NCBI RefSeq assembly: GCF_004016515.1
Contig: NZ_SACT01000010.1
Location: 1 to 64,000 of the forward strand
Reading direction: 5' to 3'
DNA: 64,000 nt
Source of the DNA: Rubrivivax albus
GTDB lineage: Bacteria; Pseudomonadota; Gammaproteobacteria; Burkholderiales; Burkholderiaceae_C
Shown here: positions 1 to 64,000 of the stretch, piece after piece
How positions within the stretch are numbered: the stretch's first letter is position 1
How the letters are laid out: each line of letters opens with the position of its first letter
Notes under the pieces: generated by a model
What the model saw: only the letters and a program-made list of their open reading frames with translations
Database searches by the model: none
What the model was told of the DNA's origin: nothing
Translations under genes and position numbers: made by a program

Positions 1-248
1 CCAGCGAACTCGTCCAGGAGATCGCCGCAGCCAGCGGCGAGCAGGCCGACGGCGTGCAGCAGATCACCGGCGCCATGAACCACCTCAGCTCCGCCACCCA
101 GCAGACCGCCAGCGCCAGCGAGGAACTGGCTGCCGCAGCCGACGACATGACCCGCCAGGTGGCTCAGCTTCGCCAGCAGCTGGCGCGTTTCAGCCCCGAC
201 GAAGCCCGACACGTCCACCACCAATGCGTGCTGGAGGCTGCCACATGA
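1..248 (+). CDS. Methyl-accepting chemotaxis protein, C-terminal end (partial)
   Basis: This is the 3' end of a chemoreceptor gene that begins outside the window; the reading frame opens at base 3. The visible residues are rich in Ala, Ser, Gln and Glu in a heptad-like pattern. They include SSATQQTASASEELAAAADD, typical of the last helix of the MCP cytoplasmic signalling domain that binds CheA/CheW and carries methylation sites. The stop codon overlaps the start of cheR (ATGA), so receptor and methyltransferase are probably translationally coupled. Nothing can be said about its ligand, because the sensory part is missing. Confidence 0.85.
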   Translation, partial: SELVQEIAAASGEQADGVQQITGAMNHLSSATQQTASASEELAAAADDMTRQVAQLRQQLARFSPDEARHVHHQCVLEAAT

Positions 249-1060
249 GCCCACTTTCGCAGCGTGCCTTCGAGTCCGTGACCCGGCTCTTCCGACAGGT
301 CAGCGGCATCCAGCTCACGGAAGCCAAGCAGGCCCTGGTGGTCGGTCGGTTGCAGCGCCTGGCCCAGGAGGCCGGCGACGCCAGCATCGAGGCCTATGTC
401 GCGCGCATGACGCGCCCCAATGCGCCGGCGGAGGAGATGACCCGGCTCATCGACCGGCTCACGACCAACGAGACCTACTTCTTTCGCGAGCCGCAGCATT
501 TCAACGACCTCGCCGACCGGTTGCGCGCCCACGCCAGCCAAGGCCAGCCGCGCGAGTTCCTGGTCTGGAGCGGTGCCAGTTCGTCGGGCGAAGAGGCGTA
601 CAGCATCGCCATGCTGATGGCCGACGTGCTGGGTCTGAAGGCCCCGTGGCGGGTCATCGGCACCGACCTGTCCACCGCCATGGTGGATGCAGCGCGCCGC
701 GGCCTGTACACGCTGGACCGTGCGCGCATGGTGCCGCCGGATTACCTGAAGCGCTTCTGCCTCAAGGGCCAGGGTGCCCACGACGGCAAGCTGCTGGTGG
801 CCAAGGCCGTGCGCTCGCGCGTGCACTTCGAAGCGGCCAACCTCATGCAGCCGCTGCCGGCGTCGCTGCCGAGCTTCGACGTGATCTTCCTGCGCAACGT
901 GCTGATCTACTTCGACACCGATGCCAAGGCCGGCATCGTGCGCCGCGTGATGGAGCGGCTGCGGCCCGACGGCGTGCTCTACACCGGGCACGCCGAATCG
1001 ATCTCCAACCTGCAGCTTCCGCTGCGCACGGTGTCGACCTCGGTTCACGTCCATGCCTGA
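245..1060 (+). CDS. cheR: Chemotaxis protein methyltransferase CheR
   Basis: CheR transfers methyl groups from S-adenosylmethionine to glutamates of chemoreceptors, setting adaptation. The 271-residue protein has the small N-terminal helical domain followed by the SAM-binding domain. Visible family motifs are NETYFFREPQHF, WSGASSSGEEAYSIAM (SAM loop), DVIFLRNVLIYFD and a C-terminal GHAES. An upstream in-frame ATG at 224 exists, but the ATG at 245 overlaps the previous stop and is preceded by GGAGG at 233-237, so 245 is preferred. The gene lies between a receptor and cheD, in the order expected for a chemotaxis operon. Confidence 0.95.
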   Translation: MSPLSQRAFESVTRLFRQVSGIQLTEAKQALVVGRLQRLAQEAGDASIEAYVARMTRPNAPAEEMTRLIDRLTTNETYFFREPQHFNDLADRLRAHASQGQPREFLVWSGASSSGEEAYSIAMLMADVLGLKAPWRVIGTDLSTAMVDAARRGLYTLDRARMVPPDYLKRFCLKGQGAHDGKLLVAKAVRSRVHFEAANLMQPLPASLPSFDVIFLRNVLIYFDTDAKAGIVRRVMERLRPDGVLYTGHAESISNLQLPLRTVSTSVHVHA

Positions 1061-1682
1061 ACCCAGCACCCTGGCCGAGCGCATGGCGCAAGCCCGCCAG
1101 CGGGTGGCGTCGGCGCGCCAGCAGCCGCCCACCGGTGCCCCGGCCAAGCCGGCGTACAGCCACTGGATCCTGGACGGGCGACCCGGCGAGAACCTGGTGC
1201 TGATGCCTGGCCAGATGCACTTCGGCGCGCAGGTCGCCAGCCTGCGGACGCTGCTCGGGTCCTGCGTGGCGGTGACGTTGTGGCACCCGCAGCGCCGCAT
1301 CGGCGGCATGTGCCACTACCTGCTGCCCAGCCGTCCGCGCGCCGGACTGGAACGTGACGGCCGTTATGGCGAGGAGGCTGTGGAGGCGATGGTCGAGCAA
1401 CTCCAGCGCATGGGCACGGCACCGAGCGACTACCACGCCCACCTGTACGGCGGTGCCGACACCATGCCCGAGGGCTCGACGCTCAAGTTCAGCGTCGGCG
1501 AGCGCAACATCGAGCAGGGCTGGACCCTGATCGACCGCTACGGCTTCCAGCTCCAGGGGGTGGACGTCGGCGAGGACGTGCCGCGCACGGTGACGTTGCA
1601 GTTGGGCTCCGGCGAGGTCGACATGCGGCGCGGCGTCGGCAAGGCACCACCGCAGCACCCGCTGCAACGACAGACCCGTTGA
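1053..1682 (+). CDS. cheD: Chemoreceptor glutamine deamidase CheD
   Basis: CheD hydrolyses specific glutamine side chains of chemoreceptors to glutamate, creating methylation sites. In some bacteria it also links to CheC/CheY feedback. The 209-residue protein has a roughly 40-residue variable N-terminus, then the CheD core. The catalytic cysteine sits in [11 protein letters not shown] (Cys71) and the catalytic histidine in [11 protein letters not shown] (His88). The start overlaps cheR by 8 bases and the end is 7 bases before cheB, so the three genes read as one operon. The N-terminal extension is Ala/Arg/Gln-rich and looks disordered. Confidence 0.93.
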
Positions 1683-1689
1683 AAAAGCC

Positions 1690-2787
1690 ATGACCGCCAC
1701 ACGCATCACCGCGGCCGTTGTGGACGACTCCGCCGTCGTGCGCAAGCACCTGTCCGACCTGCTGACCACTGCAGGCATCGACGTGCTGTTCACCGCCGGC
1801 GATCCGCTGTTCGCCTGGCCCAAGCTCCAGGCGCGCTGGCCCGACGTGATCGTGCTCGACGTGGAGATGCCGCGCATGGATGGCATCAGCTTCCTGCGCC
1901 AGATCATGGGGACCCGGCCGACCCCGGTGGTCATGTGCTCGACCCTCACCGCCGCCGGTGCCGCGACCACGCTGCAGGCCCTGGCCGAGGGTGCGGTGGC
2001 CTTCGTCACCAAGCCCACGATCGGGCTTCGGGACTTCCTCGGCGACCCGGGCAATGGCCTGGTGGCCGCCGTGCGGGCAGCCGCATCGGCCCGCATGTCC
2101 GCCGTCCGCCGCCCTGCTGCGGCCATGCCGACCGCCAATACACCGGTGGCTGCACCGCCGCTGGCGCCGGCGGCCCATGCCCCCGTGCTGGGCCAGACCA
2201 CCGAGCGGATCATCGCCATCGGCGCCTCCACTGGTGGCGTGCAGGCCATCGAACGGGTGCTCACCGCCCTGCCTCGGACGGCGCCGGGCACCTTGATCGT
2301 GCAGCACATGCCGGCGCAGTTCACCGCAGCCTTTGCCGACCGGCTCAACGCGCTTTGCGCCATGGAGGTCCGCGAGGCGGCCGACGGCGACCGGGTGATG
2401 CCCGGCCGCGTGCTCATCGCGCCGGGTGGCCAGCACATGCAACTGCGCCGCAACGGCGCGCAGTACACGGTGTCCGTGCGCGACGGCCCGCTGGTGAACC
2501 GCCACCGCCCTTCGGTGGACGTGCTGTTCCGCTCCGTGGCCCAGCAGGCCGGCCGCAACGCCGCCGGGGCGCTGCTGACCGGCATGGGCGACGATGGTGC
2601 GCGCGGCTTGCTGGAAATGCGCCAGGCCGGCGCGGCCACCGCCGCCCAGGACGAAAGCACCTGCGTGGTCTTTGGCATGCCCAAGGCAGCGCTGCAACTG
2701 GGTGCCGCAGCGGCCACGCTACCCCTGGACCAGATGGGCCAGTGGCTGGTGGGCGCCGTCACACCTGCCGAGGAGGCGAGGAACTGA
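1690..2787 (+). CDS. cheB: Protein-glutamate methylesterase/deamidase CheB
   Basis: CheB removes methyl groups from chemoreceptor glutamates when its receiver domain is phosphorylated by CheA, opposing CheR. The 365-residue protein has a receiver domain (residues about 7-125, VDDS acidic pair, phospho-acceptor Asp57 in VLDVEMP). An Ala/Pro-rich linker (about 135-170) follows, then the esterase domain. The esterase triad is visible as Ser180 (GASTGG), His206 (VQHMP) and Asp301 (GMGDDGARG). This matches the usual CheB architecture and length. It directly follows cheD and precedes a receptor gene by about 80 bases. Confidence 0.95.
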
Positions 2788-2866
2788 CCGTGAAACCCTG
2801 GTCACTTGCGCGCACGGCGTGTGTGCGGCTGCCGCACCATCGACCCCTGCCGTCAGGACAACTTCC

Positions 2867-5266
2867 ATGACCACTGCCGACCAACCTCGCCAAGCCCGCT
2901 GGACCCGCGCGCTGCGCCCTGGGCTGAACCTGATGCTGCGCTGGCCGATGCAGCGCAAGCTGATGGCCGTCTTCCTGGCGCTGGCCCTGCCGCTGGGTAC
3001 CCTGATGGCCCTCTCCGTCGGCGACGTGCTGGCCCTGCGCCACCGCGCGCAGCAGGAGCTGCTGGGGGCTGAAGTCAACACGCTCATCCAGCCGCTGATG
3101 GCCCTGGCAGGCGCGCACGATGTGCTCAGCGCGCGCGTGCAGTTCAATGGCGATGCCAACGCCACACGCGAGCGCGAAGCCAGGCGCGTCGCCTGGCAGG
3201 CGGCACGCGAGGCCTTCGATCGACGTCTGGCCGACGGGCTGCCTTACGACCTGAGCGCCGCCTGGGCCGCAGTACAGGAGAGCGCGGCACCGCTGATGCA
3301 GGGCCAGTTGACCTTGACCGTCGAGGCCTCCGACACCGCACACCGGCGCCTGACGCAACGGCTGCTCGAACTGGCTCACCTGAACGCCGAACACTCGGGC
3401 CTGATCCTGGAGCCGGCGGCGGCCGAGTACCAGATGGTGGATCTTGTCCTGAACCGCCTGCCAGGCGCGTTGAAGGGCACCAGCCGGGCCGCGTCGTTCG
3501 GCAGCCATTTCGTGCAGCTCGACGGCCCCGACCCCGGCGAGCGCGCCGAGATGCGCCGGCAGGCCGAGGCCGTGCGTGCGCAGCGTGACGACGTGCTGCG
3601 CACGATGGCGGCCCTGGTACGGGCCGGGGCACAACCTCCGGGTTCATGGACCGGCGCGGAGCAGCGCCTGACGTCATTCGCCGCACTGCTGGAACAGGCA
3701 GCAGACCTGCAGGAAAGGCCCAGCGGCCAGGCCCTGTACACCGACGCCGACGAACTCGCCACGCACCTGGCCGTGGTGCACTCCGACGTCGGCAGTCATC
3801 TCAAACGGCGTCTCGGGGATCGCGTCGACACGCTCGCCCAGCAGGCCGCGCTGCGGGTGGGCATCTTCGCCTTCACCTTGCTGGTGGGCGGCTACCTGGC
3901 CACCTGCCTGGCGCTGAGCTTTCGCGGCGCGTTGCGCGCGCTTCGCCACAGCGTGCAGGCGCTGGCCGCCGGCGACCTGGCCCACCGCACGGCGGTGCGC
4001 GGGCGCGACGAGGTGGCCGAGATCGGCGCGATGCTCGAATCGATGAGCGGCCAGCTGTCGGCGCTCGTGGCCGAGATCCGCAATAGCGCGTCGATGGTCG
4101 ACCAGACCGGACAGCATGTCAGCGACGGCAGTGCCCGCCTGGCCGAGCGGACGGACCAGCAGGCCAGCAGCCTGCGCAGTTCGGTCAGCGCCATCACGCA
4201 GCTGTCGTCGGCAATGACCCACAATGCCGACGAGGCGCGGCACCTGGACGACGTGGCCCAGCGCCTGGCACGCCAGGCACAGGAAGGTCACGCCGCGATG
4301 CAGGACACGGTGCAGGCGATGGCGCAGATGCGCTCGGCCAGCGAGCGGGTGTCCGAGGTGGTCGGCGTCATCGACGATGTGGCCTTCCAGACCGGCATGC
4401 TGGCACTCAATGCGTCGATCGAGGCCGCCCGTGCCGGCGAAGCCGGCCGGCGGTTCGCAGTTGTCGCCGGCGACGTGCGGGAACTGGCACAGCGCTGCGC
4501 CGAGGCTGCCGAGGAGATCCGGACCCTGATCGGCGAAGCCACCGTGCAGGTCAACGTGTCTTCGGAGAAGCTGGGCAACGTCAGCAACGCGCTCGACGTG
4601 ATCGTCGGTGGCGTGACGACGGTGTCGGAGACGCTGCGCGGTATCGCCGAGTCCAGCCAGCAGCAGAGCGAGGGGCTGCAGGAGATCACCGCGTCGGTGG
4701 GCAGCCTGGACGAAATCACGCGCGAGAACGCGGCGCTGGTGGAGCAGTCGTCCACCGCGTCGCATGCGCTGGTCAACCGGGCCGGCAAGCTGCGCGAGGC
4801 AGTGGTCACGATGCGCCTGCGACAGGGCTCGACGGACGAGGCCATGGCGCTGGCGCAGCGCGCCGCGGAACACATCGCGCAGGTGGGCCGCGAGCAGGCC
4901 ATGCAGGACCTGCACGACCCGACCGGCCCCTTCATCGACCGCGACATGTACATCTTCGGCTTCGACCGCAGCGGCCTGTACGTGATCCAGGGCAGCAAGC
5001 CCGCGATGGTGGGGCAGAGCTACACCAGCACGCCAGGGCTGGACATGGCCTTCATCGACCGCATCTGGTCGGCCGCGGACGCAGGTGGAGGCTGGGTGGA
5101 GTACGAGGTCACCAACCCGTTGACCGGGGCGGTGACGCCCAAGGAGTCGTACGTGCTGCCCATCGACGACAGCCTGGCGATCGGCTGCGGCGTGTACCGT
5201 CGTGTCGGTGCAAACGCCGGCGCGCCGCGTGCCGTGGCCTGGTCGCGCAGCCTGGAGACTGCCTGA
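2867..5266 (+). CDS. Methyl-accepting chemotaxis protein with an added C-terminal Cache-like domain
   Basis: A 799-residue transmembrane chemoreceptor. It has a first membrane helix (about residues 33-52), a mostly helical periplasmic region, a second helix (about 328-350), a HAMP domain (about 352-405) and the MCP signalling domain. The signalling hairpin contains DDVAFQTGMLALNASIEAAR near residue 500. The usual N in the tip motif (FQTN) is G here. Unlike standard receptors, about 140 residues follow the signalling domain and resemble a single Cache-type sensor (FGFDRSGLYVIQGSKPAMVG, then PKESYVLPIDDSLAIGCGVY). The frame is open far upstream, but ATG 2867 is preceded by AGGACA and gives a normal membrane helix start. 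Confidence 0.9.
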   Translation: MTTADQPRQARWTRALRPGLNLMLRWPMQRKLMAVFLALALPLGTLMALSVGDVLALRHRAQQELLGAEVNTLIQPLMALAGAHDVLSARVQFNGDANATREREARRVAWQAAREAFDRRLADGLPYDLSAAWAAVQESAAPLMQGQLTLTVEASDTAHRRLTQRLLELAHLNAEHSGLILEPAAAEYQMVDLVLNRLPGALKGTSRAASFGSHFVQLDGPDPGERAEMRRQAEAVRAQRDDVLRTMAALVRAGAQPPGSWTGAEQRLTSFAALLEQAADLQERPSGQALYTDADELATHLAVVHSDVGSHLKRRLGDRVDTLAQQAALRVGIFAFTLLVGGYLATCLALSFRGALRALRHSVQALAAGDLAHRTAVRGRDEVAEIGAMLESMSGQLSALVAEIRNSASMVDQTGQHVSDGSARLAERTDQQASSLRSSVSAITQLSSAMTHNADEARHLDDVAQRLARQAQEGHAAMQDTVQAMAQMRSASERVSEVVGVIDDVAFQTGMLALNASIEAARAGEAGRRFAVVAGDVRELAQRCAEAAEEIRTLIGEATVQVNVSSEKLGNVSNALDVIVGGVTTVSETLRGIAESSQQQSEGLQEITASVGSLDEITRENAALVEQSSTASHALVNRAGKLREAVVTMRLRQGSTDEAMALAQRAAEHIAQVGREQAMQDLHDPTGPFIDRDMYIFGFDRSGLYVIQGSKPAMVGQSYTSTPGLDMAFIDRIWSAADAGGGWVEYEVTNPLTGAVTPKESYVLPIDDSLAIGCGVYRRVGANAGAPRAVAWSRSLETA

Positions 5267-5315
5267 CGGGCGTGCGGGTGTCTGCAGGCGCGACCTGCAT
5301 GCCCCATCGACACGC

Positions 5316-5975
5316 TCAGGGCACGCGGCGGCTGTGCTGGCCGTAGTGCCGGAACTTGTCGAGCACCCGGTCCATCTCCTCGGGTGGCAGCCGCGCCGGC
5401 TCGCCCGCCGCCAGCGCCAGCAGGTAGGTCTGGCACAGGCTTTCCACCTCGACCATCACCTTCATCGCCTGCGCCATGGTGGCGCCACAGGCGACCAGGC
5501 CGTGATGCGCCAGCAGGCAGGCCTGTCGGTGCGCCAGCGCATTGGCAACACCTGCGGACAGCGCCTCGCTGCCGAAGGTGCTGTAGGGCACCAGCGGCAC
5601 ATCGTCGCCACCCGCCACGGCCACCATGTAATGGAAGGGCGGCAGAGGCCGGCCCAGGCAGGCCAGCGCCGTGGCGTGCACGGCGTGGGTGTGAAGCACG
5701 GCCCGGACGTCAGGCCGCGCCCGGTAGGCGGCGCGATGGAACTGCCACTCCGACGACGGCTGCCAGCGCCCGCTGACCGTGCCGTCGTCTGCCACGTGCA
5801 CGAGGTCGTCGGCGGTCAGTTCCGCCCCCATGCCGGTGGGCGTGATCAGCATGCCGCGTTGCCCGCCCTGGTCCCAGCGGTGGCTGGCGTTGCCGGTGCT
5901 GCCCCGGTTCAGGCCCAGCGCATCGAGCCGTCGCACGGCCTCGACCACCGCGGCGCGCGCATCATCCTCGGTCAT
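5316..5975 (-). CDS. Class II aldolase/adducin-family protein, L-fuculose-phosphate-aldolase-like (candidate methylthioribulose-1-phosphate aldolase)
   Basis: A 219-residue class II (zinc) aldolase. It resembles E. coli FucA along its length: SSEWQFHRAAYRARPDVRAV, HTHAVH, FHYMVAVAGG, PYSTFGS and HHGLVA are all present. The FucA catalytic Glu and zinc ligands map to Glu76, His95, His97 and His158. The gene starts 6 bases after the mtnA stop, on the same strand. Next to mtnA, an enzyme of this family can be MtnB (dehydratase) or the aldolase of the DHAP shunt. That aldolase splits 5-methylthioribulose-1-phosphate into DHAP and a 2-methylthio-aldehyde. The FucA-like sequence favours the aldolase; this is inference. 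Confidence 0.8.
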   Translation of the reverse strand: MTEDDARAAVVEAVRRLDALGLNRGSTGNASHRWDQGGQRGMLITPTGMGAELTADDLVHVADDGTVSGRWQPSSEWQFHRAAYRARPDVRAVLHTHAVHATALACLGRPLPPFHYMVAVAGGDDVPLVPYSTFGSEALSAGVANALAHRQACLLAHHGLVACGATMAQAMKVMVEVESLCQTYLLALAAGEPARLPPEEMDRVLDKFRHYGQHSRRVP

Positions 5976-5981
5976 GCGGCC

Positions 5982-7061
5982 TCACGCAGCAATGGCGCGC
6001 AGCGCGCGCTCTTCCGTGGGCACCACGCCCCGCTCGGTGATCAGCCCGGTCACCAGCCGCGCTGGCGTGACATCGAAGGCCGGGTTGGCCGCTGCGCTGC
6101 CGTCGGGCAGCAGCTGCACCTCCACCAGCCGCCCTTCGGCGTCGCGCCCGGTCAGGTGGCTGACCTCGCGCGCGCTGCGCTCCTCGATCGGGATGTCCAC
6201 CAGGCCGTCGTCGAGCGACAGGTCCAGCGTCGACAGCGGCATCGCGGCATAGAACGGCACACCGTTGTCGCGCGCGGCAAGCGCCTTGAGGTAGGTGCCG
6301 ATCTTGTTGCAGACGTCGCCACGCGCCGTGACGCGATCGCAGCCGACGATGACCAGATCCACCCGGCCCTGCTGCATCAGGTGGCCGCCGGCGTTGTCGG
6401 CGATCACGGTGTGCGCCACGCCCTGCTGCCCCAGTTCCCACGCGGTGAGGCTGGCGCCCTGGTTGCGCGGGCGGGTCTCGTCCACCCACACGTGCACGTC
6501 CAGCCCCGCCGCCTGCGCGTGGTAGATCGGGCTGAGCGCCGTGCCCCAGTCCACGGTGGCCAGCCAGCCGGCGTTGCAGTGCGTGAGCACGTCGACGCGG
6601 CCGCCCCGGCGGGCGGCGACGTCCTGCAGCAGTGGCAGGCCGTGGCGCCCGATGGCCTCGTTGACCGCCGCGTCCTCGTCGGCCAGTTCACCGGCCAGCG
6701 CCCAGGCCTTCGCGGGCCGTTCCGCTGGCGGCAAGGGCTGCAAAACGCGCTGCAGGCGTCTCACGGCCCAGGCCAGGTTGACGGCCGTCGGCCGTGCCGA
6801 CACCAGGGTCTCGACCGCCGCGGTCAGCGCGGCGTCGGAGGCATCGCGCTGCATCTGCAGCGCCAGGCCATAGGCGGCCGACACGCCGATCAGCGGCGCC
6901 CCGCGCACCCACATGTCGCGGATGGCGGTGACCACGCCGGCCAGGTCGTCGAGGCTGACGATGTCCAGGCGGTGCGGCAGCCAGCGCTGGTCGATCACCT
7001 GCACGGCACGGCCCGATTCGGCCGGCCAGATGGTGCGCCGTGGTTGACCGTCGACCTTCAT
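5982..7061 (-). CDS. mtnA: S-methyl-5-thioribose-1-phosphate isomerase MtnA
   Basis: MtnA isomerises 5-methylthioribose-1-phosphate to 5-methylthioribulose-1-phosphate when methylthioadenosine is recycled. The 359-residue protein belongs to the eIF2B-like isomerases. Visible signatures are VRGAPLIGVSAAYGLA, THCNAGWLATVDWGTA with the catalytic Cys, VWVDETRPRNQGA, and VGCDRVTARGDVCNKIGT with the catalytic Asp. The ATG at 7061 overlaps the dusA stop by 4 bases. The gene is followed by an aldolase rather than an obvious mtnC/mtnD set, which suggests a shortened salvage route. Confidence 0.93.
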   Translation of the reverse strand: MKVDGQPRRTIWPAESGRAVQVIDQRWLPHRLDIVSLDDLAGVVTAIRDMWVRGAPLIGVSAAYGLALQMQRDASDAALTAAVETLVSARPTAVNLAWAVRRLQRVLQPLPPAERPAKAWALAGELADEDAAVNEAIGRHGLPLLQDVAARRGGRVDVLTHCNAGWLATVDWGTALSPIYHAQAAGLDVHVWVDETRPRNQGASLTAWELGQQGVAHTVIADNAGGHLMQQGRVDLVIVGCDRVTARGDVCNKIGTYLKALAARDNGVPFYAAMPLSTLDLSLDDGLVDIPIEERSAREVSHLTGRDAEGRLVEVQLLPDGSAAANPAFDVTPARLVTGLITERGVVPTEERALRAIAA

Positions 7062-8080
7062 GGGGTGGCCTCCATCGTGAGCGTGGGCCGCGCCGCGCGG
7101 CGGGCCTCGTCCGCCAGGCGGGCCACGGTGGCCGGGGATTCGGCCTTCAGCCGGTGGTCGGACCACACCTGGCGCCAGCGCCGCGCCCCCGGCTCGCCGT
7201 TCCACAGGCCCAGCATGTGCCGCGCCACATGCGCCCAGGGCACGCCAGCGGCCTGCTGCGCTTCCATGTAGCGCACCATCTGCGCCTCGACGGCCTCGCG
7301 CTCTGGCACGGGGTGGGCATCGCCGAAGAAGCATGCGTCCCAGGACGCCATGCCCCAGGGATGGTGGTAGGCGTCGCGGCCGATCATGGCGCCATCGACG
7401 TGCGGCAGCTGCGCCTCGATGGCGTCCAGGCCCACCAGGCCGCCGTTGATGACGATGGTGAGCTGCGGGAAATCGCGCTTGAGCCGGTGCACCACCTCGT
7501 AGCGCAGCGGCGGGATCTCGCGGTTCTCCTTCGGGCTCAGCCCCTGCAGCCACGCGTTGCGGGCGTGCACGATGAAGACCTCGCAGCCGGCCTCGGACAC
7601 GGTGCCGACGAAGTCGCGCACGAAGTCGTAGCTTTCGGTGCGGTCCACACCGATGCGGTGCTTCACGGTCACCGGGATGTCCACCGCGTCGCGCATGGCC
7701 TTGACGCCGTCGGCCACGGTGCGCGGCTCGTTCATCAGGCAGGCCCCGAAGGCGCCCTTCTGCACCCGTTCGCTGGGGCAGCCGCAGTTGAGGTTGATCT
7801 CGTCGTAGCCCCACTGCGCACCCAGGCGGGCGGCCAGCGCCAGTTCGTCGGGTTCGCTGCCACCGAGCTGCAGTGCCACCGGCTGTTCGCCGTCGTGGTC
7901 GAAGTCCAGGTGCTTGGGCACGTCACCATGGCGCAGCGCGCCGCTGGTGATCATCACCGTGTACAGCCGCGCGTGGCGCGTGAGCAGGCGGTGGAAATGG
8001 CGGCAGTGGCGGTCCGTCCACTCCATCATCGGGGCGACGGACAGGCGCCAGGGGCTGTGGGCGTGCGGCGAGGGAGTCAC
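7058..8080 (-). CDS. dusA: tRNA-dihydrouridine(20/20a) synthase DusA
   Basis: A flavin enzyme that reduces uridines 20/20a in the D-loop of tRNA using NADPH. The 340-residue protein starts with a GTG at 8080. It shows PMMEWTDRHCR, NLNCGCPSERVQKGAFGACL with the active-site Cys101, VTVKHRIGVD and NGGLVGLDAIE, all characteristic of the DusA subfamily rather than DusB/DusC. It lies 12 bases downstream of an alpha/beta hydrolase and overlaps mtnA by 4 bases, so it is embedded in a longer minus-strand run with no obvious functional link to its neighbours. Confidence 0.93.
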   Translation of the reverse strand: MTPSPHAHSPWRLSVAPMMEWTDRHCRHFHRLLTRHARLYTVMITSGALRHGDVPKHLDFDHDGEQPVALQLGGSEPDELALAARLGAQWGYDEINLNCGCPSERVQKGAFGACLMNEPRTVADGVKAMRDAVDIPVTVKHRIGVDRTESYDFVRDFVGTVSEAGCEVFIVHARNAWLQGLSPKENREIPPLRYEVVHRLKRDFPQLTIVINGGLVGLDAIEAQLPHVDGAMIGRDAYHHPWGMASWDACFFGDAHPVPEREAVEAQMVRYMEAQQAAGVPWAHVARHMLGLWNGEPGARRWRQVWSDHRLKAESPATVARLADEARRAARPTLTMEATP

Positions 8081-8092
8081 CCCCGCATTGTC

Positions 8093-8959
8093 TCAGCCAG
8101 CGATCAGCTGCGCGAAACGCGGCAGCAAGGCATCGGGCAGGTCGTGGCCCATGCCCGGGATCAGCTCCAGGTGCGCGCCGTGGATGTGGCGGGCCAGGTC
8201 CTCGCCACAGGCCGCCGGGATCAGGGCATCGTCGCGGCCGTGGATCACGGTGGTGGGCGCGGTGATGCGGCGCAGCAGCGGCGTGCGGTCGCCGTCGGCC
8301 GCCACCGCGGTGAGCTGGCGCGCCGTGCCCGCAGGGCGCCAGGCGCGGTCCACGGACGCGCGCAGGCGGGCCTGCAGCGCTTCAGGCGCCGGGCGGTAGC
8401 CGGGGCTACCGATGAGGTGGAACAGGTGGGTGAGGTGCGCGACCACGGCCTCCGGATCCTGCCCCTTGGGGCGCGACAGCAAGGCCGCCCGCACGTGCGG
8501 GCGCGCCTGCGGCAGGCGGCGGGCGCCGCTGGTGGTCATCATCAGCGTGAGCCGGCGCACGCGTTCCGGATGGCGGGCCGCGATGTGCTGGGCGATCATG
8601 CCGCCCATCGACGCGCCGCACACGTGCGCCGAGTCGACGCCCAGCGCATCCATCAGCGCCACCGTGTCACCCGCCATGTCGGCCAGGGAATACGGCGCCT
8701 TCACGGGCAGTCGCAGCCACCAGCGCAACGAGGCCACCACCAGGTTGGGCAGGCCCTGAGCGTCGAAGCCCTGGCTGAGGCCGGCATCCCGGTTGTCGAA
8801 GCGGATCACGCGGTGGCCGCGCGCCAGCAGGTCGTCCACCAGCGGCTCGGGCCAGCCGGTGAGCTGCATGCCCAGGCCCATGATCAGCAGCACCGCGGGT
8901 GCGTCGCGCGGGCCGCGGTCGTCGACCTCCAGCGTCACACCGCCGGCGTTGACCTGCAT
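8093..8959 (-). CDS. Alpha/beta-fold hydrolase
   Basis: A 288-residue alpha/beta hydrolase without a signal peptide, so probably cytoplasmic. It has the oxyanion region LLIMGLGMQLTGW, strand and helix FDNRDAGLSQGFD, the nucleophile elbow GASMGG (Ser117) and a late histidine in GMGHDLP. The FDNRD-GLS pattern is common in esterases and lipases related to the Streptomyces aclacinomycin methylesterase group. The substrate cannot be told from sequence. The start ATG 8959 lies 4 bases after the upstream lipase-like gene. The frame is open further upstream but runs into that gene. Confidence 0.85.
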   Translation of the reverse strand: MQVNAGGVTLEVDDRGPRDAPAVLLIMGLGMQLTGWPEPLVDDLLARGHRVIRFDNRDAGLSQGFDAQGLPNLVVASLRWWLRLPVKAPYSLADMAGDTVALMDALGVDSAHVCGASMGGMIAQHIAARHPERVRRLTLMMTTSGARRLPQARPHVRAALLSRPKGQDPEAVVAHLTHLFHLIGSPGYRPAPEALQARLRASVDRAWRPAGTARQLTAVAADGDRTPLLRRITAPTTVIHGRDDALIPAACGEDLARHIHGAHLELIPGMGHDLPDALLPRFAQLIAG

Positions 8960-8963
8960 GGAA

Positions 8964-9809
8964 TCAGTACTGGTCGACCAGCAGCTCGGGCTGGTGCGCG
9001 ACCTTGAAGAACCAGCGTCGCGCGCCCTGCGCATCGAACTTTCGCCAGCGCCTCGGATCCTGGCGCAGGCGGTCGGCGATGGCATAGAGCGCCAGCGGGT
9101 TCATGCCCATGCCGATGTGGCTGGCGTGCACCTCGATGTTCTCGGTGTGCGCATGGCCCGGCGGGTTGAGGCTGCAGGGCCAGGCCACGATGCCATCGGT
9201 CTTGCTGTAGATGGAGGTGGTGGGCACCGGCGGCGGGCGCCGCACCTCGGCCAGCAGGTCGGCGTCGTGCGCATGCTGGCCGCTGACCATCTCGTAGAAG
9301 CGCCAGGCGTTGGTGGCCCGTGGGTGGCCGGTGAACGGCGTGCCCAGCGTGATCACGCAGCGCACGAGGTCCGGCACTTCCTTGGCCATCTCGCGGGCGT
9401 AGATGCCACCCAGGCTCCAGCCGATCAGGCTGACGGGCTCGCCATGCCGCACGTGCGTCTCCTCGATCAGGCGGCGGCAGCCTTCGAGCACGCCGTCGCG
9501 CGGGCCGAGGTTGAAGCCCTGCCCCCAGGGGTACGCGGTGTACCCCTGCCCCCGCAGGAACTGGCGCACGGCCAGGGTGCTGGTGTCCGACGCACCGAGA
9601 CCGGGGAACACGATGACCGGGTGGCCATCGCCCGCCGGCATCTTGCGCAGCCAGGGCGAGACGGCGAGCAACGCCGCGAGCTCCCAGGGCGCGCGGGCTT
9701 CGAGCATCAGCAGCCAAGGGCCGGGCGCGGTGACGTCGGCCGGCGACGATGGGGCCGGTGCCGAGGCCGCCGATTCAGGCTTGGCGCGCGAGCGCGGGAT
9801 GCGAGGCAT
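8964..9809 (-). CDS. Lipase/esterase-like alpha/beta hydrolase
   Basis: A 281-residue protein with an Ala/Pro-rich N-terminus of about 28 residues and then an alpha/beta hydrolase core. HPVIVFPGLGASD contains the oxyanion loop, SLIGWSLGGIYARE the nucleophile elbow (Ser132), and VITLGTPFTGHPRATNAWR is typical of triacylglycerol-lipase-type enzymes. A conserved tail HASHIGMGMNPLALYAIADRL holds the probable catalytic histidine. It sits 11 bases downstream of a wax ester synthase/DGAT gene. Turnover of stored neutral lipid or of an acyl ester is therefore a reasonable guess, but not shown by sequence. Confidence 0.82.
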   Translation of the reverse strand: MPRIPRSRAKPESAASAPAPSSPADVTAPGPWLLMLEARAPWELAALLAVSPWLRKMPAGDGHPVIVFPGLGASDTSTLAVRQFLRGQGYTAYPWGQGFNLGPRDGVLEGCRRLIEETHVRHGEPVSLIGWSLGGIYAREMAKEVPDLVRCVITLGTPFTGHPRATNAWRFYEMVSGQHAHDADLLAEVRRPPPVPTTSIYSKTDGIVAWPCSLNPPGHAHTENIEVHASHIGMGMNPLALYAIADRLRQDPRRWRKFDAQGARRWFFKVAHQPELLVDQY

Positions 9810-9820
9810 ACCCCGCCATG

Positions 9821-11446
9821 TTAGCGGGCCGGCTTGCGCCGGGCCGCCGGGCGAGCCCGGGGGGCACGCGTCACCTGGGCGACAGCGCTGCGCACCGCCG
9901 TGTCCATGGCCTGCTGAGCCAGCTTGCCGGCGGTGCCGGTGGCCAGGCCCACCGCCTGGCCGAAGGCGCCGGTGAGCCCGCGCGTGGCCAGGCCCACGAG
10001 GCCCGGCGCGTCCTCGTCCACCGGCACGCCCTGCAGCACGCGCAGGTCGTCGAAGGCGATGCCCACGGCATCGGCGAGTTCCCGCACGTCCGGCATCGCC
10101 ACCCCGTCGGCCATGAGGCCGAAGTCCAGCCGGCCGCCCTGGCTCTGCACCGTGATGTTCAGCGCCAGGCCGTGCACGACGATGGAGGTGGGCCAGTTGC
10201 TGAGCATCAGCGCGCCGGCCAGGTACAGCGGTTGCGCTGGCCCGGGCACGTTGGAGATGACGACGTTGGCCACCTGCGGGATGCGGTCGGCCACCTTGGC
10301 CTTGCCGTACAGCGCCGTGGCGGCCTCGATCAGCCAGGGGATGCCCAGCGACGGATAGTCCGTGGGCAGCACCGACTTCAGCGAGCCCATCGTCGCCTTC
10401 ATCGCCTTCGTGGCGGCCACGATGTGCTGAAGGCGCTTCATGGGATCGGCGATGTGCGTGCCCAGGCTGACCAGGCTCATCGAGGCCTGGTTGTCCGGGG
10501 CGTCGTCGCCGGCCTGGCGCAGCGAGATCGGCACCGCGGCGATCAGGCTCTTGCGCGGCAGCGCCTTGCGCCGCGCGTAGTAGCGGCGCAGTGCGCTGCT
10601 GCACAGCATCAGCACGAGGTCATTGACGGTGGCGTCCAGCGCATGCGCCAGCGCCCGCACGTCGGCCATCGGCAGCGACAGCGCAGCGAAGGCGCGCTGC
10701 GGCGTGACCGACACGTTCAGCGGCGTGCGCGGGGCCAGCGTGAGGTTGCTGGGACCACCCTTGCCGCCGAACAGCGCGCTGCGCGTGGCCACACCCACCG
10801 CAGCATTCTTCAGCGTGCCGACGGTGGACGGCAGCTCACGGACGATCTGGGCCACCTTCATCGCCTGGGCACCGAGTGCACCGCGCAGCATCTCCACCAT
10901 GCCGAGTTCGAAGGTCTTCTGCCGCTTCGAGGTCTTGAGCGGAATGCGGCGCGGCTCGGGGGTCACGTCCAGCAGCAGGTTGGCCAGGGCGACGGCGGCC
11001 TGGCCGTCCACCGCCGCATGGTGGAGCTGCGTGTAGAGGCCGACGCGCCTGCGACCCTCGGGCGACGGCGCCAGGCCCTCGAACACATGCATCTTCCACA
11101 GCGGCCGCTTGCGGTCCAGCAGCACCGGATGCAGGCGGCCGACCTCGGCCTCCAGCTGGGCCTGGCCGGCGCCACGCGGCAGCTTGATCTCCACCACGTG
11201 CTCGCGCAGGTCGGGCTCGGCATCCACCCACGCCGGGTTGGCCAGATTCAGCGGCATCCACCACAGGCGCCGGCGCAGCACGGGGGCCAGCGGCAGGCGG
11301 GTCTTCAGGTGGGCCCGCAGCGCGGTGACGAAACGGCCGCGGAAACCCGCCGGCAGTTCCAGCACGTGCAGCGCGCCCACGTGCATGGGCATCTCGGGCG
11401 TCTCGAGGTAGAGGAAGGTGGCGTCGAGGCCGGACAGCTGGTGCAT
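9821..11446 (-). CDS. Wax ester synthase / acyl-CoA:diacylglycerol acyltransferase (WS/DGAT)
   Basis: A bifunctional acyltransferase that makes wax esters or triacylglycerols from acyl-CoA and an alcohol or diacylglycerol, usually at the membrane face. The 541-residue protein has the catalytic HHxxxDG motif (LHHAAVDGQAA, residues 141-151). It also has the family motifs QLSGLDATFLYLET near the N-terminus and NVVISNVPGPAQPLYLAG in the second half. The C-terminal tail after about residue 480 is Ala/Arg-rich and ends RPAARRKPAR, longer and more basic than usual. Start ATG 11446 is preceded by AAGGAG on the minus strand. It heads the packed run towards dusA and mtnA. Confidence 0.92.
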   Translation of the reverse strand: MHQLSGLDATFLYLETPEMPMHVGALHVLELPAGFRGRFVTALRAHLKTRLPLAPVLRRRLWWMPLNLANPAWVDAEPDLREHVVEIKLPRGAGQAQLEAEVGRLHPVLLDRKRPLWKMHVFEGLAPSPEGRRRVGLYTQLHHAAVDGQAAVALANLLLDVTPEPRRIPLKTSKRQKTFELGMVEMLRGALGAQAMKVAQIVRELPSTVGTLKNAAVGVATRSALFGGKGGPSNLTLAPRTPLNVSVTPQRAFAALSLPMADVRALAHALDATVNDLVLMLCSSALRRYYARRKALPRKSLIAAVPISLRQAGDDAPDNQASMSLVSLGTHIADPMKRLQHIVAATKAMKATMGSLKSVLPTDYPSLGIPWLIEAATALYGKAKVADRIPQVANVVISNVPGPAQPLYLAGALMLSNWPTSIVVHGLALNITVQSQGGRLDFGLMADGVAMPDVRELADAVGIAFDDLRVLQGVPVDEDAPGLVGLATRGLTGAFGQAVGLATGTAGKLAQQAMDTAVRSAVAQVTRAPRARPAARRKPAR

Positions 11447-11504
11447 GCGCGGGAGGCTCCTTGCGGCCATGCTACGCCCGCAGGGCGCCCTCACCCGCCC
11501 GGGC

Positions 11505-12398
11505 TCACCCTAGCCGTCGCGCGCGCACCCCGAGCAGTTCGTTGGCGACCAGGGCGCCCAGCACCAGGGCGCCGCCCACCAGCACCGCGCCGGCGGGCGT
11601 CTCGCCGGCGCCCAGCCAGGCCCAGAGCACGCCGAAGATCACCTCCAGCAGGCCCAGCAGGGCCATCTCCGGCGCGCTGAGCACCCGCGCCGCCGCCACG
11701 GCCATCAGGCAGGGGATGGCCAGCTGCACCAGGCCCAGCGTGGTGAGCATGGCGATGTCGCGCGGCGTGGCGTCGAACGGCAGCGACGGCCCCAGCGTGA
11801 ACAACGCCGACAGCGTGGCCCCGATCAGCACAGCGGGCATGTAGTCGGTGCCCGGCCCGTCACCGGAGCGCGCCTTCTCGTGCTGCAGCAGCGTCCAGTT
11901 GATGGCCGCGGCCACTGGCACGCCCAGCGCCACACCGATGCCGGCCCAGTGACGGGCATCGCCGGTGCGCAGCTCGCCGGCGTACATCCAGGCGATGCCG
12001 GCCCCGGCGGCGACGATGGCGCCCCAGGTGCGCGCCGGCAGCCGGTGCCCCAGCGCCATCCAGGCCAGCAGGGCCGTGAGCAGCGGCGAGATCGCCATCG
12101 TCACCAGCACGTTGGCCACCGTGGTCAGCGTGATGGCCATCATGAAGGCGGTGAACATCACGCTCCAGCACAGGCCGGACAACCACAGCGTGCGTCCGCC
12201 GTGGCGCACCGCGCGCCACAGCGTGCCGCCACCGCGCAGCCAGACCAGCAGCACGACCAGCGACACGGCGTTGCCGGCGCTGCGCCAGAACGTGACCTCG
12301 AAGCCCTGCGCCGCCTGCAGGTGGCGGGCCACGACGCCGGCGATGCTCCACAGCATCGCCGCCGTCACCATCACCCACACGGCACGACCATGCGACAT
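11505..12398 (-). CDS. DMT superfamily transporter (EamA family)
   Basis: A 297-residue inner-membrane protein with about ten hydrophobic helices arranged as two EamA repeats. The first runs from WVMVTAAMLWSIAGVVARHL to LGHRLPARTWGAIVAAGAG, the second from HWAGIGVALGVPVAAAINW to AGETPAGAVLVGGALVLGA. Such proteins export or import small metabolites; the substrate is not predictable. It lies 58 bases upstream of the WS/DGAT gene on the same strand. It could share its transcript, but the gap and absence of overlap leave this open. Confidence 0.88.
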   Translation of the reverse strand: MSHGRAVWVMVTAAMLWSIAGVVARHLQAAQGFEVTFWRSAGNAVSLVVLLVWLRGGGTLWRAVRHGGRTLWLSGLCWSVMFTAFMMAITLTTVANVLVTMAISPLLTALLAWMALGHRLPARTWGAIVAAGAGIAWMYAGELRTGDARHWAGIGVALGVPVAAAINWTLLQHEKARSGDGPGTDYMPAVLIGATLSALFTLGPSLPFDATPRDIAMLTTLGLVQLAIPCLMAVAAARVLSAPEMALLGLLEVIFGVLWAWLGAGETPAGAVLVGGALVLGALVANELLGVRARRLG

Positions 12399-12449
12399 GG
12401 CGGTTCCCGAGAGAGGCCCGCATCGCGGGCCGGTCCAGACTCTGACTGG

Positions 12450-12470
12450 AGCCCCCGCTTGGAGGGGGCT
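12450..12470. repeat. Inverted repeat between typA and the DMT transporter
   Basis: AGCCCCC (12450-12456) and GGGGGCT (12464-12470) form a perfect 7-bp stem with a 7-base loop, about 50 bases beyond the typA stop. There is no T-run on either side. It may be a weak terminator or a dispersed palindromic repeat; a second GNRA-type small hairpin lies at about 12488-12499. Confidence 0.4.
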
Positions 12471-12516
12471 AGGGGGAGCTCACTGAGCCCGCGAAAGCGG
12501 TTCCTGTGAGTACAAC

Positions 12517-14358
12517 TCAGGCCGCTTCCCGCGACGCCCGCTTCCGTTCGTGCTCCTTCAGGAACCGCTTGCGCACCCGGATCGTCTTCGGCGTGATCTC
12601 CACCAGCTCGTCGTCGTCGATGAACTCCACCGCGTACTCCAGCGTGAGGTCGATCGGTGGCGTGATCTTGATCGCGTCCTCCTTGCCGCTGACGCGGAAG
12701 TTGGTCAGCTGCTTGGTGCGCGTGGCGTTGACAACGAGGTCATTGTCGCGGCTGTGGATGCCGACGATCATGCCTTCGTAGACCTGGTCGCCCGGCTTGA
12801 CGAACATGCGGCCGCGGTCGTCGAGCTTGCCCAGCGCGTAGGTGAAGATCTCGCCGTCGTCCATGCTGATCAGCACGCCGTTCTTGCGCCCGGCGATCTC
12901 GCCCTTGTAGGGCTCCCAGCTGTCGAAGATGTTGCTGATCAGGCCGGTGCCGCGGGTGAGATTCAGGAACTCGTTGGAGAAGCCGATCAGCCCGCGCGCC
13001 GGGATGCGGTACTCCAGCCGCACGCGGCCGCGGCCGTCGGTCTCCATGTTGACCAGCTCGCCCTTGCGCTCGCCCAGGGCCTGCATCACGCCGCCCTGGT
13101 GCTGGTCCTCGACGTCCACCGTCACCAGCTCGATCGGCTCGTGGCGCTCGCCGTCGACCATGTGGAAGACCACGCGCGGCTTGCTCACCGCCAGCTCGTA
13201 GCCTTCACGGCGCATGTTCTCCAGCAGGATGGTAAGGTGCAGTTCACCACGGCCGGACACCTCGAAGATGCCGTCCTCGCCCGATTCCTTCACGCGCAGG
13301 GCCACGTTGCTCTGCAGTTCCTTCTGCAGCCGGTCCCAGATCTGGCGGCTGGTGACGAACTTGCCCTCGCGGCCGGCCAGCGGGCTGGTGTTGACGCAGA
13401 AGTTCATCGTCAGCGTTGGCTCGTCCACCTTCAGCATCGGCAGCGGCTGCGGGTTGTCGACGCTGGTCAGCGTGACGCCGATGCCGAGGTCCTCGATGCC
13501 GTTGACGAGCACGATGTCGCCCGGGCCGGCCGATTCGGCCATCACGCGGTTCAGACCTTCGAAGGTCAGCACCTGGTTGACGCGACCCTTGAAGGTCTTG
13601 CCGCCCTCCTCGGGCGTGCCTTCGCAGACCAGCACGTCCATGCCCGGCTTGAGGGTGCCGCTGTTGACTCGCCCGACACCGATGCGGCCGACGTAGGTGG
13701 AGTAGTCCAGCGACGAGATCTGCAGCTGCAGCGGCGCCGCCGGATCTCCCTGGTGCGCCGGGACGTGGCGCAGGATGGTCTCGAACAGCGGCTGCATGTC
13801 CGTGCCCCAGGCTTCGCCCGCATCGCCTTCGGTCAGGCTGGCCCATCCGTTGAGGCCGGAGGCGTAGACCACCGGGAAGTCCAGCTGCTCCTCTGTGGCC
13901 CCGAGCTTGTCGAACAACTCGAAGGCGGCGTTGATCACGTAGTCGGGCCGCGAGCCGGGCTTGTCGACCTTGTTGACCACCACGATGGGCTTGAGACCCA
14001 GCGCCAGCGCCTTCTTGGTGACGAAGCGGGTCTGCGGCATCGGACCTTCCTGGGCGTCGATCAGCAGCACCACGCCGTCGACCATCGACAGCGCACGCTC
14101 CACCTCGCCGCCGAAGTCGGCGTGGCCCGGGGTGTCGACGATGTTGATGTGCGTGCCCTGCCAGGTCACGGCACAGTTCTTGGCCAGGATCGTGATGCCG
14201 CGCTCGCGCTCGATGTCGTTGTTGTCCATCACGCGTTCGGCCACCTTCTCGTTCTCGCGGAAGGTGCCGCTCTGGCGCAGGAGCTGGTCCACCAGCGTGG
14301 TCTTGCCATGGTCGACGTGGGCGATGATGGCGATGTTGCGGATCTGATGCATGGTCAT
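12517..14358 (-). CDS. typA: Translational GTPase TypA/BipA
   Basis: A ribosome-associated GTPase of the EF-G class needed for growth under stress and cold and for late 50S assembly. The 613-residue length is normal. The G1 loop [10 protein letters not shown] (from residue 13), the G2/G3 region with [10 protein letters not shown] and [17 protein letters not shown], and [11 protein letters not shown] (G4) are visible. The C-terminal half contains the TypA-specific [19 protein letters not shown]. Start ATG 14358 overlaps the truB stop by 4 bases (ATGA), which decides it over the nearby ATG at 14352. It is the last gene of the rimP-typA supercluster. Confidence 0.97.
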
Positions 14359-15269
14359 AGGAGGGCCTGCACTTCCTGCGGGCTGAGAAGACGGTCGGCG
14401 ATGAGTTCGCCGGCCTGGATGTGGGCGCTGCCGAGGAAGGCGCGCGGCTGCGGTCCGTAGACACGCACGTGGGACTGGTCGGCCTCGGCGACGCGGCGGC
14501 GCAGACCGGTGAGGAAGCGGCCCGCCTCGTCGTCGGGCAGGCGCAGCGCGGGCCAGTGCTGCAGCAGCACGTCGGGCGGCAGCAGGCGCGCCTCGCGCTC
14601 CGGTTCGGAAAGCGCCGCCAGCGCGTCGATGGTGATCGCATCGTCCACGCGCAGCGGCCCGGTGGCCGTGCGGCGCAGGGCCTGCAGCCAGGCGCCGCAC
14701 CCCAGGCGGTCGCCCAGGTCGGCCGCCAGCGTGCGAATGTAGGTGCCCTTGCTGCAGGTGACGTCGATCACGAGCCGGTCAGCCTGCCACTCGACGATGT
14801 CGAGCCGGTGAATGGTGATGCGCCGCGGCGTGCGTTCGACCTCGATGCCGGCACGCGCGTAGTCGTAGAGCGCGCGGCCATCCTTCTTCAGCGCCGAGTG
14901 CATCGGCGGCAGCTGCTCGATGGGGCCGGTCAGCGCGGCACAGGCGGCCTCCAGCGTGGCACGGTCGAAGGCCGGCGGCGTGCCGGGCGTGATGGTGCCC
15001 TCGCCGTCCAGCGTGCTGCTGCGCTCGCCGAGCTTGAGCGTGGCGGTGTAGCGCTTGTCGGCGTCCAGGCTGACCTGGCTGAACTTGGTGGCCGCACCGA
15101 AGCACAGCGGCAGCAGCCCGGTGGCCAGCGGGTCCAGCGTGCCGGTGTGGCCGGCCTTGAGCGCGCGCAGCAGGCCGCGCGCCTTGGACAGCGCATCCTG
15201 GCTCGTCCAGCCCAGCGGCTTGTCGAGCAGCAGCACCCCGTGCACCGGGCGGCGCGGTGTCTTCGTCAC
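14355..15269 (-). CDS. truB: tRNA pseudouridine(55) synthase TruB
   Basis: TruB converts U55 in the T-loop of tRNAs to pseudouridine. The 304-residue protein starts with a GTG at 15269 that overlaps the rbfA stop by 4 bases. It contains [20 protein letters not shown] and [14 protein letters not shown] with the catalytic Asp46, followed by [36 protein letters not shown] and a C-terminal PUA-like region. Its place between rbfA and typA is typical for betaproteobacteria. Confidence 0.96.
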
Positions 15270-15634
15270 TCGTCGTCCTTGGCGCGCGAGGCGTTCGCCC
15301 GCGCGATCAGCGCCGAGATGTCGGCCGCCCGCTCGGTGGTCTGGTCGTAGACGAAGTGCAGCGTCGGCACGGTGTGGATCGCCAGGCGCTTGAACAGGCC
15401 GTTGCGCAGGTACCCGGCCGCCTCGTTCAGTGCGGTGGTGCAGGCTTCGTTGTCGCCCAGCATCTGCGAGAAGTAAACCTTCGCGTGGGCGTAGTCGGGC
15501 GAGACCTCGACCGCATTGAGCGTGACCAGGCCCACGCGCGGGTCCTTCAGCTCGCGGATGAGCTCCGCCAGATCGCGCTGGATCTGGTCGGCGACGCGGA
15601 AGCTGCGGTTGGGGGTGGCTTTCTTGTGGCGCAT
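15266..15634 (-). CDS. rbfA: 30S ribosome-binding factor RbfA
   Basis: A small KH-fold protein that binds the 30S subunit during 16S rRNA 5'-end maturation and cold adaptation. The 122-residue protein has [33 protein letters not shown] and [14 protein letters not shown], the conserved segments of the family. It lies 74 bases downstream of infB with a hairpin between, and overlaps truB by 4 bases. Confidence 0.95.
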
Positions 15635-15654
15635 GGTCGGGGGTCCTCAAGCAA

Positions 15655-15686
15655 GAACCCCGCCTCCGGGTCGGTAGGCGGGGTTC
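15655..15686 (-). terminator. Perfect hairpin between infB and rbfA
   Basis: GAACCCCGCC (15655-15664) pairs perfectly with GGCGGGGTTC (15677-15686), giving a 10-bp stem and 12-base loop in the infB-rbfA gap. On the minus strand it is followed by TTGCTTGAGG, a poor U-tract. It may act as a partial terminator or processing site that lowers rbfA-truB-typA relative to infB, rather than as a full terminator. Confidence 0.45.
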
Positions 15687-15708
15687 GCTGCACGAGCGGT
15701 GGCCGCCT

Positions 15709-18591
15709 TCAGAGGGTTCGGGCGACTTCCTTGATTTCGAAGAACTCGAGCTGGTCGCCTTCCTTGATGTCGGTGACGTTCTTCAACTTGATGCCGCACT
15801 CGAAGCCTTCCTTGACCTCGCGCACGTCGTCCTTGAAGCGGCGCACACCTTCCACCTCGCCGGTGTAGATGACCACGTTGTCGCGCAGCAGGCGGAACCG
15901 CGCATCGCGCCGCACCACGCCGGCCGTGACCATGGAGCCGGCCACGGTGCCGATCTTGCTGGCCACGAAGACTGTGCGGATCTCGGCGGTGCCGATGACC
16001 TCCTCGCGCTGCTCTGGCGCCAACATGCCGACCATCGCCGCCTTCACGTCGTCCACCGCGTCGTAGATGATGTTGTAGTAGCGGATGTCGACGCCGTTGC
16101 CTTCGGCCACCTTGCGCGCATTGGCGTCGGCGCGGGTGTTGAAGCCGATGACCACGGCCTTGGACGCGATGGCGAGGTTGATGTCGCTCTCGCTGATGCC
16201 GCCCACGGCCGCGTGCACGATCTGCACCTTGACCTCGGGCGTGCTGAGCTTGAGCAGGCTCTGCGACAGCGCCTCCTGAGAGCCCTGCACGTCGGCCTTG
16301 ATGATCAGCGGCAGGGTCTGCGCCTGGCCTTCGCCCATGTTCTCGAACATGTTCTCGAGCTTGGCGGCTTGCTGCTTGGCGAGCTTCACGTCGCGGTACT
16401 TGCCCTGGCGGAACGTGGCGATCTCGCGCGCCCGGCGCTCGTCGGACAGGACCATGAAGGCATCGCCCGCGGCCGGCACGTCGGTCAGGCCCTGGATCTC
16501 CACCGGGATCGACGGGCCGGCCTCGTCGCTGGACTGGCCGTCCTCGTCGATCATCGCGCGCACGCGGCCATAGCTGCTGCCGGCGAGCACGATGTCGCCC
16601 TTGCGCAGCGTGCCGCTCTGCACCAGCACCGTGGCCACCGGGCCGCGGCCCTTGTCCAGGCGCGCTTCGATGACCAGGCCCTTCGCGGCGGCGTCCACCG
16701 GCGCGGTGAGTTCCAGCACCTCGGCCTGCAGCAGCACCTGCTCGAGCAGGTCGTCGATGCCCTGGCCGGTTTTGGCCGACACGCCGACGAAGGGCGAGTC
16801 ACCGCCGAAGTCCTCGGGCACGACTTCCTCGGCCACGAGTTCGCTCTTCAGGCGCTCGAGGTTGGCCTCGGGCTTGTCGATCTTGTTCATCGCCACCACG
16901 ATGGGCACGCCGGCCGCCTTCGCGTGGTGGATGGCTTCCTTGGTCTGCGGCATCACGCCGTCGTCAGCCGCCACCACCAGGATGACGATGTCGGTGGCTG
17001 CGGCACCGCGCGCCCGCATGGCCGTGAAGGCCTCGTGACCCGGGGTGTCGAGGAAGGTGATCATCCCGCGGTCGGTCTCGACGTGGTACGCGCCGATGTG
17101 CTGCGTGATGCCACCGGCTTCGCCGGAGGCCACGCGCGAGGCGCGGATCTTGTCCAGCAGCGAGGTCTTGCCGTGGTCGACGTGGCCCATGACGGTGACC
17201 ACCGGGGCGCGCGGCAGCGCCTCGGCCGCGTCGGCCGCTGCGGTTTCCTCTTCGGTGAAGGCTTCCGGGTCGTCCAGCTTGGCGGCCAGCGCCTTGTGGC
17301 CCATCTCCTCGACGACGATCATCGCCGTCTCCTGGTCGAGCTGCTGGTTGATGGTGACCATCTGCCCCAGCTTCATCATCTGCTTGATGACTTCGCTGGC
17401 CTTGACGCTCATCTTGTGGGCCAGGTCGGCCACCGAGATGGTCTCAGGCACGTGCACTTCCTGCGCCACGAACTCGGCCGGCGGCGTGAAACTGCTGTTG
17501 CCACCACGGTCGTCGCCGCGGCGGCCTGCGCCACCGCGCGGCGAGCGCCAGCCGGCCCGACCCCCACTGGTGTCACCGCGGGTCTTGATCCCGCGCTTCT
17601 TGGCGTCGTCTGCCCAGCTGGAGCTGAGCTTCTCCGACTTGATCTGCTTCTTGTCGCCCGGCTTGGCTGCCGTGCCCGCACCTGCACCCGGAGCGCCCTT
17701 GGGCTTGTGGATGGTGCCGGTGATGGCTTCCTTGGCCGCGGGCTTGGGCTCTTCGGGCTTCTTGGCCACGAGCACCTTGCGCGGCTGCGACATCATCTGC
17801 CGGATCGCAGCGGCCTCGGCCTCTGCAGCCTTGCGGCGCTTCTCCAGGTCGGCCTGGCGCTGCGCCTCTTCCGACGCGACGCCTGACTTCACGCGGCGCA
17901 GAGCCGGCTTGGCGGACTCGGCGGGCGCCTCCACCGGCTTGGCTTCGGCCGCCGGCGCGGCGGCAGGTTCGGCTGCCGGGGCCGGCGAGGGTTCCGCCGC
18001 CGGCGCCGGGGCCGGAGGGGTCGTTCGGGCCTGGTTGGCCAGCGCCGCTTCGGCCTCGGCCGCCGCCTTCGCATCGGCCAGGGCCTTGGCTTCGGCGGCC
18101 GCCTTGGCCTCGGCCTCGGCGCGCTCGCGGGCCGCACGCTCGGCCTCCTCGCGCTGGCGGCGCTGCTCGGCCAGCGCCTCTTCCTGGCGGCGCAGTTCCT
18201 CGGCCTGGGCCTTGGCCTCGGCCTCGCGGCGCTCCAGTTCGGCTTCCGCGGCGGCGGCCTCTGCCGCAGCCTCGTCGACACCCGGCGCCTCGTCACGCTT
18301 GACGAACACGCGCTTCTTGCGCACCTCCACCTGGATGGTGCGCGCCTTGCCCGACGAGTCGGCCTGCTTGATCTCCGACGTCGACTTGCGCGTGATGGTG
18401 ATCTTCTTGCGCTCGGCGCCGGACGTGCCGTGGGCACTGCGCAGGTACTCGAGCAGGCGTTCCTTGTCGGCGTCGGTCAGCGCGTCGTCGGGTGACTTCT
18501 TGGGCACGCCTGCCGACGCCAACTGCTCGATCAGCGCGGCGGTCGGGCGCTTGAGCTGCTCGGCAAACTGTGCAACGGTGGTGACGGCCAT
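15709..18591 (-). CDS. infB: Translation initiation factor IF-2
   Basis: IF-2 is the GTPase that places fMet-tRNA on the ribosome. The 960-residue protein starts with the IF2 N-terminal fold ([21 protein letters not shown]). It continues through a long Ala/Glu/Lys-rich charged segment (about 90-330, with many AEAEAKA-type repeats) and a Gly/Arg-rich patch near 350 ([18 protein letters not shown]). The conserved core has G1 [14 protein letters not shown] at residue 469 onwards, then [15 protein letters not shown] and [15 protein letters not shown]. It ends with the fMet-tRNA-binding C2 domain. It lies 58 bases downstream of nusA. Confidence 0.97.
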
Positions 18592-18649
18592 GTATCTGTT
18601 TTCCTTGGGTGCTGCGGACGGCGACGTATGTGGGAGCGGGCTCCGGGGC

Positions 18650-20128
18650 TCAGGCAGTGAACCAGTGTTCGCGCGCCTTCATGATCAGGGCGCGGGCCTG
18701 CTCGTCGTCGATGCCAGTCATCTCGGTGAGTTCATCGACCGCGAGGTCGGCGAGGTCGTCGCGGGTGTGGATGCCGCCATCGGCCAGCTTGCCGATGATC
18801 TCCGGCGTCAGGCCTTCGAGGTCGCGCAGATCCTGCGAGACTTCCTCGACCTTCTCCTCACGCTCGATCTCCAACGTCAGCAGCGCATCCTTGGCACGGG
18901 TGCGCAACTCGTTGATGGTGTCCTCGTCGAAGGACTCGATCTCCAGCATCTCCTGCAGCGGCACATAGGCCACCTCTTCCAGGCTGGTGAAGCCCTCGGC
19001 GATCAGGATGTCGGCGACCTCCTCGTCGACGTCGAGCTTCTCGACGAAGAGCTTGCGCACCGAGTCGCTTTCCTCGGCCTGCTTGGCCTGCGACTCCTCG
19101 GCGGTCATGATGTTGATGCGCCAGCCGGTGAGTTCCGACGCCAGGCGCACGTTCTGGCCGCCGCGGCCGATGGCGATGGCGAGGTTCTCCTCGTCGACCA
19201 CCACGTCCATCGCATGCCGCTCCTCGTCGACCACGATGCTCACCACGTTGGCCGGCGCCAGCGCGCCGATCACGAACTGCGCCGGGTCTTCCGACCACAG
19301 CACGATGTCCACGCGCTCACCGGCGAGCTCGTTGGTGACGCCGTTGACGCGCGAGCCGCGCACGCCGACGCAGGTGCCGATGGGATCGACACGCCGATCA
19401 TGGCTGACGACGGCGATCTTGGCCCGGCTGCCCGGGTCACGGGCACAGCTCTTGATCTCGAGCAGGCCCTGCTCAATCTCCGGCACTTCCTGCGCGAAGA
19501 GTTCGATCATGAAGCCCGGCGCGCTACGGCTGAGCATGATCTGCGGGCCGCGCTGGGTGGGGTCGACGCCGAGGATGTAGGCCCGCACGCGGTCACCCGA
19601 GCGCAGGTTCTCCTTCGGGATCATCTCGTTGCGGCGCAGGCGGCCTTCGACGCGGCCGCTCTCGACGATGATGTCGCCCTTGTCCAGGCGCTTGACCGTG
19701 CCGACCATGATCTTCTCGCCGCGCGAGAGGAAGTCGTTGAGCAGTTGCTCGCGCTCGGCATCACGGATCTTCTGCAGGATCACCTGCTTGGCGGCCTGGG
19801 CACCGATGCGGCCGATCGGCACCGAGTCGATCGCCTCCTCGATGTAGTCGCCTTCCTCGATGTCGGGGATCTGCTCCTTGGCCTCGAACAGCAGGATCTC
19901 GGCGTCGGGGATCTGCAGGCCGGCCTCGTCCGGCACCACGTGCCAGCGGCGGAAGGTCTCGTACTCGCCGGTGTCACGGTCGACCGCGACGCGGATGTCC
20001 ACCTCGCCACCGTGCAGCTTCTTGGTGGCCGACGCCAGCGCGGCCTCCACCGCGCCGAAGACGACATCGCGTTCCACGCTCTTCTCGCGGGAAATCGCTT
20101 CCACCAGCATCAGCATCTCGCGGTTCAT
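18650..20128 (-). CDS. nusA: Transcription termination/antitermination factor NusA
   Basis: NusA binds RNA polymerase and nascent RNA and modulates pausing, termination and antitermination. The 492-residue protein has the NTD ([20 protein letters not shown]), an S1 domain ([20 protein letters not shown]) and two KH domains ([20 protein letters not shown], then [19 protein letters not shown]). Two C-terminal acidic repeats follow ([20 protein letters not shown] and [20 protein letters not shown]), as in E. coli. The ATG overlaps the rimP stop by 4 bases. A hairpin with a U-run lies in the leader of this operon, which is relevant because NusA itself affects termination. Confidence 0.97.
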
Positions 20129-20709
20129 CGGTCCTGCTCTCCATTCAGCGCGGCATCTGCTGCGGGTGCCGCGTTCTTGACATCGGGGGTCTTGCGCCGG
20201 CCCTTGAAATCCACCACCGGCACGAGGCGCATCTCGCGCACCTCGTCGAAGCGGAAGTCCAGGGCCAGGGTGTTCTTGTTCTCGGTGATCTCAAGCCGCC
20301 AGGCGTCGCCCGAATCGGCCAGTGGCTGCAGCACACCGGTCCAGTGCTTGCGGTTCTCGAACGGCAGCTTCAGGGTCAGGCTCACGGCCTGGCCGGCGAA
20401 GCGGCGCCAGTGGGCCTCGGTCTTGAGCGGGCGATCGAGCCCAGGCGAGGAGACCTCCAGCCGCGCGTAGTCCAGGCCCGACACTTCCAGGGCCAGCTGC
20501 AACTGGCGGGTAACGCGTTCGCAGTCCTCGACGGTGATGAACTCACCCGTGTCGGGCGTCCCCGGGGTGCCGTAGACGTGGCCGGGCAGTCGGTCGATCG
20601 TCACGCGCAGCAGCCCGCGCGCCAGGCGCTCGACGTCCACCAGGTCGTAGCCCAACCCGGTGACGGTGCGCTCGATGGCGTCGCTGGAATGGCTCGCTGA
20701 AGAGCCCAT
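20125..20709 (-). CDS. rimP: Ribosome maturation factor RimP
   Basis: RimP is needed for maturation of the 30S subunit. The 194-residue protein has the N-terminal domain [42 protein letters not shown] and [21 protein letters not shown], all typical of the family, followed by the SH3-like C-terminal domain. A TTG nine codons upstream (20736) is an alternative start, but neither site has a clear ribosome-binding site; ATG 20709 is chosen because the conserved region starts soon after it. It is the first gene of the rimP-nusA-infB operon. Confidence 0.9.
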
Positions 20710-20748
20710 GGTGGACGTCGACGGTGCAGTGCTCAAAAAGACTCGCGC

Positions 20749-20777
20749 AAAAAAAATGGGCAGGTGAGCCCGCCCAT
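20749..20777 (-). terminator. Leader terminator/attenuator upstream of rimP
   Basis: Read on the minus strand, ATGGGC (20777-20772) pairs with GCCCAT (20761-20756). An alternative inner stem GGGC-TCACCT-GCCC is also possible. The hairpin runs directly into a stretch of eight T (20756-20749). This is a good intrinsic terminator shape. It lies between the predicted promoter at 20801-20829 and the rimP start, so it would act on the leader of the operon rather than at a gene end. Confidence 0.6.
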
Positions 20778-20800
20778 GCTCTTACTCTCGGGAAACGTGC

Positions 20801-20829
20801 ATTATAGCCACGGCAAATGCGCCCTGCAA
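20801..20829 (-). promoter_or_regulatory. Sigma-70 promoter of the rimP-nusA-infB operon
   Basis: On the minus strand TTGCAG (20829-20824) and a perfect TATAAT (20806-20801) are separated by exactly 17 bases. Transcription would start near 20794, about 85 bases upstream of rimP and only some 17 bases before the leader hairpin. No other minus-strand gene lies here that this promoter could serve. Confidence 0.65.
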
Positions 20830-20910
20830 GCAGGGTCCGTGCCGGGCGGGCCCGTGCCAGCGCCTCGTGCCAGAATGCCGGCCCCGCACACCACCACGAG
20901 ACCGAGACCC

Positions 20911-21699
20911 ATGGGATTCCTTGCCGGCAAGCGCCTGCTCATCACCGGCGTGCTGTCCAACCGCTCCATCGCCTACGGCATCGCCCGCGCATGCCACCGC
21001 GAGGGCGCCGAGCTCGCCTTCAGCTATGTCGGCGAGCGCTTCAAGGACCGCATCACCGAGTTTGCCAAGGAGTTCGGCTCCGACATGGTCTACGAGTGCG
21101 ACGTCGGCGAAGACGCGCAGATCGAGCGCCTGTTCGCCCAGCTTGGCGAGCGCTGGCCGGAATTCGACGGCTTCGTGCACGCCATCGCATTCGCGCCGCG
21201 CGAGGCCATCGCCGGCGACTTCCTGGAAGGCCTGAGCCGCGAGGCCTACCGCACGGCCCACGAGATTTCCGCCTACAGCTTCCCGGCCATGGCCAAGGCC
21301 GCCCTGCCCCGGCTGCGCCCGGGCGCGGCGCTGCTGACGCTGAGCTACCTGGGCGCCATGCGCTACGTGCCCAACTACAACACCATGGGCCTGGCCAAGG
21401 CTTCGCTGGAAAGCAGCGTGCGCTTCCTGGCGCACAGCGTGGGCCCACGCGGGGTGCGCGTCAATGCCATCAGCGCCGGCCCGATCAAGACGCTGGCGGC
21501 CTCCGGCATCAAGGACTTCGGCAAGCTGCTCAACGCGTTCGCCGCCGCCACGCCGATCCGCCGCGCGATCACGATCGACGACGTGGGCAACACCGCAGCG
21601 TTCCTGCTGTCCGACCTGTCGGCCGGCATCAGCGCCGAGGTGGTCTACGTCGACGGCGGCTTCAGCCACATGGCCGTGGTCGACGCCGACCTCGGCTAA
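20911..21699 (+). CDS. fabI: Enoyl-[acyl-carrier-protein] reductase FabI (NADH)
   Basis: FabI carries out the last reduction in each fatty-acid elongation cycle. The 262-residue protein is the size of E. coli FabI and keeps its numbering. The nucleotide-binding loop is [15 protein letters not shown], and the active-site residues are Tyr146 (LSYLGAM), Tyr156 and Lys163 (Y-x6-K in [10 protein letters not shown]). [13 protein letters not shown] and the Rossmann end [10 protein letters not shown] follow. The frame is open further upstream but ATG 20911 starts the conserved domain. It is transcribed away from rimP. Confidence 0.96.
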
Positions 21700-21734
21700 C
21701 GCCAGGCCCGTGCCGGGCCCGGCGCCCGCTGCGA

Positions 21735-24005
21735 TCAGGCGCGCACGCAGTCCACGTAGTAGCGGCGTTCGCCGCCGGCCGTGCCCTCCTCCTCGACCAG
21801 GCCGTGCACGTCGGTGGCGAAGCCGGGGAACTGCGCGTTGAACTCGCGTGTGAACTTCAGGTACTGCACGATCTTGCGGTTGAAGACCTCGCCCGGGATG
21901 AGCAGCGGGATGCCCGGCGGGTAAGGCGTCAGCAGACTGGTGGTGATGCGCCCCTCCAGCGCGTCGATCGGCACCCGTTCGGTCTCGCGGTGGGCGATCT
22001 TCGCGTAGGCGTCGCTGGGCTTCATGGCCGGGTGCAGTTCCGACAGGTACATCTCCGTGGTCAGCCGCGCGATGTCGCCCTTGGCATAGGCTTCGTGGAT
22101 GGCCTGGCTCAGGTCGCGCAGGCCCATGCGCTCGTACATCGGGTGCTTGGCCACGAACTCCGGCAGGATGCGCCACAGCGGCTGGTTGCGGTCGTAGTCG
22201 TCCTTGAACTGCTGCAGCGCCGTCAGCATCGTGTTCCATCGGCCCTTGGTGATGCCGATGGTGAACATGATGAACAGCGAGTACAGGCCGGTCTTCTCGA
22301 CCACCACGCCATGCTCGGCCAGGAACTTGGTCAGGATGCTCGCCGGGATGCCGGTCTTGGCGAAGCGGCCGTTGACGTCCAGCCCCGGCGTGATGATGGT
22401 GCTCTTGATCGGGTCGAGCATGTTGAAGCCGCGGGCCAGCTTGCCGAAGCCGTGCCAGTTGCCGGCCTTGCCCGCGCCGCCCAGGATCCAGTCGGCCGAC
22501 TGCCCGATGCCCTCGGTGGCCAGCTTGTCCGGCCCCCAGACCTTGAACCACCAGTCGTCGGCGTAGTCCTTCTCCACCTTGCGCATTGCGCGGCGGAAGT
22601 CCAGCGCCTCCTTGAGGCTCTCTTCGACCAGCGCAGTGCCGCCGGGCGGTTCCATCATCGCGGCGGCCACGTCGCAGCTGGCGATGATCGCGTACTGCGG
22701 GCTGGTGCTGGTGTGCATCAGGTAGGCCTCGTTGAAGAGGTGCCGGTCCAGCTTCACCGTCTGCGAATCCTGCACCAGCACCTGGCTGGCCTGGCTGAGG
22801 CCGGCCAGCAGCTTGTGCGTGCTCTGCGTCGCATAGACCATCGCCTTCGTGGGCCGCGCGCGCTTCTTGCCCATGGCGTGGAAGCTGCCATAGAAGGGAT
22901 GGAAGGCGGCGTGCGGCAGCCAGGCCTCGTCGAAGTGCAGCGTGTCGACGTAGCCGTCCAGCTTGCCCTTGATGGTCTCCGTGTTGTAGAGCACGCCGTC
23001 GTAGGTGCTCTGGGTCAGCGTCAGGATGCGCGGCTTGACCTTCTTGGCATCCACCCCCTTGAGCAGCGGGTTGGCCGCGATCTTGCGCTGGATGGCCTCG
23101 GGCGTGAACTCGGCTTCCGGGATCGGGCCGATGATGCCGTAGTGGTTGCGCGTGGGCGGCAGGAAGACCGGCACCGCGCCGGTCATGATGATGCTGTGCA
23201 GGATGCTCTTGTGGCAGTTGCGGTCCACCACCACCACGTCACCCGGCGCCACAGTGTGGTGCCACACCATCTTGTTGCTGGTGCTGGTGCCGTTGGTGAC
23301 GAAGAAGCAGTGGTCGGCATTGAAGATGCGCGCCGCGTTGCGCTCGCTCTGCGCCACCGGGCCGGTGTGGTCCAGCAGCTGGCCGAGTTCCTCCACCGCA
23401 TTGCAGACGTCGGCGCGCAGCATGTTCTCGCCGAAGAACTGGTGGAACATCTGGCCCACGGGGCTCTTCAGGAAGGCCACGCCGCCGCTGTGGCCGGGGC
23501 AGTGCCAGCTGTACGAGCCGTCCTGCGAGTACTCCATCAGCGCCTTGAAGAACGGTGGCGCCAGGCCGTCGAGGTAGCTCTTGGCCTCACGGATGATGTG
23601 CCGAGCCACGAACTCCGGCGTGTCCTCGAACATGTGGATGAAGCCGTGCAACTCGCGCAGCACGTCGTTCGGGATGTGCTCCGAGGTGCGCGTCTCGCCG
23701 TAGATGTAGATCGGGATGTCCGCGTTCTTGAAGCGGATCTCCTCGACGAAGCGGCGCAGGTTCACGACCACCGGGTCCAGGTCCGGGCCGCCGGAGAACT
23801 CGTTGTCGTCGATGCTCAGGATGAAGGCGCTGGCCCGGCTCTGCTGCTGGGCGAACTGGCTCAGGTCGCCGTAACTGGTCACGCCCAGGACCTCGAAGCC
23901 CTCCTTCTCGATGGCCTGCGCCAGCGCACGAATGCTCAGGCCCGAGGTGTTCTCGGAGCGGTAGTCCTCGTCGATGATGACGATGGGAAAGTGGAAGCGC
24001 TGCAT
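21735..24005 (-). CDS. Orn/Lys/Arg decarboxylase (PLP fold type I, two-domain inducible type)
   Basis: A 756-residue PLP enzyme that decarboxylates a basic amino acid, consuming protons and giving a polyamine or precursor. It has an N-terminal receiver-like wing domain (FPIVIIDEDYRSENTSGLSI) and the PLP core. The core shows WHCPGHSGGVAF, FVTNGTSTSNKMVWH and DEAWLPHAAFHPFYG, with the Schiff-base lysine in TQSTHKLLAGLSQAS. The C-terminal domain has TPYPPGIPLLIPGE. Domain order and length match LdcC, SpeC and AdiA. Which amino acid is used cannot be decided here. Start ATG 24005 follows from the conserved N-terminus. Confidence 0.9.
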   Translation of the reverse strand: MQRFHFPIVIIDEDYRSENTSGLSIRALAQAIEKEGFEVLGVTSYGDLSQFAQQQSRASAFILSIDDNEFSGGPDLDPVVVNLRRFVEEIRFKNADIPIYIYGETRTSEHIPNDVLRELHGFIHMFEDTPEFVARHIIREAKSYLDGLAPPFFKALMEYSQDGSYSWHCPGHSGGVAFLKSPVGQMFHQFFGENMLRADVCNAVEELGQLLDHTGPVAQSERNAARIFNADHCFFVTNGTSTSNKMVWHHTVAPGDVVVVDRNCHKSILHSIIMTGAVPVFLPPTRNHYGIIGPIPEAEFTPEAIQRKIAANPLLKGVDAKKVKPRILTLTQSTYDGVLYNTETIKGKLDGYVDTLHFDEAWLPHAAFHPFYGSFHAMGKKRARPTKAMVYATQSTHKLLAGLSQASQVLVQDSQTVKLDRHLFNEAYLMHTSTSPQYAIIASCDVAAAMMEPPGGTALVEESLKEALDFRRAMRKVEKDYADDWWFKVWGPDKLATEGIGQSADWILGGAGKAGNWHGFGKLARGFNMLDPIKSTIITPGLDVNGRFAKTGIPASILTKFLAEHGVVVEKTGLYSLFIMFTIGITKGRWNTMLTALQQFKDDYDRNQPLWRILPEFVAKHPMYERMGLRDLSQAIHEAYAKGDIARLTTEMYLSELHPAMKPSDAYAKIAHRETERVPIDALEGRITTSLLTPYPPGIPLLIPGEVFNRKIVQYLKFTREFNAQFPGFATDVHGLVEEEGTAGGERRYYVDCVRA

Positions 24006-24114
24006 GGCCCTGCCCTGCGTCTGGAAAAGGAAAAGCGCGCAGTGTAGGCGCGGGGTGTGGCCACGCCATGTCGCTACACTGATCCGGTTCAGGGACTGTG
24101 CCGTGGAGGCAACG

Positions 24115-24546
24115 ATGGGGATCGAAGGGCCGACGTTCTGGTGGGTGCTGGCCGGCACGCTGGTGGCGCTGGAGCTCGCCACCGGCACGTTCTACCTGCT
24201 GATGCTGGCGCTGGGCGCCGTCGCCGGCGCGCTGGTGGCACACGGCGGCTTCAACGCCAGTGCACAGATCGTCGCATCCGCAGTGCTCGGCGCCGCGGCC
24301 ACCCTGGTCTGGCACGTCAAGCGGGCGCGCAACCCGCAGTCGGCGCCGGCGCAGTCGAACCGCGACGTGCTGCTGGACATCGGCCAGACGCTGACCATCG
24401 ATGACTGGTCGGCCGACGGCACGGCCCGCGCCCAGTACCGCGGCGCCGCCTGGAGCGTGCGCTACGCCGGCGAAGGCGTGCCCGCGCCGGGCAGCCACCG
24501 CATCGTCGCCGTGGACGGCAACGTGCTGTCCGTGACCGCCGCCTGA
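24115..24546 (+). CDS. NfeD-family membrane protein
   Basis: A 143-residue protein with two or three hydrophobic helices (FWWVLAGTLVALELATGTFY, then LLMLALGAVAGALVAHGG and IVASAVLGAAATLVW). A C-terminal soluble OB-like domain of about 65 residues follows (DVLLDIGQTLTIDDW to VDGNVLSVTA). This is the short NfeD type, which is found next to SPFH/stomatin genes and is thought to work with them at membrane microdomains. The downstream gene is such an SPFH protein, 24 bases away. GGAGG lies 5 bases before the ATG. Confidence 0.88.
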   Translation: MGIEGPTFWWVLAGTLVALELATGTFYLLMLALGAVAGALVAHGGFNASAQIVASAVLGAAATLVWHVKRARNPQSAPAQSNRDVLLDIGQTLTIDDWSADGTARAQYRGAAWSVRYAGEGVPAPGSHRIVAVDGNVLSVTAA

Positions 24547-24570
24547 CCCTTCACCTCCAGAGCCACCACC

Positions 24571-25488
24571 ATGGAAATCGCCCTCGTCGTTCTCGTCATC
24601 GCGGTCATCTTCATCGTCCGCACCTTCAAGATCGTGCCGCAGCAGCAGGCCTGGGTGGTCGAGCGCCTGGGCAAGTACGACCGCACGCTCACCCCCGGCC
24701 TGAAGTTCCTGGTGCCCTTCATCGAACGCGTGGCCTACAAGCACTCGCTGAAGGAAGTGCCGCTGGACGTACCCAGCCAGGTCTGCATCACCAAGGACAA
24801 CACCCAGCTGCAGGTGGACGGCATCCTGTATTTCCAGGTCACCGACCCGATGCGCGCCAGCTACGGCAGCAGCGACTACATCGTAGCCATCACCCAGCTG
24901 GCGCAGACCACGCTGCGCAGCGTGATCGGCCGGATGGAACTGGACAAGACCTTCGAGGAGCGCGACCTCATCAATGCCACGGTGGTGCAGGCGCTGGACG
25001 AGGCCGCGCTGAACTGGGGCGTGAAGGTGCTGCGCTACGAGATCAAGGACCTGACGCCGCCGGCCGAGATCCTGCGCGCGATGCAGGCGCAGATCACCGC
25101 CGAGCGCGAGAAGCGCGCGCTGATTGCCGCGTCCGAGGGCCGTCGCCAGGAACAGATCAACATCGCCACGGGTGAACGCGAGGCCTTCATCGCGCGCTCG
25201 GAAGGCGAGAAGCAGGCCGAGATCAACACCGCCCAGGGTCAGGCCGCAGCCATCGTCGCGGTGGCCGAAGCCACCGCCAGCGCGATCCGGCAGGTGGCTG
25301 CCGCCATCCAGGAGCCCGGCGGCGACCAGGCCGTGCAGCTGAAGGTGGCCGAAAAGGCCGTGGAGGCCTACGCGCAGCTGGCACAGAAGAACAACACCAT
25401 GATCGTGCCAGGCAACATGAGCGAGGTCTCCGGGCTGATCGGCACCGCGATGGCACTGATCAAGGGCGGCGGCACACAAGCCCGATGA
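24571..25488 (+). CDS. qmcA: SPFH/Band 7 (stomatin-like) membrane protein, QmcA/YbbK type
   Basis: A 305-residue protein with one N-terminal membrane helix (IALVVLVIAVIFIVRTF). It is followed by the SPFH domain (VPQQQAWVVERLGKYDRTL, DVPSQVCITKDNTQLQVDG, RSVIGRMELDKTFEERD) and a long charged, Ala/Glu/Gln-rich coiled coil from about residue 170 to 260. The TPPAEILRAMQAQITAEREK segment is diagnostic of the QmcA/YbbK branch. It forms an operon with the NfeD-like gene upstream, a pairing known from many bacteria and linked to membrane protein quality control. Confidence 0.92.
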   Translation: MEIALVVLVIAVIFIVRTFKIVPQQQAWVVERLGKYDRTLTPGLKFLVPFIERVAYKHSLKEVPLDVPSQVCITKDNTQLQVDGILYFQVTDPMRASYGSSDYIVAITQLAQTTLRSVIGRMELDKTFEERDLINATVVQALDEAALNWGVKVLRYEIKDLTPPAEILRAMQAQITAEREKRALIAASEGRRQEQINIATGEREAFIARSEGEKQAEINTAQGQAAAIVAVAEATASAIRQVAAAIQEPGGDQAVQLKVAEKAVEAYAQLAQKNNTMIVPGNMSEVSGLIGTAMALIKGGGTQAR

Positions 25489-25492
25489 GACC

Positions 25493-25924
25493 ATGAGCGC
25501 GGCAGACGACTCCTCCGGAAGCGCCGACGACGGCGCCGACCCCCGCGCCGAGGCGCGCAACGTGCTCGGCGGCCCACTGCAGCCCTGCAGCTACGACCCG
25601 CTGACCGGCTGGCTGCGCGACGGCTGCTGCCAAACCGACCGCCACGACCACGGCAGCCATGTGATCTGCGCCCGCATGACCGTCGAGTTCCTGAACTTCC
25701 AGATGGAGCGCGGCAACGACCTCATCACCCCGAGGCCGGAGCACCGTTTCCGCGGCCTCAGGCCCGGCGACCGCTGGTGCGTGTGCGCGTTGCGCTGGAG
25801 GGAAGCCCATGATGCCGGCTGTGCGCCGCCCGTGGTGCTGGAATGCACGCATCAGCGCGCACTCGACTACGTGCTGCTCGAATGGCTGCGAGCGCACGCG
25901 CTGACAGCAGCCGGCAACTACTGA
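25493..25924 (+). CDS. DUF2237 family protein
   Basis: A 143-residue soluble protein of a conserved family without known function. After about 20 acidic, probably disordered residues come NVLGGPLQPCSYDPLTGWLR, DGCCQTDRHDHGSHVICARM, TVEFLNFQMERGNDLITPRP, PGDRWCVCALRWREA and a final ECTHQRALDYVLLEWLRAHA. Several conserved Cys and His residues (CC in DGCC, CVC) could bind metal. The ATG is 4 bases after the SPFH stop, so it belongs to the same operon. Confidence 0.88.
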   Translation: MSAADDSSGSADDGADPRAEARNVLGGPLQPCSYDPLTGWLRDGCCQTDRHDHGSHVICARMTVEFLNFQMERGNDLITPRPEHRFRGLRPGDRWCVCALRWREAHDAGCAPPVVLECTHQRALDYVLLEWLRAHALTAAGNY

Positions 25925-25951
25925 ACCCGTGGGCGCCAGCGAGACCGCGCA

Positions 25952-25969
25952 CCCCCCGACCGCGGGGGG
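25952..25969. terminator. GC hairpin after the DUF2237 gene
   Basis: CCCCCCG (25952-25958) and CGGGGGG (25963-25969) form a 7-bp stem with a 4-base loop, 28 bases after the stop. No T-run follows, so termination is uncertain. Confidence 0.35.
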
Positions 25970-26064
25970 CCTCCGTCGATCGCCGACGGCCAGGCCACGC
26001 GGTGGACCTTTACATGCAGGGAGCGAACTGCCGCACCTTCGCCGGCGGTCTTCGAGGAGGAAAC

Positions 26065-27150
26065 ATGGTTCTATTCACCCGACGCGTCATGGCCGCGGCC
26101 GCCGTCGCTGCGTTGGGTGCCGGCAGCGCCCAGGCCCTGACCTTCGATCTCACGTTCACGCCCGGCACCAGCGCCATCGAGCAGGCCTCGTTCGCCGCCG
26201 GCGCGGCCATGTGGTCGGCGATCTTCGACGACGACGTAACGGTCAAGCTGACCGTGGGTACGGCATCGCTGGGATCCGGCATCCTGGCGCAGGCCGGATC
26301 TCGACAATTGTCGTACACCTACGACTCGTTCTACGGCGCGCTCTCCAGCGATGCCAGTTCGGCACTGGACAACACGGCCGTTGCCACGCTGAACACCGGG
26401 TCGAGCTTCGGCATGCTGATCAATCGAACGGCCGACAACCCCAACGGCTCGGGCAGCGCCATCGCCTACGTCGACGACAACGGCAGCACGAACAATTCGA
26501 CCGTGCGCCTCACCGCGGCCAATGCGCGTTCGCTGGGACTGCCCTTTGCCCCCGGCGGGGTCGGCAGCGCTTGCACCGATTGCGATGCCTTCATCCAGTT
26601 CAGCACCAACTTCACCTGGGACTACGACCGCAGCAACGGCATCGGCGCCAACGACTTCGACTTCGTCGGCATCGCTGCGCACGAAATCGGCCACGCGCTC
26701 GGATTCATCAGCGGTGTCGACATCCTCGACGGCAACTCGCCGCCGGTGAACGGCCCCTTCAGCAGCGACGCCTTCACCTACGTGTCGTCGATGGACCTGT
26801 TCCGTTACTCCTCCGACAGCGCGTTGCTCGGCGTCATCGACTGGACGGCCGATGCTCGCGACAAGTACTTCTCGGTCGACGGCGGCGCCACCCTGGGCTC
26901 GCGCTTCTCGCTGGGCGTGAACTTCGGTGACGGCCGTCAGGCCAGCCACTGGAAGGACAACCTCTTCCTGGGCATCATGGACCCGACGTCGGCACGCGGC
27001 GAACTGCTGCAGATCTCCTCAGGTGACGTCGACGCCTTCGACGTCATCGGCTGGAACGTGGCGGCGATCCCCGAGCCGTCGACCTACGCGCTGTTCGGCG
27101 CCGGCCTCGGCTTCGTCGGTTGGATGACCCGCCGCCGGCGTCAGGCCTGA
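26065..27150 (+). CDS. Secreted PEP-CTERM zinc metalloprotease (NF038122-like)
   Basis: A 361-residue exported protein. It has a signal peptide (RRVMAAAAVAALGAGSAQAL), a catalytic domain with the extended zinc motif HEIGHALGF (His206, Glu207, His210) and a C-terminal PEP-CTERM sorting signal. The sorting signal is PEPSTYALFGAGLGFVGW followed by RRRRQA. That signal implies processing by an exosortase encoded elsewhere and placement in the envelope or extracellular matrix. The mature part is Ser/Asn/Asp-rich with few Cys, as usual for the group. GAGGAGG at 26054-26060 fixes the start. No other gene is coupled to it. Confidence 0.87.
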   Translation: MVLFTRRVMAAAAVAALGAGSAQALTFDLTFTPGTSAIEQASFAAGAAMWSAIFDDDVTVKLTVGTASLGSGILAQAGSRQLSYTYDSFYGALSSDASSALDNTAVATLNTGSSFGMLINRTADNPNGSGSAIAYVDDNGSTNNSTVRLTAANARSLGLPFAPGGVGSACTDCDAFIQFSTNFTWDYDRSNGIGANDFDFVGIAAHEIGHALGFISGVDILDGNSPPVNGPFSSDAFTYVSSMDLFRYSSDSALLGVIDWTADARDKYFSVDGGATLGSRFSLGVNFGDGRQASHWKDNLFLGIMDPTSARGELLQISSGDVDAFDVIGWNVAAIPEPSTYALFGAGLGFVGWMTRRRRQA

Positions 27151-27197
27151 CGCCCTCAGGGGGGCCAGGCGTGCGCTAGACTATTGGGCTGTCCCGG

Positions 27198-27288
27198 GGA
27201 GGGATGGATGAGTGGTTTAAGTCGCACGCCTGGAAAGCGTGTGTGGGTTAACAGCCCACCGCGGGTTCGAATCCCGCTCCCTCCGCCA
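27198..27288 (+). tRNA. tRNA-Ser (anticodon GGA)
   Basis: A 91-base tRNA with acceptor GGAGGGA pairing with TCCCTCC, an encoded CCA end at 27286-27288, anticodon loop CTGGAAA with GGA between CACGC and GCGTG, and the long variable arm of class II tRNAs. The T-arm GCGGGTTCGAATCCCGC is perfect. Its 3' end is directly followed by a mobile element with an integrase gene, so this end serves as attL. A TAGACT-like -10 lies about 15 bases upstream. Confidence 0.95.
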
Positions 27289-27335
27289 ACGATAGATTCG
27301 GCAACGTCCGCTGACAGCCGCAGGATTCACCAGAG

Positions 27336-27358
27336 AGCCCCGTTTTCCGGGGCTTTTT
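27336..27358 (+). terminator. Intrinsic terminator between tRNA-Ser and the integrase
   Basis: AGCCCCG (27336-27342), loop TTTTC, CGGGGCT (27348-27354), then TTTT. A strong rho-independent terminator that would end the tRNA-Ser transcript and shield the integrase gene from it. It belongs to the element, and replaces the original tRNA terminator that now lies at 40127. Confidence 0.8.
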
Positions 27359-27461
27359 CGTTCGTGAACCGCCGTTAGCGTGCGTTGACATCCGCCCCGG
27401 ACAGGGGGCACATTGTGGGGAACGGGCCGCCTCTGCGGCCGGAATCGACGGAGATTCCCCC

Positions 27462-28679
27462 ATGCCCCTGACCGATCCAGCCTGCAAGAACGCCACGTGC
27501 CCCCCGGACAAGGCGCGCGTGCGGCTGACCGACGCCGGTGGCCTGTACCTTGAGGTCACGCCGGCCGGCGCGAAGCTGTGGCGCTGGAAGTACAGGCTCG
27601 GCCCGAAGGAAAAGCGCCTCGCCCTGGGCAGCTACCCGGATGTTTCACTATCCCAGGCCAGGAGCGACCGAGACGCCGCACGCCTGCTGCTGAGGTCAGG
27701 CACTGATCCGGTGCAGGCCCGGAAGGACGAGAAGCTCGCGAACCGGCTGAAGCTCGACCATTCCTTCGAGTCCGTCGCCCGCGCCTGGCACGAGACCTGG
27801 AAGCAGGGGAAGTCCACCAGGCACGCCGACTACGTCATCCGCCGGCTCGAACTGGACGTGTTCCCGGCGATCGGCGGCAAGCCCATCGCCGAGGTCACGG
27901 CGCCGACCTTGATCGCCGTGGCCAAGAAGGTGGAGCGCCGCGGCGCCTTGGACATCGCGCACCGGCTGTGGCAGTCGTGCGGCCAGGTCTTCGAGTACGC
28001 GGTCGCACACGGCATGGTGACGCGTAACCCGACCCGCGACATCCGCCCGGGCGCCGCACTGAAGGCGCCTCAGAAGGAATCGTTCGCCCGCCTGGCGGCG
28101 AAGGACATGCCGGAACTGCTGCGGAAGATGGCGGCCTATCAGGGGTCGGTGCACACGCGCTACGCCCTGGACCTGATCGCCCGGACCTTCGTGCGCACTG
28201 GCGAGCTCATCGGCGCGCGCTGGGAGGAGTTCGACCTCGACGCGGCCGAGTGGCGCATCCCGGCCGGACGCACCAAGATGCGGACGCCGCACATCGTGCC
28301 GCTGTCGACCCAGGCAGTCGACGCGCTGCGATGCCTGCACGAGATCAAGGGCATCGGCCCGTTCGTGTTCCCGGGCGAGCGTGACCACGAGTCCCACATG
28401 AGCAACGGCGCGATCCTGGGGGCGCTCAAGCGCATGGGGTACGCCGGCCGCATGACCGGTCACGGCTTCCGCGGCGTGGCCTCGACCATCCTGCACGAGC
28501 ATGGCTTCGACCACGTGCACATTGAGCTTCAGCTGGCCCACCAGGAGCGAAACAAGGTCTCCGCGGCCTACAACTTCGCGACCTACCTGCCAGCCCGACG
28601 CAAGATGATGCAGTGGTACAGCGACCACCTCGACCAACTGCGCCAGGGTGCGAAGGTGATTCCGTTCAAGGCGGCATGA
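27462..28679 (+). CDS. Tyrosine-type site-specific integrase (P4/DUF4102 type)
   Basis: The 405-residue recombinase has the N-terminal arm-binding DUF4102 domain (VRLTDAGGLYLEVTPAGAKL, KEKRLALGSYPDVSLSQAR), the SAM-like core-binding domain (about 100-200) and the catalytic domain. Catalytic residues are Arg246 (FVRTGEL), His334 and Arg337 (HGFR), His360 (LAHQ) and the nucleophile Tyr370. All are intact, so it should be active. Its position immediately behind tRNA-Ser and pointing inward is the normal arrangement for elements that use a tRNA 3' end as attachment site. Confidence 0.95.
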   Translation: MPLTDPACKNATCPPDKARVRLTDAGGLYLEVTPAGAKLWRWKYRLGPKEKRLALGSYPDVSLSQARSDRDAARLLLRSGTDPVQARKDEKLANRLKLDHSFESVARAWHETWKQGKSTRHADYVIRRLELDVFPAIGGKPIAEVTAPTLIAVAKKVERRGALDIAHRLWQSCGQVFEYAVAHGMVTRNPTRDIRPGAALKAPQKESFARLAAKDMPELLRKMAAYQGSVHTRYALDLIARTFVRTGELIGARWEEFDLDAAEWRIPAGRTKMRTPHIVPLSTQAVDALRCLHEIKGIGPFVFPGERDHESHMSNGAILGALKRMGYAGRMTGHGFRGVASTILHEHGFDHVHIELQLAHQERNKVSAAYNFATYLPARRKMMQWYSDHLDQLRQGAKVIPFKAA

Positions 28680-28779
28680 GCCGCACCGCGCCGGCCGGCA
28701 GCCGGCAAAGCGGGGCCCGAGACTGCGCGAACAGACCTCGGACCCCTGACCACCAACCCACCTGATGAGAGGTGAATCA

Positions 28780-29154
28780 ATGGCTACCCCGATTGTTACC
28801 CCCGACGCTGCCGTCGACCTGGCAGACCTCGTGCAGCAACTGCTCGACGCTGGCGAGCGCCGCGCGCGTGAGGGTGTCGCGCAACGCATCCTCCAGACGC
28901 TGAAGGAGGCGCAAGAGCCGGCGCCGCCGCCGGCCCCGGAGCTCCCGCCGCTTGTGGAGATCGCCCACCGCGAGTCCAACGGCCTTTTCGACGTGCTTGC
29001 CCTGCTGCGCTCTGCAGAGGAGCGGATCGACGAGTGCGGCGGCTACCAGTCCTTCCGGACCGACAAGGACTACGCGCATGACACGCTGCGGCTGCTGCAA
29101 CTGGCCCGCGAGCGCGTCCAGCAGGCGCAACACGCCTTCGATCCGTACATCTGA
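28780..29154 (+). CDS. Hypothetical protein of the element (124 aa)
   Basis: I do not recognise this protein. It is 124 residues, with an Ala/Glu-rich N-terminal helix, a Pro-rich spacer (PAPPPAPELPP), and a helical C-terminal half (SNGLFDVLALLRSAEERIDE, DYAHDTLRLLQLARERVQQA). ATG 28780 is preceded by AGAGGTG at a good distance and is preferred over ATG 28765. The gene lies between the integrase and another small gene on the same strand; no motif suggests DNA binding or catalysis. Confidence 0.65.
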   Translation: MATPIVTPDAAVDLADLVQQLLDAGERRAREGVAQRILQTLKEAQEPAPPPAPELPPLVEIAHRESNGLFDVLALLRSAEERIDECGGYQSFRTDKDYAHDTLRLLQLARERVQQAQHAFDPYI

Positions 29155-29165
29155 GGGAGGCCGGC

Positions 29166-29474
29166 ATGAGCACAACGAACCCGGCCCCGTTCGGGGACAA
29201 GATCGAGGGCAACTATCTGGTCGGAGGTGGCAAAGGGCAACCGTCGGCGCTGCAGTTCAATCCTGACGCATCCCTGCAATCCCTCATGGCGGCGGCGCAA
29301 TGGCGGGCCGACAGCCTGAGCAAGTCGCTCAACCAGTGGGCGCGGGCGAACGATGACGGCGTGCTGGCGTGGGAGGTCGCGTCGGCGCTGGAACCGTGGG
29401 CCCAGGAGATCGAGACGATCTTGGAGCAACTGGACAGCCGGATCCGCGCGCTGTCGAGTGTCTCGGATCAGTAG
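29166..29474 (+). CDS. Hypothetical protein of the element (102 aa)
   Basis: A 102-residue protein without recognised family. The first 30 residues look flexible (FGDKIEGNYLVGGGKGQPS). The rest is helical with SLQSLMAAAQWRADSLSKSL and EPWAQEIETILEQLDSRIRA. GAGGGAGG lies just upstream of the ATG. The stop TAG shares its last base with the GTG start of the next gene. The helical pattern resembles small phage-encoded accessory proteins but gives no function. Confidence 0.65.
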   Translation: MSTTNPAPFGDKIEGNYLVGGGKGQPSALQFNPDASLQSLMAAAQWRADSLSKSLNQWARANDDGVLAWEVASALEPWAQEIETILEQLDSRIRALSSVSDQ

Positions 29475-30325
29475 TGCCCACGAAGCACGACACCGGGGCC
29501 AAGCCGGCCCCGGCTTCTTCTGACCAGGCCTCCGGAGATGAGGGCACCAGCGCGGTGCGCGCGTCGAAGGGGGCAAGGAAGCGGCAAGGTCGGCGGGCGC
29601 CTGGCGGGCCAGACGGGGCCTTACCCATCTCGCGCAGATTTGCCGAGTACGCGCTGACGCATGCGCTAAAGGCGATTGCGCACGCAGGAATCCAAGTCGA
29701 GGCGGTGGAGAAGAATGGGCCGGCCCTTGCGCGCTGGTCGACTGCGTATGCGAAGAACGGCGATCGGGGCGTCGACACCCCTTCGCTGAGGCGAGACCTC
29801 GAGGCGGCGTTGTCGCTGCTTGAGGCAGGAGCGAGTTCGCACGCGTCGATCAAGCAGATTGCGCTCGCCTATGTGTCGTTGGCAGCGGCGCTTCGCCGAA
29901 GGTCGGCAACGCCGGCCGAGCTCTTGAGCGCAGCCGGGCAGGCCATCTGGGCATCGGGGTTCGTCTTTGCCGAAGTAGAAGTTGCCTTGCCGAGAGCCGT
30001 TGCGTTCGCGACGTCACAGCTTTCGACAGCGCGCGGCGCCTGGGAATCCGAACGCGAATCCGAGACCGCGCTGTGGAGACTCCGCCAAGCCACGGCAGCC
30101 GCCACGCATGGCGGCAAGGGCGGCGCGTCTAGAGCAGCGAGATTCGAGCCACTACGCGAGTGGGCGAAAGAACAGTTTGACCGACCCGAGATTCAGCGTC
30201 TGAAACGCAATCAGCAGGTCTGGGAGGTCTACAAGCTGCTGCCCCCTGAGCTCAAGGCAATCTCAGGCAATGCGCACCAGTTCCTGGAACGGGAACTGGA
30301 CAAGCGAAGGGCCAAGAAGCCGTAG
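29474..30325 (+). CDS. Hypothetical protein of the element (283 aa)
   Basis: A 283-residue protein of unknown function, probably starting with the GTG at 29474 that overlaps the preceding stop (TAGTG). The N-terminal 50 residues are polar and basic (KGARKRQGRRAPGG). The remainder is mostly helical, with HASIKQIALAYVSLAAALRR, a lysine- and glycine-rich turn THGGKGGASRAAR, and a conserved-looking C-terminus (VWEVYKLLPPELKAISGNAH). Its codon use is less GC-rich at third positions than that of the neighbours, which points to a separate origin. The start is uncertain. Confidence 0.6.
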   Translation: MPTKHDTGAKPAPASSDQASGDEGTSAVRASKGARKRQGRRAPGGPDGALPISRRFAEYALTHALKAIAHAGIQVEAVEKNGPALARWSTAYAKNGDRGVDTPSLRRDLEAALSLLEAGASSHASIKQIALAYVSLAAALRRRSATPAELLSAAGQAIWASGFVFAEVEVALPRAVAFATSQLSTARGAWESERESETALWRLRQATAAATHGGKGGASRAARFEPLREWAKEQFDRPEIQRLKRNQQVWEVYKLLPPELKAISGNAHQFLERELDKRRAKKP

Positions 30326-30362
30326 CCGCGCAACAACTGTCCACCGATTCTCACCTGTAGGG

Positions 30363-30391
30363 TGGCTATCGGGGGTTCTGTTCTGGCTATC
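30363..30391 (+). promoter_or_regulatory. Direct repeats upstream of the AlpA-like gene
   Basis: TGGCTATC occurs at 30363-30370 and 30384-30391, 21 bases apart from start to start, that is two helical turns. This lies in the 122-base gap before the AlpA-like regulator and the replication operon. Such spacing is typical of sites for a dimeric or cooperatively binding regulator; which protein binds is unknown. Confidence 0.5.
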
Positions 30392-30447
30392 ACTCCGAGA
30401 CTTCATTCGCCGACCCACACCGGGCCGCAATGAATCGAAGGAGTCGA

Positions 30448-30726
30448 ATGACAAACGCCACGAACATCCCCGCGCAGGGCTGGATCCGCGAGGGTGATCT
30501 CCTCGCCACCAAGGCGATCCCGTACCGCAGGACGAAGCTGCGCGAAGAGGTAGCGGCCGGCCGGTTCCCGAAGCCCCGCACCTTCGGCCCCCGCATGGTT
30601 GCGTATGACTGCACCCAGATCCATGACTGGATCCGCGAGCAGAGCAAGACCGCGCCGGTCGCCGACATCAAGCCCCCGAAGTCGCGCACGTCCGCACAGG
30701 CTGCCCACGCACCCGCTGCCGCCTGA
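30448..30726 (+). CDS. AlpA-like transcriptional regulator / small DNA-binding protein
   Basis: A 92-residue protein with a winged-helix-like MerR/AlpA pattern: GWIREGDLLATKAIPYRRTK, LREEVAAGRFPKPRTFGPRM and VAYDCTQIHDWIREQ. The G-R-F-P-K-P segment followed by a hydrophobic stretch and a W-I end is the hallmark of AlpA-type regulators. In P4-like and PICI-type satellites these activate the element or its excision. AAGGAG precedes ATG 30448 at 5 bases; ATG 30430 upstream is less well placed. It is first in a tightly packed operon that includes the replication genes. Confidence 0.75.
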   Translation: MTNATNIPAQGWIREGDLLATKAIPYRRTKLREEVAAGRFPKPRTFGPRMVAYDCTQIHDWIREQSKTAPVADIKPPKSRTSAQAAHAPAAA

Positions 30727-30736
30727 GGTCGGCGCG

Positions 30737-30976
30737 ATGGACGCCACCACCACGGGCGCCGGCCCGCATACCGGCATCGCCGACGCCGCGCACTCGCCAG
30801 CCGATCTCGACCCGCACAAGACGTGGGCCACCTGGCAGGCCCGCGCGGCCCTGCGTGGCCACCAGCTGCGCCGCATGGCCGATGGCCGCTGGCTGGCCTT
30901 CAGGCACGGATGGAGCCGTGAGCTTGACGACAGCGAGGTCGAGGCCTGGCTGCAGCGGATCGGAGCGCCGGCATGA
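30737..30976 (+). CDS. Hypothetical protein of the element (79 aa)
   Basis: A 79-residue protein with no clear family. The C-terminal half (WQARAALRGHQLRRMADGRW, then LDDSEVEAWLQRIGAPA) looks like a small alpha/beta fold. Its stop overlaps the next start by 4 bases (ATGA), and it begins 10 bases after the AlpA-like gene, so it is part of the same operon. The frame is open further upstream within the AlpA-like gene, but ATG 30737 avoids a long overlap. Confidence 0.6.
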   Translation: MDATTTGAGPHTGIADAAHSPADLDPHKTWATWQARAALRGHQLRRMADGRWLAFRHGWSRELDDSEVEAWLQRIGAPA

Positions 30977-31509
30977 GCGCGGCGCTCACCACCGTTCCCG
31001 CTGACCTGACCGCGCTGCCAGCGCAGATCAACGAAGCAGTACGTCGCGCTGACACGCATGCCAAAGCGGCAGTACACGCAGCTGTGCACGCTGGACGTTT
31101 GTTGTTGCAGGCCAAGTCGCAGGTCGTGCACGGCGAATGGGAAGCGTGGGTGACCACGCACTGTGACTGTGCCGTCCGCACTGCGCAGGCCTATATGCGG
31201 CTCGCCACGAAGTACGGCGAGCTGCCCCCGTCAGAAGCGCAACGCGTTGCGGAATTGCCGCTGCGACAGGCCATTCAAGCAATCGCCACCCCGGCGTCTG
31301 CGCCGGCCGCGTACCGCCCAACCTCGGAGCGCTGCTACGGCGCGCACCACGAGCGGCGCAAGACGCTGGAGATCGCAAGCAGAGCACTCAACGCCGTGTT
31401 GCGCGACGTAGGTCTCAAGGCCATCCGGCGGGAGCGGCTGATGAGTCTTCAACAGAGGCTGTCCGTCGCATTGGAAGAGGTGCAGGCTATGCTGGAGAAG
31501 GCTGCATGA
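30973..31509 (+). CDS. DUF3102-like protein
   Basis: A 178-residue protein whose first part fits the DUF3102 family of phage- and plasmid-borne proteins. It shows HAKAAVHAAVHAGRLLLQAK, VVHGEWEAWVTTHCDCAVRT and AQAYMRLATKYGEL. The family's function is not established; members often lie near replication or partition genes, as here. The C-terminal 60 residues are helical and basic. It overlaps both neighbours by 4 bases (ATGA at each end). Confidence 0.75.
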   Translation: MSAALTTVPADLTALPAQINEAVRRADTHAKAAVHAAVHAGRLLLQAKSQVVHGEWEAWVTTHCDCAVRTAQAYMRLATKYGELPPSEAQRVAELPLRQAIQAIATPASAPAAYRPTSERCYGAHHERRKTLEIASRALNAVLRDVGLKAIRRERLMSLQQRLSVALEEVQAMLEKAA

Positions 31510-31721
31510 CCACCCGCGAGCGCCCGCAACAGCGGGAGGTCGAGACGCCAGAGCAGGTGCTGGCGCTGGCCAAGGCATGGCACGCGCGGCAGGTGGAGAT
31601 CTTGCGCGCGTCGCTGGGGCCGTCGTGGCCGACGCACCGCGAGTGGGTGCTCGACTACCTGCGACAGGAGATCCGTCAGCGACTGATCGCACGGGGCTGG
31701 AGGCCGCGGGATGAGCGCTGA
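31506..31721 (+). CDS. Hypothetical protein of the element (71 aa)
   Basis: A 71-residue basic helical protein (EQVLALAKAWHARQVEILRA, PTHREWVLDYLRQEIRQRLI). It overlaps the DUF3102-like gene by 4 bases and the helicase gene by 11, so translation is probably coupled. I do not recognise a family; an accessory role to the helicase is only a guess from position. Confidence 0.6.
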   Translation: MTTRERPQQREVETPEQVLALAKAWHARQVEILRASLGPSWPTHREWVLDYLRQEIRQRLIARGWRPRDER

Positions 31722-33009
31722 AGAAGACCTCGACCTGGCGGGCCTGGGGGTCGAAGCGCCTGACGTGGTGCTCTCCAAGGCACAGCGGCCCCGCACCGCC
31801 GGCAGTAGCCGCGCGGGCCAAGCCGGGCACGACGCGAAGCGCCCCACCAGTGCCGCGCCGACGCCGGTGGCATCCAGCCTAGGGCCGCTGACCGGGCTTC
31901 CACTGAGTGACTCTGCAGCGCCAGGATGGGTTGCCAAGGTTCGCTTCTGGCAAGCGCCGGACGACCTCGACGCCAAGCCCAAGCCGGTGGCCATGGCGGT
32001 GGACACGCTGATCCAGCGCGGCAAGGTCGGCGCACTGGTGGCAGCCGGCGGGGTCGGAAAGACCACGCTGATGACGACGCTGGCCTGCTGCCACGCTACC
32101 GGCCGGCAGTTCCTGGGCATGCGGGTTGAGCCGGGATCGTTCGTGCTGCTGTCAGCCGACGACAGCCAGGAAGACCTCGACGCCGCACTGGGCCACGTCG
32201 TGCGCGCCATGAAGCTGACGCCGCAGGAGGTCGACAAGGTGCGCCAGCACGTGCGCGTCGTGAGCCTGCAGGGCGAGCCCGGCACGCGCACCTTCGCCAC
32301 GAACGTGGGCGGGTCCGTCATGTCCACCGGCATGGTCGAGTTCGTCACCAAGGCACTGGCCGGGATCGACGACCTCGTCGGCATCGCCTTCGACACCCTG
32401 CGGCAGTTCGCCGGGGGCTCGAGCAACGACGAGGAGATCGTCAAGGCGACGATCTCAGGTGCGACCGAGATCGCAGCCCTGACCGGCGCCTATGTCCTGC
32501 TGTCGCACCACACCGGCAAGAACAACTACCGCGACGGCGTGACCGACATGTACGTCGGCAGCGGGTCGGCCGCCATCGCCGACAACTGCCGGTTCGTGCT
32601 GCTGCTGCAGACCGCCACGTGGGCCGAGATCGAGTCCAAGGTCGCCCGGACTGGCCAGGAACACGGCGACCCCCTCGTGCTGACCTCGACGCGCGGCTCG
32701 CTGCTGATGCGTGCGCCGCCGCCGATCTTCCTGCACCGCGACGGGTTCCTGCTGGGCCGCATTGCCGGCGCATCGCGCACCGCTGACCAGATCGCCGACG
32801 AAGAGGACCGCGCCATCCTGGCCGCGGTGCGGGCCGGTGCTCAGACCAAGACCGCCGTCGCTTCGGCAGTGCGCCGGAACAAGACCAAGGTCTTGCGCCA
32901 GGTCGACAACCTAGTGTTCCGGGGCCTGCTGTCGCTCGGTTCCGAAAGCGGTTCCGGAAAACTGACCGTGTCGGGGCCTGGTGCTGCCTTTCTGGACAGC
33001 CAGCCATGA
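31711..33009 (+). CDS. RepA-like hexameric replicative helicase / AAA ATPase
   Basis: The 432-residue protein has an Ala/Ser/Pro-rich N-terminus of about 75 residues, then a RecA-type ATPase domain of the AAA_25/RepA group. Walker A is AAGGVGKTTLM with Lys117. FVLLSADDSQEDL, a Walker B-like GIAFDTLRQFAGG, and VLLSHHTGKNNYRDGVTDMY with the sensor-like SHHTGK follow. The C-terminal 60 residues look like a winged-helix domain (RAGAQTKTAVASAVRRNKTK). Such proteins drive replication of plasmids such as RSF1010 and of phage satellites. With the SSB-like gene nearby it implies that the element replicates after excision. Confidence 0.85.
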   Translation: MSAEEDLDLAGLGVEAPDVVLSKAQRPRTAGSSRAGQAGHDAKRPTSAAPTPVASSLGPLTGLPLSDSAAPGWVAKVRFWQAPDDLDAKPKPVAMAVDTLIQRGKVGALVAAGGVGKTTLMTTLACCHATGRQFLGMRVEPGSFVLLSADDSQEDLDAALGHVVRAMKLTPQEVDKVRQHVRVVSLQGEPGTRTFATNVGGSVMSTGMVEFVTKALAGIDDLVGIAFDTLRQFAGGSSNDEEIVKATISGATEIAALTGAYVLLSHHTGKNNYRDGVTDMYVGSGSAAIADNCRFVLLLQTATWAEIESKVARTGQEHGDPLVLTSTRGSLLMRAPPPIFLHRDGFLLGRIAGASRTADQIADEEDRAILAAVRAGAQTKTAVASAVRRNKTKVLRQVDNLVFRGLLSLGSESGSGKLTVSGPGAAFLDSQP

Positions 33010-33506
33010 CCCCCGAAAAGCGGTTCCAGAACACCGGTTCCCACCTAAGGGCTGGAACCGTGGAACCACCCCTAACCCTGACTGACGTTTCACTACGTCA
33101 GGGCGGGGTGGTCAAGGGGTGCCCAGTTCCGGGAGTTCCGGCTTGGTTCCGGAGTTCTGGAACCAGCAAGGGGTGTCCGTCATTGCCTGGTGGCGAAGGT
33201 CCGTGCGGTCGTCGCATTCCCACCAAGGCACGTTCGGCGCGCTTTCCTCCATTTCTTCCACTGCTGCGGCGCTTGGTCACTTTCGGGCGTTTCGGGCCAC
33301 TTTCTGGACATTTCGAACACCAGCAGGCCGCACGGATAGCCCTGGTCAATGAGCGCGCGATGCGCGACCGCCTGGCCGTTGACCTGGCTGCGCGAGAGGC
33401 TACCGCCGGTGCGCCGAACTGGCGGGGGCGTGCGCTTCTGTGGTCAATCGAGGCCCGCATCGCAGAACTGCAGGGCGAGATCGAGGCGCAGGGGGCCAGG
33501 TCATGA
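33006..33506 (+). CDS. Hypothetical protein of the element (166 aa), possible origin-overlapping reading frame
   Basis: A 166-residue frame starting with ATGA overlap on the helicase stop. Its first half (KGCPVPGVPAWFRSSGTSKG) reads unlike a folded protein and coincides with a repeat- and hairpin-rich DNA stretch. Only the C-terminal 60 residues (ALVNERAMRDRLAVDLAARE, GRALLWSIEARIAELQGEIE) look like a normal helical protein. A shorter protein starting within the frame, for example near 33349, is possible. The stop again overlaps the next start. Confidence 0.45.
   Translation: MTPEKRFQNTGSHLRAGTVEPPLTLTDVSLRQGGVVKGCPVPGVPAWFRSSGTSKGCPSLPGGEGPCGRRIPTKARSARFPPFLPLLRRLVTFGRFGPLSGHFEHQQAARIALVNERAMRDRLAVDLAAREATAGAPNWRGRALLWSIEARIAELQGEIEAQGARS
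33066..33111. repeat. Long two-step inverted repeat downstream of the helicase
   Basis: CCACCCC (33066-33072), taa, CCCTGAC (33076-33082), a 14-base loop, GTCAGGG (33097-33103), c, GGGGTGG (33105-33111). Fourteen base pairs form with one small asymmetric internal loop. It lies about 60 bases after the helicase gene amid several GGTTCC/GGAACC motifs. A replication origin or a regulatory RNA hairpin are both possible. Confidence 0.55.
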
Positions 33507-33763
33507 CCCGAGGATCCCTGGCCCTGGCCGCCGTCGTCGTGCTGCTGGTCGAGGCCGCCTTCGGCGATCTCGACGAGGCAACTGCAGGCCCCGCCGCTTC
33601 CTCTGCATCGCAGTCATCGCCGGAAAGCCGCGCCGATGCTGGCGATCGTGGAAGCCAGGCGCCATCGGTGCCCCCAACGGTTCCCCACCTTCCCGACCTT
33701 CACAGGTCGTCGCGCACCGAATGTGTGCAATGCCGATCGTTCGGCCAAGGAGTGACGCAATGA
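33503..33763 (+). CDS. Small putative exported or membrane protein of the element (86 aa)
   Basis: An 86-residue frame that starts within an ATGA overlap and ends within the next start codon (ATGA at 33760). The N-terminus MTRGSLALAAVVVLLVEAAF looks like a short membrane helix or signal peptide, followed by a Ser/Pro/Asp-rich tail with a C-x-x-C near the end. No family is recognised. The coupling to both neighbours is the main support. Confidence 0.4.
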   Translation: MTRGSLALAAVVVLLVEAAFGDLDEATAGPAASSASQSSPESRADAGDRGSQAPSVPPTVPHLPDLHRSSRTECVQCRSFGQGVTQ

Positions 33764-34146
33764 TGCACGCGCTGGTTACTGGCGTCTTGGTCGCAGATCC
33801 CGAGCAGCGCAGCGCACGGGGCGATAGCGACTGCGCCGTGGTGAAGATCCTGCCCGACACCGGCCCGGGAGACGGCCCTGTGGCCCTCGTCACCGCCTAC
33901 GGATCCACCGCGCGCACGCTGCTGGCGCTCACGGCCGGCGACCCCGTCGCCGTCGCCGGGCGAGCCAGGCCGGCACTGTGGGCGCGACCGGATGGGGCGA
34001 CGGTCGCGGGCCTGGACGTGCTGGCCACCTCGGTCATGACCCCCTTCGAGGTCAGGCGCAAGCGGCGGGCTGTGAGAGACGCAATCGAAGGCGCCGAGGG
34101 CGTTGCGAATTTTGCGCAATTGCCGCCTGACACGGGTCGCGAATGA
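33760..34146 (+). CDS. SSB-like single-stranded DNA-binding protein (OB fold)
   Basis: A 128-residue protein with the pattern of short OB-fold SSB/PriB-like proteins. It shows MHALVTGVLVADPEQRSARG, CAVVKILPDTG, a central VALVTAYGSTARTLLALTAG and DPVAVAGRARPALWARPDG. A basic helix FEVRRKRRAVRD follows near the C-terminus. It lacks the acidic tail of host SSB. AAGGAG precedes ATG 33760. Together with the RepA-like helicase it forms a plausible replication module. Confidence 0.7.
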   Translation: MMHALVTGVLVADPEQRSARGDSDCAVVKILPDTGPGDGPVALVTAYGSTARTLLALTAGDPVAVAGRARPALWARPDGATVAGLDVLATSVMTPFEVRRKRRAVRDAIEGAEGVANFAQLPPDTGRE

Positions 34147-34301
34147 ACTGCCCGGCGACACCCGCTTGTCCCTGGCCACTGGTTCGACGGAACCGCGCTC
34201 CGCCATCGCACAAGCCCCGCTGCAGGCCTCTCCCCAGCATGCGCACTGTTCCCCACCCCTTCCGCCGCATGGCCGGCGCTGACCACGAGAACGCACGATG
34301 A
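34143..34301 (+). CDS. Small ORF bridging the SSB-like and coiled-coil genes (52 aa)
   Basis: A 52-codon frame that begins in an ATGA overlap with the SSB-like stop and ends in an ATGA overlap with the start of the next gene. The product would start MNCPATPACPWPLVRRNRAP and is rich in Pro, Arg and Cys, without a recognisable fold. It may serve mainly to carry ribosomes across the gap (translational coupling) rather than to make a functional protein. Confidence 0.4.
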   Translation: MNCPATPACPWPLVRRNRAPPSHKPRCRPLPSMRTVPHPFRRMAGADHENAR

Positions 34302-35104
34302 ACGACACACTGACCGCCGACCTTCAAGCCAGGCTCGCGGCGACCGAGAACCAGATCGCTGAACTCGACTTCGACGCAGCGCGGGCGCGCATCAAGCGTG
34401 CCGACGAACAGGTCCAGACGCTTCGCGGAGACGCTGGGGCGCTGCACCTGATCGAGTCCCAGGAACTGCAGCACGCACGCGGCGAGGCCAAGCAGGCGCG
34501 CATCGCACTGTCCAGCCTCGAAGGCCGCCAGACGAAGCTGCAGGCCGAGGCCGCGAACCTGCGGCGCCTGCTGACTGCCCAGCAGGCCGTCGACAAGGCG
34601 GTGCCGCCCATCGCCGTCGCCGAGGGCCGTGTCGAGGCCGCTGCCGAGGCACTGCGCCAGGCGGAAGCGACTGTCGCGCGGCTGGACGCCCTGATCGACG
34701 AGGAGACCACCGCGGCTCAGGCCGCGGTCCTGACCGATGGCGCCGCGATGCTGGAAGCGGTCAAGGCCGGTGGCAACGCTCTGGCCGCGGTCCCGACCCG
34801 GGCGGACAAAGTGCAGCCTCTGAAGATCGCGCGCGCCACTGCCGACGAGGAGCGCGCGCAGGCAGAGCGGGCACTGAAGATCGAGCGGGATGCCTTGTCG
34901 AAGCTCCGGCTGCAGCTGCGGACGGCCGAGGCAACCGTCGCCGAGCTCGACTTCCTGGCCGCACGCGCGGCTTTCGTCCAGGCGGCGGGCCGCTACAAGG
35001 CCGCCCGTGTGCGCGCAAAGCAAGGCGGCTGGCGCGCACCGGATCTCGACGGCGAAGCCAATGCCGCGATGGTCGCCGACTTCGCCGCGAACGGTGATCA
35101 GTGA
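34298..35104 (+). CDS. Coiled-coil protein of the element (268 aa)
   Basis: A 268-residue protein that is almost wholly predicted helix with heptad-like repeats. Examples are LQARLAATENQIAELDFDAA, ARIALSSLEGRQTKLQAEAA, EAAAEALRQAEATVARLDAL and LRLQLRTAEATVAELDF. The phrase AELDF recurs near both ends, with ARAR/AARAA context, hinting at an internal duplication. No catalytic motif is visible. Scaffold-like or structural roles occur for such phage proteins, but no family is recognised. Confidence 0.65.
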   Translation: MNDTLTADLQARLAATENQIAELDFDAARARIKRADEQVQTLRGDAGALHLIESQELQHARGEAKQARIALSSLEGRQTKLQAEAANLRRLLTAQQAVDKAVPPIAVAEGRVEAAAEALRQAEATVARLDALIDEETTAAQAAVLTDGAAMLEAVKAGGNALAAVPTRADKVQPLKIARATADEERAQAERALKIERDALSKLRLQLRTAEATVAELDFLAARAAFVQAAGRYKAARVRAKQGGWRAPDLDGEANAAMVADFAANGDQ

Positions 35105-35158
35105 TCGGGCGGTCGCTCCTCAAGACACGCAAGGTCGGCGGCAGGTAGCACGCGGCAC

Positions 35159-35608
35159 ATGAGGCGCGATCCGATCGAGGCCACGAGTGCGCCGGCGCAG
35201 GTCGGGCCGGACGACGACGAGTTCGACGATGACCCCTCTCTGCAATCGGTGCAGCGCATCGTCGCGGCAAGCGAGGCACCACCGCTGCGCCCGCCCTGCG
35301 CCGCGTCGGTCTTCGCACTGGCCGACGTGCCGCTGCAGCGACGCGTATTCGGCACCACCGACCGACCGGCCGGACAGGATGCCGAGACCAAGGCCGCGAC
35401 CGAGCGATGCCTCCGCACCGGTGGCGTGATCCGGGCGCACGGGCTGCGCTACCCGGCCGACAGGTGGACCGCCGAGCGCGAAGAGCAGGAACGCGCCAGG
35501 CGCGCACGACAACGCCCACCGCGACCGCCGCGCCGGGCCAAGACCAAGGGACGAAAGCTCCGTGACCTGATCCACGCAGGCGCGGGCGCCGGTGAGTGGG
35601 ACGAATGA
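35159..35608 (+). CDS. Hypothetical protein of the element (149 aa)
   Basis: A 149-residue protein with an acidic N-terminus (PDDDEFDDDPSLQSVQRIVA), a central region RTGGVIRAHGLRYPADRWTA and a very basic tail (RARQRPPRPPRRAKTKGRKL). The mix of acidic head and basic tail suggests nucleic-acid or partner binding, but no family is recognised. It sits 54 bases after the coiled-coil gene. That gap holds only a 15-codon GTG-initiated frame. Confidence 0.55.
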   Translation: MRRDPIEATSAPAQVGPDDDEFDDDPSLQSVQRIVAASEAPPLRPPCAASVFALADVPLQRRVFGTTDRPAGQDAETKAATERCLRTGGVIRAHGLRYPADRWTAEREEQERARRARQRPPRPPRRAKTKGRKLRDLIHAGAGAGEWDE

Positions 35609-35627
35609 GAAAGGCTGGACAGGCAAG

Positions 35628-37475
35628 ATGACATTGAAGCGCGTACTTACGGGCCGCATCACTCCTCCCGGGACTCAGATCCCGCCGGTTCCGGTGCTGT
35701 GGTGGCCGCTGGACACGGCCGGCGCCGTGACTGCAGGCACCACCTGTGGCGCGGGCCTCACCGACCTCGGCCAGGATGGCAACAGCATTGCCACCGATGC
35801 GGTGCTGCAGGTCAACGCGGCCGGCGCGACATGGAACCCCCGCGGTGGACTCACCCACACGGCAGGCAGCGCAGCCTACTGGGACATCGTCCCGACTTCG
35901 GACGACCTCACGTTCGCTCAAGGCATGCTCGACCTCTCGAACTTCGCCGAAGGCGAGTGCCTGGTCATGGGGTGCGAGATCGTGACCCCTGCCGGCTGGA
36001 CAACGCCGGGCGACCCGAACGACCACGAGTTCAGCAGCGTCTGCCTGTGCATCGGCGACCTGAGCGCCGGCAATGGTGGCTACAGCTTCGAGATCAGCGG
36101 GGTCGAGCGGCCTCAGATCACTTTCTGGGGCCAGGGCGCATCGGCTCAAGCGGCCGTGTTGTCGACCACCGGGAGCAACTTCCTTCGGGCGGGCAATCGC
36201 AATGTTGTCGTGTTCGAGCTCATCCGCGCAGCGACGCCGAGCCACTTCATCGTGCGGGCCCATGTCATCAGCGACGACGAGGGCTACAGCGCCACGGGCT
36301 ACACGGCAGAGCGCGATTTCTCCGATGCCGTCAACAGCGGCACGGCCGCGCCGGGCTGCGGCACAGCTGGCCTGCGAATCGCCAGGCGCCGCAGCGCAAC
36401 GAGCGGGCAGACGAATCGCGGCGAGACGCTTCGCAATGTCTGGATCGCCCGCTTCCCATCGCAGATGTTCAGCTTCCCGAAGCGCTGCGCGCTGGAGATG
36501 TACGCCTACCCGAACCGGCTGCCGCCTGCGCTGCGCCGGTTCGAGAACGACCAGACGATCTACCAGGGGCCGGACGGAAACGCCGACAAGACCTTCGGGG
36601 AGATCAGCCTGGCCGATATGTTCGTGTACGTCGACGGCGCTACGCCGTTCGCCAGCACGCCAGAACTGACGATGGAGGTGGAGCAGCCTGTCACGCCGAG
36701 CATCAGCAAGCTCAGTGCGATCAGCGCCCACCCAAACTACAGCAGCGACAGCACCTTCGAGGGCCTGCTGCGGCAGAACCCGGCACTCGGAGGCCCAAAG
36801 TTCGGGCGCTACAAGACGGGCACGTGGGCGAACACGCTGATCTTCAGCGCGCACAAGGAGGACATCAGCAACCGCGGGCGCTGCGAGATCACCTGGCAAG
36901 GGCCGCCCGTCACGATGCCGCTGGGGGTGACCTTCTGGATGGCCGAGCGGGTCTATCTGGACTTCCCGCCGCCCGATGTCGGGCAGCTGGTCATCATGCA
37001 GTTGTTCCCGGGGTACTTCGCCGGGTCGGGCCTGTTCCCTATGTGGACGCTCGAACTGGACACCACGAACAAGCGCCTCTATTGCAAGTTCAGCCAGTCA
37101 GACCAGCCCGACACGGTGCAGGCCGACATCGTCCGCAATGACGTCTACATGCCGGGCTACAGCGACGACCTGTTTCAAGGCTGGCACGACATCGTGGTTC
37201 AACACCGGGTGCACTGGGACGCTACCGAGGGGCCCTTCACGCGCATCTGGCTGGATGGCGTGCAGATCCTCGAGCATGCCCAGGCCTATGGCTACCCGGG
37301 CCCGGCCGGCCTCACCGGCAAGAGCACCGACCCCTTCCTGCGCTGTGGCATCTATCCCCCTAGCCCGTACATCACGCCGAATACGACCCGCGATGTTCGG
37401 GTGGCGAGATTCTTCGGCTGCAAGAACGTGGGCAACTACAACGAGCCCTTGATCCGGGCCGCCCTGACCGCATGA
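35628..37475 (+). CDS. Large protein with LamG-like and polysaccharide-lyase-like domains, candidate tailspike/adsorption protein
   Basis: A 615-residue protein and the largest in the element. The first 200 residues look like a jelly-roll carbohydrate-binding region (VPVLWWPLDTAGAVTAG). Residues about 415-595 follow the pattern of heparin-lyase-I/alginate-lyase-type folds (PF14099-like). Segments are GVTFWMAERVYLDF, MQLFPGYF, FPMWTLELDT, GWHDIVVQHRVHW, FTRIWLDGVQILEHAQAYGY and FLRCGIYP. No signal peptide is visible, fitting a virion rather than secreted protein. A GTG at 35592 is an alternative start; ATG 35628 follows GGACAGG. The depolymerase role is inference from fold pattern and context. 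Confidence 0.6.
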   Translation: MTLKRVLTGRITPPGTQIPPVPVLWWPLDTAGAVTAGTTCGAGLTDLGQDGNSIATDAVLQVNAAGATWNPRGGLTHTAGSAAYWDIVPTSDDLTFAQGMLDLSNFAEGECLVMGCEIVTPAGWTTPGDPNDHEFSSVCLCIGDLSAGNGGYSFEISGVERPQITFWGQGASAQAAVLSTTGSNFLRAGNRNVVVFELIRAATPSHFIVRAHVISDDEGYSATGYTAERDFSDAVNSGTAAPGCGTAGLRIARRRSATSGQTNRGETLRNVWIARFPSQMFSFPKRCALEMYAYPNRLPPALRRFENDQTIYQGPDGNADKTFGEISLADMFVYVDGATPFASTPELTMEVEQPVTPSISKLSAISAHPNYSSDSTFEGLLRQNPALGGPKFGRYKTGTWANTLIFSAHKEDISNRGRCEITWQGPPVTMPLGVTFWMAERVYLDFPPPDVGQLVIMQLFPGYFAGSGLFPMWTLELDTTNKRLYCKFSQSDQPDTVQADIVRNDVYMPGYSDDLFQGWHDIVVQHRVHWDATEGPFTRIWLDGVQILEHAQAYGYPGPAGLTGKSTDPFLRCGIYPPSPYITPNTTRDVRVARFFGCKNVGNYNEPLIRAALTA

Positions 37476-37530
37476 GGCTGGCCGGATGCCCGGCCGATTG
37501 CCCCGCGGTTGACACATAGCGAGTTGACAG

Positions 37531-38019
37531 ATGGCCGCCACGAACAAGCACAGCGCAGCGACAGTGCAGCATCTCGAGCGCCAGGCCAAAGCGCTGGAGT
37601 TGCGCCGCGCCGGCCTCGGTTACCGGGAGATCGGGGCGCACCTCGGCGTGAGCCACACCTCCGCGCACAAGATGGTGAGCCAGGCGGTCGAGGCAACCTG
37701 GGCACGGATCAGCGACGCGACCGACGAGCTCAAGGCCCTCGAACTGTCGCGCCTCGACGCCATGCTGGGCGCAGTGTGGCCAGCGGCCCACCGAGGGAAT
37801 CTCGGCGCAGTCGACCGTGCACTGAAGATCGCCGAACGCCGGGCCCGCCTGCTGGGCCTGGATGCGCCGGCGCGCCGCGAGCTCACCGGGAAAGGCGGGC
37901 TGCCGTTGGTGCCCGCCGAGCGCCCGACGATCGATGCATCCAAGCTGTCGGATGGCGCACTGGCCGAGATCCTGGCCGCGCAGGTCGTCATGTACGAGCC
38001 GAATCGGCTGAATGCCTAG
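37531..38019 (+). CDS. Terminase small subunit-like protein
   Basis: A 162-residue protein with an N-terminal helix-turn-helix (EYRE-like segment ALELRRAGLGYREIGAHLGV followed by SHTSAHKMVSQAVEAT). A helical region with ELSRLDAMLGAVWPAAHRGN and AVDRALKIAERRARLLGLDA follows. This combination is typical of small terminase subunits that recognise a packaging site. No large terminase is present. In phage satellites a lone TerS redirects a helper phage's packaging machinery to satellite DNA. A plain HTH regulator is the alternative. Confidence 0.72.
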   Translation: MAATNKHSAATVQHLERQAKALELRRAGLGYREIGAHLGVSHTSAHKMVSQAVEATWARISDATDELKALELSRLDAMLGAVWPAAHRGNLGAVDRALKIAERRARLLGLDAPARRELTGKGGLPLVPAERPTIDASKLSDGALAEILAAQVVMYEPNRLNA

Positions 38020-38031
38020 CATGCCCACACC

Positions 38032-38682
38032 ATGAGCACACACCTCAACCGCCAGGCCGGGACACCCGGCGCGCCGACCATGATCCGCAACATCGCCCCG
38101 GGCTCGGCCGCTGGCCTGGGCCGCGCGATCGACAGTCGGCACCGGTCCGGCGCCGGCGCCTACGAACCGGTCAGCGTGGCGCGTGATCCATCGCTCAACG
38201 ACGCGGCGGCGCAGCGCCGCATCCAGCACAACGCCGAAGCGCGGGCCCTGGCGCTCGACCTGGTCGCGGCCGGGTTCAACGCGCCCGGCGTCAGCGTCGA
38301 CGACCTGCAGCGGCTCGGCCCGGACCGGCTGCGGGAGCTGCAGGCCACCATGGCCAACGATGCCGCGTTCGCCGCCTATTCCATGAACGACATGCTCGCC
38401 GAGGGGGGCGGCGTGACCGGTGGCGACATGCTGCGCCTGGTCACTGCAGTTCGCGCCGCGTTGCAAGGCGCGAGCACCGAAGCACTGGCCGGCCTGGGCG
38501 AGGCACTGCTGAAGAGCATCCTGAAGCAGGTTGCGCCGGCGCAGTCGACGATGGCAGGCAATGGCGCCGATCCGTATGCCGACTACCCGGACAACCCCGG
38601 CTTAGAGCACCTGATGAGCGCCGGCAGATCGAGCGCCGCGGGCGACGAGTTCGCCGGCTATTCGCTGAACGAGCACCTGTAG
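38032..38682 (+). CDS. Hypothetical protein of the element (216 aa)
   Basis: A 216-residue protein without a recognised family. It has a flexible Gly/Ala/Arg-rich N-terminus and helical segments (AQRRIQHNAEARALALDLVA, LRLVTAVRAALQGASTEALA). Two short repeats are of note: FAAYSMNDML in the middle and FAGYSLNEHL at the very end. The repeated phrase suggests a duplicated interaction motif. It follows the TerS-like gene by 12 bases and is the last plus-strand gene of the element. Confidence 0.6.
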   Translation: MSTHLNRQAGTPGAPTMIRNIAPGSAAGLGRAIDSRHRSGAGAYEPVSVARDPSLNDAAAQRRIQHNAEARALALDLVAAGFNAPGVSVDDLQRLGPDRLRELQATMANDAAFAAYSMNDMLAEGGGVTGGDMLRLVTAVRAALQGASTEALAGLGEALLKSILKQVAPAQSTMAGNGADPYADYPDNPGLEHLMSAGRSSAAGDEFAGYSLNEHL

Positions 38683-38726
38683 GCCAGGTCCTGGGCCGGT
38701 GTCGAGCACCGCCCCAGAGACGAAGC

Positions 38727-39398
38727 TCAGTTCTGAATCGCCGTCAGAACACCATCCTCGAAGTAGAGGTAGTTTCCGCTGCCATAGACCCACTGCTCTC
38801 GCACACCATGCGCCGTGGTGGTGCGGTTTACGCTCTCAGGGCGGCCCCAGGAACTCTCGATCACCTGCTGCTGTGTCATGCCTATCGTGACGCCACGCTT
38901 TTTGGCCTCAGCAAGGCGCTGCCGCTCGGCCTGCTTCTCGGCTCGCTCACGAAGAGCGACTAAGCGCCGCTTGTCCGACTGGAGTGCCTTGGCGGCTTCG
39001 GGATAGTGGCGCTCGAGCTTGTCGATGGCATCTAACCGCTCCGTCGTGGACTTGTTCGTGGAGCGCGCATCGGAAGTCCAAGCAGCGATCTCGTCCTGCT
39101 TCACCATGGCTAACAGTTCAGCATCCTTCAAATGGTCCGCGCAGCGACTGATCGATCGAGCGGCCTCCCAGCGCTTACCAGCGGCCACCAACTCAGCGTG
39201 CTTAGCCAAGATCCCCGCTCGATCCGAGGTACAAGCCTCGAGCGCAGCGGCTGCGCGGCGCTTAGCTTCTGCTGCGGCCTGGCGCTGCTGATCGGCAACC
39301 CGCTCGCGATCGACCTTCGGCTCGTTGTCGCCGAACATGGCCCCGAAGATCACGAGCAATAGCGGAACCCCAAAGACAATGAGCAGCAGCTTCTTCAT
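38727..39398 (-). CDS. Membrane-anchored coiled-coil protein with a BamE/SmpA-like C-terminal domain
   Basis: A 223-residue protein with an N-terminal membrane helix (KKLLLIVFGVPLLLVIFGAM). A long Ala/Arg/Lys/Glu-rich coiled coil follows (about 35-160). The small C-terminal domain has VTIGMTQQQVIESSWGRPES and GVREQWVYGSGNYLYFEDGV, which matches the pattern of BamE/SmpA-like or DUF2845-like folds (GMT-x-x-x-V-x-x-x-W-G-x-P). It would sit in the inner membrane facing the periplasm. Gene direction is opposite to the replication genes. The start overlaps the stop of the next gene upstream (ATGA). Its function in the element is unknown. Confidence 0.7.
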   Translation of the reverse strand: MKKLLLIVFGVPLLLVIFGAMFGDNEPKVDRERVADQQRQAAAEAKRRAAAALEACTSDRAGILAKHAELVAAGKRWEAARSISRCADHLKDAELLAMVKQDEIAAWTSDARSTNKSTTERLDAIDKLERHYPEAAKALQSDKRRLVALRERAEKQAERQRLAEAKKRGVTIGMTQQQVIESSWGRPESVNRTTTAHGVREQWVYGSGNYLYFEDGVLTAIQN

Positions 39399-39733
39399 GG
39401 CTGTATGTCCTCCCTGCGCGTTGATTCTGCCCTCGCAGCTGGCGCACCAGCAAATCCACCGCCGGGTGCGGCTGGGTGCGCGTCGCGGCCTGTGAGCACG
39501 CGTGGTTCGGTCGGCGCCATCGCGGTTTCAAAGGCCGAAGCCACCAGCTGACCAAACCGCGATCGCGGCGACACCAAGCTTCCGTGCTCGGCGGCCGGCT
39601 CGGCGAAGTCCAGCACCTGCCCACTACACCCCTGTAGTGCCAGTGCGAGCACATCGGCAGCAGGTGCGTGCGGATGGCTCGCGCTTAGGCCTACCGCCGT
39701 CGAGACGACGGCTCTGGCGTCGGCGTTGGGCAT
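39395..39733 (-). CDS. Hypothetical protein of the element right end (112 aa)
   Basis: A 112-residue frame starting at ATG 39733, with an Ala/Val/Ser-rich N-terminal half (ARAVVSTAVGLSASHPHAPA) and a central SRFGQLVASAFETAMAP. It overlaps the downstream membrane-protein gene by 4 bases and the upstream Cys-rich gene by 43 bases in another frame. No family is recognised; the coupling supports that it is translated. Confidence 0.5.
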   Translation of the reverse strand: MPNADARAVVSTAVGLSASHPHAPAADVLALALQGCSGQVLDFAEPAAEHGSLVSPRSRFGQLVASAFETAMAPTEPRVLTGRDAHPAAPGGGFAGAPAARAESTRREDIQP

Positions 39734-39939
39734 GGCTCGACTGTAGCCACCGGCAGCGGCCCGAGTTCGTCGTCCGAGCCGACCTCCCGCTGCCAGAAGG
39801 CACAGCCGTTCGCCGGCATGGCGCGCACGTGCAGCGTGCCGCCGTGCAGGCACCTAGCCGCCGTGGCCTGGTAGACGAGGCCGCCGAACGATGTGCAGTG
39901 CCAGCAGGGTCGCGGGTTCCCCATGGGTCGGAAGTGCAT
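39691..39939 (-). CDS. Cys-rich small protein of the element right end (82 aa)
   Basis: An 82-residue protein with GNPRPCWHCTSFGGLVYQAT, ARCLHGGTLHVRAMPANGCA and FWQREVGSDDELG. The three groups of Cys and the CWHC phrase suggest a small zinc-binding fold. I recall similar proteins as conserved hypotheticals in betaproteobacterial phages and mobile elements, without known function. The Met at 39924 is an alternative start. The tail after about residue 62 is Pro/Ser/Arg-rich, and this is where the next gene begins in another frame. Confidence 0.6.
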   Translation of the reverse strand: MHFRPMGNPRPCWHCTSFGGLVYQATAARCLHGGTLHVRAMPANGCAFWQREVGSDDELGPLPVATVEPCPTPTPEPSSRRR

Positions 39940-40099
39940 GGCGCCATGGTGCGGCCCGCTTGTCTCACCCGGTGAGCCTCCCGGACAATGCAGTTCACAG
40001 GCGGCGCCGCGGGTTCTGGGGAACGCAGTGGGGAACCGGGCAGGCCAGATCGACCGGAAACCTAGTATCCATGCACATTTCCCAAGAAGATGCGGCCGT
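39940..40099. other. Non-coding right end of the element with candidate integrase arm sites
   Basis: No convincing gene is visible here. The motif TGGGGAAC occurs twice, at 40017-40024 and 40029-40036, 12 bases apart, and a third copy lies near the left end at 27416-27423. Paired short repeats of this kind next to an element end are typical of integrase arm-type binding sites. Confidence 0.45.
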
Positions 40100-40112
40100 C
40101 GCTCCCCCGCCA
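40100..40112 (+). other. Candidate attR, degenerate copy of the tRNA-Ser 3' end
   Basis: CGCTCCC-CCGCCA at 40100-40112 equals the last 14 bases of tRNA-Ser(GGA) with one T missing. It is followed at once by GATTC and then a strong plus-strand terminator, as expected if this was the original downstream flank of the tRNA. A 13-base imperfect match in GC-rich DNA could be chance. Confidence 0.45.
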
Positions 40113-40126
40113 GATTCATTGCAAGC

Positions 40127-40156
40127 AAGCGGCCTTCGGGCCGCTTCTGCTTTTCT
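40127..40156 (+). terminator. Intrinsic terminator, probably the original tRNA-Ser terminator
   Basis: AAGCGGCC (40127-40134), tetraloop TTCG, GGCCGCTT (40139-40146), then CTGCTTTTCT. There is no plus-strand host gene just upstream of it now. It makes sense as the native terminator of tRNA-Ser, displaced by the inserted element. Confidence 0.65.
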
Positions 40157-40206
40157 GCCGGCTCATCGTGCCGGCACATCGGAGACCCACGACTGAACGC
40201 CGAGCC

Positions 40207-40241
40207 AAAAAAAAGCACCCGCGCGTTGCCGTCGGGTGCTT
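40207..40241 (-). terminator. Intrinsic terminator of tRNA-Val
   Basis: On the minus strand AAGCACCCG (40241-40233) pairs with CGGGTGCTT (40221-40213), an 11-base loop between, and the T-run continues to 40207. It lies 17 bases after the tRNA-Val 3' end and is a textbook rho-independent terminator. Confidence 0.85.
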
Positions 40242-40258
40242 GATCCTTCTACCAATCC

Positions 40259-40335
40259 TGGTAGGCGCGATTGGACTCGAACCAACGACCCCCACCATGT
40301 CAAGGTGGTGCTCTAACCAGCTGAGCTACGCGCCT
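40259..40335 (-). tRNA. tRNA-Val (anticodon GAC)
   Basis: A 77-base tRNA: 5' AGGCGCG pairs with 3' CGCGCCT, the CCA end is encoded, the D-loop contains AGCTCAGCTGGTTAGAGC, the anticodon arm is CACC-TTGACAT-GGTG with GAC, and the T-arm holds GGTTCGAGTCC. A TATAGT -10 box lies at 40352-40347 on the minus strand, just upstream, but read-through from relA, whose stop is 48 bases away, is also possible. Confidence 0.95.
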
Positions 40336-40382
40336 GGGAACCCGAGACTATACATCAACTTCCGGCGTGTTCTGCCACAGCG

Positions 40383-42632
40383 TCAGCGCCGACGGGCGTG
40401 ACGAATGCCCGGCAGCTGGCGCAAGGCGTTCAGCGCGCCCTGCAGCAGGCCGCCGTCGCTCACCTCCACGGTGAAACACATGCGCGCCACGCGGCCCTGG
40501 GCATCGCGGCTGGACTGGCTCTGCACACCGGTGACGTTCAGGCGCTCCTTGGCGAAGACCTCGGTGATGTCGCGCAGCAGGCCCGGCCGGTCGGCCGCCT
40601 CGACGACGACGTCCAGCGGGTACAGGGCCTCACGGCCCGCGGGCCGCGCCGCGTCCTGCGCCTCCCAGGCCACGTCGATGACCCGCCCCGGCGTGGCCGC
40701 GGCCATGTGCCGGAAGTTGCTGCAGTCCCGCCGGTGGATGGCCACGCCCTTGCCGCGCGTGACGAAGCCCGCGATCGGATCCGGCGGCACCGGCCTGCAG
40801 CAGCGTGCCAGCGACGTCATCAGCGAATCGACGCCCACCACCAGCACGCCGCCCGCCGTGCTGCGCGAACGCTTCAGCGGCACCGCGGCGTCGTCGTCGT
40901 GCACGGGTTCGGCCGGCCGCAGCAACTGCTCGATGTGGCGGAGCGAGAACTCGTCCTTGCCGACCACCTCGAACAGCGCGTCCGCACCCTTGAAGCCCAG
41001 CTGGTCGGCCAGCGCGTCGAGCTTCACGGCCGTGCGCCCTTCCCGCTGCAGCAGCTTCTCCACCAATTCTCGGCCTCGCGCAATGGTCTGACCCAGCTGC
41101 TCGGCGTTGAACCAGGCCCGCACCTTGGCGCGCGAGCGCGCGCTCTTGAGGTAGCCCAGCTCGGGGTTGAGCCAGTCGCGCGACGGCGCGCCGTCCTTGG
41201 CGACGACGAGGTCCACCGTCTGCCCGCTGGTCAGCGGCTTGTTCAGCGGCACCAGCGCGCCGTCCACCCGGGCGCCGCGGCAGCGGTGCCCGAGGTCCGA
41301 GTGCAGGTGGTAGGCAAAGTCCACCGGCGTCCCGCCCTCGGGCAGTTCGATGATCGCCGCCTGCGGCGTGAAGACGTAGATGCGGCCCTCGGCCGCGGCG
41401 GTGCCCGTGGCCCCGGGTTCGGACAGGTCGCGCTCCCAGGCCAGCAGCTGCCGCAGCACGGCCTTGCGCGCCTCGGCGATGCGTTCCTCGTCCACCCCGG
41501 CGGCCGTCACGCCGGCGTAGCCGCGTGTCCCGGCCTCCTTGTAGGCCCAGTGCGCCGCCACGCCGTACTCGGCGTGCTCGTGCATCTGGCGGGTCCGGAT
41601 CTGCACCTCGACCACGCGGTCGTCATCCAGGCGCACCACCGTGTGCAGCGACTGGTAGCCGTTGGGCTTGGGGCGCGCGATGTAGTCGTCGAACTCGTCG
41701 GGCAGCGGACGCCAGCGTTCGTGCACGCGCGCCAGCGCCGTGTAGCAGGCCGGCACGTCGTCGACGACCACGCGCAGCGCGCTGAGGTCGAACACCTGCG
41801 ACAGCTGCAGGTGCTTGCCCTGCATCTTCTTCCAGATGCTGTACAGGTGCTTGGGGCGCCCGACGACCTCGGCCTGCACGCCAGACCGCACCAGCAGGTC
41901 GGCCAGCGCCGCGCGGGCCGATTCGACCGCCGCCTCCCGTTGGGTGCGCTTCTCGTCGAGCTGGCGGGCCAGGCGGTGGTAGTCCTCGGGCTGCAGGAAA
42001 CGGAAGGCCAGATCCTCCATCTCCCATTTGATCTGCCAGATGCCCAGACGGTTGGCCAGCGGCGCAAACACCTGCAGCGCCTCGCGCGCGAGCTCGGGCT
42101 GGCAGGGCTGTCGAGTCGCGGCATGCCAGCGCAGCGTCTGCAGGCGCGACGCCAGCCGCAGCAGCACCACGCGCAGATCACGCGAGAACGCGAGCAGCAT
42201 CTTGCGCACCCGCTCGATCTGCTGCTGCTGCTGGGCCTCGGGGAGTTGCGCCTCGCGCGCGGCGCGCTGCAGCTGCACCAGCTTGCGCGTCCCTGCCACC
42301 AGGGCCGCATACGAGGCGCCGAAGGCCTTGCCCACAACCTCCTCGGGCTGGGTCAGCCAGTCGCCCGCATAGACGAGGTAGGCGGCCGCCTGCACGCCCG
42401 GTGGCGCGCCGATGGCGGTCAGCACGTCGGCCACGCCCTGAGCGTGGTTCCAGGCGTCCTCGCCGCTGTCGAGAGCGCGGCCGGCCAGCAGCGGCTCGGC
42501 AAAGGCACGCGCGCGCGCCAGGGCGCCGGCCCCGTCCTCCCCGGGGGTGGACACCACCATGTCGGCCGCCGACAGCGCGACGATCGGCGCGGCATCCGCC
42601 GGTGCCGCCGCCGACGGTGTGTCGCTCTTCAT
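40383..42632 (-). CDS. relA: GTP pyrophosphokinase RelA ((p)ppGpp synthetase)
   Basis: The 749-residue RSH protein makes (p)ppGpp on starved ribosomes. The N-terminal hydrolase-like region lacks the HD metal-site residues, as in RelA rather than SpoT. The synthetase domain has EFDDYIARPKPNGYQSLHTV, with the acidic EFDD that marks RelA-type synthetases, and VEVQIRTRQMHEHAEYGVAA. The TGS domain (YVFTPQAAIIELPEGGTPVD), a zinc-finger-like region (LARCCRPVPPDPIAGFVTRG) and a C-terminal ACT domain follow. The ATG overlaps the upstream hydrolase stop by 4 bases. Monofunctional activity is inferred from these motifs. Confidence 0.95.
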   Translation of the reverse strand: MKSDTPSAAAPADAAPIVALSAADMVVSTPGEDGAGALARARAFAEPLLAGRALDSGEDAWNHAQGVADVLTAIGAPPGVQAAAYLVYAGDWLTQPEEVVGKAFGASYAALVAGTRKLVQLQRAAREAQLPEAQQQQQIERVRKMLLAFSRDLRVVLLRLASRLQTLRWHAATRQPCQPELAREALQVFAPLANRLGIWQIKWEMEDLAFRFLQPEDYHRLARQLDEKRTQREAAVESARAALADLLVRSGVQAEVVGRPKHLYSIWKKMQGKHLQLSQVFDLSALRVVVDDVPACYTALARVHERWRPLPDEFDDYIARPKPNGYQSLHTVVRLDDDRVVEVQIRTRQMHEHAEYGVAAHWAYKEAGTRGYAGVTAAGVDEERIAEARKAVLRQLLAWERDLSEPGATGTAAAEGRIYVFTPQAAIIELPEGGTPVDFAYHLHSDLGHRCRGARVDGALVPLNKPLTSGQTVDLVVAKDGAPSRDWLNPELGYLKSARSRAKVRAWFNAEQLGQTIARGRELVEKLLQREGRTAVKLDALADQLGFKGADALFEVVGKDEFSLRHIEQLLRPAEPVHDDDAAVPLKRSRSTAGGVLVVGVDSLMTSLARCCRPVPPDPIAGFVTRGKGVAIHRRDCSNFRHMAAATPGRVIDVAWEAQDAARPAGREALYPLDVVVEAADRPGLLRDITEVFAKERLNVTGVQSQSSRDAQGRVARMCFTVEVSDGGLLQGALNALRQLPGIRHARRR

Positions 42633-43540
42633 GGGCTGCGCAGGAAGTCCACCACCGCGCCGCGCTGGTCAGGTGCGACGAGGGTCGGGGCATGGCCGAC
42701 GCCGTCGAAGCTCACCAACCGCGTGCGCGGGCCCCGCTGCGTCATGCGCTGCGCCGTCTCGGCCGACAATAGGTCGGAATCGGCGCCGCGCAGCAGCAGC
42801 ACCTCGGCCGCGATGCGTTCCCAGGCCTGCCACAGCATGGCCTCGCCCGCGGTGGCCATCTCCAGCGTCAGGGCGCGGAACGGCACGGCGATGGCCGGGT
42901 CGTAGTGGGGCTTGAATCCACCGCCCTCGCCTGGCGCCAGCGGCACCAGTTGTGGCCGGCTGAGCGCCAGCCACTGCTCGCGCGTGTGGGGCCCGAAACC
43001 CTGCGAGACGGCCCACATGGCGTCGGCGGCGTCGTCCAGGCTCTGCCAGCGCACCGGCGCCCCCAGGTAGGTGCCGATGCGCTCGATCGCCGCCCACTGG
43101 ATGGTCGGGCCGACGTCGTTGAGGACCAGGCGGCGGATCGGCGCACCAGCCAGGCTGGCCAGCGTCATGCCGATCAGGCCGCCCATCGAGGTGCCCACCC
43201 AGTCGACCTGCTGCGCGTCCAGCCGCGCCAGCAGCGTCACCATGTCGGCCACGTAGGTGGGCACGGCGTACCCCATGGGGTCGGCCAGCCAGTCGCTGCG
43301 GCCGCGGCCGACGACATCGGGACAGATCACCCGGAAATCGCCCTGCAGGTCGCGCGCCAGGGTGTCGAAATCGCGCCCCTGGCGCGACAGGCCGTGCACG
43401 CAGACGACCACGTTCGGGTTCGACGGGTCGCCCCATTCCCAGTACGCCATGCGATGCAGGCCATTGGCATCCAGGCATTGCACGGTCTTCAGGCGCGGTT
43501 CGGCCGCGGAGTCTTCGGTGGTGTCGGCGGTCAGGGTCAT
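42629..43540 (-). CDS. Alpha/beta-fold hydrolase
   Basis: A 303-residue alpha/beta hydrolase. It has VVVCVHGLSRQGRDFDTLAR at the oxyanion loop, CPDVVGRGRSDWLADP, a nucleophile elbow GTSMGGLIGM (Ser118) and a final FDGVGHAPTL with the catalytic His. Start ATG 43540 follows GAGAGGA; the ATG 21 bases further upstream is less well placed. The gene shares the relA transcript (4-base overlap). It is divergent from the 3-hydroxybutyrate dehydrogenase gene, so a role in polyhydroxybutyrate or short ester metabolism is possible but unproven. Confidence 0.85.
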   Translation of the reverse strand: MTLTADTTEDSAAEPRLKTVQCLDANGLHRMAYWEWGDPSNPNVVVCVHGLSRQGRDFDTLARDLQGDFRVICPDVVGRGRSDWLADPMGYAVPTYVADMVTLLARLDAQQVDWVGTSMGGLIGMTLASLAGAPIRRLVLNDVGPTIQWAAIERIGTYLGAPVRWQSLDDAADAMWAVSQGFGPHTREQWLALSRPQLVPLAPGEGGGFKPHYDPAIAVPFRALTLEMATAGEAMLWQAWERIAAEVLLLRGADSDLLSAETAQRMTQRGPRTRLVSFDGVGHAPTLVAPDQRGAVVDFLRSP

Positions 43541-43587
43541 GTCGGGTCCTCTCCGTATCATGATGCCAGCACGTTTCGGAGATCCCC

Positions 43588-44361
43588 ATGCTCAAAGGAA
43601 AGACCGCCCTCGTCACCGGCTCCACCAGCGGCATCGGCCTGGGCATTGCCAAGGCCCTCGCCGCGCAGGGTGCCAATGTCATGCTCAATGGCTTCGGCGA
43701 TGCCGAAGGCCCGAAGGCCGAGGTGGCCGCGGCCGGTGCGCCGAAGGTTGGTTACCACGGCGCCGACATGAGCAAGCCGGCCGAGATCGCTGCCCTGGTC
43801 CAGGCCTGCGAGGCCGAGTTCGGCGCCGTGGACATCCTGGTCAACAACGCCGGCATCCAGCACGTGGCCAACGTCGAGGACTTCCCGGCCGAACGCTGGG
43901 ACGCCATCATCGCCATCAACCTCAGCTCGGCCTTCCACACCATGCACCACGCGCTGCCGGGCATGAAGCAGCGTGGCTGGGGCCGCGTGCTCAACATCGC
44001 CTCGGCGCACGGGCTGGTGGCCTCGGCCGGCAAGAGCGCCTACGTGGCGGCCAAGCATGGCATCGTGGGCCTGACCAAGGCCGCGGCGCTGGAGACGGCG
44101 ACCACCGGTGTCACCGTCAATGCCATCTGCCCCGGCTGGGTGCTGACGCCGCTAGTGCAGAAACAGGTGGACGCGCGCGCCGAGAAGGACGGCATCTCCA
44201 ACGACGAGGCCAAGGTGCGGCTGCTGGCCGACAAGCAGCCGTCGCTGCAGTTCGTCACGCCGGATCAGCTGGGCGGGCTGGCGGTGTTCCTGTGCTCGCC
44301 TGCCGCCGACCAGGTGCGCGGCGTGGCCTGGAACATGGACGGCGGCTGGGTGGCGCAGTAA
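43588..44361 (+). CDS. bdhA: 3-hydroxybutyrate dehydrogenase
   Basis: A 257-residue short-chain dehydrogenase that oxidises D-3-hydroxybutyrate to acetoacetate with NAD+, part of PHB use. The nucleotide loop is VTGSTSGIGLGIAKAL. The catalytic residues are Ser139 (NIASAHG), Tyr152 and Lys156 (KSAYVAAKHG). The phrases NNAGIQHVANVEDFP, NAICPGWVLTPLVQKQ and LLADKQPSLQFVTPDQLGGL are typical of this enzyme within the SDR family. It stands alone on the plus strand, convergent with the SIMPL-domain gene. Confidence 0.93.
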   Translation: MLKGKTALVTGSTSGIGLGIAKALAAQGANVMLNGFGDAEGPKAEVAAAGAPKVGYHGADMSKPAEIAALVQACEAEFGAVDILVNNAGIQHVANVEDFPAERWDAIIAINLSSAFHTMHHALPGMKQRGWGRVLNIASAHGLVASAGKSAYVAAKHGIVGLTKAAALETATTGVTVNAICPGWVLTPLVQKQVDARAEKDGISNDEAKVRLLADKQPSLQFVTPDQLGGLAVFLCSPAADQVRGVAWNMDGGWVAQ

Positions 44362-44414
44362 GGCACCACGCCAGCCCTGCCGGTTGTCAGCAGGTCCCTC
44401 GCGGCCAGCCGTCC

Positions 44415-45146
44415 TCAGCGCGTCAGCTGCACGCTGCCGTTGACGCTGGCCGTGACGTTGGTCTTGCCGGCCTCCACCGGCAAGGCCTCGTCGGCCATCG
44501 CCGACGTCGCGGCGCGCATCGCCACCGCGGGCGCGCGAAAGCGCGGCATCTCGCCGTTGATGTTCACCTCGCGCAGCAGCCAGCCCGAGAAGCCGAAGAG
44601 CTTCGCGCTCTGGTCGGCCTTGGCGCGGAAGCTGGCCACGGCCTGGGCGGTGACATCGGCCTCCACCCGCTCGGCCGCCTCGCGCGACAGCGACTGCTGC
44701 ACGCGGGCGATGCTCAGGGTCTGGATGCGCCCGGTCAGCGCACCGATGGCGGCCATGTCGCGGCCCTCGACCACGAGTTCCGTGCTGCCCGTCCAGCCGT
44801 TGGTGCCGCCCTTGGGGCTGTAGCGCGGGCGGATCGAGAAGCCGCCGGTGCGCACCTCCACGTCCCCGGGCTTCGCGATGCGGCGCGCCTCCGCCAGCGC
44901 GGCATCCAGCGCCTGCTTCAGTTGGGTCTGCACGGCACCCGCCTCCGGGCCCTCCCGGGTGGTGGAGAAGACCACGGTCAGCCAGTCGCTGGCCACCTCC
45001 ACGGTGGCACTGGCGTTCAGGTTCACCACGTTCTCGGGTGGCGGCAAGGTCTGCGCGTGCAGCGGCAGGGCCGACACCACGCCGGCCAGCACCAGAGGGG
45101 CGGCGTGGCGGTGCCAGGGCTTGCGGGAAACGACAGAGGCGTGCAT
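44415..45146 (-). CDS. SIMPL domain-containing (DUF541) periplasmic protein
   Basis: A 243-residue protein with a signal peptide (HRHAAPLVLAGVVSALPLHA-QT). The SIMPL/DUF541 fold follows: VVNLNASATVEVASDWLTVV, VEVRTGGFSIRPRYSPKGGT, GWTGSTELVVEGRDMAAIGA and ITVAGE-like strands near the end. It probably acts in the periplasm; some members affect outer-membrane stress, but the family function is not settled. AAGGAG precedes ATG 45146. It is divergent from ompR across a 166-base gap containing two inverted TGTAACAG sites. Confidence 0.85.
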   Translation of the reverse strand: MHASVVSRKPWHRHAAPLVLAGVVSALPLHAQTLPPPENVVNLNASATVEVASDWLTVVFSTTREGPEAGAVQTQLKQALDAALAEARRIAKPGDVEVRTGGFSIRPRYSPKGGTNGWTGSTELVVEGRDMAAIGALTGRIQTLSIARVQQSLSREAAERVEADVTAQAVASFRAKADQSAKLFGFSGWLLREVNINGEMPRFRAPAVAMRAATSAMADEALPVEAGKTNVTASVNGSVQLTR

Positions 45147-45232
45147 GAGGCTCCTTGGTGGGTGTGCAACCACAGCGTTTGCCAGGCCGGCTTGGTTGAC
45201 CGGATGGCTGTGCTGCCGAGGGTCGCAAGATT

Positions 45233-45296
45233 TGTAACAGAGGGTCAGGCCACTGCGAAACCTGGGTCCCGCCCCCCGCACAATGCCGCTGTTACA
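45233..45296. promoter_or_regulatory. Inverted TGTAACAG/CTGTTACA pair in the SIMPL-ompR divergent gap
   Basis: TGTAACAG (45233-45240) and CTGTTACA (45289-45296) are perfect 8-base inverted copies 48 bases apart, between two divergent genes. GTTACA/TGTAAC is the core of OmpR-class binding sites in enterobacteria, so autoregulation by the adjacent response regulator is a reasonable guess. Confidence 0.5.
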
Positions 45297-45312
45297 TTTT
45301 CAGGATCGCCCC

Positions 45313-46047
45313 ATGAGCACGCAGCCCCACAGCCGCCCCGACCGCATCGTGGTCGTCGACGACGACGCGCGCATCCGCGACCTGCTGCGCCGCTACCTGT
45401 CGCAGGAAGGCTTCGACGTCCTGCTGGCCGAGGACGCCAAGGCGCTGAACCGCGTGCTGACGCGCGACACGGTGGACCTGATCGTGCTGGACCTGATGCT
45501 GCCGGGCGAGGACGGCCTGTCGATCTGCCGCCGACTTCGCGCGGCCAACGACCCCACGCCCATCATCATGCTCACCGCCAAGGTCGAGGACGTGGACCGC
45601 ATCGTGGGCCTGGAGGTCGGTGCCGACGACTACCTGCCCAAGCCCTTCAACCCGCGTGAGCTGCTGGCGCGCATCCATGCCGTGCTGCGCCGCCGGCCGC
45701 CGCCGGAAGCGCCCGGTGCGCCGTCGAAGGAAGCCCAGGTGGTCACCTTCGGCCCGTTCGAATTCGACCTCTCGCTGCGCCGGCTCACGAAGGACGGCGA
45801 GCAGATCGCGTTGACCACCGGCGAGTTCAGCATGCTCAAGGCCCTGGTGCGCCATCCACGCCAGCCGCTGAGCCGCGACAAGCTGGCCCAGCTGGCGCGT
45901 GGCCGCGAGTTCGAGCCCTTCGACCGCAGCCTGGACGTGCAGGTGTCGCGCCTGCGCAAGATGATCGAGCCCGACCCGGCGCAGCCGCGCTACATCCAGA
46001 CCGTCTGGGGGGTGGGCTACGTGTTCGTGCCGGACGGCACCAACTGA
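45313..46047 (+). CDS. ompR: OmpR-type response regulator
   Basis: A 244-residue DNA-binding response regulator. The receiver domain has RIVVVDDDARIRDLLRRYLS, phospho-acceptor Asp60 (LIVLDLMLPGEDG) and Lys110 (DDYLPKPFNPRELLAR). The winged-helix domain has ALTTGEFSMLKALVRHPRQP-like sequence, and SLDVQVSRLRKMIEPDPAQP and TVWGVGYVFVPDG. Sequence is close to OmpR proper. ATG 45313 is preferred over an in-frame ATG ten codons upstream because the conserved start follows it. The sensor kinase gene follows by 18 bases. Confidence 0.92.
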   Translation: MSTQPHSRPDRIVVVDDDARIRDLLRRYLSQEGFDVLLAEDAKALNRVLTRDTVDLIVLDLMLPGEDGLSICRRLRAANDPTPIIMLTAKVEDVDRIVGLEVGADDYLPKPFNPRELLARIHAVLRRRPPPEAPGAPSKEAQVVTFGPFEFDLSLRRLTKDGEQIALTTGEFSMLKALVRHPRQPLSRDKLAQLARGREFEPFDRSLDVQVSRLRKMIEPDPAQPRYIQTVWGVGYVFVPDGTN

Positions 46048-46065
46048 CGGCCACCACGCGCTGAG

Positions 46066-47391
46066 ATGCCGCGCCAGCCGCTCGCGCTGAGCCTGTTCTG
46101 GCGCACCTTCTTCTACCTGGCGATCCTGCTCACCGGCGGCATCGTCGCCTGGGTGCAGACACTGCGGGCGCTGGAGTTCGAGCCGCGGGCGCTGCAGACG
46201 GCACAGCAGATCGCCGGCCTGGTGAACCTGTCGCGCCATGCGCTGGAGCAGGCGGACAACATCCAGCGCGTGGCGCTGCTGAAGTCCATGGGCGACGACG
46301 CGGTGCACGTGGCACCGCAGGAACCGTCGGACACGCACGAACCGTTCGAGGTCGACCGCTTCTCGCAGCGCGTCGGCCAGGAGCTCCGTTCACGCCTCGG
46401 CCCGGGCACGGTGATCGCACGCGCGGTCAACGGCGACCCCGGTCTGTGGGTGGGCTTCACGATCGAGAACGACGCCTACTGGCTGCGCGCCGACGACGAG
46501 CAGGTCAGCCCGATGTCGGGCGACACCTGGTTCGTCTGGATCGGCATCGCCCTGCTGGCCACGGCGCTGGGCTCGGTGGGCATCGCGCGGCTGATCAACC
46601 GGCCGCTCAAGCAGCTGTCCTTCGCCGCCAGCCGCATCCGCGAGGGTGACCTCGATTCGCGCCTCGACGAGAACACGCTGACCAGCGAGATCCGCGAGGT
46701 CAACATGGGCTTCAACCGCATGGCGCGCGAGCTGGCCAAGGTGGAGGAAGACCGCGCCGTGATGCTGGCCGGCATCAGCCACGACCTGCGCACGCCGCTG
46801 GCCCGGCTGCGGCTGGAAACCGAGATGAGCGTGGCCGACGAGGAGGCCAAGGCCAACATGGTGATGGACATCGACCAGCTCGACGCCATCATCGACAAGT
46901 TCATGGACTACGCCCGCCCGGGCGACACGCAGCTGCAGCCGGTGCTGCTGGCCCAGCTGGTGGACCGCGAGGCGGCAGCGTTCCGCGACCCGATGCAGAT
47001 CCGCATCAAGTCGCGCCTGGCCATCGACCTGCGCGTGCTGGCCGACGAGACGGAGCTCTCACGCGTCTTCGCCAACCTGTTCGAGAACGCGCGCCGCTAC
47101 GGCCGCAGCAGCGACACCGGCATCGCGCTGGTCAGCGTGGCCTATGCGCGCACCGGGCCCTGGGTGGTGGTGTCGGTGCGCGACCGCGGCCCCGGCGTGG
47201 CGCCGAACAAGCTGCCGCAGTTGACCACGCCCTTCTTCCGCGGCGATGCGGCGCGCACGGCGGCCACCGGGGCCGGCCTGGGCCTGGCCATCGTGGAGAA
47301 GTCGCTGCAGCGCATGGGCGGGCAGCTGGAGGTGGCCAACGCCGCCGAGGGCGGCTTCGTGGTGCACCTGCGGCTGCGGCGCGCGCCTTGA
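46066..47391 (+). CDS. envZ: EnvZ-type sensor histidine kinase
   Basis: A 441-residue inner-membrane kinase. TM1 is about residues 9-28 (FWRTFFYLAILLTGGIVAWV). A periplasmic sensor of about 130 residues precedes TM2 (about 158-178, FVWIGIALLATALGSVGIAR) and a HAMP domain (NRPLKQLSFAASRIREGDLD). The phosphorylated His239 is in AGISHDLRTPLARLRLE. The ATPase domain has N-box NLFENARRYG, G1 DRGPGVAPNKL and G2 GAGLGLAIVEKS. It forms the expected pair with the OmpR-type regulator upstream, with an osmotic or envelope signal as the likely input. Confidence 0.92.
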   Translation: MPRQPLALSLFWRTFFYLAILLTGGIVAWVQTLRALEFEPRALQTAQQIAGLVNLSRHALEQADNIQRVALLKSMGDDAVHVAPQEPSDTHEPFEVDRFSQRVGQELRSRLGPGTVIARAVNGDPGLWVGFTIENDAYWLRADDEQVSPMSGDTWFVWIGIALLATALGSVGIARLINRPLKQLSFAASRIREGDLDSRLDENTLTSEIREVNMGFNRMARELAKVEEDRAVMLAGISHDLRTPLARLRLETEMSVADEEAKANMVMDIDQLDAIIDKFMDYARPGDTQLQPVLLAQLVDREAAAFRDPMQIRIKSRLAIDLRVLADETELSRVFANLFENARRYGRSSDTGIALVSVAYARTGPWVVVSVRDRGPGVAPNKLPQLTTPFFRGDAARTAATGAGLGLAIVEKSLQRMGGQLEVANAAEGGFVVHLRLRRAP

Positions 47392-47409
47392 GCGCCCCCC
47401 GCGGGGCGC
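47392..47409. terminator. GC hairpin between convergent envZ and ftsH
   Basis: GCGCCCC (47392-47398), loop CCGC, GGGGCGC (47403-47409): a perfect 7-bp stem in the 22-base gap between two convergent genes, beginning directly after the envZ stop. No T-run is present, so it may act as a weak bidirectional terminator. Confidence 0.4.
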
Positions 47410-47413
47410 GCGT

Positions 47414-49225
47414 TCAGGGCGCCGGCTGCGCTGCCAAGGCGCGCAGCGCGGCTTCGTCCAAGGTCTCGTGCGCCAGCAGGGCCTGGGCACCGCGGTCCAG
47501 CGTGGCACGGTGGCCCTGCAGCCAGTCGCATGCCCGCGCGAACGCCGCATCCACGATCTCGCGCACCGCCTCGTCGATGCGCGCCTGCGTCTGCGGCGCG
47601 TGGCGCAGCGGCTCGGCCATCGGCACGTCCAGGAAACGTGGCGCCGGCGCTTCGTAGCTGACATGACCGAGCGCCGGGTCCATGCCGTGGCGCATGACCA
47701 TGTCGCGCGCGATGTCGGTGGCCTTGGCCAGGTCGTCGGCGGCGCCGGTGGACAGGTGGCCAAAGACCACCGATTCCGCCGCCCGCCCGCCCATCAGCAC
47801 CGTGATGCGGCGCTCGAGGTCCTCGCGCGTCTGCAGAAAGCGGTCCTCGGTGGGCCGCTGGATGGTGTAGCCCAGGGCACCGATGCCGCGCGGGATGATC
47901 GACACCTTGTGCACCGTGTCGCCACTCAGCGCCAGCCCGAGCAGGGCATGGCCCATCTCGTGCACCGCGACGATCTCGCGCTCGCGCGGCGCCAGCACGC
48001 GGCTGCGCTTCTCCAGCCCGGCCACCAGGCGCTCGATGGCCAGTGTGAAATCCGCCAGCGTCACGTCCTGCCCGCCGCGCCGCGTGGCGGCCAGCGCCGC
48101 CTCGTTGCACAGGTTGGCCAGGTCGGCGCCGGAAAAGCCGGTGGTCAACGCCGCCACCTGGTCCAGCGCCGTGTCGGGCGCCAGCCTCAGCTTGCGCACG
48201 TGCACCTGCAGGATCTGCAGGCGCCCGGCGCGGTCGGGCCGGTCCACCAGCACCTGGCGGTCGAAGCGCCCGGCGCGCAGCAGGGCCGGGTCCAGGATCT
48301 CCGGCCGGTTCGTGGCCGCCAGCAGCACCAGGCCGCCGGCGGTGTCGAATCCATCCAGTTCCGCCAGCAGCTGGTTGAGGGTCTGTTCCCGCTCGTCGTG
48401 CCCACCGACGAGGCCCGACGCACCCCGCGCGCGGCCCAGCGCGTCCAGCTCGTCGATGAAGATGATCGCCGGCGCCTTGGCCCGCGCCTGCTCGAACAGG
48501 TCACGCACGCGCGCGGCGCCGACACCGACGAACATCTCGACGAACTCGCTGCCGCTGATGCTGAAGAACGGCACGCCGGCCTCGCCAGCCACGGCCTTGG
48601 CCAGCAGCGTCTTGCCGGTGCCCGGTGGGCCGACCAGCAGCACGCCCTTGGGCATGCGCGCGCCCAGGCGGCCGTGACCCGCCGGGTCCTTCAGGAAGGC
48701 CACGATCTCCTGCAGTTCGGCCTTCGCCTCGTCGACCCCGGCGACGTCGGCGAAGGTCACGCCGGTGTCGGTCTCGACATAGACCTTGGCCCGGCTCTTG
48801 CCCACGGTCATGAAGCCGCCCAGGCCGCCGGCCCGGTCGGCCATGCGGCGGATCACGAAGTACCACAGGCCGAAGAACACCGCCGCGGGCAGCACCCACG
48901 ACAGCAGGTCGCGCAGCCAGGTGGACGTGACCACCTGCGTGTAGGGCACGCTGTACTTGGCCAGCCGCTCGGCCAGCGCCGGGTCGACACGGTTGGCCAC
49001 GATGGTGGTCGCGCCGCCGGCCTCCGGCGTCTTCAGGCGACCACTGACCGTGGTCTCGCCGATCACCACCTCGGCCACGCGGCCGTCGGCCAGCGCCTGC
49101 TCGAAGGCGCTGTAGGGCACGGGCTCCACGGTACGTGCCTGCCACAGGCTCTGCAGCACGAGCAGCGCCAGCATCGCCAGCAGCCAGTAGCCGACGTTCC
49201 AGCGCAGCTTGGGGTCGCGGATCAT
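47414..49225 (-). CDS. ftsH: FtsH-family ATP-dependent zinc metalloprotease
   Basis: A 603-residue membrane-bound AAA+ protease that degrades misfolded membrane and regulatory proteins. Two membrane helices (about 10-28 and 107-126) flank a short periplasmic domain. The AAA domain has Walker A GPPGTGKT (199-206), [13 protein letters not shown] and RAGRFDRQ. The protease site is HEMGH (422-426). The downstream Asp ligand region is present in [17 protein letters not shown]. It lacks the long C-terminal tail of housekeeping FtsH. Its neighbours cbpM and cbpA suggest a second, stress-related FtsH rather than the main copy. That is inference, as the rest of the genome is not visible. Confidence 0.9.
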
Positions 49226-49512
49226 GCGATGCGGTTCAGCAGGCTGCGCAGGCGGGCGACCTCGGCCTCCAGGTCGGCCACCAGGGCCGACAGTTCCGGC
49301 GCGGCGCCGAAGTCACGCTCGATCCGCCACATGCAGCGCACGTGGTGCAGTGTGTGCACGTCGAACCTACCCCCGGCGCCGCCCGAGGGCAGCAGGCCCG
49401 CCGCAGCGCGCTGGCGCAACCAGTCCGCCTGCACACCGGCGGCGCGGCAGAAGCTGTCGAGGTCCTGCCAGAGGTCTTCGACGACCGGCGCCGGCATCGT
49501 GTCGTGCGTCAT
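49222..49512 (-). CDS. cbpM: Chaperone-modulator CbpM-like protein (MerR-type fold)
   Basis: A 96-residue protein with the CbpM pattern: [60 protein letters not shown] and a final [20 protein letters not shown]. CbpM binds the J-domain of CbpA and blocks its action on DnaK. The gene lies immediately after cbpA with 4-base overlaps on both sides (ATGA with cbpA and with ftsH). Confidence 0.88.
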
Positions 49513-50513
49513 GGCGCGTCCTCCTCGCGCGTGGCGGTGCCCTGCCGATCGGCTTCGGCCGCTGCCACCTTGCGGGCGTCGAAGTCGGTGAGTGTGGCGG
49601 CCATCTCCTCGTACAGGCGCCTGGCCCGCGGATCCCAGGCGCTGGGCAGCACGACACGCACCGCCAGTTCCAGATCCCCTGGCTGACGGCCGGGCAGCCC
49701 ACGCCCGGGCACGCGCAGCACGCGCCCGGGCTGGGCGTCGGGCGGCACACGCACCTTCAGCGTCTGCCCGTGCGGGAGCGTCACCGGCACGACGGCGCCG
49801 AGTGCCGCCTCCCAGGGCGCCACGGCCACCGTGCCTACCAGATTCGCGCCGTCCACGTGCCAGTCCGCGTGGGGCCGCAGCGTCACCTGCAGGTAGAGGT
49901 CGCCCGCCGGCGCACCTGCGTGCCCGGGCCCGCCCTGCCCGGCCAGACGGATCATCTGCCCGGGCCGCACACCGGCCGGGATGCGCACGTCCAGCGTGCG
50001 CTCGACCAGGCGCACGCGGCCATCGGCGCCGAGTTGCGGTGAGCGCAGGCTGATCTGGCGCGTGGCGCCGCGCAAGGCATCCTCGAGGTCCAGCAGGATC
50101 TTGGCGTGGTGGTCCTCGCCGGCCATCGCCTTGCCGGCGCCACGGGCGGCGTGCCACCCGTGCCCGCCGCGCGATCGCCCGAACAGTTCGGTGAAGAAGT
50201 CGCTGAAATCGCCGGTGCCGGCGCCGTCGAAGGGCGTGCCGCTGAACTCGAAGCCTGCGTCCCAGTCCGGCGGCGGCGTGAACGATTCGCCCGGCCGCCG
50301 GCCCTGGCCGAGGGCGTCGTACGCCGCGCGCCGCTCGGGGTCGGACAGCACGGCGTTGGCCTCGTTGATCTCGCTCATGCGCGCCGCAGCGTCCGGCGCC
50401 TTGCTGACGTCCGGGTGGTACTCGCGTGCCAGCTTCCGGAAGGCACGCTTGATGTCGTCGGCCGTCGCGTCGCGCGGCACACCCAGCGTCGCGTAGTAGT
50501 CCTTGTAGTCCAC
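49509..50513 (-). CDS. cbpA: DnaJ-class co-chaperone CbpA (curved-DNA-binding protein)
   Basis: A 334-residue type II J-protein that stimulates DnaK and can bind curved DNA. The J-domain fills residues 1-70 (DYYATLGVPRDATADDIKRA, with HPD in REYHPDVSK). A Gly/Phe-type linker and two C-terminal substrate-binding domains follow (LLDLEDALRGATRQISLRSP, VRIPAGVRPGQMIRLAGQGG, LYLQVTLRPHADWHVDGANL). There is no zinc finger. It starts with a GTG at 50513. It faces two hsp20 genes across a shared promoter region that holds inverted heat-shock-like boxes. Confidence 0.92.
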   Translation of the reverse strand: MDYKDYYATLGVPRDATADDIKRAFRKLAREYHPDVSKAPDAAARMSEINEANAVLSDPERRAAYDALGQGRRPGESFTPPPDWDAGFEFSGTPFDGAGTGDFSDFFTELFGRSRGGHGWHAARGAGKAMAGEDHHAKILLDLEDALRGATRQISLRSPQLGADGRVRLVERTLDVRIPAGVRPGQMIRLAGQGGPGHAGAPAGDLYLQVTLRPHADWHVDGANLVGTVAVAPWEAALGAVVPVTLPHGQTLKVRVPPDAQPGRVLRVPGRGLPGRQPGDLELAVRVVLPSAWDPRARRLYEEMAATLTDFDARKVAAAEADRQGTATREEDAP

Positions 50514-50577
50514 GCGCAGTCCAGATCCTCTCGCCCCTGATGGGGCCCTGTTCGAGTATCTGCCACCACATCACGCC

Positions 50578-50649
50578 ATTTCAAGGCGCAGGTGCGCGGG
50601 AGACGATCTGGCGCAAGACCCCTTGAAATCCCGAGACCGCAGCGCATCT
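50578..50649. promoter_or_regulatory. Divergent heat-shock-like promoter region between cbpA and hsp20
   Basis: A perfect 9-base inverted repeat, ATTTCAAGG (50578-50586) and CCTTGAAAT (50621-50629), places CTTGAAA facing both ways. On the plus strand CTTGAAA (50622-50628) is followed after 13 bases by GCGCATCT (50642-50649), which resembles the sigma-32 -10 CCCCATNT. On the minus strand TTGAAA is followed after 18 bases by GATACT, more like sigma-70. Confidence 0.55.
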
Positions 50650-50709
50650 TCAGGACATCGGGGCCGCCCATAGGGGTGTCCCGGTGATCACATCGTTTGG
50701 AGGACCACC

Positions 50710-51150
50710 ATGTACCGATCCCTGTTCCCTCGCGACCTGTTCGCCGAGCTGGACCGCCTACAGCGCGACCTGACGGGTGTCTTCGAACCCTCGCCGTCGA
50801 TCCGCGGCCTGGGCCGTGGCGGCTACCCGGCGCTGAACGTGGGCAGCACGCCGGGGTCCGTCGAGCTGTACGCCTTCGCCCCCGGCCTGGACCCGGCCAG
50901 CATCGAGGTCAACCTCGACCGCGGCGTGCTCACGGTGTCCGGCGAGCGTGCCGCCAGCGTGCCCGCAGCCGGCGACAGCAAGACCACGCTGCACCTCAAC
51001 GAGCGCTTTGCAGGCCGGTTCCGCCGCGTCGTGAGCCTGCCCGACGACATCGACCCGAACGCCGTCAATGCCGACTACCGCGATGGCGTGCTGCACGTGA
51101 GCGTGCAGCGCCGCGCATCGCAGCAGCCGCGCCGCATCGACGTCCAGTGA
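50710..51150 (+). CDS. Small heat shock protein, Hsp20 family (first copy)
   Basis: A 146-residue alpha-crystallin-type chaperone that holds unfolding proteins for refolding by DnaK/ClpB. After a short N-terminal arm (YRSLFPRDLFAELDRLQRDL) comes the crystallin domain (ALNVGSTPGSVELYAFAPGL, VNLDRGVLTVSGERAASVPA, GRFRRVVSLPDDIDPNAVNA, YRDGVLHVSVQRRAS). GGAGGACC lies just before the ATG. It is followed after 14 bases by a second Hsp20 gene, and transcription probably starts at the heat-shock-like promoter upstream. Confidence 0.93.
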   Translation: MYRSLFPRDLFAELDRLQRDLTGVFEPSPSIRGLGRGGYPALNVGSTPGSVELYAFAPGLDPASIEVNLDRGVLTVSGERAASVPAAGDSKTTLHLNERFAGRFRRVVSLPDDIDPNAVNADYRDGVLHVSVQRRASQQPRRIDVQ

Positions 51151-51164
51151 GCCAGGAGCACACC

Positions 51165-51548
51165 ATGACCGAACTGACCCAGCAAGCCAAGACCGACACC
51201 ACGCCCGCCCGCACGGAGCCGGCGCTGCTGCCGCCGGTGGACGTGATCGAGGACAGCACCGGCATCACGCTGTATGCCGACCTGCCCGGCGTGCCGAAGG
51301 ACCGCCTGCAGCTGCGCGTGGAAGGCGACCAGCTCAGCATCGAGGCCGAGACCGTGCTGCCCGTGCCGCAGGGCATGGACGCCACGCACGTGGAGGTGGG
51401 CCTGTCGCGCTACCGCCGCGCCTTCACGCTGAGCAAGGAACTCGACGCCGAGAAGGTCTCGGCGGAGATGTCGCACGGTGTGCTGCGCGTGCGTATCCCG
51501 AAGGCGGCACACGCCCAGCCGCGTCGCATCGCCGTGCAGGTGGCCTGA
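51165..51548 (+). CDS. Small heat shock protein, Hsp20 family (second copy)
   Basis: A 127-residue Hsp20 protein with a different N-terminus from the first copy (MTELTQQAKTDTTPARTEPA) and a crystallin domain PVDVIEDSTGITLYADLPGV, DRLQLRVEGDQLSIEAETVL, VGLSRYRRAFTLSKELDAEK, MSHGVLRVRIPKAAHAQPRR. CAGGAG precedes ATG 51165. A pair of unlike Hsp20 proteins in one operon suggests mixed oligomers, as known for other paired small heat shock proteins; this is inference. Confidence 0.93.
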   Translation: MTELTQQAKTDTTPARTEPALLPPVDVIEDSTGITLYADLPGVPKDRLQLRVEGDQLSIEAETVLPVPQGMDATHVEVGLSRYRRAFTLSKELDAEKVSAEMSHGVLRVRIPKAAHAQPRRIAVQVA

Positions 51549-51584
51549 TCAGACCTCGGCGCCTACGGGGTCGACGGGTGGGCG

Positions 51585-51608
51585 CCCCGGCACCGGACGG
51601 TGCCGGGG
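51585..51608. terminator. Strong GC hairpin between hsp20 and ispDF
   Basis: CCCCGGCACC (51585-51594), loop GGAC, GGTGCCGGGG (51599-51608): a perfect 10-bp stem in the gap between convergent genes. A second small hairpin ATGGCC-GAA-GGCCAT lies at 51617-51631. No T-run follows either, but the position fits a bidirectional terminator. Confidence 0.5.
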
Positions 51609-51673
51609 TGGCCGACATGGCCGAAGGCCATTGCGGGTCCCGCGGGCGCGCGTCTCTTGCCTGCCGTGACCGA

Positions 51674-52876
51674 TCAACTCGACGTCGCACCCGATGCGCG
51701 TACAAGCAGGCACACGGCCCGCGTCTCGATCGACCGGCCCTCGCCCACCGGTCCCATCTTCTCGGCGGTCTTGGCCTTCACGTTGACGGCCGCCTCGGCC
51801 AGGCCCAGCAACGCTGCGATGCGCTCGCGCATCGCAGCAATGTGCGGCGCCATCTTTGGCGCCTGGGCAACGATGGTGCTGTCCACGTTGACCGGTAACC
51901 AGCCGGCGGCCCGCACGCGCCGCGCGGCCTCCTGCAGCAGCACGGCCGAATCGGCGCCCGCGAAGGCGGGATCGGTGTCGGGAAAGTGCCGGCCGATGTC
52001 GCCCAACCCGGCGGCGCCCAGCAACGCGTCGGTGATGGCGTGCAGCAAGGCATCGGCATCGGAGTGGCCCAGCAGACCATGGCTGTGCGGGATCGTGACG
52101 CCGCCCAGCACCAGCGGCCGGCCTACGACCAATGCATGCGTGTCCCAGCCTTCGCCGATGCGCAGGGCGGGCAGGGCTGTCGTGGGATGCATGCGCCGCT
52201 CCATCAGCTGTTCGGCGCGCGCGAAGTCGGCGGGCCAGGTGACCTTGAGGTTGTCGGGATCGCCCGGCACCAGCCGCGGCTGCAGGCCCAGCGCCTCGAT
52301 GGCACTGGCCTCGTCGGTGACGGCGTCGCCGGCGGCATCCAGCGCCCGCGCCAGCTGGGCCAGGTGGAACATCTGTGGCGTCTGGGCGGCCCACTTGCCG
52401 TGGCGGTCGACGGTCGCGGCGGCACGGTCGGCGGCATCGGGCATTGCCTGCTTGAGCGTGTCGGTCAGCGGCAGCGCCAGCAGGCCACCCACCGGGTCGT
52501 CGATGCAGGCGTCGATCAGGCGGTCCACGGCTGCGGCTGTCAGCAGGCAGCGTGCCGCGTCGTGGACCAGCACCCAGTCGTCGTCGCCGGCGCCTTGCGC
52601 CCGCAGCGCATCCAGCCCGGCGCGCACCGTGGCGGCGCGGGTGGCGCCGCCGCAGCGGGCCGACCACAGCCCAGGCCGGGCTGGCACCAGGCGGTCGAAG
52701 GTCTCGTCGTCGGGCGCCAGGACGACAAGGGTGCCAATCAAGCGTGGCACCGCAGCCAGTGCCTCGACCGTGTGCAACACCAGCGGCCGCCCCGCCACCG
52801 GGGCATACTGCTTGGGGCCCGCCGCGCCGGCCCGCTGCCCGACGCCGGCGCAGGGGATCAGCGCGTAGCACTTCAT
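51674..52876 (-). CDS. ispDF: Bifunctional IspDF (MEP cytidylyltransferase / MECDP synthase)
   Basis: One 400-residue frame contains two enzymes of the non-mevalonate isoprenoid pathway. Residues 1-228 are Isp[21 protein letters not shown] at the CTP loop, [31 protein letters not shown]. Residues 230-400 are Isp[11 protein letters not shown] with metal ligands Asp245 and His247, His279 in [31 protein letters not shown], and [21 protein letters not shown] Met at the junction (ERRMHPTT) may be the former ispF start. IspE is not nearby. Fusions are common in alphaproteobacteria and epsilonproteobacteria but less usual here. Confidence 0.92.
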
Positions 52877-52899
52877 GCCGCGAATTCTAGAATCCGGCA
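52876..52899. promoter_or_regulatory. Palindrome filling the ispDF-mfd divergent gap
   Basis: The 27-base gap between the two divergent start codons is largely one palindrome: TGCCG (52876-52880), then the perfect palindrome ATTCTAGAAT (52884-52893), then CGGCA (52895-52899). It looks like an operator for a dimeric regulator, or a site whose symmetry serves both directions. Promoters must lie partly inside the coding sequences. Confidence 0.45.
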
Positions 52900-52903
52900 C
52901 TCC

Positions 52904-55900
52904 ATGCAGCTCCCCACCATCGCGCCGGGCAAGCGCTTCACGCTCCCGCGCCCCACCGGCAGCGCCGACGCGCTGCTGTTTGCCCGCCTCGCCCGCCAGC
53001 ACGCCGACGCGAAGCGCGTCTTCGCCATCGTCACCGCCGAGCCGGCGGATGCCCAGCGCCTGGCCGACGAGATGCCGTTCTTCGAGGCCGGCCTGCGCAT
53101 CGCCGTGTTTCCCGACTGGGAGACCCTGCCCTACGACAGCTTCAGCCCGCACCAGGACCTGATCTCCGAGCGCCTGGCCACGCTGTGGGCGGTCCTGCAA
53201 GGCGAGGTGGACGTGGTGCTGCTGCCAGCCTCCACCGCGCTCGCGCGCCTGGCGCCCACCAGTTTCCTGGCCGCCACCACCTTCCACTTCAAGCAGAAGA
53301 GCCGGCTCGACGAGGCGAAGCTGAAGGCGCAGCTGGTGCTGGCCGGTTACCAGCACGTCAGCCAGGTGGTGTCGCCCGGCGAGTACGCGGTGCGCGGCGG
53401 CCTGATCGACCTGTTCCCGATGGGCTCGCCGGTGCCCTATCGCGTGGACCTGTTCGGCGACGAGGTGGACTCCATCCGCACCTTCGACCCCGACAGCCAG
53501 CGCAGCCTGTACCCGGTGCCCGAGGTGCGCCTGCTGCCGGGCCGCGAATTCCCGATGGACGAGTCGGCGCGCACCGCCTTCCGTGCCCGCTGGCGCGAGA
53601 AGATCGACGGCGACCCGACCCGCGCCCGCCTGTACAAGGACATGGCCCAGGGCATCGCCGGCGGCGGCATCGAGTACTACCTGCCGCTGTTCTTCGAGCA
53701 GACGGCCACGGTGTTCGACTACTTCGGCACCGACACAGCCCTGGTGCTGCACGGCGAGGTCGACGCCGCGCTGGAGCGCTTCTGGACCGACACCCGGGAA
53801 CGCCACCGCTTCCTGCAGCACGACCCGGAGCGGCCCATCCTGCCGCCGGAAGCCATCTTCCTGAAGGCCGACGAATTCTTCGGCCTGACCCAGTCGCACG
53901 CCACGCTGGCGCTTCGGGGCAAGGAACCGGTGGACTGGGCACGCCCGCTGCCCGACGTGGCGGTGGACCGCGCCGCCACCGAACCGCTGGTGTCGCTGGA
54001 ACGGCATCTGGGCAGCACACCGCACCGCGTGCTCCTGGTGGCCGAAAGCGAAGGTCGGCGCGAGAGCATCCTGGACCTGCTGCGCGACCACAGGATTGCC
54101 GTGCCGTCGGCCGGCACCCTGGCCGAGTTCCTGGGCAGCGGCGAGAAGGTGGCCATCACGGCCGCCCCGCTGTCCGCTGGCTTCCACTGGCTGGAGAAGG
54201 ACGGGGCCGAAGCGGGCCTGTCGGTGCAACTGATCACCGAGACCGAACTCTTCGCCAGTTCGCCGCAATCGCGGCGCCGGCGCAAGCAGGAGCAGGTCAG
54301 CAGCGTCGACGCGCTGATCAAGGACCTCTCCGAGCTCAAGGTCGGCGACCCGGTGGTGCACCTGAACCACGGCATCGGCCGCTACCAGGGGCTGGTGCAC
54401 ATCGACCTCGGCGAGGGCGACAGCGAGTTCCTGCACCTGGAGTACGCCGACAAGGCCACGCTTTACGTGCCGGTGAGCCAGCTGCACCTGATCGGCCGCT
54501 ACACCGGCGTCAGCGCCGACGAGGCGCCGCTGCACAAGCTGGGCAGCGGCCAGTGGGACAAGGCGCGCCGCAAGGCTGCCGAGCAGGTGCGCGACACGGC
54601 CGCCGAGCTGCTCAACCTCTACGCGCGCCGCGCCGCGCGCGAGGGCTTCGCCCACCGCTTCACGCCGCACGACTACGAGGCCTTCGCCACCAGCTTCGGC
54701 TTCGAGGAGACGGCCGACCAGCGTGCCGCCATCCATGCCGTGATCCAGGACATGGTCAGCCCCAAGCCGATGGACCGTCTGGTGTGCGGCGACGTCGGCT
54801 TCGGCAAGACGGAAGTGGCGTTGCGCGCCGCCTTCGTGGCGGTGCACGGCGGCAAGCAGGTGGCACTGCTGGCGCCCACCACGCTGCTGGCCGAGCAGCA
54901 CTACCAGACCATCGTCGACCGCTTCTCGCCCTGGCCGGTGAAGGTGGCCGAGCTCTCGCGCTTTCGCAGCCCGAAGGAGGTCAAGGCAGCGATGGAGGGC
55001 CTCGCCGACGGCAGCATCGACATCGTCGTCGGCACGCACAAGCTGCTGAGCCCGGACGTGAAGTTCAAGCGCCTGGGCCTGCTGGTCATCGACGAGGAGC
55101 ACCGCTTCGGGGTGCGCCACAAGGAGGCGATCAAGGCCATGCGCGCCGAGGTGGACGTGCTGACGCTCACCGCCACGCCCATCCCGCGCACGCTGGGCAT
55201 GGCGCTGGAGGGTCTGCGCGACCTGAGCGTCATCGCCACCGCGCCGCAACGCCGGCTGGCGATCAAGACCTTCGTGCGCACCGAGACCGGCGGCACCATC
55301 CGCGAAGCCGTGCTGCGCGAGCTCAAGCGCGGCGGCCAGGTCTATTTCCTGCACAACGAGGTCGAGACCATCGAGCACCGGGCGCAGAAGCTGGCCGAGC
55401 TGGTGCCCGAGGCGCGCATCGCGATCGCCCACGGCCAGATGCCGGAGCGCCAGCTGGAGAGCGTGATGCGCGACTTCGTCGCCCAGCGCTTCAATCTGCT
55501 GCTGTGCTCCACCATCATCGAGACCGGCATCGACGTGCCCACGGCCAACACCATCGTGATGAGCCGGGCCGACAAGTTCGGCCTCGCCCAGCTGCACCAG
55601 CTGCGCGGTCGCGTCGGCCGCAGCCACCACCAGGCCTACGCCTACCTGCTGGTGCCGGACGTGGAAGGCCTGACCAAGCAGGCGGCGCAGCGCCTGCAGG
55701 CCATCCAGGACATGGAGGAACTGGGCAGCGGCTTCTACCTGGCCATGCACGACCTGGAGATCCGCGGCGCCGGCGAGGTGCTGGGCGAGAACCAGAGCGG
55801 GAACATGATGGAGGTGGGCTTCCAGCTCTACAACGACATGCTGTCCGAGGCGGTGCGCAGCCTGAAGGCCGGCAAGGAACCGGACCTGCTGAACCCACTG

Positions 55901-56359
55901 AACGCCACCACCGAGATCAACCTGCACGCCCCCGCGCTGCTGACCGACGCCTACTGTGGCGACGTGCACGTGCGCCTGAACCTCTACAAGCGCCTGGCCT
56001 CGGCCGACAAGCCCGAGCAGATCGACGCCCTGCTCGAGGAGATCACCGACCGCTTCGGCAAGCTGCCGCCGCAGGGCCAGGTGCTGTTCGACACCCATCG
56101 CCTGCGCGTGCTGGCCAGGCCCTACGGCGTGCTGAAGATCGACGCCGGGCCCAGGCTGATGCAGTTGGTCTTCCGCCCCAACCCGCCGATCGACGCGCTG
56201 AAGATCATCGAACTGGTGCAGAAGAACCGCGCCGTCAAGCTGGCTGGCAACGACAAGCTGCGCATCGAACGCGCCATCGACAGCGCGCCGGACCGCGCGC
56301 AGTACGTGCGCGACCTGCTGCGGGCGCTGGGCCCACCGGCCCGGGTGGCGGCCGGCTGA
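52904..56359 (+). CDS. mfd: Transcription-repair coupling factor Mfd
   Basis: A 1151-residue translocase that pushes stalled RNA polymerase off DNA and recruits UvrA. The N-terminal UvrB-homology region runs to about residue 350 ([40 protein letters not shown]). The RNA polymerase-binding domain is near 480-540 ([20 protein letters not shown]). The motor has Walker [12 protein letters not shown] (from 629), the DEEH box ([16 protein letters not shown]) and [14 protein letters not shown]. The TRG motif and the C-terminal regulatory domain follow. Length equals E. coli Mfd. It starts 27 bases from the divergent ispDF start. Confidence 0.97.
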
Positions 56360-56451
56360 TCTGGCGCAAGCCGCTTTACTGCGGCGACACCTGCGCTTCA
56401 TCGCGATTCACAGGTGCGGCCAATACTTCGGGAAAACCCGGAGCAGACAGC

Positions 56452-56979
56452 ATGATCACCCGCATCTCCCGCGACTGGGCCACCCCGCTGACGGTCGGCA
56501 GCTTCCTGCTGCTGACCGTGACCGGCGTGCTCATGTTCTTCCACCTCGACACCGGCCTCAACAAGCTCGCCCACGAGTGGCTCAGCTGGGTTCTCGTGGC
56601 AGCCGTGGGTCTGCACCTGGCCAGCAACTGGCCCGCCTTCCGGCGGCACGTGAAGCAGCGCCGGGGTCGCCTGCTTATCGGCGCCGGCGCCCTGGTGCTG
56701 GCCCTGAGCTTCGTCCCGGCCAGTCTGGTCGGCCTGGGCAGCAGCGAGCCGCCCTTCGTCGCACCGGCGCGCGTGCTGGCCCAGGTGCCGATGCCGGTGC
56801 TGGTCCAGGTCGCCCAGAGCCAGGGCATCCCGGAGTCGCAGCTCCGCGCTCGCCTGACCGAGGCTGGCCTGCCGTCCGACGGTGACGACAGCATCGCCGC
56901 GCGGGTGGGCAGCGACGCGCGCCGCCAGATCCAGGTGCTGGCCAGCGTGCTGGCCACACCGCCCGCCGGCCGCTCCTGA
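56452..56979 (+). CDS. DUF4405 domain-containing membrane protein
   Basis: A 175-residue membrane protein with helices at about 12-30 (TPLTVGSFLLLTVTGVLMFF), 42-58 (LSWVLVAAVGLHLASNW) and 75-95 (LLIGAGALVLALSFVPASLV). His residues in FFHLDTGLNKLAHEWLSW and GLHLASNWPAFRRH fit DUF4405, which resembles cytochrome b-type membrane subunits. The C-terminal 70 residues are soluble (PMPVLVQVAQSQGIPESQLR). It could bind haem, but no partner gene is adjacent. GGAGCAG precedes the ATG. Confidence 0.75.
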   Translation: MITRISRDWATPLTVGSFLLLTVTGVLMFFHLDTGLNKLAHEWLSWVLVAAVGLHLASNWPAFRRHVKQRRGRLLIGAGALVLALSFVPASLVGLGSSEPPFVAPARVLAQVPMPVLVQVAQSQGIPESQLRARLTEAGLPSDGDDSIAARVGSDARRQIQVLASVLATPPAGRS

Positions 56980-57054
56980 CGAGCCGACCGGCCGCGATCT
57001 GACGGCGCCACGGGGCGCATTTCCGGGCTTTGCCGCCCGGCCAGGGCGTCAAGA

Positions 57055-57519
57055 ATGACTCAAGCCGGCACTTTCCCGGCCGAAGTCATCCCCATGAGCC
57101 CGCACGCCTTGTTACTTCGCCGTTGGACCCAGACGACGCGCCCCGCCGACGGGCCGAGCAGTCTGCGTCACGAGGTGCAGCCGCCGTCGCTGCGGCAGGC
57201 GCCGGAATCCGTCTGGCTGCGCCTGTGGTTCTGGCTGGCCGCACCGGCCCCGGCCAACGCTGCGCCGCCGGTGAGCCGCCTGCCCGGCATCCGTGAGGAC
57301 TTCCTGACCGCACTGGCCGACATGGGCACCGACGAGACGGCCGCGCTGCGCCAGCGCGTGATGCGCTCGCACTCGCTGCGCGAACTCTGGCACCTGCGGG
57401 CCGAGGTCTACCGGCTGGTGGCCGTGCACCACAGCCAGGCCGAAGCCGAACACCGGCTGGCCAACCTGAACCGCCACTTCCCGACCCGGGCACCGCGCTC
57501 CGGGTTCATGCCGCTGTGA
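57055..57519 (+). CDS. Hypothetical protein, first of a tandem paralogous pair (154 aa)
   Basis: A 154-residue protein of no recognised family. The first 70 residues are variable with a Trp-rich hydrophobic stretch (WLRLWFWLAAPAPANAAPP). The rest is helical (IREDFLTALADMGTDETAAL, LWHLRAEVYRLVAVHHSQAE). It ends NRHFPTRAPRSGFMPL, which matches the end of the next protein. ATG 57094 is an alternative start. It overlaps the downstream gene by GTGA. Confidence 0.6.
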   Translation: MTQAGTFPAEVIPMSPHALLLRRWTQTTRPADGPSSLRHEVQPPSLRQAPESVWLRLWFWLAAPAPANAAPPVSRLPGIREDFLTALADMGTDETAALRQRVMRSHSLRELWHLRAEVYRLVAVHHSQAEAEHRLANLNRHFPTRAPRSGFMPL

Positions 57520-57875
57520 ACCCCGCCACCGCTCCCCGCCACTTCGTGCACGCCGGCATGCACGGCCGCGGCCTGCCAGGTGCCGGCCTGCCGCACGACC
57601 GGCTGGCGCGGCTGGCCGCGCGGCGCGCCTTCGTCGAACTGAAGCAGGATTTCATGCACGCCGTGGCCGCCCTGGACGACGAGCGGGGGCGCTGGCTGCA
57701 GACCCAGGTGCGCAAGGCCGAGGAGCCGGAAGACCTGCTGCTGCTGCGCGGCCACGTGTTCGCCTGCCTGTCCGGGGCCGACGCCGGTCGCACGGAACGC
57801 CGGCGCATGCTGCGCCGGACGCTGGACTCGCAGTTTCCCGACAGCGCACCGCTCAGCGGCTTCATCTCATTCTGA
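57516..57875 (+). CDS. Hypothetical protein, second of a tandem paralogous pair (119 aa)
   Basis: A 119-residue protein starting with a GTG that overlaps the previous stop. Helices AFVELKQDFMHAVAALDDER and EEPEDLLLLRGHVFACLSGA align with the same region of its neighbour, and the C-terminus DSQFPDSAPLSGFISF repeats the FP-x-x-AP-x-SGF ending. The two genes look like an old tandem duplication. A shared C-terminal motif of this kind may be a docking tail. No function is known to me. Confidence 0.62.
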   Translation: MNPATAPRHFVHAGMHGRGLPGAGLPHDRLARLAARRAFVELKQDFMHAVAALDDERGRWLQTQVRKAEEPEDLLLLRGHVFACLSGADAGRTERRRMLRRTLDSQFPDSAPLSGFISF

Positions 57876-57884
57876 GCGCCAGCC

Positions 57885-58140
57885 GGTCACCGTCGACCTG
57901 CGCGTCCTACGTGCCGGGTTCGGCCGGCATCACCAGCGGGTCCGTCCCGACGAGACCGTCGCCGCAGGCGACGCCATCTCCGCCCTTGCCCCGGCGGCCG
58001 ACACGCTGGCCGCGCCCTTGCTGATCGCGTTGACCTCCGGACGCGTGAACGAAGGCGTGCACGCCGAGCGCGCGCTGGTGCTCGGCAGCGGCGTGCTCTA
58101 CCTCGATGGCACCGGCGCGCTGACGCTGCACGACTGGTAA
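57885..58140 (+). pseudogene. Coding-like frame without a start codon (possible gene remnant)
   Basis: In the 324-base gap before the dehydrogenase, one plus-strand frame ends with TAA at 58138-58140. It reads as a normal protein (VTVDLRVLRAGFGRHHQRVR, ETVAAGDAISALAPAADTLA, HAERALVLGSGVLYLDGTGA, LTLHDW) with strong G/C third positions. No ATG or plausible GTG/TTG opens it near the previous stop. Going upstream, the frame runs into the preceding gene without a start. It may be a 5'-truncated gene, or use a late GTG at about 58045. Confidence 0.4.
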
Positions 58141-58199
58141 CGGCCGCGTCGGGCCGCCGCGCCACCGCCACCGCGGTGGCGCGGCACAATCGTGCGGCG

Positions 58200-59207
58200 A
58201 TGAACATCATCATCCTCGACGACTATCAGGACGCCGTGCGCAAACTGGCCTGCGCGGCGCGCCTGGAGCCCTACAACGCCAAGGTCTTCACCAACACCGT
58301 CAAGGGCATCGGCCAGCTGTCGGTGCGCCTGCGCGACGCCGACGTGCTGGTGCTGATCCGCGAGCGCACCCACTTTCCGCGCCAGCTGCTGGAGAAGCTG
58401 CCCCGGCTCAAGCTGATCTCGCAGACCGGCCGGGTGGGCGGCCACATCGACGTCGATGCCTGCACCCGCCAGGGCATCGCGGTGGCCGAAGGCGTAGGCT
58501 CGCCGGTGGCACCGGCGGAGCTGACCTGGGCGCTGATCATGGCGGCGATGCGGCGGCTGCCGCAGTACATCGGCAACCTGAAGCACGGCGCCTGGCAGCA
58601 GGCGGGCCTGAAGGCGGCGTCGATGCCGCCGAACTTCGGCCTGGGCACGGTGCTGCGTGGGCGCACGCTGGGCCTCTGGGGCTACGGCAAGATCGGGCAG
58701 ATGGTGGCCGGCTACGGGCGTGCGTTCGGCATGACGGTGCAGGTCTGGGGCAGCGAGAGCTCGCGCCAGCGGGCGGTGGCCGATGGCCACCAGGCGGCCG
58801 CGGACTGTGAGACCTTCTTTGCCACCAGCGACGTGCTCAGCCTGCACCTGCGCCTGACGGAGACCACGCGCGGGCTGGTGACGCTGGAGGATCTCTCGCG
58901 CATGAAGCCGACGGCGCTGTTCGTCAACACCTCGCGGGCCGAACTGCTGACGGAGAACGCCCTCGTCTCGGCGCTCAACCGGGGCCGACCGGGCATGGCG
59001 GCGGTGGACGTGTTCGAAAGCGAGCCCATCCTGCAGGGCCACCCGCTGCTGCGGCTGGAGAACGCAGTCTGCACCCCCCACATCGGCTACGTGGAGCAGG
59101 ACAGCTACGAGCTGTACTTCGGCGCCGCTTTCGACAACGTCGTCAATTTCATCGAGGGCCGGCCGACCGGTCTGGTGAACCCCGATGCCTTGAAGGTCCA
59201 CCGCTGA
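58200..59207 (+). CDS. D-2-hydroxyacid dehydrogenase family protein
   Basis: A 335-residue NAD(P)-dependent dehydrogenase of the D-isomer family (phosphoglycerate-dehydrogenase-like). The N-terminal catalytic domain (NIIILDDYQDAVRKLACAAR, LISQTGRVGGHIDVDACTRQ) is followed by the nucleotide domain (LGLWGYGKIGQMVAGYGRAF, G-x-G-x-x-G). The expected Arg is in TSRAELL, the Glu in VFESEPI and the His in CTPHIGYVEQD. The substrate is not predictable. ATG 58200 starts the conserved NIIILDDYQ; an in-frame ATG 24 bases upstream is possible but poor. Confidence 0.88.
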   Translation: MNIIILDDYQDAVRKLACAARLEPYNAKVFTNTVKGIGQLSVRLRDADVLVLIRERTHFPRQLLEKLPRLKLISQTGRVGGHIDVDACTRQGIAVAEGVGSPVAPAELTWALIMAAMRRLPQYIGNLKHGAWQQAGLKAASMPPNFGLGTVLRGRTLGLWGYGKIGQMVAGYGRAFGMTVQVWGSESSRQRAVADGHQAAADCETFFATSDVLSLHLRLTETTRGLVTLEDLSRMKPTALFVNTSRAELLTENALVSALNRGRPGMAAVDVFESEPILQGHPLLRLENAVCTPHIGYVEQDSYELYFGAAFDNVVNFIEGRPTGLVNPDALKVHR

Positions 59208-59300
59208 CATGGCCGCCTGGGCGTGCATAGCGCACGACGTGCCGGACACGCCCGCCCCTGGGGGATGACGCGACGCTGCATCGCAGCTAGGCTCTGACGC

Positions 59301-59675
59301 ATGTCGTTCTGGACCGCCGTTCGTACCTGGTCGCTGCCGGCAGCACTGCTGGTCGCCTCAGCGGGAGCATGGGCCGCACCCGTCCAGGGCGACACGCTGG
59401 CCGCCGAGCGCGACGAACTGGCGATGCAGTGGTCGCTGAGCAGCCTGGCGCCGCCGGCCACCTGGCTGGTGCCAGCGCAACCCCTGGGAGCGCCCGACAC
59501 CACGGTGCCGTCGGCTTCGTCTGCGACCGTGCCGATGGCGGCCTTGCCTGCCGGCGGCGTGCCCGATCCCGGCGCCTATGCGCTCATGGGGCTGGCGCTG
59601 CTGGGCGCCGGCGTTGCCGCACGGGCCTTTGCCCGCCGCGCGCCCGGTCAGCGCGGGTTGTCGAAGAACACGTAG
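59301..59675 (+). CDS. Small PEP-CTERM sorting-domain protein
   Basis: A 124-residue exported protein with a signal peptide ([17 protein letters not shown]), a short Ala/Pro/Ser-rich body and a C-terminal sorting signal VPDPGAYALMGLALLGAGVA followed by AARAFARRAP. The motif has PDP instead of PEP, a known variant. It would be exported and cleaved by an exosortase. Its last 28 bases overlap the end of the convergent lipoprotein gene. Confidence 0.75.
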   Translation: MSFWTAVRTWSLPAALLVASAGAWAAPVQGDTLAAERDELAMQWSLSSLAPPATWLVPAQPLGAPDTTVPSASSATVPMAALPAGGVPDPGAYALMGLALLGAGVAARAFARRAPGQRGLSKNT

Positions 59676-59992
59676 GTCGAGAAGCCGCCGATCTCGAAAT
59701 AGATCCGCTTCTCGCCCGGGTCCACCTGCCCGTTCAGGTTCTCGTCCAGCACGCCGTAGCCGAAACGGTACTCGCGCGGCGCGCCGTCGTCGGTGCCCAG
59801 GGCCGTGGACAGCTTGTCCACCTTCAGGAAGCGGCGCACCAGTTGCGACCCTGCGTAGATCTCGAGCACGCCGTCGTTGCCCGTCCAGTTCTGGATCTCG
59901 CGGCGGAGCTGGTTCTGCCGCTCCTGGGTGCAGCCGGCGAGCGTGACGGCGATGATGGCGGCCAAGGTGGCCAGCAGGGTGAGGCGCTTCAT
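59648..59992 (-). CDS. Putative lipoprotein
   Basis: A 114-residue protein with a lipoprotein signal peptide ([20 protein letters not shown], lipobox LAGC, mature Cys21). A small domain follows ([79 protein letters not shown]). The [12 protein letters not shown] segment looks like a calcium-binding or dockerin-like loop. No family is named with confidence. The start overlaps the upp stop by 4 bases, and the end overlaps the convergent PEP-CTERM gene. Confidence 0.78.
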
Positions 59993-60615
59993 TTGGTGCC
60001 GAAGATCTTGTCGCCGGCGTCGCCGAGGCCGGGGATGATGTAGCCCACCTCGTTGAGGTGGCTGTCGATGGACGCCGTCCAGCAGCGCACGTCCGGGTGG
60101 GCAGCGTCCAGCGCGCGGATGCCTTCGGGTGCGGCCACCAGCACCAGGGCCCGGATGTCCTTGCAGCCCTTGCGCTTGAGCAGGTCGATGGTGGCGATCA
60201 TGGAGCCGGCGGTGGCCAGCATGGGGTCGACGATCAGCGCCGTGCGCTCGTCCAGGTGGCCGACGAAGCGCTCGAAATAGTGCTCCGGCTGCAGCGTCTC
60301 GTGGTTGCGCGACAGGCCCACCACACTGACCTTGGCGTTGGGGATCATGTCGAGCACGCCGTCGAGCATGCCCAGGCCGGCGCGCAGGATGGGCACCACC
60401 GTCACCTTGCGGCCGGCGATCTGGTCGATCTCGGTCGGGCCGCTCCAGCACTGCACCGTGGTCTTCTCGAGCGGGAAGTCGGCGGTGGCCTCGTAGGCCA
60501 GCAGTCGCGCCAGTTCGCCCGTGAGCTCGCGGAACTTCTTGGTCGAGATGTCCTGCTCGCGCAGCAGGCCGACCTTGTGGCGGACGAGGGGGTGGTTGAC
60601 GGCGATGACGGGCAT
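59989..60615 (-). CDS. upp: Uracil phosphoribosyltransferase
   Basis: Upp salvages uracil to UMP with PRPP. The 208-residue protein is the usual length. It has [20 protein letters not shown] at the N-terminus, [20 protein letters not shown], the PRPP loop region [20 protein letters not shown], and the C-terminal uracil-binding [15 protein letters not shown]. It lies 51 bases downstream of the sirtuin gene on the same strand and overlaps the lipoprotein gene by 4 bases. Confidence 0.96.
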
Positions 60616-60666
60616 GGTGGGCGACAGTTTAGGGTGGCGCGGGCGCGGCGGGGGTCGCGGGCGACG

Positions 60667-61401
60667 TCAGGACAGCAACGCCGGCAGCACGGTGGCGGCG
60701 GTGCCGCGCAGCACGACGTCGGCTTCGGCGTCGATCTCGCTGTCGTGCGGGTTGACGATGGCGACGAAGGCGCCGCGCGTCTTCGCACGCCCGGCCAGGC
60801 CGGCGGCGGGCCAGACGGCGCCCGAGGTGCCGACCACCAGCATCACGTCGCAGGCCGAAGCCGCCTGTTGCGCCGCGACCAGCGCGCCCTCGGGCAGGAA
60901 CTCGCCGAACCAGACCACGCCGGGGCGGGCCATCACGCCACAGCCCGGGCAGCGTGGCGGCCGGCCCGGCGTGGCGGCGTCGGGCGGCAGCGCCGGGCGG
61001 CAGCGGCAGGGTTCCAGCCAGCGGTCGCGCAGGATGTCGCCGTGCAGGCGGATGGTGTCGACGTTGCCCGCGCGCTGGTGCAGGTCGTCGACGTTCTGCG
61101 TGACAAGGGTCAGCACGCCCGGCCTGCGGGCCGCAAAGGCGGCCAGGGCGTGGTGACCGGCGTTGGGTTCGGCCCGGCGAACACCGTCGCGGCGTTCGGC
61201 GTACCAGTCCCACACGCGGCCCGGGTCGGCGCGGAAGCCGTCCTCGCTGGCCAGCTCGGCCGGGTCGAAGCGCGACCACAGGCCGGTCATCGCGTCGCGG
61301 AAGGTCGGGATGCCGCTCTCCGCGGACATGCCGGCACCGGTGAGCACGCAGACGCCTTGGGCCGTCTCGAGCCGGCGGCGGACCGTTTCAAGCCCGTCCA
61401 T
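60667..61401 (-). CDS. Sir2-family NAD-dependent protein deacylase (sirtuin)
   Basis: A 244-residue sirtuin that removes acyl groups from lysine with NAD+ as co-substrate. It has [20 protein letters not shown] (NAD loop), [14 protein letters not shown], the catalytic His120 (IRLHGDI) and a zinc ribbon with Cys132, Cys134, Cys151 and Cys154 (first pair C-x-C rather than C-x-x-C). [10 protein letters not shown] and [16 protein letters not shown] follow. The first 14 bases overlap the rlmB end. It lies in a transcript that starts with a NAD+-consuming RES toxin, a notable combination. Confidence 0.9.
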
Positions 61402-62131
61402 GCTGCCGCTGCCGCAGGGCTTCGTACAGGCACACGGCCGCGGCCACCGAGACATTGAGGCTCTCCACCGCCCCGTTCATCGGGATGCGCACCAGCTGGT
61501 CGCAGGTCTTGCGCGTGAGCTGGCGCATGCCGGGGCCCTCGGCGCCGAGCACCAGGGCGACCGGGCCGGTGAGGTCCAGGTCGTACAGGGTCTGCTCGGC
61601 GTCGTCGCTGGTGCCGATGACACGGATATCGCGTTCCTTCAGGTCGCCCAGCGTGCGCGCCAGGTTGGTCACCATCAGGTAGGGCACGGTCTCGGCCGCG
61701 CCGCTGGCCACCTTGGCCACGGTGGCGTTCAGGCCCACGGCGTGGTCTCGCGGCGCCACCACCGCGTGGGCGCCGGCACCATCGGCCACGCGCAGGCAAG
61801 CGCCCAGGTTGTGCGGGTCGGTCACGCCGTCGAGCACCAGCACCAGCGGCGGGCCATCTGCCTCGTCCAGCACGTCGTCCAGCGAATGCTTCGGCGCCAG
61901 TGCCTGCACGCGCGCCACCACGCCCTGGTGGCCACGGCCGCCGCACAGCTTGGCCAGCCGGGCATCGTCGCTGTCGACGATCTTCGCGCCAGCGGCCTGG
62001 GCGCGCTCCACGAAGCCGCGCATGCGGGCGTCGCGGCGGGTGGCGTCCACGTGCACCTCGAGCACGGACTCGGGCGCGGTCTTCAGCCGCACGGTGACGG
62101 CGTGGAAGCCGTAAAGGATGCCGGGTTTCAT
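61388..62131 (-). CDS. rlmB: 23S rRNA (guanosine(2251)-2'-O)-methyltransferase RlmB
   Basis: A 247-residue SPOUT-class methyltransferase with a short N-terminal RNA-binding domain ([20 protein letters not shown]) and a trefoil-knot domain. The knot motifs are [40 protein letters not shown] and [20 protein letters not shown]. The last is the family's SAM-binding end. It overlaps the DUF1624 gene by 4 bases and the sirtuin gene by 14, so it sits in the middle of the minus-strand operon. Confidence 0.94.
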
Positions 62132-62865
62132 CCGGTGATTTTCAGGTACGCCAGGATCAACCCGATCAAGATGGGCTGATGCAGCATGTAGAAGCTCAGG
62201 CTCCAGCGCCCCAGGACCGCCAGCGGCTGCAGCACGCCCGGCACCGGGCCAGCAAAGGCCGCCCGCCGATGCGCCAGCAGCCACTGCGCGCCCGCCAGGC
62301 CCGCCAACATCACGCCGAACCAGGGCAGCACCGGTACCCAGTCCTCGGTGATCGGCTTGCGCGTGACCAGGCCGATCCAGGCCAGCCACGGCACGTCGAA
62401 CACCGGGTGGCGCCACAGCGCCGGCAGCATGATGCAGGCCGCCGCCAGCGGCCACAGCCCGCCGCGCAGCGGCGCCAGCAGCCGGGCCAGGATCAGCATC
62501 AGCGCAATGCCATGCAGCACGCCGAAGAAGATCCAGCTCTTCGGGAACATGAACGACGAGCCGATGCTGACCAGCAGCGCACAGCCCGCCACCTGCGCCC
62601 AGCGCCGCCAGAAGCGTGGCCAGCTCTGGCCAGCGTCCAGCGCCACCGCCAGCGCTGCGCCGGCGCACAGCAGGAAGCCCGACAGGATCATCGTGCGCTG
62701 CACGGTCCACAGCGGGTCGTGGAAGAAGCGGTACGGTGGCTGGAAGAAGCCGTAGTGGTTGAGGTCGAAGGCGAAGTGGTAGGCCGCCATCCAGACGATG
62801 GCCAGGCCGCGCAGCGCGTCGAGCCGGTCGAAACGCTGGCCTCGGATGGCGAGCGGGCTCGTCAC
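62128..62865 (-). CDS. DUF1624 / heparan-alpha-glucosaminide N-acetyltransferase-like membrane protein
   Basis: A 245-residue membrane protein with about seven helices. It starts with the family signature [20 protein letters not shown], where the HGSNAT-like catalytic histidine is near [45 protein letters not shown], and a C-terminal [20 protein letters not shown] follow. These are shared with acyltransferase-type membrane enzymes of unknown substrate. The GTG at 62865 overlaps the RES toxin stop (GTGA), so this start is preferred. Confidence 0.85.
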
Positions 62866-63536
62866 GACACCTTCTCGTAGACGTCGCTGAAGCGCTGCCC
62901 GTCCCAGGCGTAGAGCAGGACGGCGGCATGTACGCAGCGCGCGGCGCCGCGCGGGCGGAACAAACCGACGCATTCACCGCCGGCGTGGCGCACGCTGCGG
63001 TAGACCACACCGGCCGACCCGCCGGCACGCAGCCGGGCACCGAGGGCGCGTGCGGCGCCGTAGTCGGCGGGGTCGTGCTCGGCGTCGAAGCCGGCGCGCA
63101 GGTCATGCAGGCTGGCGTCCACGTCCACCCGGTACAGCCGCATCGGCAGGTGCATGGGCCGCTCGCGGGTGGCCGCCAGGAAGCGGGCATGGTGGAACGC
63201 GGTCTCCGCGATCGCCGTCTCGCGGTGATGGGCGGCGTAGAAGACGCCAACGTCGCCGCTGGAAAACCGGCTGCCCAGCGGGTTCACGTGCGTGAAGGCG
63301 GCCATGATGGGCCCGCTGCCGGGGCCGTAGACGCGGTCGGCTTCGGGCACGCGGGCGATGTCGCCCACCTCGTCGCGCACACGCTCGTTGGTCAGCGCTT
63401 CCAGTGCGTAAAGCGCGTCGAAGTCGGCGGCGTCGGCCACGCGGTCGAACAGGTAGACCGAGGGGTGGCGCGTGGGCACGATGCGGCAGGCCGGCTGCCA
63501 GTGCACGCGGCGCTTCGGCGGAGCGGCCACCGTCAA
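62862..63536 (-). CDS. RES-domain toxin (NAD+-degrading type II toxin)
   Basis: A 224-residue RES protein. Family features are [20 protein letters not shown], the glycine-rich [20 protein letters not shown] with the conserved Arg/Tyr set, and the [10 protein letters not shown] segment with the conserved Glu. A C-terminal [20 protein letters not shown] also matches RES proteins. RES toxins such as MbcT break down NAD+ by phosphorolysis. It starts with a TTG at 63536 that overlaps the antitoxin stop (a GTG two codons later is an alternative). It is directly followed by DUF1624 with another overlap. Confidence 0.88.
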
Positions 63537-63958
63537 GACCAGCCGCCGCCGCGCACGCCGTCCAGGTAGCAGCGCACCAGGTTCAGGTCACTGACGTTGC
63601 CGCCGAGCATGTGCTGCAGCGCGCTGCGGCCACCGAAGGGCGCGGCGCTGTTGGGCTGCCGCACCCAGGCGTCGGCCGCCGCGGCATCGGGCAGCAGGAT
63701 CTGCAGGCTCTTCCAGATGCCCAGCAGATTTGATAGGCGCTCCAGCGTGTCGCGCGACAGGTTGGCCTTCTCCGGATGCTTGCGCCAGGCGAAGAAGGTG
63801 GAGCGCGGCGGCTCGCCCAGCAGGCGGATCTGCTCGTCCACGCTGAGTTTCCAGGCGTCGGCGATGCGCACGAAGGCGCGCAGGCCCGCAGCGGCCATCT
63901 GCGCCGGCCCCACCGGCGGCATGGCCGACGAAGAGACCGGATCGAGCAATGCATTCAT
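63533..63958 (-). CDS. MbcA/ParS/Xre-type antitoxin
   Basis: A 141-residue antitoxin that pairs with the RES toxin downstream (4-base overlap). The N-terminal region has FVRIADAWKLSVDEQIRLLG and PPRSTFFAWRKHPEKANLSR, an Xre-like helix-turn-helix. The toxin-binding C-terminal domain has TLERLSNLLGIWKSLQILLP, WVRQPNSAAPFGGRSALQHM and [18 protein letters not shown]. Two in-frame ATG codons (63958 and 63979) both lie inside a palindrome that is probably the operator; 63958 is taken because the family sequence begins soon after it. Confidence 0.88.
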   Translation of the reverse strand: MNALLDPVSSSAMPPVGPAQMAAAGLRAFVRIADAWKLSVDEQIRLLGEPPRSTFFAWRKHPEKANLSRDTLERLSNLLGIWKSLQILLPDAAAADAWVRQPNSAAPFGGRSALQHMLGGNVSDLNLVRCYLDGVRGGGWS

Positions 63959-63983
63959 GAGTCCGATTATGGACCCCATGAAT
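63953..63983. promoter_or_regulatory. Operator palindrome at the antitoxin start
   Basis: ATTCATG (63953-63959) and CATGAAT (63977-63983) form the outer arms and GTCC (63961-63964) and GGAC (63971-63974) the inner arms, around a GATTAT centre. The palindrome covers both possible antitoxin start codons, so binding by the antitoxin would block initiation of its own operon. Autoregulation is known for this family. Confidence 0.55.
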
Positions 63984-64000
63984 ACAGAAGTCCACTGAAG

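Follow-up and report, generated by a model that had tools for sequence, protein, structure and literature searches.

The window, that is, the whole 64,000-nt stretch of the Rubrivivax albus contig that was analysed, likely carries an integrated phage satellite of the PICI type at tRNA-Ser(GGA), which would replicate by itself and steer helper packaging with a small terminase subunit (TerS) of its own. The initial annotation had proposed a satellite with its own replication and hijacking of a helper's packaging, and this is supported, since the protein encoded at 37531–38019 matches more than regulators and no full capsid and portal module was found in the relatives that share the replication genes. 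The position proposed for it, 30448–38019, holds for the inner part; the integrase (27462–28679), the small genes on the left and the stretch up to about 40198 on the right also belong to the element.

Limits and ends of the element

The element spans from about 27289 to at most 40198, about 12.9 kb, between tRNA-Ser(GGA) and tRNA-Val(GAC), as delimited by ARAGORN and by comparison of tRNA-Val loci. Among other tRNA-Val loci of the same genus, 40198 is the earliest start of likeness, with the exception of three matches of 31–72 nt further left. The features are as follows, with genes called by a caller retrained on the listed genes.

27198–27288, +, tRNA-Ser(GGA), by ARAGORN; its 3′ end is the presumed attL
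27462–28679, +, tyrosine integrase, 405 aa; PF13356, PF22022 and PF00589 above cutoff, phrog_1 E 4.3e-56
28780–29154, +, small protein, 124 aa; 39–40% identity to a G079 tRNA-Ser element gene over 66–68 aa
29166–29474, +, small protein, 102 aa; 35% over 86 aa with a G091 element gene
29477–30325, +, open frame with uncertain start codon, not picked by the gene caller; no Pfam match of note
30448–30726, +, AlpA-like regulator; PF05930 21.2 bits, only just above the cutoff of 21
30737–30976, +, 79-aa protein adjoining AlpA; 56% with a 73-aa G079 C7 gene, 46% with a 57-aa G026 gene
30973–31509, +, DUF3102 protein; PF11300 43.4 bits (cutoff 24.4), 48% over 164 aa with the G079 tRNA-Ser element
31506–31721, +, 71-aa protein directly 5′ of the helicase; 67% over 57 aa with the G079 C7 element
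31711–33009, +, RepA-type helicase; AAA_25 104 bits, 48% over 428 aa with the G079 C7 element
33760–34146, +, SSB-like protein, 128 aa; own Pfam SSB match E 0.0082, below cutoff; 46% with G091, 38% with G051
34298–35104, +, helical or coiled-coil-looking protein, 268 aa; no family of note
35159–35608, +, 149-aa protein; no Pfam or PHROG match
35592–37475, +, 627-aa protein, C-terminal part polysaccharide-lyase-like; PF14099 E 1.1e-5, below curated cutoff
37531–38019, +, putative TerS; phrog_645 E 2.8e-29, homologue synteny with the large terminase (TerL), predicted fold consistent
38080–38682, +, 200-aa protein where phages often have TerL; no Pfam or PHROG match
38727–39398, −, 223-aa protein, membrane anchor by eye; phrog_11546 E 4.5e-17, a PHROG without known function
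39398–39939, −, two small genes, about 39398–39739 and 39694–39939, starts uncertain; 63% and 66% identity to the C11 element of the same genome
40198–40335, −, native flank and tRNA-Val(GAC), the right limit of the element, from comparison with other tRNA-Val loci in the genus

The main reading frames are open, and 33010–33759 holds no well-supported gene. No iteron array was seen, the sigma-70 promoter scan found 0 promoters versus 0.9 expected by chance, and PADLOC reported no defence system, with marginal matches only (best E 0.0027).

Other elements with copies of the tRNA end (att) occupy the tRNA-Ser site in G051, G043 and G079, all genomes of the same genus; in G004, G012 and G040 the site shows neither such a copy nor a seed match. 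The last 15 nt of the window's tRNA-Ser recur at the far end of the element in G043 (15/15) and G051 (14/15), and the far end of the G079 element matches its own tRNA end at 14/15. In the window, 12-mer and low-stringency BLAST searches with both flanks found no copy of the tRNA-Ser or tRNA-Val 3′ end above chance, either at the element's other end or elsewhere; for a 16-nt core, the best match is 12, versus best matches of 12 to 14 in 20 shuffles. Because no attR is detectable, this copy may be stranded after losing its right att site.

We give about an even chance to the element being a satellite by origin that is now immobile, a deletion having removed attR and brought the right end up against the tRNA-Val region. 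Such a deletion is compatible with the satellite reading and would concern this copy only. It is suggested by the tRNA-end copy that closes the three comparable elements but not this one, and by G051, where about 13 kb of host-looking genes separate the element from tRNA-Val, whereas in the window the native tRNA-Val flank starts at 40198. On the other hand, the deletion would have to be recent because the main frames are open, the att site could be short or altered instead, and a search of the host's own genome did not find the missing host DNA, as the G051 DNA beyond its attR gave short weak matches only.

Replication genes, missing phage modules and related elements

Next to the AlpA-like regulator, which was correctly recognised at the outset, lies a replication module. 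Residues 88–309 of the helicase, its ATPase core, match RSF1010 RepA (1g8y/1nlf/1olo, E 4.4e-8) in a PDB sequence search, which together with the AAA_25 match bears out a RepA-type helicase, and the linkage of this helicase to a DUF3102 protein is likewise confirmed. The SSB-like assignment stands by way of the G091 homologue (46% identical), which matches SSB above cutoff (E 4.5e-8), and not by the protein's own match. RepA relatives were found neither in the phage collection nor in IMG/VR; in genome contigs, the single-sequence scan found none and the two-row profile scan one, a G079 contig. Judging by titles, none of the three papers found to mention DUF3102 deals with satellites.

In line with the initial annotation, no large terminase, portal, capsid, tail or lysis gene was recognised. 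None turned up when the scanned ORFs were matched to Pfam and PHROG, and tblastn with 12 TerL, 7 portal and 5 capsid seeds found none of these three in 27289–40198. The absence holds for recognisable genes only, because the 627-, 268-, 200- and 149-aa proteins are unassigned. Neither IMG/VR nor the phage and plasmid collections nor 299 further genomes of the order yielded a relative of the 627-aa protein, PDB gave no match to it, and its AF2 model made without an alignment was useless (mean pLDDT 30.9). In the C11 and G106 elements, the TerS-position gene is preceded by genes that resemble that of the 268-aa protein, by eye only. The second distal small gene was found in 24 of 198 genomes, its own counted.

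No resident helper was found in the host genome with the families searched, which speaks against the satellite reading: nothing matched the phrog_12 portal or the phrog_9 TerL. phrog_2 matched the TerL of the second (C11) element and, partially, a 1083-aa frame (G000:C44, E 1.1e-8); it also matched in 11 of 14 control genomes.

Besides the integrase, nine genes in the window have homologues in related elements, namely those for the 124-, 102-, 79- and 71-aa proteins, DUF3102, RepA, the SSB-like protein and the two distal small ones. One tRNA-Ser-site element of the genus keeps the order AlpA, DUF3102, RepA and has a major capsid protein (MCP), with no TerS seen. A capsid protein, with neither TerL nor portal found, is encoded by the two G079 elements that share replication genes; the same holds for the G043 and G032 elements with their MCP. 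The C11 element, in the host's own genome, has a TerS-position gene and TerL, with no capsid found, and G052 and G106 have a TerS-type gene by similarity (28–29%), with no TerL found. At tRNA-Val, the G026 element has a head module of MCP, protease, portal, HNH-like, TerS and TerL; by the seeds used it shares with the window only the 79-aa gene (46% over 56 residues). Element regions L144–L152, L155 and L156 were compared with seeds or flanks only.

These comparisons are best read as a set of related elements, the window's among them, in which common genes for integration and replication are joined to packaging or capsid genes that differ. More tentatively, a radiation of satellites not yet described may exist in Rubrivivax and related bacteria, a view we consider less likely than not. 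Its members would combine shared integration, AlpA-type and replication genes with single exchangeable head pieces: TerS alone in the window and probably in G052 and G106, a TerS-position gene with TerL in C11, a capsid gene with no portal or TerL found in the two G079 elements, G043 and G032, and a head module in G026. If so, the capsid-only satellites would need mixed heads with the helper's portal and terminase, and we know of no described family that hijacks in this way. A literature search on Rubrivivax, satellite and prophage gave nothing on the subject, judging by titles.

It is unlikely that the element is instead a prophage stripped of its structural genes by deletion, with early genes and terS kept by accident. 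A TerS of ordinary phage descent, the capsid protein in some related elements, the head module in G026 and the lack of a detectable attR would all fit such a history, but no trace of TerL, portal or capsid came up by tblastn, the main reading frames are open, the two G079 sharers of the replication genes are also without TerL and portal by the same searches, and G052 and G106 also have a TerS-type gene with no TerL found.

The small terminase

By homology, the 37531–38019 protein is a small terminase. The name of its PHROG, phrog_645, is ‘Rnase E’, which we distrust because of the synteny of the members. In the phage collection, tblastn with the protein matched 63 phage records, several of them annotated ‘terminase small subunit’. 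All 63 are phages of actinobacteria, and therefore no fitting proteobacterial helper is known. The products of gene 1 in Jace and Bolt007 are 37% and 35% identical to the window protein, and in both phages TerL and portal follow directly; in MenE and Tonitrus, TerL lies four or more genes beyond the homologue.

IMG/VR yielded no relative by single sequence and 13 by profile, and TerL lies downstream of the homologue in 12 of these 13 contigs (11 by tblastn, L179 by Pfam), two of the 13 being taken as the known isolates Jace and Appa. The portal seed of L187, a 538-aa frame, is a portal by position only because it has no Pfam match. With homologues that are mostly encoded before TerL, the protein is, as initially proposed, a lone TerS.

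The AF2 model of the protein (mean pLDDT 81) predicts a helix-turn-helix (HTH) and a helical hairpin, which may correspond to the HTH and the helical hairpin oligomerisation domain of small terminases. Its best BFVD match is named ‘Terminase small subunit’ (E 2.8e-7), with a TM-score of only 0.34, and Foldseek found nothing in PDB at E 0.001 or better. The single sequence has no PDB sequence match, and nearly all PDB matches of the profile are HTH-bearing proteins, mainly regulators and sigma factors, aligned over the first part. The Pfam matches of the N-terminus, to HTH and sigma region 4 families, all fall short of the cutoff. Overall, the fold searches were middling.

These HTH and sigma matches, the missing Foldseek match and the RSF1010 plasmid type of RepA would suit an integrative element, plasmid-like or otherwise, with a TerS-like gene that encodes a DNA-binding regulator and has no part in packaging, which we regard as highly improbable. 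The alignment with the phage proteins runs past the HTH to about residue 109, and those proteins mostly precede TerL.

Proposed course and known satellite families

The genes and their order are directly observed, and we infer induction, replication, pac recognition and transfer of the satellite from the gene families. First, AlpA would be induced by a helper phage, and the integrase with AlpA would excise the element. Second, the RepA helicase, the SSB-like protein and the linked small genes (DUF3102, 79 aa and 71 aa) would replicate it. Third, its own TerS would recognise a pac-like site within the element and recruit the helper TerL to it, so that satellite DNA would be packaged into helper heads.

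If the satellite reading is true, satellites with a TerS also occur in Burkholderiales, here joined to a RepA replication module of plasmid type, and one tRNA site is used by elements that seem to take different phage parts. It would also point to proteobacterial helper phages with a terminase type that matches only actinobacterial phages in the searched collection, and the elements would form a natural series in which to learn what single head gene suffices to redirect a helper.

Gram-negative PICIs have a size of 12–15 kb, and some carry a terS homologue, according to the passages drawn on here (Fillol-Salom 2018, PMC6092414). The window element resembles them in its integrase, AlpA regulator, replication module, lack of any structural or lysis gene found and size within their range (PMC6092414, same passages). 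Its RSF1010-RepA-type helicase with DUF3102 and an SSB-like gene differs from the Pri-Rep described there (PMC6092414), and it further differs in its Burkholderiales host and in that no attR was found. PICIs have unique att sites that prophages do not use; the site here, tRNA-Ser(GGA), also holds similar elements in G043, G051 and G079.

SaPIs differ from the window element in regulator, replication genes and host phylum, and, unlike in SaPIs, no capsid-size gene was recognised in it. It is like the SaPIs with their own TerS in that TerS would direct the helper TerL to the pac site of the island, as excerpts of PMC6092414 and PMC10690885 describe. For a Pseudomonas satellite, the excerpt of PMC4936722 used here reports that no terminase gene was identified.

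The layout of cf-PICIs (MCP, protease, portal, HNH-like, TerS, TerL), as outlined in parts of PMC10690885 and PMC11389934, is found in the G026 tRNA-Val element. The window element, in contrast, has no head module, with no capsid, portal or TerL by tblastn and no protease in Pfam or PHROG. PICMIs are like it in integrase, alpA, a replication gene and the absence of capsid genes, and unlike it in their DUF3987/DUF5906 primase, fis site and six-gene prototype, as far as the relevant part of PMC10803314 goes. The window element has a RepA helicase, a tRNA-Ser site, its own TerS and more genes, with no Pfam match to DUF3987 or DUF5906.

P4 shares an AlpA-type regulator and an integrative life style with the window element, and its hallmarks are the alpha primase and the capsid-size or head genes. 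No P4-type alpha primase, Sid, Psu or Delta is among the window's Pfam and PHROG matches. P4 Vis is called an AlpA homologue in the consulted section of PMC6092414.

Limits and gene order of the element

The initial annotation described an element with AlpA, a RepA-like helicase, SSB, a lone TerS (small terminase subunit) and no structural genes. This observation was confirmed, but the limits assigned were too narrow, as the element begins at the 3′ end of tRNA-Ser. We take its right end to lie at or before 40198, making it about 12.9 kb long, because likeness to tRNA-Val loci elsewhere in the genus starts no earlier than that point, if three matches of 31-72 nt are left aside. The host genome comprises 74 contigs (5.31 Mb).

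Features of the element and its flanks (most genes between the two tRNA genes lie on the plus strand)
27198-27288: tRNA-Ser(GGA), left flank, 3′ end being the natural attL
Left part, in order: integrase, two small genes, unknown frame, AlpA, 79-aa gene, DUF3102, 71-aa gene, RepA-type helicase
33010-33759, between the RepA-type helicase and the SSB-like gene: no well-supported gene
Right part, in order: SSB-like gene, coiled-coil-looking gene, 149-aa gene, 627-aa gene, TerS, 200-aa gene, then minus-strand genes
40259-40335: tRNA-Val(GAC), right flank

Just inside the right end, a 13-base unit occurs in two copies (40156-40181). A pair of small minus-strand genes lies at 39398-39939; relatives of the second occur in 24 of 198 genomes (counting the host's own), some of them with no seed-matching integrase near by.

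The phage-satellite reading is supported by sequence evidence, including the tests of what could speak against it, namely a TerS matching regulators only and relatives with full capsid and portal modules. Homologues of the TerS have TerL, the large subunit, in 12 of 13 contigs. The element resembles PICIs and shows all three of the PICI features that gave a clear result; it may be a PICI-like satellite.

Integration at tRNA-Ser and relatives in other genomes

Seven tRNA-Ser sites were compared, the window's included, although they are not a random sample; searches with element genes brought up those of genomes G043 and G079, and flank searches that of G051. In these three genomes an element at the same tRNA-Ser gene is closed by a repeat of the tRNA's 3′-terminal 15 nt, matching at 15/15 (G043), 14/15 (G051) and 14/15 (G079, against its own tRNA end). 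Within the stretch read after tRNA-Ser, G004, G012 and G040 gave neither such a copy nor a seed match. We take the attR of the window element to be lost or unrecognised, because no tRNA-end copy was found up to base 64000.

The window RepA matches RSF1010 RepA helicase structures (E 4.4e-8). Among 298 genomes, 38 (own genome included) have matches at E 0.001, and only G079 has a close one over the protein's length (49%). Two related elements are found in G079, a genome assigned to the host's genus.

Elements of G079
C7:628001-648000 (read in reverse): integrase, HTH_17-like gene, 73-aa and 65-aa homologues, RepA, then HK97-type capsid protein
At tRNA-Ser: AlpA, DUF3102, 74-aa gene, RepA-like helicase, capsid protein

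The HTH_17-like gene, in AlpA position, scores 26.9 bits against a cutoff of 27, and the AlpA at tRNA-Ser is confirmed as such (PF05930, 59 bits). The link between DUF3102 and helicase, pointed out initially, is kept in the tRNA-Ser element (48% and 27% identity to the window proteins, respectively), where the carried phage gene differs. A 136-aa protein is common to both elements (84% identical), its C7 copy matching the lambda J tail profile (E 2.2e-6).

TerL, portal and capsid genes were sought in 13 elements with 24 seed proteins (E 0.01). Of the seven portal seeds, one is assigned from its position alone. Two hits were set aside, one of 42 aa in G091 (E 0.007) and one on the opposite strand in G026 (E 0.005). 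The most surprising part is the capsid-only relatives. An HK97-type major capsid protein is present in four elements that have no seed-matching TerL or portal: the G079 element on C7 (PF05065 E 1.3e-12; phrog_617 E 5.6e-29), the G079 element at tRNA-Ser (PF05065 E 3.2e-15), that of G043 at tRNA-Ser (PF05065 E 3.1e-36) and that of G032 (PF05065 E 6.9e-8). The seeds found neither TerL nor portal in the G043 (genome 76% complete) and G032 elements, and matched nothing in G012, G035 and G051.

Within the genus, tRNA-Val serves as a second site of integration (G026, also G035). The 10-kb G026 element (L141:6795-17332, on G026:C7) is bounded by tRNA-Val on one side and a repeat of that tRNA's 3′ region on the other. 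PHROG matches identify MCP, protease, portal, TerS and TerL in it, and an HNH-like gene was recognised by eye, a cf-PICI-like layout. The window TerS has a relative in a TerS-like gene of G106 (29% over 148 aa), and G052 carries a DUF5681 protein (E 6.1e-12); the searches made found no TerL in either element. A satellite-like element at tRNA-Ser(CGA) in G091 carries a Bbp16-family phage protein (E 2.5e-11; L157:13493-13954) adjoining a coiled-coil-looking gene, near the homologue of the window's SSB-like gene.

A second element in the host genome

Another satellite-like element lies on contig C11 of the host genome.

C11 element (L053, L054)
766287 to ~780700: integrase, PrimPol-AAA helicase, coiled-coil-looking gene, 161-aa gene in TerS position, TerL

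Its TerL matches phrog_979 (E 2.5e-34). The 161-aa gene matches DUF5681 at E 0.019 only and is 28% similar to the G052 protein. Neither portal nor capsid was found by tblastn with the seeds. The two distal minus-strand genes of the window element recur in it (63-66% identity). In the search for a resident helper, the host genome gave no match to phrog_12 portal or phrog_9 TerL; phrog_2 matched the C11 TerL and, partially, one further frame. A resident helper with another type of portal and TerL may be present.

Proposed course from AlpA to packaging

PICI induction is described as being under AlpA control (PMC6092414), AlpA is reported to control excision (PMC10803314), and the TerS of SaPIs is described as steering the helper's packaging towards the island (PMC6092414). 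For the window element, genes, gene order, site and homologies were observed. By likeness to the known families, the same chain from AlpA to packaging would operate here, the excised circle being replicated by RepA and the SSB-like protein and picked for packaging by TerS.

The 627-aa protein (35592-37475) had no relatives in the collections searched. Its C-terminal part is polysaccharide-lyase-like (PF14099, below cutoff), and this domain might conceivably act on or at particles.
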